From the IMG/VR virus record IMGVR_UViG_3300049810_001379, positions 1-29,038 of that record: 29,038 nt of DNA; one strand, written 5' to 3'. The position numbers and the translations under genes are program-made. The notes under the pieces were generated by a model. That model did not search any database and was not told the origin of the DNA. It saw only the letters and a program-made list of their open reading frames with translations. Source of the DNA: a virus. Of this stretch, positions 1-29,038 are shown in pieces. Each line of letters opens with the position of its first letter. Position 1 is the first letter of the stretch.

Positions 1-1
1 C

Positions 2-3000
2 TCTGCATTTGGTTTTGATCAAGCAAATAATGAGTGGACTGATAATTCCATTCTTGATATCTCTAATCCTGATAACGTCTTATACAAGTATAACAACACT
101 GAGGGTGGTGCTATCATCCCCAGAGGTTCTTCTCTCGTAGGTTATGACCTTCGCCGTACTGTTGTTCGTCCTCTATACGTTCCCGATCCTGCTTCTGTAA
201 CTGTTCCTCGTTCTGCTATCTTTAACGTAACAGGTGGTTGTTACTTCTGGCAGTTTACTTTAAAAGATGGTCAGACTACTGCTGAGTCTCCTCTTTATAA
301 TACTGTAGACGGAACTGGTGAGGTATACTACGATCCTAATGATTTCACTAGGAAGACTGCTCCTAACTATTCACACCACAAACTAACTGTATTTGAATAC
401 GCAGACACAGAAGAGTTGTCTCTATTCTATAGAAAGATTGCTAAAGGTTTCTCTGATTATCAACCAACAATTGATGATCCTGGTGAATTTGACTTTAGAA
501 TTCAGGAGAACCGTATTGTTGGTCCTCTGTCTGACTCTAGAGTTATTGAGTCACTGACACTTAATGATGCTACAACTATTCCTAGCATTCCTGCATCAAC
601 ATCTGAGATTGAAGTAACAACTAAGGTAGACCACGGATACTTTGCTGGTCAGTTTGTTGCTATCTCTGGAACTGATATTGATAGTGTTTTGGAAGGTATC
701 TTCCCAATCATTGATATCGATCAAAATGACCCACGTAAGTTTACTTACGAAGTTGCTGAAGTTGTTAGCGCAATTGGTACAGGTATTGCTGCTGGTCAAA
801 CTGTTAGTGTTGATACTACACCAGCACTCGGTCAGAACGCTCAGACACTCGCTGAAGTTGATAGTGTAGAGTCTGCCTCTCCATATGTCTTTAACGTATC
901 GATCCGCTCTACGTGGGGTATTTGTGGCATCTGGGCGAACGGTCTGAAGGCGACTGGATTCAAATCCATGGTCATAGCTCAATATACGGGCGTTTCGCTT
1001 CAGAAAGATGACAGAGCATTCATCCGTTATGATGAGTATTCTAACACCTGGAACCAAGCATCACTAACTGATGCGTTTGCGACTGTTCCTTATCATGCTA
1101 AGGGTGATTCTTATTGGAAGGATGACTGGAGAACCTTCCACGTTAAAGCATCAGAAGATGCATTCATCCAGAACGTTTCTATCTTCGCTGTTGGTTTCGC
1201 TGATCACTTCCTAATGGAAAGTGGTGGTGATATGTCCATCACGAACTCAAACTCCAACTTTGGTAATACATCACTTCATGCTATTGGTTTCAAAGGTTTC
1301 GCCTTTAACCAAGACAAAGGTGGTTTCCTTACTGACATCATTCCACCTAAGCAAGTTGAAACTGGTTCTGCAAACTTTAAGAGAACTCAATATTACACTA
1401 TTGATATTCAAGGAACTATTCAAAGTAAAACCAACTTTACTAGGTTGTATCTTGGTAGTGAAGACATTACCGAACCAATTAACCGTCCTGCTGTAACAAT
1501 TGGTGGTTATAGACTTGGTGCAAAATCTGGTGAAAGACTATATGTTAAACTAGATCCATTGACTGCAGGTGGTACAGAAGAGTTTAATGCTGCTCTAGAA
1601 CCAACAGGTTTTGTTAAGTATATTGCTGCTCCTTCTATTCTTAATCCATCCGGATTCTCAATCAATAGCACTTATGCTGATGCTGCTAACCTGATTGAAA
1701 GCAACCGTCGCATGATTCAGGAGGAAGTATTTGGATATATTCTAGAGAAGTATCCAAGACTACAGAACATTTCTTATGTTAATCCTGGTCGCGATCCTCA
1801 GGCAAACAGATACTTTGATGCTCGTAATTTAATTGTTAATAATAGACAAGAAATTATTAATGAAACTCTTGCTTCTTTAAGTGCTTATAGTCCCACTGCT
1901 TCTATTTCTACTGTAGACATCGGTGAGATGGTTGATGCAGTTGCAGAAGACCTTAGAGATGGTGGAAACTACAATACTATCACATTAATTCAAACATACT
2001 TTGCTGGAGATGGATCTCTTTCTAAGTATAATGGACAACAGGAAGAACTTCTCTGGGCGTTTAATAGAGCTCGCGACCTTTGTAAGCAAGCAATTGCAAA
2101 CTTATTAAGTGTCAAGGCAGATTTGTATGATCCAAGTGGAACACTACCTGATCTATCACTTAAAACTAATAACCCATGTGGTCCTGTTACAAATGGTAAG
2201 ACAGGTTCTCAAGCAGAAATAGATGGTGATACAACAGATGGTGTTACTATTGATCTTTCTAATAAAGATGCCAAGAGATATAAGACCACTTATAATTTGA
2301 TTCAATCAAACAAAGATTATGTTCTTGACAACTCATTAGCAGAGATTTCTACTTATGATACGTCTCCATTCTTTACGTTCCCTGGTGATCCTGCAGAGTC
2401 TGCTACTTCTAGATTTAAGACTGCATACAGATTTATCCGTCGTAATAAAGCAGATGCACAAGCATATGCTGTCGGACAAATTCAAACATTGTATCCAACA
2501 TTTACATTCCCAGGTAATAGCAGTGCCAAGTGTAGTAGAGACTTAGGTTTCTTTATTGATGCTATTGGAATGGATATTTTCCTTGGTGGCAATGCTTGGA
2601 CTAGAGCATTTATTACCAAGTATTTTGATAATGCTGGCAATTGGGTAGTAGGTGGTCTTCAAGGTGAAGAACTTCAAAGTGTTGCTGGTTTCAATGCTGT
2701 CAGAGATTATTTGCAAGATGCTATTTCTAACCAACTATCATCTGGTTATCAAGATTTAACTGTAAGTGAAGGTGAAGCTATCTATGGGGACGGCAACGGA
2801 GATATTTCAAATATAGATTCAAATGCTTGTAGTGATGTTCAAAATGCTCTCGGATCTTTAACATCCATTGCGACTCAGGTTATTGGTGATGGTAATATAT
2901 TAAGTCTTACAGATCCTGGTAATGCAAACTATGTAACTCCAACAGTTAGGACTCTTACTGCTGGTGAAATTAAATGCCGTAGAGATATCGGACATATTGT

Positions 3001-6000
3001 TGATGCTGTACAGCAAGATCTTTGGTTTGGTGGCAATGCTTACTCTATTGCTGCTGCCAAAGCATACTTCAATAGATTTGGTCTTCCAATTTCTAATGGT
3101 TTGGTTAGTGAAGAAGCTGAGGGTATCGTTGCTTTCAAACGTGCCGCTGATGCTATCAACCTAGCAATTAATAACCAACTATACTATTGGGACCAGACTA
3201 TCACTCTTGATACTACTGGTGATCCTGCAATTGTATCTGATATGAATGCAGATGCATACAACCTTGTTCTTAAGAACAAGGAATATATTGCAGAAGAAGC
3301 ATATCTTCGTATGCAAGCAGCATATCCTGGATACGTTCCTCAAGCAACAAACACTAAGCAAGACTGTCTAGATGATGTTTACAGTATCTTAGAAGAAGTC
3401 ATGTATGACGTTAAGTTTGGTGGAAACGCTAAAACTTATGACTCTGCAGAGATTTACACTACCAATGTAATGCCTTACTTTGGTCCTAGTAAGAGAAGAA
3501 AGGATTTTACTCCTACAACTGTATCATATGATCCAGCAACTGGACTATCTGTATTCACTATTCCTGGTCATGATATGACACAGGGTGGATACATTAAAGT
3601 TGATACTAATGGTGTCGTCTTTACATGTTCTATGGATGGCAACCAGACACAACATGCATCACCAAGTGCTGACGATCCTTATGCTGGTCAGTGGATGCAG
3701 ATTACTGCAGCTGATGCATCAACCATTACAGTCAATGTTGGCGCATCTCAAGCAAACCAGTTCTGGACTCCAACCAACGCAGTATATAACTCCACGACAG
3801 GTGATATGGAAATCACCATCGGTAATCATTCGTTGAGTGTTACTGAGGGTATTGTTCTTGCTGACAATTCATTCACATTTACATGTGATCAAGACGGTAA
3901 TGTAGAGCAAAAAACTTATCCACGTCCTGGTCAAGATCCTTGGGCAGGTAAGTCTATTGCAATCACTGCTGTCAGTGCCACCACGATCACCGTCAACGTT
4001 GGTGATGCAGGATCTGCTGCTGGTGTGCCACATACATTTATTACCGCTGCTACAGACGCTGTTAAGCATCTCCCACAATCAGCACATACATTTGTATCTG
4101 CAGCAACAGATTGCATTCACTATGGTATTGCTGCAGCAACCTTTATTGATCCTGAGCGTGATGAAGCGGCAGAAGTCTTCACTCAAGTTAAAAACCTTGT
4201 TCCTTCTATTATTAGAAATCAGGTAATCAATAGTAGTCCTAGTAATTCGGAAGTTCAGTATGTTGACAGCACTGTCACTACTGACTGGGATTCTCCTACA
4301 TGTGTATCTGTTATTAGTGCAACACAATCTAACCTTGATACTATTATCCAAGCAATTGGAACAGATAATGGTGGTGTTGGTGATATTAGTGGTATTACTA
4401 GAACTGCTCCAGTTCAACCACAAAACCTGATTCAAAATGGTGTAAACCAAGGATACACTGCAGGCAATTGTTCTGATGTTGTTTCCAGTGTTAATACACT
4501 TATTAGTATTGTTTGTGATGCTATCAGCGCAGGATCTTTAACCACACTGCCAACTCTAAACAATGGTGAGTGGGATTGTGCTAACGTGCGTTCTACTATT
4601 GAAACTTTGTTTGATATTGCAAATGATGCGTTTGTGCTATCCAGTCTATCTGAACTTCCTGTTCTTAATCGTGGTTCATTCACTACTGATGCATCAGTAT
4701 CTAAGTGTTTCCGTGATGTATCTTATATTGTTGACGCTGTTGTATCTGACCTTAGACTCGGTGGTAATATCAACTCTGTTCAGGCAGGTGAAGCATACTA
4801 TGTTGGCAATCAACTAGAGTATATCGACGGCGAGAAGACAGAGACCATCGATGCATGGAACTATGTCGGACAGATGGCAACTGCTGCCATGAGAAACTTC
4901 GATGTTCTTGCATTCAATTGCTCTACAACTGCTGGTTCTGCGATCGTTAACATTAACGATACTCGTGGTATTCTAATCGGAATGACTGTTGCTGAGTATG
5001 ATAACACTGATGTTGTCAACCCTGCATATGTAAATGGACTTCTTCAGTCTGGATCTACTCAAGTTTCTAGCACTATTCCTCTTAACACATATGTCAAGAG
5101 AATTGTCAGTGGTACACAAATTGAACTTGGTGTTGCTAATTCTAGACTTGATTCTGGAAGTACAATCACTGCACTGCAAACAAGTAGTTCTGTAGATTTA
5201 TACTTTGACTTACCTAATGGTCAGTGGGCAAATACTCTTCCTAAGACTGATCCATCTGTTATTCAAGATACTTTAACATCTCCTACACAGAGAGAGTGTG
5301 CTGGAACTGCAGATGCTATTGAAACTTTGGTTGGAAATATTACCACCATTATTAATAGTGGTCTTGGATCTGTTGATAGGCAAGAACAGACAGCAAGTAT
5401 TAGTGCTTTTGCTTCTAGAGCAACTGTATTTACAATCAACACTTCTGGTGTTGGTGCTTCCAATCCACATAACTTTGAAACAGGAACACCAGTAAGATTG
5501 GTTCCACGTCCTCGTTTTGATGTTGCTAAAGGTCAGTATGTTGATGTTGACAAGCGTCTCGTCAGACTACCCAATGGTTTTGAGACTAACAAAACTTATT
5601 ATGTAATTGCTCCTGGTAGAAGAACACAACCAGAAGATTACAGCACTACTACATTCTTTAATGGTAGCGATCAAACAAAACTGATGTTATCAACATCAAG
5701 AGAAAATGCAGCAGCAGGTATCTATATCTACTCATCTGAATCTGAGTCGATTGATGCTAATGTTGAGATTGATATCTACCAGTTTATCCTTGATGAAAAA
5801 TATGATCTACACAACTACAAAACTAAGTTAACCAATTCAATTAATGCTGGTATTCAAACAGATGTATCACACATCTTTGATACCCCATTTGCTTCTGTAA
5901 CACCACAGAAAGTATTCTTCAGAGATCTTGATGGTGGTAGAATTCCTTTGGTTTCTACAACATATGCATCTGATGCTGATGTTGCAATACAAAATTCGCA

Positions 6001-9000
6001 GGATTCAAACTTTGGTAGAATTGATCCAACTAAAGAATTCTATGCACGTTATCAGAATGATTCTGTAATTACAATTCACAAAACTCATGCTGATGCTATT
6101 AACAATGTAAACCCAATTACATTTACATCTGGTCAAACACAAACTTTCCAAGTATTCTCTAACAAGCGTAGAGCACCATTTGCATATGATCCTGCATTCT
6201 CTAACGGTATTGTAACAACTGGTAAGTGGTTCGTTCGTTGTGTTGATGAAAGTAGTTCTACAGATAATATTTTCTTCAGAATTCAGCAGTCTGATTATGG
6301 CGATCGTCCAAGATCCACTGATATGTGGTTCACACGTTTGGAAGATGATCGCGGTGCTGATGACAGAACATACAAACTACGTTATGTCATTCCTAAGTAT
6401 CTTGAGAACGCGAGAGATCCTATCAACGGATTTGTTATCAAGACAAGAACTGATGACACTCGTAAGTTAGTACCACAAAAAGTTGTACTGAAACCTGTTG
6501 CCGGAACAGTATATGGTGCTCGTTTTGAAAACAAGCGTAATCCGGGAGAATTTATTGGATTCACACAAACAGAATATGACGCACAAAGTTTAACACTTGG
6601 CGATTCCTATGACCCATACAAAAAAGTCACTGGTTCTGGTCTTGAATATCGCATGTTTGCTAAGTTCTCTTCTGGTATTCAAGCGACAATTCAATCTGGA
6701 CGCTATGTTGAGGATACTTTAGATCCAAACATTAAGTATTTGGAACTTACATTATTCGACCATGGTATTGATACTCTTAACTTCTCTGGTCTTAGAAATG
6801 AATCCTTCACTACTGTTAAAATTTCTGCACCTCAGGGTGGAGAATGGGTAGTCAATAAAACTGCAAGTGTTTCTGCTAACCAAGTTCAGTGGACTGGTAA
6901 TTCTTCTGGTCTTGCTAACATTCATGCATACTACACTGTTGGTGGTCAGCATTATCTTATCATCAAGAATGTTCGTGGTGGTAAACTAGAGTTTAGTGAG
7001 TATTATAACACTAGATTTGAGCAGGGAAGCACGTTTGCTGATATGCTGGAAGACCAGGATATGGGCAAATCGCTACCTCTAAAAACACTAATCGCGAAAA
7101 ATTATCCCCAATATTTTTACAAGCAAAACGGTTCTAACGTTTATACTATCACTCCTGGTGATCGTATTCAGGATGATGCTGGTATTGAATACTATGTTGA
7201 TAGTGTTGAAGATGCAGGTGTTATTGAAGATACTTTCTATGTCTTCAGTTATGAGACATTGCAACGTAGAATTGCAGGTCAGCAAGATGGCATCTACTAT
7301 CTCTCCTGTTTACGTGGTAATATTTCACCATTCCCAACTGGCGCTGGTGTTGCTGAAAACTTTAAGAAGTTTAAATTCTCGCAACCAGTCAGTAGCTTGT
7401 ATCCTTTAGATTACAAGAATGATCCGTTGTGGTTCCAGAAAAATGGTACTACTGCAGAAGAACTTAATGTTGCTTCTCAGTTATTAGATCCACCACCTAC
7501 ATTCTCTGCTGCTGATAACTATACTCAGGGTCTTGTAACAACTAACGACTTCAAGAATTCTGTTACTAGAGAATTAGTTGAAGATTTAATTGATCAACCT
7601 GCATTCAATGAAAATAACTATATTGCTAAAGCAATTGAAGCACAGGTAGGTAATGCAACTTCTGGTTCTGAAGATCGTAAGATTCCAATTGCTGGTGATA
7701 GCACAGTTCTAACAGATCAACGTTATTATGTTGAACTTAGAAGACCTTCTATTGCTCGTGCTGGTAATCACACGTTTGAGTATCTTGGATTCGGTCCAGG
7801 AAACTACTCCACAGGTCTCCCAGCGCGTCAGGAGATCGTCTTATCACCAGATGAGGACTTCTATGCTCAAAGTAAGAAAGAAGACGGTGGTATCGTCTTC
7901 TACACAGGTCTAAACTCTAACGGTGATCTTTACATTGGTAATAGAAAAATCAATGCTATTACAGGTGAAGAAACATTCCTAGAGAGAGCAACTCTTCAAT
8001 CTAGTGCCGATGACGATGAAGATATCGGAAATCTAGTTACATCATTCGATACTCCTGTAACGTTCAACCAGAACATTACAGTTGTTGGTGGTGATGGTTC
8101 ACAGCAGAATGTATTCCAGTCTCCTTTGATTATTTCAGTACAGGATAATGACCTAACTGAAGTTAGAGATGCACTTATTATTCGTTCTAATGTATCTTCT
8201 GTTGATCCTGTAACTGGTGATGAGCAAGATGAGTCTCTTGATAGAACTAACTTTGCTCCACCAACACTTGGTGATATTAGAATTAGTAAGAATAGAATTC
8301 AAGCCGCTGTATTTGGATTTAATGCAAGAGGAAAGGGTCAAGGATATGAGTTTAAGACTCATATCACTAACGGTGTTCCTTCCAACATCTCTCCAAACAA
8401 CAGCAATTTAGTTGCTCAAAATGGAAATAGACTAATCTCCAATCAATTCGTTGATTTTGGTGGTGTTGCTGCTAAAGCAGGTGATGTTCTTTTCAAAGGA
8501 AAAGAAATTGGTAAGACGGGTTCACTTGGTTGGGTGTTCTCTAACTACTTTACTCAAATTCCTAACAACAACATCTTTACGATTGAGTTTGATGGAACTA
8601 ATGTAGTTAAATTGACATTCAAAGATAATTTGGGTGTTGATATTCCTAACTCTGCTATCGGTATTACTTCTGGATCACAAATTAGACTTAATGATTATAT
8701 CGATTCTAGACTAACTAATGTTTGGACAGTATTCAGTCCTAATGGTGATGCATTTGACCTTACAAACAATTATGTTCACTTCCAAGTTAATGACAATATT
8801 ACTATTGAAACTTTAAGTTGGAATGGTTCAGGTGGTGTTCTATCTTCTGCACCTGCAGGAACTAATCCTAGTGTTGACTTCTCTAATTCTTCCTGGAAAG
8901 AACAGGGTGTTATTGGTGCTGAGACACTTAGAACTGAGACTGAAAACATTGGTGATTACAAATTAGGCGTTAATACTATTGCTCGTTCTGATCACGCTGC

Positions 9001-11953
9001 ATCACAAAATGCATTTATTTCTAATGAAACTGAACCAAGAGCAAACCTAGATGTTGTTGGCAATACCTTTATTAGCGGTAAGAAGATCTTATCTTACTTA
9101 ACTGAAACTAGTATTATTCATGTAGAGACTAACCAGGATAATGCATTCCTAGTTGGTGGCGATAGTGCAAATCCAAGTGATATTTCTACATTAAGAGTCA
9201 TGACCACTAACAGTGGAAGACTTGGTGTTAATACTGCTGTTAATGATACTGTTAATCCTATTAATAACTTAGATAGAAACTTCGTTGTTATTGGTGATTC
9301 TAGATTCTCGGATGACGCTAACTTCCAAGCAGATATTGAAGTTAATGGTGGAGATATTACTACCACTAACAATGCATTCAATTTTATTAATTCTAATGCA
9401 CAGATTCTGAATTTTGCCGGTGATGGTCAGATTCTGAACCTTATGAACAACCAAACGGTTGATCAAAGCATTGCAATTGGTAACTCTACCACTAGACAGA
9501 CAATTCTAGTTGGCGAGGCAACTCAAACTGGTACTCTTAAAATTCACAGGAATACTGATGATGCAACTGTTGATATTGCTACTGTAAGCAACAATGCTAC
9601 ATCTGAGTGTAAGATTACACTTGGTGGTGCATGGGCAACTCAAGCAGATGCTACATCTTATACTAAGATTGGCACATTCTACACTGGTGTTGCTGGAAAC
9701 CTTGAGATTGGTACTGGATGGGGTGCAGGAACTAGCGAATCTAGACTATACGCTCAAACAAGAGTTGTTAATCTCTTCGATGGAGATCAGACTAACACTG
9801 TCAACCTTGCAACGAACGCAACTACGTTTACATTAGGTTCTACTGGTGGTACTACATTCATCAGAAACACCCTGAACGTTCTTGCTTCTACAATTGTTGA
9901 GGGTAACATCAGACTAGACGGTGGTCTAAATGCTGGTATTATTAAAGTTGGTAGAGGTAAGTTTGGAACTACCATAGTTCCGCACTTAATTGGTGGTGTC
10001 GAAAATCCAAACATTGACTTCTATAAGTATGAGACAACTGGAAAAGTTATCGATACCGCTGGTGTATCTCAATGGGGTTCAACATCATTCTTGGTTGCTG
10101 GCGGTCAGATTGCTTCTGTTGATACGATTACTAACAATGGTGCTAATAACAGAACACCTGGAACATATTCTTTCCTTTCTGCAACTAGTTCTGGTGCTGG
10201 ATCTGGTTCTACATTTACAATTATTGTCAGATTTGACTATACTATTGATCTTAGTATTGAGAGTCCTGGTGAAGGATATGCTGATAATGAAATTCTAACT
10301 ATTACCGATGCTCAATTAGGTGGCGGTGGTGGTGGAGACCTTACCTTCCAAGTTAATGGAACCAATTCTGCTGGCACGAGTTATTATTTGCCAATTTCTC
10401 AACCTGTTGTTGGAGATTTCCAAGTTGGTGATCTTCTCTTCCTTGATAGAGCAAATACGGCATCTCCTGATTCAATCGGTACTGGTGCTAATGTCATTAC
10501 TGGATTGAGAGACGAAGCAAAAAGTGAAATTCTTCGTATTATTGGTATTGCAAACATTGCTAATCCATCTGATCCTAACGGATATCGATTAATTGTTAGT
10601 AGAGGTGCTGAAGGTACTGGAACATATACAGACCACCCAGACGGTTGTGTTATTGCTAAGTTTACTAAGCAAGGAAATGCTTCTTATATTACAGGTTCTG
10701 ATCTTGATGATAATGGCGAACTAGATGATCCACTAACTGGTATTGGCGCTGCTACTGGTGATGTTAATATTGGTGTTGCTGAATTTGGTGGAACAATTTC
10801 TCTACTTGATTATATCAGATTATCAAGTTCGGAATTTGTATCGATTGTTGAATTGATCTCTACATCACCACAATCTTTGATTGTTAATGATGGTGGCAAT
10901 CCTGCTGCTGATGTATTTAAAGTTGAATCTACAACTGGTGATACTTACATCTTCGGTGATATTTTTGCTGGAGTTGGATTTAATAAGTTCACTGTTGATT
11001 CTAGTACTGGTAATACTATTACCCAAGGATCTTTAACCACAAATAATACGATCACACTTAGAGGATCTACTTTTGCTGCAATCAAGGGTAATCCTAATTA
11101 TATTGAACCCGGCGAGCTTGGCGGTCCCCTTCCATATGGAGATAGTCAACTATTTAAGTTGACTCCTCAAGGTAATACAGAGTTCTTAACTCTTTCAAAT
11201 GGTGGTAGAGATGGTGTTGTTGAAGCTGTTACTTTCCAAGTTGATACAGCAACGGGAAGCATCTATAGTACAGGAGATCTGGAGTTCTATGGCACTGATA
11301 TTACAGGTGTTGCAGATCTATCTGAACCAAGACTGATATTTAATAACTCTTCTGGAGACTTCACTACCTATGGTTCTCTATCTGCTCTAGGAACTGGAAC
11401 ATCTACATTTGGTGGTCCTGTTATAGTTGGTGGTGATCTAACAGTTAATGGTGGTGATCTAACAGTTAACTCCAATGGAACTACAATTTTTGATGTTGCA
11501 AATGATGGTGCTGTCACTGTTGCTGGTATTAGTGATTACTTCTCACAAACTGGTGGTCGTAAGTGGGTTTATACTGCTAGCAGTGTAGTTGAGTGTGATG
11601 CAAATGTCAATTACTTTATTAATTGCACTGGAAATACACTTGTTAAACTTCCACCCAATCCTTTGATGGGCGATATGGTTCGTATTATAGATATAGGTGG
11701 GGCATTAACTTATAACATATCAATGGTTGTTAGAGCAGATAACGGCAACGGTATTCAGGGAGAAACCTCTAATACTGGCACCGCAATGTTAACTGGAATT
11801 TCGCCTAGTGAACTTGCTAATTATAATGCAGGCGAATTGGTTGTTCAGACACCTCGTGCTTCGTTTGGATTAGTTTATGCGGGAACTACATCAGCTGCTG
11901 GTGGACCAGGTGCTCCAACTTCCCTTAAGGGTTGGTATCTAATGGACGTATAA
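2..11953 (+). CDS. Giant tail-fibre-like virion structural protein (5' partial, at least 3983 aa)
   Basis: The frame is open from the first complete codon at nt 2, so the true start lies outside the window; a TTG at nt 416 is internal. It is probably a proximal-fibre or other long tail-associated virion protein. Seen in order (residues counted from nt 2): a beta-rich part, about 1-450, with the ITNSNSNFG and DIIPPK motifs that I associate with beta-helical marine phage structural proteins; a helical repeat region, about 555-1800, with five copies of a motif ending in GGN; two tandem beta domains, about 1171-1341, inside that region; a mixed beta region to about 2980; a fibre shaft with ANLDVVGNTFISG and RLGVNT motifs; and a C-terminal cap of about 140 residues with YFINCTG, GDMVRIIDIGG and ASFGLVY, like other phage fibre ends. 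No transmembrane segment or enzyme motif was seen. The downstream collar gene follows after 3 nt, suggesting co-expression. The fibre role is inferred from composition, size and context; the exact T4 counterpart is uncertain. Confidence 0.88.
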   Translation, partial: SAFGFDQANNEWTDNSILDISNPDNVLYKYNNTEGGAIIPRGSSLVGYDLRRTVVRPLYVPDPASVTVPRSAIFNVTGGCYFWQFTLKDGQTTAESPLYNTVDGTGEVYYDPNDFTRKTAPNYSHHKLTVFEYADTEELSLFYRKIAKGFSDYQPTIDDPGEFDFRIQENRIVGPLSDSRVIESLTLNDATTIPSIPASTSEIEVTTKVDHGYFAGQFVAISGTDIDSVLEGIFPIIDIDQNDPRKFTYEVAEVVSAIGTGIAAGQTVSVDTTPALGQNAQTLAEVDSVESASPYVFNVSIRSTWGICGIWANGLKATGFKSMVIAQYTGVSLQKDDRAFIRYDEYSNTWNQASLTDAFATVPYHAKGDSYWKDDWRTFHVKASEDAFIQNVSIFAVGFADHFLMESGGDMSITNSNSNFGNTSLHAIGFKGFAFNQDKGGFLTDIIPPKQVETGSANFKRTQYYTIDIQGTIQSKTNFTRLYLGSEDITEPINRPAVTIGGYRLGAKSGERLYVKLDPLTAGGTEEFNAALEPTGFVKYIAAPSILNPSGFSINSTYADAANLIESNRRMIQEEVFGYILEKYPRLQNISYVNPGRDPQANRYFDARNLIVNNRQEIINETLASLSAYSPTASISTVDIGEMVDAVAEDLRDGGNYNTITLIQTYFAGDGSLSKYNGQQEELLWAFNRARDLCKQAIANLLSVKADLYDPSGTLPDLSLKTNNPCGPVTNGKTGSQAEIDGDTTDGVTIDLSNKDAKRYKTTYNLIQSNKDYVLDNSLAEISTYDTSPFFTFPGDPAESATSRFKTAYRFIRRNKADAQAYAVGQIQTLYPTFTFPGNSSAKCSRDLGFFIDAIGMDIFLGGNAWTRAFITKYFDNAGNWVVGGLQGEELQSVAGFNAVRDYLQDAISNQLSSGYQDLTVSEGEAIYGDGNGDISNIDSNACSDVQNALGSLTSIATQVIGDGNILSLTDPGNANYVTPTVRTLTAGEIKCRRDIGHIVDAVQQDLWFGGNAYSIAAAKAYFNRFGLPISNGLVSEEAEGIVAFKRAADAINLAINNQLYYWDQTITLDTTGDPAIVSDMNADAYNLVLKNKEYIAEEAYLRMQAAYPGYVPQATNTKQDCLDDVYSILEEVMYDVKFGGNAKTYDSAEIYTTNVMPYFGPSKRRKDFTPTTVSYDPATGLSVFTIPGHDMTQGGYIKVDTNGVVFTCSMDGNQTQHASPSADDPYAGQWMQITAADASTITVNVGASQANQFWTPTNAVYNSTTGDMEITIGNHSLSVTEGIVLADNSFTFTCDQDGNVEQKTYPRPGQDPWAGKSIAITAVSATTITVNVGDAGSAAGVPHTFITAATDAVKHLPQSAHTFVSAATDCIHYGIAAATFIDPERDEAAEVFTQVKNLVPSIIRNQVINSSPSNSEVQYVDSTVTTDWDSPTCVSVISATQSNLDTIIQAIGTDNGGVGDISGITRTAPVQPQNLIQNGVNQGYTAGNCSDVVSSVNTLISIVCDAISAGSLTTLPTLNNGEWDCANVRSTIETLFDIANDAFVLSSLSELPVLNRGSFTTDASVSKCFRDVSYIVDAVVSDLRLGGNINSVQAGEAYYVGNQLEYIDGEKTETIDAWNYVGQMATAAMRNFDVLAFNCSTTAGSAIVNINDTRGILIGMTVAEYDNTDVVNPAYVNGLLQSGSTQVSSTIPLNTYVKRIVSGTQIELGVANSRLDSGSTITALQTSSSVDLYFDLPNGQWANTLPKTDPSVIQDTLTSPTQRECAGTADAIETLVGNITTIINSGLGSVDRQEQTASISAFASRATVFTINTSGVGASNPHNFETGTPVRLVPRPRFDVAKGQYVDVDKRLVRLPNGFETNKTYYVIAPGRRTQPEDYSTTTFFNGSDQTKLMLSTSRENAAAGIYIYSSESESIDANVEIDIYQFILDEKYDLHNYKTKLTNSINAGIQTDVSHIFDTPFASVTPQKVFFRDLDGGRIPLVSTTYASDADVAIQNSQDSNFGRIDPTKEFYARYQNDSVITIHKTHADAINNVNPITFTSGQTQTFQVFSNKRRAPFAYDPAFSNGIVTTGKWFVRCVDESSSTDNIFFRIQQSDYGDRPRSTDMWFTRLEDDRGADDRTYKLRYVIPKYLENARDPINGFVIKTRTDDTRKLVPQKVVLKPVAGTVYGARFENKRNPGEFIGFTQTEYDAQSLTLGDSYDPYKKVTGSGLEYRMFAKFSSGIQATIQSGRYVEDTLDPNIKYLELTLFDHGIDTLNFSGLRNESFTTVKISAPQGGEWVVNKTASVSANQVQWTGNSSGLANIHAYYTVGGQHYLIIKNVRGGKLEFSEYYNTRFEQGSTFADMLEDQDMGKSLPLKTLIAKNYPQYFYKQNGSNVYTITPGDRIQDDAGIEYYVDSVEDAGVIEDTFYVFSYETLQRRIAGQQDGIYYLSCLRGNISPFPTGAGVAENFKKFKFSQPVSSLYPLDYKNDPLWFQKNGTTAEELNVASQLLDPPPTFSAADNYTQGLVTTNDFKNSVTRELVEDLIDQPAFNENNYIAKAIEAQVGNATSGSEDRKIPIAGDSTVLTDQRYYVELRRPSIARAGNHTFEYLGFGPGNYSTGLPARQEIVLSPDEDFYAQSKKEDGGIVFYTGLNSNGDLYIGNRKINAITGEETFLERATLQSSADDDEDIGNLVTSFDTPVTFNQNITVVGGDGSQQNVFQSPLIISVQDNDLTEVRDALIIRSNVSSVDPVTGDEQDESLDRTNFAPPTLGDIRISKNRIQAAVFGFNARGKGQGYEFKTHITNGVPSNISPNNSNLVAQNGNRLISNQFVDFGGVAAKAGDVLFKGKEIGKTGSLGWVFSNYFTQIPNNNIFTIEFDGTNVVKLTFKDNLGVDIPNSAIGITSGSQIRLNDYIDSRLTNVWTVFSPNGDAFDLTNNYVHFQVNDNITIETLSWNGSGGVLSSAPAGTNPSVDFSNSSWKEQGVIGAETLRTETENIGDYKLGVNTIARSDHAASQNAFISNETEPRANLDVVGNTFISGKKILSYLTETSIIHVETNQDNAFLVGGDSANPSDISTLRVMTTNSGRLGVNTAVNDTVNPINNLDRNFVVIGDSRFSDDANFQADIEVNGGDITTTNNAFNFINSNAQILNFAGDGQILNLMNNQTVDQSIAIGNSTTRQTILVGEATQTGTLKIHRNTDDATVDIATVSNNATSECKITLGGAWATQADATSYTKIGTFYTGVAGNLEIGTGWGAGTSESRLYAQTRVVNLFDGDQTNTVNLATNATTFTLGSTGGTTFIRNTLNVLASTIVEGNIRLDGGLNAGIIKVGRGKFGTTIVPHLIGGVENPNIDFYKYETTGKVIDTAGVSQWGSTSFLVAGGQIASVDTITNNGANNRTPGTYSFLSATSSGAGSGSTFTIIVRFDYTIDLSIESPGEGYADNEILTITDAQLGGGGGGDLTFQVNGTNSAGTSYYLPISQPVVGDFQVGDLLFLDRANTASPDSIGTGANVITGLRDEAKSEILRIIGIANIANPSDPNGYRLIVSRGAEGTGTYTDHPDGCVIAKFTKQGNASYITGSDLDDNGELDDPLTGIGAATGDVNIGVAEFGGTISLLDYIRLSSSEFVSIVELISTSPQSLIVNDGGNPAADVFKVESTTGDTYIFGDIFAGVGFNKFTVDSSTGNTITQGSLTTNNTITLRGSTFAAIKGNPNYIEPGELGGPLPYGDSQLFKLTPQGNTEFLTLSNGGRDGVVEAVTFQVDTATGSIYSTGDLEFYGTDITGVADLSEPRLIFNNSSGDFTTYGSLSALGTGTSTFGGPVIVGGDLTVNGGDLTVNSNGTTIFDVANDGAVTVAGISDYFSQTGGRKWVYTASSVVECDANVNYFINCTGNTLVKLPPNPLMGDMVRIIDIGGALTYNISMVVRADNGNGIQGETSNTGTAMLTGISPSELANYNAGELVVQTPRASFGLVYAGTTSAAGGPGAPTSLKGWYLMDV
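1913..4768 (+). repeat. Five degenerate helical repeats with C-x-R-D...D-A...D...GGN signature
   Basis: Five related segments lie in the giant protein, at nt 1913-1969, 2531-2593, 2975-3037, 3365-3427 and 4706-4768. Copies 2, 3 and 5 read C-x-R-D, a hydrophobic stretch, D-A, a D four residues on, then GGN. Copy 4 is a variant (CLDDV, EEV, GGNA) and copy 1 lacks the Cys. Several are preceded by a second helix of the type A-x-N-L-I-x-x-N-K (for example near nt 1675, 1820, 2290 and 3250). A second Cys-headed helix family (CSDV, CANV, CAGT) begins at nt 2828, 4301, 4469, 4577 and 5297. The copies differ clearly in DNA, so they are old protein repeats and not recent duplications. Function is unknown. 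Confidence 0.72.
3511..4023 (+). repeat. Two tandem beta-domain repeats of about 85 residues
   Basis: Two adjacent segments of the giant protein (about nt 3511-3765 and 3767-4023) share the same order of motifs: a TPT start, YDPATG or YNSTTGD, an IPGHD or IGNHS turn, FTCSMDGN or FTCDQDGN, a DPYAGQ or DPWAGK turn, and TITVNVG at the end. They look like two copies of one beta-sandwich domain inserted into the helical repeat region. The FTC-x-x-DGN stretch and the conserved His in the turn are the most constant points. No function can be assigned. Confidence 0.7.
11428..11469 (+). repeat. Perfect 21-bp tandem duplication (GGDLTVN twice)
   Basis: The 21 bases at 11428-11448 are repeated exactly at 11449-11469. 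This doubles a seven-residue GGDLTVN unit near the C-terminus of the giant protein, just before the cap domain. The duplication stays in frame and fits a beta-prism or beta-helix repeat in a fibre shaft. Perfect identity suggests recent slippage. Confidence 0.9.
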
Positions 11954-11956
11954 GAG

Positions 11957-13243
11957 ATGAGTTTCTATCAATCAGTTAGACAGATGAAAGCTGCCGTTAT
12001 AGGCAGCATCATCCCTTGGAGTGGTCCTCTATCCGGAATTCCGGATGGGTGGATTATTTGCGATGGAAGTCAACCAGACGCAAGAGATTATCCTTTGCTT
12101 GTACAAGCAATTGGTGATACTTACAATGAGGGAACTTCAAATTTGGGAGGGGGATTTCCAAATTATAGTGGAGAATTTAAACTTCCTGATCTTCTTGGTG
12201 GAAGAGCTTTAGTTGATATCGAAGGATCATATTTTGCACCAGCTGGTGCTGGCGGAACGGGAAATGTTATTGATACTGATACTGGTGCTAGACCATTAAT
12301 TGAACCATTTATTGGCGAAAATACAGATAATGGTATTAATACTGTTTTTAACGATGTAACTACAGATGTTGTTTTTACACTTAATGATAGAAATGATTAC
12401 GTTGGAGCAATTAGTGGAAATGAAGCAGTTCCTGGACAGGGAGAAAGATCAATTTTTATTGGTGGACGAAAACTAGGACATCAACATATCAGAAATCATC
12501 AACACCCCGGAACATATGAAACTATTGGAAGTCCTACATCACAACGTCCCGGTCTAGGTGTTATACCATATGATAATATAACAATGACCGTTAATTATGC
12601 AGCATATGATGAGACTAGTGATATTCTCGACCTTTTTGGTGATAGTGTTGATACCGTTAGAATTGGTTTGGAATGGTATAGAGAAGATACGGAATTGGTT
12701 GATAACGGTTCTTTAGCTGAAGTTGTTTCAGAAGGGTATAGTGGTTTTGGTGGAGGCAGTCCTGGAAGGATGGTTGGTAGAATTAACTCAGAAAATCCTC
12801 CAATTAACTTGTCAGCTGGTAATCTTTCGGATAGTCCGCTTGCAGTATGGGGAGAATGGCAACCATTACCATCAACACCATCTAGCGGTAGACCTATTCT
12901 TTCACAAGATGATGAGATTCCATATGGTCTTTTTGGTGAAGTTTTTACTATTCCTGATGGATTTAGAAATTATTATCCCGATCAACTATCAGCGGGTGCA
13001 TATGGAACGTTTGTGAGTAATGAAGGATCTGATTTCTTGGATGACGCTATACAGGCACACGTACATGACCCATTTCAGGTCGTTTTTGATCAAAATAGTT
13101 TGAAACCTCAACCTAGATTGAATTCTTCTTTGAACGTTCCTAATGCTACTCTTGATAATGCTAGCAACGCTGGTTCTTTACAAATTAATATGAATACAGC
13201 ACAACCAACATTAACTTGCGTATACATCATCAGGGCATACTAA
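11957..13243 (+). CDS. Phage tail-collar domain protein with HxH motifs (428 aa)
   Basis: Likely short tail-fibre or fibre-tip protein. Residues about 13-86 match the phage tail collar domain: a GSIIPWSGPL start, IPDGWIICDGS, and FKLPDLLGGRALVD. After it come three HxH motifs, H175-Q-H177, H181-Q-H183 and H368-V-H370; in T4 gp37 similar HxH motifs coordinate iron along the fibre tip. The last residues, YIIRAY, resemble the ends of two other collar proteins in this window (YIIKF, YIIKAY). The ATG lies 3 nt after the stop of the giant fibre gene, and the next gene starts 1 nt after its stop, so it is probably part of one late transcript. No clear Shine-Dalgarno sequence is visible. The collar assignment is strong; the position on the virion is inferred. 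Confidence 0.9.
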   Translation: MSFYQSVRQMKAAVIGSIIPWSGPLSGIPDGWIICDGSQPDARDYPLLVQAIGDTYNEGTSNLGGGFPNYSGEFKLPDLLGGRALVDIEGSYFAPAGAGGTGNVIDTDTGARPLIEPFIGENTDNGINTVFNDVTTDVVFTLNDRNDYVGAISGNEAVPGQGERSIFIGGRKLGHQHIRNHQHPGTYETIGSPTSQRPGLGVIPYDNITMTVNYAAYDETSDILDLFGDSVDTVRIGLEWYREDTELVDNGSLAEVVSEGYSGFGGGSPGRMVGRINSENPPINLSAGNLSDSPLAVWGEWQPLPSTPSSGRPILSQDDEIPYGLFGEVFTIPDGFRNYYPDQLSAGAYGTFVSNEGSDFLDDAIQAHVHDPFQVVFDQNSLKPQPRLNSSLNVPNATLDNASNAGSLQINMNTAQPTLTCVYIIRAY

Positions 13244-13244
13244 A

Positions 13245-14135
13245 ATGGCAAATTATACAAACGAGAGAGCAAGATATGGAGGGTGTACAGGACAAATTTT
13301 AGTGCATTCTTCTCCTAGTTTAGGATCCAGTAATAGTCCAACATCTTCACAATTTAAAGCACAAATTCCTGCTGGATATCTTAGATGTGATGGAAGTATT
13401 TTAAATGCTAAGGATTATTATAATCTTGCACAAATTTTAGGAGTTGGTGAAGAAACTAGATTTGCTAGAGATGGTGCTAATATTAGAGCAGCGGATCCTA
13501 GTATCAATGAGTTGGGGCAATTTCAATTACCAGATTTAGGATCTAAAGTTATTATTGGTGGTAGAGGAACTGGTTTGTATAATAATGATTTTGTTGATAC
13601 CGGAGGTACATCCAATGTAGTTACGAACAGAGTTGGTCCTCAAATTGAAGTAACATCTAATTTTGGAAATACGATTACAGCACAATATAGTGGAAATATG
13701 CAACTTGCACAAAGTGGAACTGTTAATATGCTTGGTAATCCAAGATATAATGTAGAACGCGAAACTTCAGAAACTACATTGAATATCGATAACTTCCAGG
13801 GACATGCACATAATACTACTAATACTGTGTATTTAAATCATAGTGATAATCATGCGACATCTTTCTTTGGTGGTAAAGATTATGCACAGAAAATAGCAAA
13901 TAGTGGAGCTGGTCATCAGTTTGGATTTAGTAGACAATGGGAGACAGTATCAAAGCATAAACATAACATTACAACTCCAAACAGTTATAATTCAAATTTT
14001 ACATATTCACATCCTCAGCAAGAAATTGATATGTCTAGTGTTGCCGCAACAATTGATGTAGATGTTTCAGATCAAGTAACACTAAATGATTTGGTCACTC
14101 CATTTATTCTTGTAGAATACATCATTAAATTTTAA
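13245..14135 (+). CDS. Second tail-collar domain protein with HxH motifs (296 aa)
   Basis: A shorter paralogue of the preceding gene. The collar signature is present but divergent: IPAGYLRCDGS near residues 41-51, and FQLPDLGSKVIIGG near 90-105. Two HxH motifs follow, H187-A-H189 and H238-K-H240, in the same relative order as in the other collar proteins, which suggests a metal-stabilised trimeric tip. The protein ends in FILVEYIIKF. It starts 1 nt after the upstream stop and ends 2 nt before the next ATG; AGGG lies about 9 nt upstream of the start as a possible weak ribosome-binding site. Probable role: short fibre or adhesin subunit at the baseplate. The domain is recognised; the receptor is unknown. 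Confidence 0.88.
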   Translation: MANYTNERARYGGCTGQILVHSSPSLGSSNSPTSSQFKAQIPAGYLRCDGSILNAKDYYNLAQILGVGEETRFARDGANIRAADPSINELGQFQLPDLGSKVIIGGRGTGLYNNDFVDTGGTSNVVTNRVGPQIEVTSNFGNTITAQYSGNMQLAQSGTVNMLGNPRYNVERETSETTLNIDNFQGHAHNTTNTVYLNHSDNHATSFFGGKDYAQKIANSGAGHQFGFSRQWETVSKHKHNITTPNSYNSNFTYSHPQQEIDMSSVAATIDVDVSDQVTLNDLVTPFILVEYIIKF

Positions 14136-14137
14136 AA

Positions 14138-15925
14138 ATGCCACGCACATCTACTATTACTTCTACTTCCTCTACTAGTGGTTATACTATAGATCCTTAT
14201 ATCTATAGTTTATCTTTTAAGATGTATGGTGCTAGTGGCGGAGGAGAAAATATTCAAGGTAATACTACATTAACTACAACAGCGGGAACTAGTGGCGGAG
14301 AAACTAGTTTTTTGGGATTTACTTTAACCGGAGGTGTTGGCGGAGGAGTTACTGCAAAAAATGCTGGTGGACAGGGAGGAGTAGCTACAGAAGGATTTGC
14401 TTGGTCTGGTGCTGGAACTTCTGTATCTTCTGCAAATGGAAATCGTGGATCGCTGGCCACTGGTGGCATTGGTGCATATATTGGTACTGTTAAAAAAGAC
14501 GGTGGAAATGGATCTAGTGGATTTAATACATATACTTCTTCATCTACTCACTTTTTTAACAACACGACTAATGTTCATAATTTTAGTGCATCTGGTTCCA
14601 CTGCTGATATTACTCTAAATTATCAAAATCCAGCTGCAGAATCAGTTGGCAAAGTATTGACACCTGCATCTGGAAAATATTATAGTCTGTCTTTTACTGC
14701 TCCTTTTGCAAATAATAGTTGGACCATCTCGATTACTACATCTGGAACAACAGCTGCTGGTGGTGGCACTGCTGGAGCTCCCTATAGTTTGAATGGAACT
14801 AACAATAAAACGGCAAGTGGGATTAATATTTGGTTTCAAACCAGTATTGATTCGGGGGACTCATATGGTAGTAATAGTTATATTCGAGATTTTTCTGTTA
14901 CAGCTACGGGTCTTAAACCAGGTGCTACGGGCAGAGGTGGTGGAGGAGCTGCTGTTGCTTATGGTACTATATCTTATGAAACATTTGAAGCAACAACAGA
15001 TTATACTCTTGGAACATTTGCACCGGCAGTTGTTGGTGCTGCAGGATCTGGAGGTGGAACTAATGGTGGGTGTGATGATGGAATAGCAGCAAGAATCGAA
15101 TTAACTGAAACTATTTTTCCTCAAGTTTATCTCACCAGTAATAGATATCTATGTACACCAACAGCTCCAAATGCTATATTAAGTTGGAGAACAGATGGTG
15201 ATGCTGATGCTATTAGATGGCCAACGAATGGCGATATTACTAACGGTAATTTAGAAAGTAATTCTACTGTTACTCCTACAGTCACAACAACATATACAGC
15301 TGAAGGATACAATACATCAAATTCTGATTTAGTTTCATTTAATCCAGAAGCATCAGTAACAATAGTTGTAATTTCGGCACCAATTATTGAAGAATTCACT
15401 GTACCTTCTCAAATTAATTATGGTTCTGGTTCTTTTAATGTTAAATATAAAACAAAATATGCTAACACAAGTTTAAAACTTGAATTTTTTAATTCTGGAT
15501 ATATCGCTGGTCCTAATGATGGAACATCTGTACTAAAAGAAACTGTTGTTTTAACAACGGCGGGTTCTGCAGAAACTGGTAGCACTAATGCATCCGCAAA
15601 TGGAACTATTTCATACTCTCCTCAATGGGATAATTTTGGTCCTAGATCAATTATTGTAAGATTAAGTGGAGAAGGAAGTGGTGGTTCTTTTGTGGATGAA
15701 GAACCTATTGTTGTTATTATTGATGAAACACCAGATAATTTTATTGTCGATGAAACTGACGAAAAGTTAAAAGATCAAGATCCTGTCTATACACCAGAAA
15801 CAGAAATTTTATCCGAGATGTATATAATCGATGATATAGATATTCCGGTGGAGATTAAATCTGATTATCCTATATTAGTTGACATTAATCAAGATAATGA
15901 TTGGACAAAAGTAAGGCAGATCTAA
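14138..15925 (+). CDS. Glycine-rich, Ig-like tail fibre/adhesin protein (595 aa)
   Basis: Probable structural adhesin. The N-terminal part (about 1-320) is a glycine-rich domain with many GGG and GGxGG stretches, interrupted near residues 130-260 by a Ser/Thr/Asn-rich beta domain. Similar Gly-rich domains occur in phage fibres, and polyglycine-II packing is known from gp38 adhesins of T-even-like phages. Two Ig-like domains follow: one at about 320-415 with a PTVTTTYTAEGY strand, and one at about 415-527 with YANTSLKLEF. The final 68 residues, from DETPDNFIVDE to VRQI, form a module found twice more in the next gene and nearly identical in DNA to its last copy. It sits 2 nt after the second collar gene and 1 nt before the 1791-aa gene. 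No enzyme motif was seen; receptor binding is inferred. Confidence 0.86.
   Translation: MPRTSTITSTSSTSGYTIDPYIYSLSFKMYGASGGGENIQGNTTLTTTAGTSGGETSFLGFTLTGGVGGGVTAKNAGGQGGVATEGFAWSGAGTSVSSANGNRGSLATGGIGAYIGTVKKDGGNGSSGFNTYTSSSTHFFNNTTNVHNFSASGSTADITLNYQNPAAESVGKVLTPASGKYYSLSFTAPFANNSWTISITTSGTTAAGGGTAGAPYSLNGTNNKTASGINIWFQTSIDSGDSYGSNSYIRDFSVTATGLKPGATGRGGGGAAVAYGTISYETFEATTDYTLGTFAPAVVGAAGSGGGTNGGCDDGIAARIELTETIFPQVYLTSNRYLCTPTAPNAILSWRTDGDADAIRWPTNGDITNGNLESNSTVTPTVTTTYTAEGYNTSNSDLVSFNPEASVTIVVISAPIIEEFTVPSQINYGSGSFNVKYKTKYANTSLKLEFFNSGYIAGPNDGTSVLKETVVLTTAGSAETGSTNASANGTISYSPQWDNFGPRSIIVRLSGEGSGGSFVDEEPIVVIIDETPDNFIVDETDEKLKDQDPVYTPETEILSEMYIIDDIDIPVEIKSDYPILVDINQDNDWTKVRQI
15728..15823 (+). 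repeat. C-terminal module repeat, copy 1
   Basis: This 96-base stretch encodes TPDNFIVDE through PVYTPETEILSEMY at the end of the 595-aa fibre protein. It matches copy 3 (21105-21200) with only three mismatches by eye, and shares an exact 36-base core (15770-15805) with copy 2. The whole homologous unit is longer, about 180 residues with its preceding Ig-like domain. Confidence 0.93.
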
Positions 15926-15926
15926 A

Positions 15927-18900
15927 ATGACAACTACTCAAACGTTTACTTCTAGCACTACATATGCTATTCCTTCGGATGCTGCTAATGTTACATATAT
16001 TATTCATGGTGGTAAAGGTGGTCAGGGTGGTCCTGCCAGCACTCGTGTCAATACTAGTGGCGCTGCTGGTGCTAGAGGACAAAAAATATCTGGAACTTTA
16101 ACTGGAGTTGTAGGTTCAACACTCACCTTAACGATGGGTGGCAATGGATCTAGATGTTTTGGAGATTCTGGCGCTAATGGTGGTGGTGGATATTGGAATG
16201 GTGGACGTGGTGGTAATAATAATTCCCAGGATAGTAGTAGTGGATGGAATGCTGGTGGAGGTGGCGGCGGTGGCGGTGCTTCTGCTATTCGTATTGGTAA
16301 TACTGTATTAGCTGGTGCTGGCGGTGGTGGAGGAGGAGCGTGTATTTGTTATAGTGGTGATACTGATGCTCCTGGACTAACATCTTCTAATATTAACACT
16401 AGTGGCGGATCTAATGGCGCTGCTGGACAGAATTCTGGATCTGGTGGAGCTTGGAATGGAGCTGGTGGTGGTGCTGGCGGGGGATTTCCTGGTGGCACTT
16501 CGGGTTCATTTGGTCCTGGATATGCCTACAACGCTGGTAATGATGGTAGCGGATTTGGTGGTGCTGGCGGTGCTGGATTGTACAATCCTTCATATCATCG
16601 TAGTGCTTCTACTCTACAAACTTCTAGTTCTGGTATTTCTTTTATTACAATTTCTTATGATAATCAAATTGTTACATCAGATAGTAATTGGACCACTAGA
16701 TCTCCCCAACTTGATAATATTGTAGGAAGTCAGGGGTCTGATCCAAATAACTTATGGACTACTTTTTTAACTAATACTAACGTAGGTGGTAATGAACCTG
16801 AAGGTAGTACTGTTATTAGATCAATTGAATGGAAAATTAATTTTAATAATACTGGAAAACAAGTATTTAATACAGCTGTAGATGATGCTGCTGATGTATA
16901 CATTGATAACGTACTTCAATTTTCACTCAACACTTATAATACTAACACTTCTTTAACTACACCATACACAATTACTGCTGGTGAACATACTATACGGATT
17001 GAACATGTTAATAATGGTGGACCATATGGTGTTGCAATGGATTGGACTGGATATGTACCTCCTGCACCACCAACAGTAAGTCTAACTGCAACTGATTATA
17101 GCACTCCACCAAATAATATTACTAGCATTTATAAAGGTCAAAGTCTGAGGCTTACATACTCTGCTTCTATCCCTACTAATGGCGATGCTATCACTGCTAA
17201 TACCTTTACTGCTAATGCCAATGGAAATGTAAGTAATCCTCTTCCTAGTGTGGGAAATAGTGGCGTATATTTTCCTGCCCCTACAACCACAACAACTTAT
17301 ACGTATACAGCAACTAATGCCAATGGGACATCTACCGCAAGTGTAACAATTACAGTCGAAGATGATTTTCCAGTAGTAACTCTTACTTCGGATGATGCTG
17401 ATAATACAATTATTTCTGGTGGAGTTCCTGAATCTGTAATACTTACGTGGTCTGCTACTGCAAATACTACTATTAGTAATACTACAATGACTGGTGTTAC
17501 TAATCCTGGCACATCTGGCAGCGTAACAGTAAGTCCCACATCTACAACAACTTATACATTTTTAGCAACAACTGCTACTGGAACACGTACAGCAAGTGTA
17601 ACTATTACGGTTAATACTAGACCAGTAATTACATTAACCTCAAGTACATCAACAATATCAGCAGGACAAACTGTTAATTTAAACTGGACTACAACTGGAA
17701 GTGCAAATAATATAGTTTGGGTTTCTGGCACACCTGCTCCTACAACTGGAAGTGGAGTTATTAACGGATCTGCATCGGTTGCTCCTACAAACTCACAGCA
17801 ATATTGTGTTTATGCTTCTGGACCTGGTGGAGTTAGTGATGCTAAATGTGTTTCAATAAATGTTATACAGATAGACACTAGCATAACTGATTATGATCAA
17901 TCATTTTCTAACGATACTACTGTTAATATTCCTTCTTATGCCATTAATGTTAGTGTAGATATCTCAGCTGCAAGTGGTACAAATGGAGGTACTGATGCTG
18001 GTGGTGCTTCTGGTCCTGGTGGCGGTGGAAGAAGGGCGACATTCTATTTTGCTGATTATGTTGCGAGGACATTTACTTTAAGATTGGGCAATCAAGGATC
18101 AGCTGGATTTGGATGTGTTGCTGGTAGTGGAGCCGGAACAGGAGGAAGTTCTAATGTAGCTCGTGGAGGAAACGGTGGCACTTCTGGTCCTTCTGGATGC
18201 TCCGGTGGTGGTGGAGGTGGTGGAGGTGCCAGCGGCATTTACGACTCCGTTAAAAATGGTTGGGTTGCTATTGTAGGTGGCGGCGGTGGCGGTGGCGGTG
18301 CTTCATGGAATGTTAGTGCTACCGGTGGCACTACGGGAACAGGAATGAACACTGGAAATGTAAACAGTATTAGTAATGGTAATAACGGTTCTGCGTGCCC
18401 TACTGACGGCGGAGGCGGCGGTGGCGGCGGAGGTGGAGCTACTGGTGGCGCTGGAGGAAATTTTGGACTTGACAATAATAGAGGAGGTGCTGGTGGTCGT
18501 GGTGGACAATCTGCTTATGATAATAGTTATTGTAGTTTTAATTACAACTCTGGATCACAAAATTTTGGTAATGGATCTGCTAGAGTAAGATGGAATATAG
18601 GTGCGCCAACTATTGATAGTTTTACTATTAGTCCCGCACCTATTATTGCAGGGCAAAGCACAAGATTAACATGGACATCTACAAATTCTCTTACTGGTAG
18701 TATTAATAATGGTGTTAATGCAGTTACTGTTCCCGATAGTTTTGTCGATGTTTTCCCTAGTGATGACACAACATATACATTAACTGTTGTTGGTTATGGT
18801 GGTTTGACCGATACTGATACGGTATCTATTGTAGTCTACATCCCACCCGAACTTATTCTCGTTTTAAGTAGTCCATCTATTATTCTTAATGGAAGTACAA

Positions 18901-21302
18901 ATCTTTCTTGGAGTGTCACTGGAGATGGTGATGCTTTATATTGGGTTGCTGGTGGTATCACGAATACAAATTTAAACAGTAATGTATCTCTTAGTCCATC
19001 TGTTACTACAACTTATACTGGATATGTTACTGGTCTTGGTGGTGTTTCTCCACAAACATCTATAGAATTAATTGTATACTACCCTCCAACTTTAATTGTA
19101 GATTATCCTGCGGTAATTGATTACGGTCAGCAAGCAACAATTGAATATGAAGGAGATTATGCAAATACATCAGTAACATTGTCTGCTACTTACAATTATG
19201 ATTTTGTTGCTAATACCACTGATCCTATTACAAATTTAAATGTAGCATCTTCTGCTGAATTTGGATCAAATTCTTCTTATGGTGGAGTTTATAATACAAA
19301 TATTGTTTATAATGATAGAGGACCACTTAGTGTAACTTATGTTATTACTGCTACTGGTAATGGTGGATCAACGAGCGAAGAGTTTACAGTTTTAATTAAT
19401 ATTGACAAAACACCAGATAATATGGACATTGATGAGACTAGTGATCTATTTAAAGATCAAGATCCTGTCTATACACCAGAAACAGAAGTATTATCTGATA
19501 TGTATTATGTTGATGATATTGAAATTCAGGTAGAAGTTAAATCAAATCTTCCTATACTAGTTGATTTAAATGCAAATCAACAATGGACTAAACTAAGACA
19601 AATTGGTACAGCACCAGCAGTTCAGGGAAATTCTGTAGGTGGCAATTCAATGCCAACAAAACCAGGAGTGTATTATATCAAACCAAGGTCTTTACAAACT
19701 GAAGCACCTCTAATTGCAAAATCTAACCTATCAGCGGTCGAAGCAGCAAAACTTATTACATGTCTTTCTGTTATTGATGAAACAAATAATAGTTATTATA
19801 ATAATCAAGGCGATTTAAATAATGTGTGGCAGCAGAACCCGCCAGTTATTGGTGGCGCTGTAAATAATCGTAGAGGATTCAGAACAGCATTTCCATATAG
19901 AACATTTTATCTTTTGGATCCACAAGGTTCGGGACAGAGTGGTATTGACGTACCTACTAACTTCCCAGGTGATCCAAATGCATTTGGACCAATTCGTGTC
20001 AATCGTGATGAAGGAAATGTTGGTAGTAGATCTGATTGGTTTAGTATCTGTAATTTTGGTTCTCTGCCATATGGAACGATTGTTTCTATCTGGATTGATA
20101 TTTCTGGTTCAATGAGACTCTCCACAGTTCGAGCATCATATGATTATTTCTTAGCACGTTGTGCTACTGCTGGTATTGAAATTGTATTGAGTCTTAGTGC
20201 TGCTGGTGAGAGATATATTGAGGGTCATATTGTATATCTTCCCCCGAGTGCTAACTTTACAGCAGTAGATGCTGATGGAAATACCTCAAATATTGAAGTT
20301 ATTTCAGGATCTTCTGTCACATTGAGTTGGATTGTATTTGGTGATGTCAACACTTTATCTATTACACCGGGAGTATTGAATATTACACCTTCTTTTAATG
20401 ATTTTGTAGATTCTGCAGTAGTTAATCCTACATCAGATACAACATATATTTTAAATGCAAACGGTCCCGCTGGAACAACCACGAGACAAATTACTATTTC
20501 TGTATTAATTCCTCCTACTATTTCTATTACATCTAGTCAAGGAGCATCAATTATTAATGGCAATTGTACAACTCTTTCTTGGAGCATAAGTGGTGATGGA
20601 AACAGTGTTTCATGGACACAAGGGGGCATTTCAAATACAAATGCTAATAGTTCTGCTGTTGTGTGTCCTAATGACACCACAACATATTGCGCTGTTGCTA
20701 GTGGACCTGGTGGCGTCTCTCCAGAAACTTGTATTGAGATCACTGTATACCAAAACCCAACTGCTGGCATTACTGCTCCGGGAGTCATAGATTATAGTGT
20801 TAACTTTACTATTGAATATGAATCACAATATGCAAATACTAGTATTCAGATAACTCCAACATATACATATCTGAATGGAACTGTTGTAACAGGAACAACA
20901 ATCAATAGAACTGCTGCAACTAGTGCAGAAATTAATGGTGGTGCTAGTGGAACTGTTAGTGATACTAGAGCAAATGGTACAGGTGTTCCAATTACAGTTC
21001 CTTGGAATAATTTTGGACCATATCAAATTGATTTTGTTATAGTAGCTGCAGGAACTGGTGGAACTGCTGAAGACACTGCGAGAACAATAGTCAATATAGA
21101 TCAAACACCAGATAATTTTATTGTCGATGAAACTGATGATAAGTTAAAAGATCAAGATCCTGTCTATACGCCAGAAACAGAAATTTTATCCGAGATGTAT
21201 CAGATTAATGATATTGACATTCCTGTAGAAATTAAGGCAGATTACCCAATTAAGGTTGATATTAACAAGAATGATGATTGGGAGGACGTTAGACAAATCT
21301 AG
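15927..21302 (+). CDS. Multi-domain Gly-rich/Ig-repeat tail fibre or adhesin, apparent fusion (1791 aa)
   Basis: Large probable host-recognition protein. Domains in order: Gly-rich domain (about 1-235, with a run of eight glycines); a PA14-like beta domain (245-378, VDDAADVYIDN and AGEHTIRIEH); three Ig-like domains (381-650); a second Gly-rich domain (650-890); three more Ig-like domains (892-1161); a C-terminal-type module ending in LRQI at 1226; a linker rich in Asn, Pro and Gly; a short von Willebrand A-like segment with D1391-I-S-G-S-M; three Ig-like domains (about 1438-1725); and a last C-terminal module ending in VRQI. Several Ig domains carry the P-x-x-TTTY strand. Module 2 ends just as the 595-aa protein and this protein end, so the gene looks like two fibre genes joined in frame. 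It starts 1 nt after the upstream stop. Surface adhesion is inferred from the domain types; the ligand is unknown. Confidence 0.86.
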   Translation: MTTTQTFTSSTTYAIPSDAANVTYIIHGGKGGQGGPASTRVNTSGAAGARGQKISGTLTGVVGSTLTLTMGGNGSRCFGDSGANGGGGYWNGGRGGNNNSQDSSSGWNAGGGGGGGGASAIRIGNTVLAGAGGGGGGACICYSGDTDAPGLTSSNINTSGGSNGAAGQNSGSGGAWNGAGGGAGGGFPGGTSGSFGPGYAYNAGNDGSGFGGAGGAGLYNPSYHRSASTLQTSSSGISFITISYDNQIVTSDSNWTTRSPQLDNIVGSQGSDPNNLWTTFLTNTNVGGNEPEGSTVIRSIEWKINFNNTGKQVFNTAVDDAADVYIDNVLQFSLNTYNTNTSLTTPYTITAGEHTIRIEHVNNGGPYGVAMDWTGYVPPAPPTVSLTATDYSTPPNNITSIYKGQSLRLTYSASIPTNGDAITANTFTANANGNVSNPLPSVGNSGVYFPAPTTTTTYTYTATNANGTSTASVTITVEDDFPVVTLTSDDADNTIISGGVPESVILTWSATANTTISNTTMTGVTNPGTSGSVTVSPTSTTTYTFLATTATGTRTASVTITVNTRPVITLTSSTSTISAGQTVNLNWTTTGSANNIVWVSGTPAPTTGSGVINGSASVAPTNSQQYCVYASGPGGVSDAKCVSINVIQIDTSITDYDQSFSNDTTVNIPSYAINVSVDISAASGTNGGTDAGGASGPGGGGRRATFYFADYVARTFTLRLGNQGSAGFGCVAGSGAGTGGSSNVARGGNGGTSGPSGCSGGGGGGGGASGIYDSVKNGWVAIVGGGGGGGGASWNVSATGGTTGTGMNTGNVNSISNGNNGSACPTDGGGGGGGGGGATGGAGGNFGLDNNRGGAGGRGGQSAYDNSYCSFNYNSGSQNFGNGSARVRWNIGAPTIDSFTISPAPIIAGQSTRLTWTSTNSLTGSINNGVNAVTVPDSFVDVFPSDDTTYTLTVVGYGGLTDTDTVSIVVYIPPELILVLSSPSIILNGSTNLSWSVTGDGDALYWVAGGITNTNLNSNVSLSPSVTTTYTGYVTGLGGVSPQTSIELIVYYPPTLIVDYPAVIDYGQQATIEYEGDYANTSVTLSATYNYDFVANTTDPITNLNVASSAEFGSNSSYGGVYNTNIVYNDRGPLSVTYVITATGNGGSTSEEFTVLINIDKTPDNMDIDETSDLFKDQDPVYTPETEVLSDMYYVDDIEIQVEVKSNLPILVDLNANQQWTKLRQIGTAPAVQGNSVGGNSMPTKPGVYYIKPRSLQTEAPLIAKSNLSAVEAAKLITCLSVIDETNNSYYNNQGDLNNVWQQNPPVIGGAVNNRRGFRTAFPYRTFYLLDPQGSGQSGIDVPTNFPGDPNAFGPIRVNRDEGNVGSRSDWFSICNFGSLPYGTIVSIWIDISGSMRLSTVRASYDYFLARCATAGIEIVLSLSAAGERYIEGHIVYLPPSANFTAVDADGNTSNIEVISGSSVTLSWIVFGDVNTLSITPGVLNITPSFNDFVDSAVVNPTSDTTYILNANGPAGTTTRQITISVLIPPTISITSSQGASIINGNCTTLSWSISGDGNSVSWTQGGISNTNANSSAVVCPNDTTTYCAVASGPGGVSPETCIEITVYQNPTAGITAPGVIDYSVNFTIEYESQYANTSIQITPTYTYLNGTVVTGTTINRTAATSAEINGGASGTVSDTRANGTGVPITVPWNNFGPYQIDFVIVAAGTGGTAEDTARTIVNIDQTPDNFIVDETDDKLKDQDPVYTPETEILSEMYQINDIDIPVEIKADYPIKVDINKNDDWEDVRQI
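19410..19505 (+). repeat. C-terminal module repeat, copy 2 (internal)
   Basis: This is the internal copy of the fibre C-terminal module. It encodes TPDNMDIDE through PVYTPETEVLSDMY. Its first third has diverged from copies 1 and 3, but the core around DQDPVYTPETE is identical in DNA to copy 1. The full module continues to nt 19604, where LRQI matches the natural C-termini of the neighbouring proteins. Confidence 0.9.
20079..20225 (+). other. Von Willebrand A-like DxSxS (MIDAS-type) segment within the fibre protein
   Basis: The reading frame gives a hydrophobic strand (TIVSIWI), then D1391-I-S-G-S-M, then an amphipathic helix (STVRASYDYFLARC) and a second strand (IEIVLSL) followed by GERYIEGHI. 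This is the order of strand 1, DxSxS loop, helix 1 and strand 2 in VWA domains. The later Thr and Asp that complete a canonical MIDAS metal site are not recognisable, because an Ig-like domain begins soon after. It may be a minimal or degenerate VWA domain, or another fold with a chance motif. Confidence 0.5.
21105..21200 (+). repeat. C-terminal module repeat, copy 3
   Basis: This is the terminal copy, in the 1791-aa fibre. It differs from copy 1 at only three of 96 bases by eye, although the sequence before and after it is much less similar. This points to recent exchange or gene conversion between the two adjacent genes, or to strong constraint on the module. Confidence 0.93.
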
Positions 21303-21306
21303 GGTC

Positions 21307-21314
21307 AATAAATA
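21307..21314 (+). promoter_or_regulatory. Candidate T4-type late promoter (AATAAATA)
   Basis: AATAAATA differs from the T4 late consensus TATAAATA at one position. It lies in the 39-nt gap before the 1157-aa gene, the largest gap in the structural block, 27 nt upstream of the ATG. By analogy with T4, transcription would start shortly after the box and leave a short leader. An AAAAGG stretch sits directly against the ATG, rather close for a ribosome-binding site. Confidence 0.5.
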
Positions 21315-21341
21315 ATAGAACTGGGATCATAACTAAAAGGA

Positions 21342-24300
21342 ATGACATATTCGTTTGCACCTAACGATCAACCACTTTACGTATCAGAAGGTGATTACGT
21401 ACAGTTTAGGTTTATTGCACCTAATCAGTGGAACACCACCAATACTGTAACTATTACTATTGGTGATTTAACGCAGTTTTGGTTGATTACGACCATTCCG
21501 GAAGATTTTACTCCCGATCCATTTCCGTTTAATGATATCATTGATGCAGATCTTGATACGATGTATACTACGGATATAGTATTTCGTCCACCGGATGGCA
21601 CACCATCTACTTCTTTAAGTGGATTAACACCCGACACTCAAGCAGCTGTAGTACTTGGATCTAATCTTGGTGGAGGCATCGGTAATTATGCGATGCGTGT
21701 TGATTATAATGGCAATGGAAGTTTTGATACGGGGTGGATTCAAAGTGGTGGAGCTATAACTGTAACAAATGGTGCAAGAATTCGAGTTAGGTTAAAATCT
21801 TCTGAGTTTACGACACAGTTTTCAAGATTGACACTTGTTATTGGTACATCTAGTGCAAGATGGGATATCTTAACTCTATCACAACCAACAAATGAACCGG
21901 AACCATTTCCAGATTTTACAGATTTAGAAGACCAACCGACAAACACATATTGTTATAGTGAGGTCATTAGATTACAGGGATTAATTTCTTCTGCTAGTAT
22001 TAATACCAGTGGCAATGGTGAATGGGCAATTTCATCGACAAGTAATACTTCAACAAACGCAGATGGATTTCAAGTTCTTTCTGGAGCAACTTTTACCGGT
22101 AATGATGGAACTGTGAATAATGGTGATTACTTACAGTTAAGAATTTTGAGTTCAAATAATGCTTTATTTCCAGTTACAACTAATCTTTCGATTGGAGATG
22201 CTCTCAATGGAGATACTTGGAGTGTAGAAACGGGTTCAAATCCTTCAACTAATCCCAACTCATTCTCATTTACTAATGTAGATGATGCAATTGAAGATAC
22301 ACTTGTGGCATCAGACGAACAACCTGCATCCGCTCTTGGAATTCAGGGATTGACAGATGGTATTCAGGTTCCAGTAGTATTAGTTTCTACTAATTCTACC
22401 AAAGTTCGTATTAAGAAAAATAATGATTCTGTTGGAGTATTCCCCACAACAGCAGGAAATGGTGATAAATTAACTCTTTATCTACAATCATCACCTTCGT
22501 TTAATACTCCCTTAACCATGCAAATTAAGGTTGGTGATCGTCAGATTCCCCCCTGGCAGGTAAGAACTAGTCTTGGACCAGATACTGATGCTGATTGGAG
22601 TCCACCAGCAAACAGAAATAATCAAATTCCTGAGTCTTTTGTTTCTAGTGCTCCAGTTACTGTTACTGGCATTAATAGACCAATCACAATTGAAAGTATT
22701 GCTGGATATCCTGCATTGATTTCTATTGATTTTGATTCTCCTGTAGCAGGTCCAAGAACATTTGATCCTCTTGTAAATTCTTCGTTTTATATTGTAGTAC
22801 AAGCAGCATTACAACTTAATACACCAGAAACCACAACAATTAGACTTGGTACAGGAAGTCCAAATCAATTTGTTTGGCAAGTTACAACATATGCTACAGT
22901 TCCACCCCCATCTACTGATGCTGCTATTTGGTACAGTAGAAAATCTAAAAAATTCGATGGGTATCCAATTGGAACAGTTCTTCCTGTTCTTAAAGAAGGT
23001 GTTGGTACTTATGGAGATTTAGATGGTGGAAATAATGATAGATATCCTGGATTTGTTCCATGTGATGGTCGTTCATTAGATAAGAATGATTACTTTGAAT
23101 TGTATACTATTCTTGCTGGGGAGTATGGTGAGACTACTAATGAATTTAACGTTCCTGATTATAGAAACAGAAAATTGTGTGGCATTGGTATTGTAGATAG
23201 TACCAGAGGTAATTCGGCATTTGTGCCAATTACTCTAGGATCTTCAAAAGGTATCAATGATCCTGGTGCTGAAGGTGGATATTGGTATTTTAATAGGGTT
23301 GGTGCTCGTGGATCAAATCCTTTGGATCAAGTTCAAGGACCTCCTGGTGCTGTAGGAAGTTTAGATAGTGATTTTTTCTCTCTTGGAACAGTTAGACTAA
23401 CTGGATTGGAAACACTTACTGATCAAGTTATCTTTGAAATTAATCCTAATAGTTTTGTTACAGCACAAGTTGGAGGTCTGTCTTCTATTACTGTTGCCGC
23501 TCCTACACATAATCATGCCTATATTTCTGCAGTTACAGAAGGTAATGAGGGCGAAGCTAGTATTCCATGGAATCAACCATTAGGTAGATCTATGATGGCA
23601 GGTTCACGATATGGTTCACCAAACCCAGATGAATTTGATGCTAGAGCACCTGAAAACGCAAGTTCAGCGGAAAATACAGAGGCAATTCGAGATGCATGGA
23701 AAAACTTTTTTGGCAGTACTCTTGGTGCTAATTTTCAGTTAGAATTGACAAGATATTATGGTTCTGATTTTGATTTTGATGATTGGGTTGAACAATTCCC
23801 TACTAATTTTCCATATAACTCTACTATTGATGGATCTTCGACGGCATTTGGTCCTGAGAGTGATGACCTTGAGTATTCAATCCAATTTCAAACATGGTGG
23901 ATCTCTCCTTTTAGTGCTTTAGCATCTGCAAATCTTCAATATCGTGGACCCAGTAGTGGGCGTACAACCAACCCTACTGCTCCTAATGGTGATACTAATA
24001 GATATTGGAGTGGTGTATTTGATACACAACCATCTACTTTTGCGATCGACCAGTATTTAAATACTGCTCCTGGAACACAAACACGTACTCATACACATTT
24101 AATTACAGAAAATGCCGTTGGTAATCCAAATGCTGATTTTACTGGTGGTAATTTTGATGGTGAAGGTAGCAACCAGACACCATATGGATCTGGTCTAGGT
24201 GGTGGTGTTGATGGGGCATTATTAACCTTTAATCTATGGTGGTCTAATAGATACGTTGTTGCCGGTGGAAAATCTCCATCTGGTGGCGGCGTCAGCGGCG

Positions 24301-24815
24301 ACGGTGGTGGACAATTCTTCTCAGCAGGTGTTGGTGAGTGGTCTTATAGACAAGCTGGTGAGACTACGTGGAATAATCCAACTGATGAAGAAACCAGAGA
24401 TGAAGATATGGTTGGTGGTTCTGGAAGTGGTATGCGTATGAGAATTACGTATCAAGCATGGCCTTCTCCTGGAGGTGGTTCTGCAAACGATACTAGAATA
24501 CGTGTTGATCAGATTCTAAGTGCTGGTTCTGGTTATACTGTGGGAGATGAACTTTCTACTACATTCTGGAATGCTATTGGTGCTAATAGAATAATTGAGG
24601 TAGCTGCAGTTGCTGCTAATGGATCTGGTGGTGCTGCCGATAAACTTCAGGTAGTGTTCACTCAGGGTCAGGTCTTTAGTGATCTAACAAACGGGACGTT
24701 TACATATTCTAGTAGTTTTAAGAGACCAACTCCTGATGTTGAGATGCAACCACAGAGACAAGTCCCAATTATCAACCCATTTCACAAGACTAAATATATC
24801 ATCAAGGCGTATTAA
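21342..24815 (+). CDS. Tail-collar fibre protein with N-terminal beta repeats (1157 aa)
   Basis: Likely tail-fibre or baseplate-associated adhesin. Residues 1 to about 530 hold four or five related beta domains with recurring elements: GDYVQFR, GDYLQLR or GDKLTLY; an IG strand; a W strand (FWLITT, TWSVET, PWQVRT, VWQVTT); and a PFPFNDI or NSFSFTNV strand that starts the next unit. A collar domain follows (about 540-620: PIGTVLPVL, FVPCDGRSL, EFNVPDYRNRKLCG). Two HxH motifs, H723-N-H725 and H917-T-H919, resemble metal-binding tip motifs. Around residues 1025-1108 is a domain with SGYTVGDEL that also occurs in the giant fibre. It ends in KYIIKAY, like the other collar proteins. The gene has its own late-promoter-like box and ends 2 nt before an oxygenase gene. 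The receptor is unknown. Confidence 0.87.
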   Translation: MTYSFAPNDQPLYVSEGDYVQFRFIAPNQWNTTNTVTITIGDLTQFWLITTIPEDFTPDPFPFNDIIDADLDTMYTTDIVFRPPDGTPSTSLSGLTPDTQAAVVLGSNLGGGIGNYAMRVDYNGNGSFDTGWIQSGGAITVTNGARIRVRLKSSEFTTQFSRLTLVIGTSSARWDILTLSQPTNEPEPFPDFTDLEDQPTNTYCYSEVIRLQGLISSASINTSGNGEWAISSTSNTSTNADGFQVLSGATFTGNDGTVNNGDYLQLRILSSNNALFPVTTNLSIGDALNGDTWSVETGSNPSTNPNSFSFTNVDDAIEDTLVASDEQPASALGIQGLTDGIQVPVVLVSTNSTKVRIKKNNDSVGVFPTTAGNGDKLTLYLQSSPSFNTPLTMQIKVGDRQIPPWQVRTSLGPDTDADWSPPANRNNQIPESFVSSAPVTVTGINRPITIESIAGYPALISIDFDSPVAGPRTFDPLVNSSFYIVVQAALQLNTPETTTIRLGTGSPNQFVWQVTTYATVPPPSTDAAIWYSRKSKKFDGYPIGTVLPVLKEGVGTYGDLDGGNNDRYPGFVPCDGRSLDKNDYFELYTILAGEYGETTNEFNVPDYRNRKLCGIGIVDSTRGNSAFVPITLGSSKGINDPGAEGGYWYFNRVGARGSNPLDQVQGPPGAVGSLDSDFFSLGTVRLTGLETLTDQVIFEINPNSFVTAQVGGLSSITVAAPTHNHAYISAVTEGNEGEASIPWNQPLGRSMMAGSRYGSPNPDEFDARAPENASSAENTEAIRDAWKNFFGSTLGANFQLELTRYYGSDFDFDDWVEQFPTNFPYNSTIDGSSTAFGPESDDLEYSIQFQTWWISPFSALASANLQYRGPSSGRTTNPTAPNGDTNRYWSGVFDTQPSTFAIDQYLNTAPGTQTRTHTHLITENAVGNPNADFTGGNFDGEGSNQTPYGSGLGGGVDGALLTFNLWWSNRYVVAGGKSPSGGGVSGDGGGQFFSAGVGEWSYRQAGETTWNNPTDEETRDEDMVGGSGSGMRMRITYQAWPSPGGGSANDTRIRVDQILSAGSGYTVGDELSTTFWNAIGANRIIEVAAVAANGSGGAADKLQVVFTQGQVFSDLTNGTFTYSSSFKRPTPDVEMQPQRQVPIINPFHKTKYIIKAY

Positions 24816-24817
24816 TT

Positions 24818-25495
24818 ATGAATCAAAAATCGAGTGTTCCAGATTATAGACCTCTTGAATTAATGCTCGACAATAGAATTACCAAATCTGACTTTGATGA
24901 TTTTATTGGTGTCTGGCCAAATTTTATGCCACGACCATTGTGTGAAGAATTGATCGAATATGCAAATTCAGTCTATGATACTGCTTGTATTGAAGTCCCA
25001 TCAGCAACAACAGAGTACAGTCCAAATGCAGAGATAGCATTCAATTCTTCACAGCAATATGGTGGAGATTTAAATAGGAAAGATTATGCATTTTTGTTGA
25101 ATTTTTCTAATAGAGATTTATCTACTAAGACAAATTCTGTATTGAAGAGTTGTGTGAAACATTATATTCATAAGTATCAATCACTAAAGCATACTGGATT
25201 AGTATCTACTGACATTAAGTTTCAAAAAACACCTCCAGGAGGTGGATATCATTTGTGGCATCATGAAAATGCTGACTTAGCACATGCTCCAAGAGAATTA
25301 GTATGGATGATTTATCTTAATGATATGCCTGATGGTGAAGCAGAAACTGAATTTTTGTATCAGAGAAGAAGAATCAAACCTACTGCAGGAACTGTCGTTA
25401 TTTGGCCATCTGGGTTTACACATTCACATAAAGGCAATACTGTGTTGACTGAAGATAAATACATTATAACAGGATGGTACATCAAGAGCACTTAA
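24818..25495 (+). CDS. 2OG-Fe(II) oxygenase, prolyl-4-hydroxylase-like (225 aa)
   Basis: Predicted non-haem iron dioxygenase using 2-oxoglutarate and O2. The core is in the C-terminal half: GGGYHLWHHEN with H148-x-E150 as probable iron ligands (Glu in place of the more usual Asp), VWMIYLND, AETEFLYQ, a KPTAGTVVIWP strand, and a distal His in FTHSHKGN (H202 or H204). K214 is well placed to bind 2-oxoglutarate. The first 90 or so residues probably form a helical substrate-binding part. No signal peptide is visible. It begins 2 nt after the collar fibre gene and precedes the chaperone-like gene by 6 nt. The family is recognised with good confidence; the substrate (virion protein, host protein or small molecule) is unknown. 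The second iron ligand being Glu is worth checking. Confidence 0.85.
   Translation: MNQKSSVPDYRPLELMLDNRITKSDFDDFIGVWPNFMPRPLCEELIEYANSVYDTACIEVPSATTEYSPNAEIAFNSSQQYGGDLNRKDYAFLLNFSNRDLSTKTNSVLKSCVKHYIHKYQSLKHTGLVSTDIKFQKTPPGGGYHLWHHENADLAHAPRELVWMIYLNDMPDGEAETEFLYQRRRIKPTAGTVVIWPSGFTHSHKGNTVLTEDKYIITGWYIKST
25454..25461 (+). promoter_or_regulatory. Possible T4-type late promoter (GATAAATA)
   Basis: GATAAATA matches seven of eight bases of the T4 late consensus. It lies inside the 3' end of the oxygenase gene, 40 nt before the ATG at 25502, a plausible distance for a promoter feeding the following gene group. The position inside a coding region and the short motif keep confidence low. Confidence 0.28.
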
Positions 25496-25501
25496 CAACC
25501 C

Positions 25502-26452
25502 ATGGAACTAAGAAAGATTGTTATCGAAGTTGATTTTATCAACAAATTTGTAACTCCTAATGTCGAAATTGACGTTGTTGCTACCGATTATCGTAATCGT
25601 AATAGTAAAAAAACAGCGTTAGATGCTGATTTATTAGAGAAATTTTTAACAGAATCTGTTGATGATTTCTGGCACAATGACAACGACAGAATTGATTTCT
25701 TTCAGTATTTTGATGATGGAACTTATTTCTGTCAAAGACAGAAACGTCAATACGACTTTAAAACAGAAACTTCATATTACAAAACATATTCTTTCACTGG
25801 TGCTACTTCAGCGCAGGCACAAGAATTTTGTGATCTATGTATAACGTTTTTTGAGGTTGGTGTTGAAATCCGAAATCTTGAAGTTGAAAAAGTTATTGGA
25901 GATGTTGACAAAGAAGTTGTTTTCTATGAGCAGAGGTGGTACAAGATTAAAAGACAAAAAACTGAAATGTTAAACTTGTCTGATTGGAGAGTTCTTCCTG
26001 ATATCGAAGAAGAATATGAAGGCGAAAGAGATAGGTGGATTGCTTGGAGAAGATGGGTTCGCAAAGAAAGTATGGTAAAACCAAATGATGAAAGATTTGG
26101 TGGATCTGGTTTAGCATACTTTAAATATACCTATGAATTGAAGTGGCCTAGAGATCCAAATTATTACTTAAAAATATATCCAAATGGCAAGTTGGAAGAT
26201 GGTGTAACTGATGCACCTGCATTTATGGATGTAAATGATGCTAACCAATGGGTTAAGCATGATTCTGAAGCATCATCTGATTTTATGAAGAGCAGAGAAG
26301 ATCAAATGTATTTACTTGCAGGTAAACACAAATTGGTAAATAGAAAAATTAACGATAATATGAAAAAAATGATGGAACTTCTTGGTGTTCCAGATAAGAT
26401 TCCTGAAGATTGGGATCGATATTATGTTAATGATTCTGAATTGGAAGGATGA
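25502..26452 (+). CDS. Virion-associated protein with tail-assembly-chaperone-like domain (316 aa)
   Basis: The middle of the protein, about residues 150-220, resembles the phage tail assembly chaperone (APC-type) domain: a basic stretch, L-x-x-S-D161-W162-R-V-L-P-D, a WIAWRRWVRK helix, then K-W215-P216-R-D-P. The order sDW...WR..R...WP..P is what I recall for that family. The first 140 residues hold a separate acidic and aromatic domain of unknown type, and the C-terminal 80 residues are mostly helical and charged. It starts 6 nt after the first oxygenase and overlaps the second by 4 nt (ATGA), so translation of the two is probably coupled. It may act in fibre assembly; this is inference from the domain and position. 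Confidence 0.75.
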   Translation: MELRKIVIEVDFINKFVTPNVEIDVVATDYRNRNSKKTALDADLLEKFLTESVDDFWHNDNDRIDFFQYFDDGTYFCQRQKRQYDFKTETSYYKTYSFTGATSAQAQEFCDLCITFFEVGVEIRNLEVEKVIGDVDKEVVFYEQRWYKIKRQKTEMLNLSDWRVLPDIEEEYEGERDRWIAWRRWVRKESMVKPNDERFGGSGLAYFKYTYELKWPRDPNYYLKIYPNGKLEDGVTDAPAFMDVNDANQWVKHDSEASSDFMKSREDQMYLLAGKHKLVNRKINDNMKKMMELLGVPDKIPEDWDRYYVNDSELEG

Positions 26453-26928
26453 TATACGAAACTGATTTATTAAATGATGAACAACTTGAATACATTAATC
26501 TATATTTTAATCACTTAACATTTAAAGACGGAAGAATTAGCAATCCCAGAGAAGATAAACGGTGTCAAACTGTATTTGATGGACCAGGACATGTTGATTT
26601 AAATAATTATTGTCGTGATATAATATCACAAGTAGATCTTCCTGTTAAGATATCAGCAATATCTCAGATATATTTTACTAAGTACAGTATTGGTGGGATG
26701 TATGGAGACCACTATGATGCTGCTATGTGTGGTGGTGTTAAATCGGATTATAGTATGACATGTTTTCTTAATGATGGGTATAAAGGGGGAGAATTAGTTA
26801 TTGATGATACTACGCATGTTAAGTTACAGAGGGGTAAAGCAGTAATATATCCTGGTAATTATATTCATAGAGTGAATAGAGTTATTTCAGGACGTAGAGA
26901 TGTATTTTTATGCTGGTTGCAAAAATGA
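26449..26928 (+). CDS. 2OG-Fe(II) oxygenase, PKHD-hydroxylase-like (159 aa)
   Basis: Predicted iron/2-oxoglutarate-dependent hydroxylase. The double-stranded beta-helix motifs are clear: H88-Y-D90 in GDHYDAA, TCFLNDGYKGGELVI, a LQRGKAVIYP strand, and H140 in YIHRVNRV followed by G148-R-R150, where R150 fits the 2-oxoglutarate-binding Arg of PKHD-type enzymes. At 159 residues it is near a minimal catalytic domain, shorter than bacterial PiuC-type proteins, which carry an extra C-terminal part. Its ATG overlaps the stop of the chaperone-like gene, and its own stop overlaps the next start, both as ATGA. It is distinct in sequence from the two other oxygenases nearby, so it is not a recent duplicate. 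The substrate is unknown. Confidence 0.88.
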   Translation: MIYETDLLNDEQLEYINLYFNHLTFKDGRISNPREDKRCQTVFDGPGHVDLNNYCRDIISQVDLPVKISAISQIYFTKYSIGGMYGDHYDAAMCGGVKSDYSMTCFLNDGYKGGELVIDDTTHVKLQRGKAVIYPGNYIHRVNRVISGRRDVFLCWLQK

Positions 26929-27434
26929 ATGATGTTGTAAGATATGATAATTTCTTCTCACGTAGAGATTTTGCATTGATACTTGAAAAATTAAATCAAC
27001 CAAAATGGGAGTATGGTCATGGATCATATCCATCAGGACATCCAGAGAGAAAGATACCATTCTGGATGATGCATCTAGGTGATGACTTCTTCTTCACTGA
27101 ATATCTTCTAAATATCATTGAGGAAAAGACTAATCAAAAGTATGAACTAACTGCTGTTTACTGTAATGGTCATACATTTGGCACTTCTGGTAATTTTCAC
27201 CAGGATTGGCACAATGATCAAGGCAGAACATTTCTTCTTTATGCTAACGATAGTTGGGATCAAGAGTGGGAAGGTAAGACAGTATTTAAAACAGGTGATA
27301 CATATCATTACTCTGAGTTTGTTCCTAACTCAGCAATCCTATTCTCAGGAAATATTCCTCATAGAGCAGAAGGAACATCTAGATTATTTCTAGGTCTGCG
27401 TAAAACAATTGCTTGGAAACTCGTACTAAAATGA
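26925..27434 (+). CDS. 2OG-Fe(II) oxygenase of the HRAEG type common in cyanophages (169 aa)
   Basis: Third predicted iron/2-oxoglutarate oxygenase. The sequence FHQDWHND gives two possible iron-binding pairs, H92-x-D94 and H96-x-D98; H92/D94 fits better because similar marine-phage enzymes read FHQD at this place. Then come a TFLLYAN strand, W-x-GKTVF, FVPNSAILFSG, and the distal H146 in IPHRAEGTSR, with R153 a likely 2-oxoglutarate ligand, ending in a GLRKTIAWKL strand. The start at 26925 is chosen because it overlaps the upstream stop as ATGA, the arrangement used by the neighbouring genes; an ATG at 26910 would add five residues. The substrate is unknown. Confidence 0.87.
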   Translation: MNDVVRYDNFFSRRDFALILEKLNQPKWEYGHGSYPSGHPERKIPFWMMHLGDDFFFTEYLLNIIEEKTNQKYELTAVYCNGHTFGTSGNFHQDWHNDQGRTFLLYANDSWDQEWEGKTVFKTGDTYHYSEFVPNSAILFSGNIPHRAEGTSRLFLGLRKTIAWKLVLK

Positions 27435-27778
27435 ACACATCTTACGACGTATATTATTTTGATAACTTCATCGAGAACTATGCTCTTATGAAAGGCAAAC
27501 CAGTTGTTATGCTGAGATCCTATGGGTGGAATAATAGCACTGATGTTGATGCTATCAATGCTTCATATGAAACTTATAAATCGATTCTGCCTCTGGATAT
27601 GTGGACAGCATTGAAGCAATCGGAATATGTTTTTATGGAAGTTGATGATATGCAAATGACTATCGAATTCTTAGAAGCAAGTTTTCCAGCAAGTCAAGCA
27701 GAAACAACAACGCCAGAAAATTATATCTTCTATTCTCTGTGTAATGTTGAAGGTCAAACTATTTTAACTAACGAATAA
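27431..27778 (+). CDS. Hypothetical protein (115 aa)
   Basis: I do not recognise this protein. It is soluble, without a signal peptide or membrane segment. It begins MNTSYDVYYFDNF and is rich in Tyr, Met and acidic residues, with probable helices around residues 45-90 and a SLCNVEGQT strand near the C-terminus. The ATG at 27431 overlaps the upstream oxygenase stop as ATGA, which decides the start against an upstream TTG at 27413. Its stop overlaps the next start by one base. The tight coupling suggests it is expressed with the oxygenases; that says little about its function. Confidence 0.75.
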   Translation: MNTSYDVYYFDNFIENYALMKGKPVVMLRSYGWNNSTDVDAINASYETYKSILPLDMWTALKQSEYVFMEVDDMQMTIEFLEASFPASQAETTTPENYIFYSLCNVEGQTILTNE

Positions 27779-28632
27779 TGTTTTCCGAAAGATATACTGT
27801 TGTTGACAAATACAGTCTTACTACAAGAGAGAAAGTTTCTACTATAGAAACAATGCCTAGGAGATTTACATCTCTGATGGATCCTGCATATCTTCCTGAT
27901 TTAGATATTGATCTTAAACTTAAATTAAATAAGTATTTTAATTATGTCTTTGGTCATGCGACTGATCCTGAATATGAATTTAATAAACATTTGTTTATTG
28001 AGCATAATGATGGAGATATCATTGAAATTCTTGCGAAGCATGGTATTAGATATCCTGTTTTACTTCCAGTGTGGAATAAATTCTCGCGAGCAATCGATTG
28101 TGAAGGTTTTATGGATCTAAGATCCAAATTTGAGAGACATACTAATGTTACCTTAAGTAATAAGACTTTCTTACTTGGTATGTTATATAAACCAGATGGT
28201 ACGTACAATGGTTGTACAGTATATGATGATGACTATAGTTTTGATAGTTATGCAGATCAAAACTTCCTTAAGAAAATTAATGCATTTCCGAAGTATGTGA
28301 CAAAATATGGTTATGGAGTATTGAAGTTTAAATTGGATACAGATGAGTTATCATACAAATTATTTTTTAATGTTACCAAAACATTTGATAAGCAGGATAA
28401 GTTTGTTTTTGCAGTTGAAAGAAGAAATGAAAAAGCACAAATGTATCTCAATGTGTTAAAGAAAGATAAACTTGATATTCTAACAGATGAAGAAGCAGAT
28501 TATATTACTTCTATTTGCACACATAACTCATGGTTTGACATTGAGTTTATTGTAAACCCTGATGGATCCCATAAAGAAACCTTTGTGTATGTTCACAAAG
28601 TGGAACAGTTCGAGGACTTGACAGTGGGTTGA
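27778..28632 (+). CDS. Hypothetical protein (284 aa)
   Basis: Not recognised. The protein is mixed alpha/beta and moderately charged, with no signal peptide, membrane segment, nucleotide-binding loop or clear metal site. Visible landmarks are an aromatic stretch (KYFNYVFGHATD, about residues 48-59), a central region around LGMLYKPDGTYNG (about 133-145), a beta-rich part (YGVLKFKLD and YKLFFNVTKTFD, about 178-204), and a Lys/Glu-rich helix near residues 215-235. The start codon overlaps the preceding stop (TAATG), implying coupled translation. It is the last gene of the tightly packed group; the 9-nt gap after it holds part of a promoter-like sequence. Confidence 0.8.
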   Translation: MFSERYTVVDKYSLTTREKVSTIETMPRRFTSLMDPAYLPDLDIDLKLKLNKYFNYVFGHATDPEYEFNKHLFIEHNDGDIIEILAKHGIRYPVLLPVWNKFSRAIDCEGFMDLRSKFERHTNVTLSNKTFLLGMLYKPDGTYNGCTVYDDDYSFDSYADQNFLKKINAFPKYVTKYGYGVLKFKLDTDELSYKLFFNVTKTFDKQDKFVFAVERRNEKAQMYLNVLKKDKLDILTDEEADYITSICTHNSWFDIEFIVNPDGSHKETFVYVHKVEQFEDLTVG

Positions 28633-28646
28633 CACCATGCTATGGT
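28618..28646 (+). promoter_or_regulatory. Candidate sigma70-like promoter with a small inverted repeat at the -10
   Basis: TTGACA at 28618-28623 is a perfect -35 box, followed by exactly 17 nt and TATGGT at 28641-28646 (four of six of the -10 consensus). A 5-bp inverted repeat, ACCAT-GCT-ATGGT, covers 28634-28646 and overlaps the -10, where a repressor could bind. It lies at the 3' end of the 284-aa gene and directly before the 83-aa gene, which would suit a host-polymerase early or middle promoter. Confidence 0.42.
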
Positions 28647-28893
28647 AGCAGAGCGTCCATCAAACCACATGAAAGTCCCTGATAAGGTGGAGTTGCAACA
28701 CATGCAACTTCAAGCAATGTTACGAGATAATAACATCCATGAATCTGAATTGCTATATTGTGGTGAACGTGAGTATACTACAGAGTATGCTGCTCATCCA
28801 GAGTATCATGGACATTTAATGCACTGGTACATCATTGGTGGCGAACATGAAGTTCCTGTTTGCGACATCGAATCGGTTGATCAAATTGAGTAA
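28642..28893 (+). CDS. Small hypothetical protein (83 aa, or 74 aa from an internal Met)
   Basis: I do not recognise this protein. It is acidic and rich in His and Glu: H-x-H (HGH) and HLMHWYIIGGEHE near residues 55-70 give several His that could bind metal, but no known motif is complete. The ATG at 28642 lies inside the -10 box of the candidate promoter described above, so if that promoter is real the protein probably starts at the ATG at 28669 (MKVPDKVEL). No ribosome-binding site favours either. The reading frame has no overlap with neighbours. Confidence 0.6.
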   Translation: MVAERPSNHMKVPDKVELQHMQLQAMLRDNNIHESELLYCGEREYTTEYAAHPEYHGHLMHWYIIGGEHEVPVCDIESVDQIE

Positions 28894-28905
28894 TCATGCT
28901 ACAAT
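28877..28905 (+). promoter_or_regulatory. Candidate sigma70-like promoter before the last gene
   Basis: TTGATC (28877-28882) and TACAAT (28900-28905) are separated by exactly 17 nt. They match four and five of six consensus bases respectively. The pair ends 23 nt before the ATG at 28929. The -35 lies in the last codons of the 83-aa gene. Confidence 0.4.
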
Positions 28906-28928
28906 GTCCCCTATAACGCTTGCATCAC

Positions 28929-29038
28929 ATGGATTGGACTAGCACCACGAAACACGAGAAACGTAAAGATGCATTCTATATCTTCTACGAGAGCGTTCTC
29001 AAACCAGATCATCAACTACGTCAAGACGCACATGATCA
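28929..29038 (+). CDS. Hypothetical protein, 3' partial
   Basis: An ATG at 28929 opens a frame that runs off the window after 36 codons. It begins MDWTSTTKHEKRK and continues with an aromatic helix-like stretch (DAFYIFYES). The frame is supported by the promoter-like sequence just upstream and by a 35-nt gap after the previous gene, and shows no stop codons. Too little is visible to name a family. Confidence 0.5.
   Translation, partial: MDWTSTTKHEKRKDAFYIFYESVLKPDHQLRQDAHD

Follow-up and report, generated by a model that had tools for sequence, protein, structure and literature searches.

Does a phage tail protein carry a metal-dependent adhesion site of the von Willebrand A (VWA) type? The question is raised by a short DxSGSM segment in a large open reading frame of a 29,038-nucleotide viral sequence (IMG/VR record IMGVR_UViG_3300049810_001379), analysed here over its full length and referred to as the window. 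The frame (positions 15927–21302; it and the features within it that are given below lie on the + strand) encodes a 1791-residue virion structural protein of phrog_29022 from a cyanophage like Synechococcus phage ACG-2014e, with which the region shares 97% identity. Genes for a short tail fibre and a tail collar protein lie upstream, and genes for a collar-domain protein, 2OG-Fe(II) oxygenases and a tail assembly chaperone lie downstream; on the basis of these neighbours and of its virion protein family, the 1791-residue product is a phage tail-region virion protein. The two 2OG-Fe(II) oxygenase-like genes (phrog_61; 24818–25495 and 26449–26928) flank the chaperone gene. The short tail fibre genes are preceded by one uninterrupted frame of almost 4000 amino acids (2–11953) that is open at the window edge; the annotation of its counterpart in relatives is 'short tail fiber protein'.

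The 1791-residue protein is a head-to-tail, stop-loss-type fusion of two tandem paralogues. The upstream paralogue (residues 1–1226; 15927–19604) consists of glycine-rich, PA14, Ig-like and glycine-rich modules and ends in KLRQI, as do several paralogues that are separate proteins in other cyanophages. The downstream paralogue (residues 1242–1791; 19650–21299) is collinear with a separate 549-residue protein of ACG-2014i at 65.5% identity, and residues 1277–1617 are collinear with the N-terminal part of the 567-residue S-PM2 protein p223. In ACG-2014i, the two paralogues are separate genes in the order opposite to that in the window. The module that closes the protein (20775–21299, ending WEDVRQI) is common to all paralogues of the cassette, and a second copy of it occupies residues 1045–1226. 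The PA14 domain of the upstream half spans residues 303–374 (16833–17048; E 1e-6) and is accompanied there by two glycine-rich blocks, a combination typical of carbohydrate-binding or adhesin tips. The DxSGSM segment itself falls in a Rossmann-like alpha/beta domain (residues 1272–1442; 19740–20252) positioned at the junction of the two fused paralogues. An earlier note on this DNA had taken the segment to be embedded within one fibre; because the paralogues are collinear with separate proteins in other phages, it is no insert in a single fibre, and the domain lies near the N terminus of the second, fused protein.

The motif is real and strongly conserved; it has the look of a functional site and resembles the metal-site motif of integrins. 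Its conservation is what weighs most. Positions 20079–20225 translate to residues 1385–1433 and contain DISGSM (D1391, S1393 and S1395; residues 1391–1396; 20097–20114) where the earlier note had placed it, and at the DNA level a degenerate form of it has a single match in the window, compared with the 0.13 expected from shuffles. Among homologous loci collected partly with a motif-containing pattern and partly without one, 73/73 distinct full-length domains share the same D, S, G, S and M; one outlier copy reads DNSGST. Both the TCN and the AGY codon sets are used for the motif serines in 48 non-redundant copies. In 40 non-redundant homologues reaching down to ~40% identity, the five motif residues are invariant, as are C, I, D and E of CxSVIDE, R and D of VNRD, and further W, S, Y, C and E residues.

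Two independent, confident AlphaFold models, one for the copy in the window (pLDDT 90.0, pTM 0.87) and one for that of S-PM2 (pLDDT 90.3, pTM 0.88), present the elements in the same order: a strand CxSVI(DE), a helix, a strand, a loop, a strand, a short helix, a strand ending in DxSGSM, a long helix and a strand. As modelled, the domain is a Rossmann-like alpha/beta unit of ~170 residues in which DxSGSM closes strand 4 of five. The local strand–helix–strand succession read earlier from the sequence reappears (strand 118–124, helix 131–147 and strand 151–157 of the model), and DxSxS follows a hydrophobic strand, with strand 118–124 ending at D. With neither model did Foldseek find a PDB match at E ≤ 0.001. 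The top VIA-align match of both models was 3rag, the uncharacterized protein Aaci_0196 of Alicyclobacillus (Z 8.8 over 141 residues and Z 9.0 over 140; rmsd 3.1–3.3), on which a literature search yielded nothing further, but sequence identity is 14% and a Z near 9 only slightly exceeds the usual background of best matches; generic Rossmann domains follow at Z ≤6 (FNR-type, CARF and nicotinamidase). The remark in the earlier note that the fold might be reduced or different was borne out.

The domain is not a canonical VWA domain. What stands of the VWA reading is a Rossmann-type alpha/beta domain with an invariant DxSGSM in a tail-region protein; what falls is membership of the family and the claimed VWA order of elements, since the motif strand, the first in VWA domains, is here the penultimate one, ~100 residues into the domain. 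In the VWA domain of YfbK, the MIDAS Thr and Asp follow DxSxS at about +67 and +99, positions at which this domain has no counterpart: ~45 residues remain after the motif Asp, and in contig L188 the whole protein stops 46 residues after it, which makes a native-order downstream Thr and Asp impossible. Searches of Pfam, NCBIfam and PDB sequences, including those with 40 and 48 members, returned no significant VWA hit, and nothing else in the PDB sequence searches was significant; a DUF58 match reached E 0.21 with a single member only. No VWA chain stood among the best fold matches listed (Foldseek top candidates, both models). The strand–DxSGSM–helix piece does align with the first strand, MIDAS and helix of a YfbK-type VWA profile over 33 columns (score 36.5, whereas 100 column shuffles reached at most 23), and the likeness to VWA is therefore local. 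A genuine VWA domain with diverged remaining MIDAS residues would account for this alignment, for a string typical of VWA MIDAS sites and for a weak PDB sequence hit to 4rck through the stretch VVDLSGSM (E 0.56–0.68), but it is contradicted by the native strand order; the length of the L188 protein, the family searches and the lack of a VWA chain among the best fold matches listed also speak against it, and we consider it highly improbable.

The domain, previously undescribed, occurs as a mobile module in the tail-region proteins of marine cyanophages. It opens the protein in S-PM2, Syn1, S-RIM44, S-RIM32 and S-H9-2, stands at the C terminus of an unrelated protein in L188 and lies between Ig-like and glycine-rich parts in contig L215; the genes of the proteins that bear it adjoin tail-fibre genes. 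It was found in 35 of 50,697 phage records, all named cyanophages or marine viruses, and where taxonomy was read these belong to Kyanoviridae, except for one record listed only as 'Viruses'. When the genomes of 84,980 prokaryotic species were scanned by pattern, matches to the pattern but no relative came up; distant cellular relatives may escape a scan of this kind. In the Prochlorococcus phages P-SSM2 and P-SSM5 and in many uncultivated marine contigs, the domain is split, with CxxVIDE in one gene and DxSGS in the other. Half 1 corresponds in the window to strand CLSVIDE, a helix and strand RTFYLLD (19752–19952), and half 2 to GPIxVNRD, SDWFxIC, the strand–DxSGSM–helix–strand unit and GER (19980–20219). 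When split, half 1 forms the C terminus of a ~196-residue protein whose N terminus matches phrog_3304 ('L-shaped tail fiber protein assembly'), and half 2 forms the C terminus of a protein with Ig-like or weak Calx-beta-like repeats. Tandem Ig/Calx-beta-like repeats of the form NEGxxVxFTVTT precede half 2 in contig L269 (2173–3918), and the resemblance to Calx-beta is weak, at E 0.025 in contig L253. The genes for the two halves are adjacent in L253 and in contig L238; in L269, where another gene separates them, the domain must come from two chains. Each half was present in exactly one copy in 12/12 records searched whole, including the complete P-SSM2 and S-PM2 genomes. An internal duplication relating half 1 to half 2 was rejected, as profile comparison gave only 5 aligned columns.

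Where the motif is lost, a small set of polar residues elsewhere in the domain is lost with it. Among 120 distinct pairs of halves, 69 fused and 20 split pairs hold both DE and DxSGS, 24 split pairs have lost both, and in six others one or both acids remain opposite a degenerate counterpart (DD with DDSN, for instance). No pair among the 120 combines a full DxSGS with a clearly lost acid pair, the sole nominal mixed pair, in contig L303, having a truncated half 1. Within the clade lacking DxSGS, which is defined by the loss of S, G and S and not by that of D, E, R or T, four further near-invariant positions drop below 50%: D1284 and E1285 of VIDE just after strand 1 (19770–19781), R1360 of VNRD (20004–20006) and T1400 at the start of the helix that follows DxSGSM (20124–20126). 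E1428 and I1283 are partly lost, and most scaffold residues, among them C, W, F, R and P, stay at 79–100%. In P-SSM2, the domain extends over two adjacent genes, 216 and 215 (record L011, 4046–5234), with DxSGS and DE lost and scaffold residues kept. The joint loss is strong as a pattern, but it represents only one or two independent events on the tree and co-evolution is for this reason statistically unproven; moreover, the P-SSM2-type domain persists without the site, which is therefore not essential to the module.

In a Rossmann sheet, the residues just after strands 1, 3 and 4 normally meet at the binding edge. Given these strand-end positions, the co-lost set is best read as one site: D1284 and E1285 after strand 1, R1360 after strand 3, and D1391, S1393, S1395 and T1400 after strand 4 would share one sheet edge, and the DE pair, R1360, DxSGS and T1400 probably form a single composite MIDAS-like site. 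The proximity of VIDE, R1360 and DxSGS is predicted from the modelled strand ends and the resemblance to Rossmann folds. As DxSxS together with acids is the make-up of a MIDAS, a divalent metal is our leading guess for what the site would hold, and the cation or the arginine would engage an acidic ligand, either on a partner tail protein or on the surface of the host. Where the halves lie on separate genes, as they do in many marine phages, they would have to assemble in trans. We give an even chance to this overall reading, a movable ligand-binding Rossmann-like module with a composite MIDAS-like site, for which conservation, predicted fold, modular architecture, the split, the one-to-one presence of the halves and the joint loss are shown and residue contact, metal, ligand and adhesion are inferred. 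The more specific proposal that the site is a circularly permuted, MIDAS-like metal adhesion site, built in many marine phages from two tail proteins that supply the VIDE half and the DxSGS half, we hold tentatively and as rather less probable.

Two readings would relate the domain to known folds in other ways. It might be a circularly permuted relative of VWA, with VIDE as VWA strand 4 bearing the MIDAS Asp, DxSGSM as VWA strand 1 and the order of the two swapped. The order of the motifs and the strand–acid–helix–strand pattern in half 1 fit such a descent, and the DxSGSM and VIDE strands are neighbours in most of the Rossmann folds matched, a sheet order that we take from general knowledge of these folds. 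A permuted profile, however, brought no gain in global alignment (22.5 versus 28.9 in native order), and convergence on a common motif would serve equally well, which leaves common descent with VWA unlikely. Alternatively, the co-lost acid, Arg, Ser and Thr resemble a catalytic set, and the weak matches to nicotinamidase, HAD and PfkB chains would suit an enzyme-like Rossmann domain, phosphatase/hydrolase or sugar-kinase-like, that acts on host surface polymers and is not a metal-dependent adhesin. These matches are all weak and generic (Z ~5, sequence E ~0.5–1), and the HAD DxD motif at the end of strand 1 is absent, the residue two after D1284 being S, T, A, V or C; we doubt this account to a similar degree. 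A purely structural or assembly role, with invariant residues that stabilize loops and bind no ligand, would fit the retention of the domain without its site in P-SSM2-type phages, but a handful of polar residues that disappear selectively and together from a scaffold that is kept speak of lost function and not of lost stability, and such a role appears very unlikely.

On the preferred reading of a composite ligand-binding site, S-PM2 p223 is a named protein in which the analysis defines a testable candidate site, and for the split relatives it points to a pair of genes whose products are expected to interact. How T4-like cyanophages recognize their receptors is poorly understood. If a metal is bound, phage tails would have arrived at an adhesion chemistry like that of integrins through a different strand order and possibly across two chains; if none is bound, the joint loss still flags a functional site in an unannotated family of virion proteins.

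The closest known relatives are the virion structural proteins of phrog_29022 and phrog_2155 and the T4-like cluster GC 737, which includes S-PM2 p223: all are homologous and hold the same domain, but their annotation names neither the domain nor a function. With VWA/MIDAS domains (Pfam VWA and VWA_2; YfbK), the domain shares a Rossmann-type alpha/beta fold, an invariant DxSGSM between a hydrophobic strand and an amphipathic helix, a site at strand ends and an occurrence in adhesive contexts; it differs in that DxSxS lies on strand 4 of 5, the downstream Thr and Asp are absent, the candidate acids lie upstream in VIDE and no family hit is obtained. Our literature search found no work linking cyanophage tail fibres to VWA, one match concerning CobT. 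Precedents for VWA domains in phage baseplate or fibre proteins and in phage-tail-like particles are gp164, a baseplate/fibre protein of Bacillus phage 0305phi8-36 (PMC2147016), and the tail fibres of eCIS (PMC12923769). Those domains were recognized as ordinary VWA domains, whereas the cyanophage domain is set apart by its strand order and its two-gene form.
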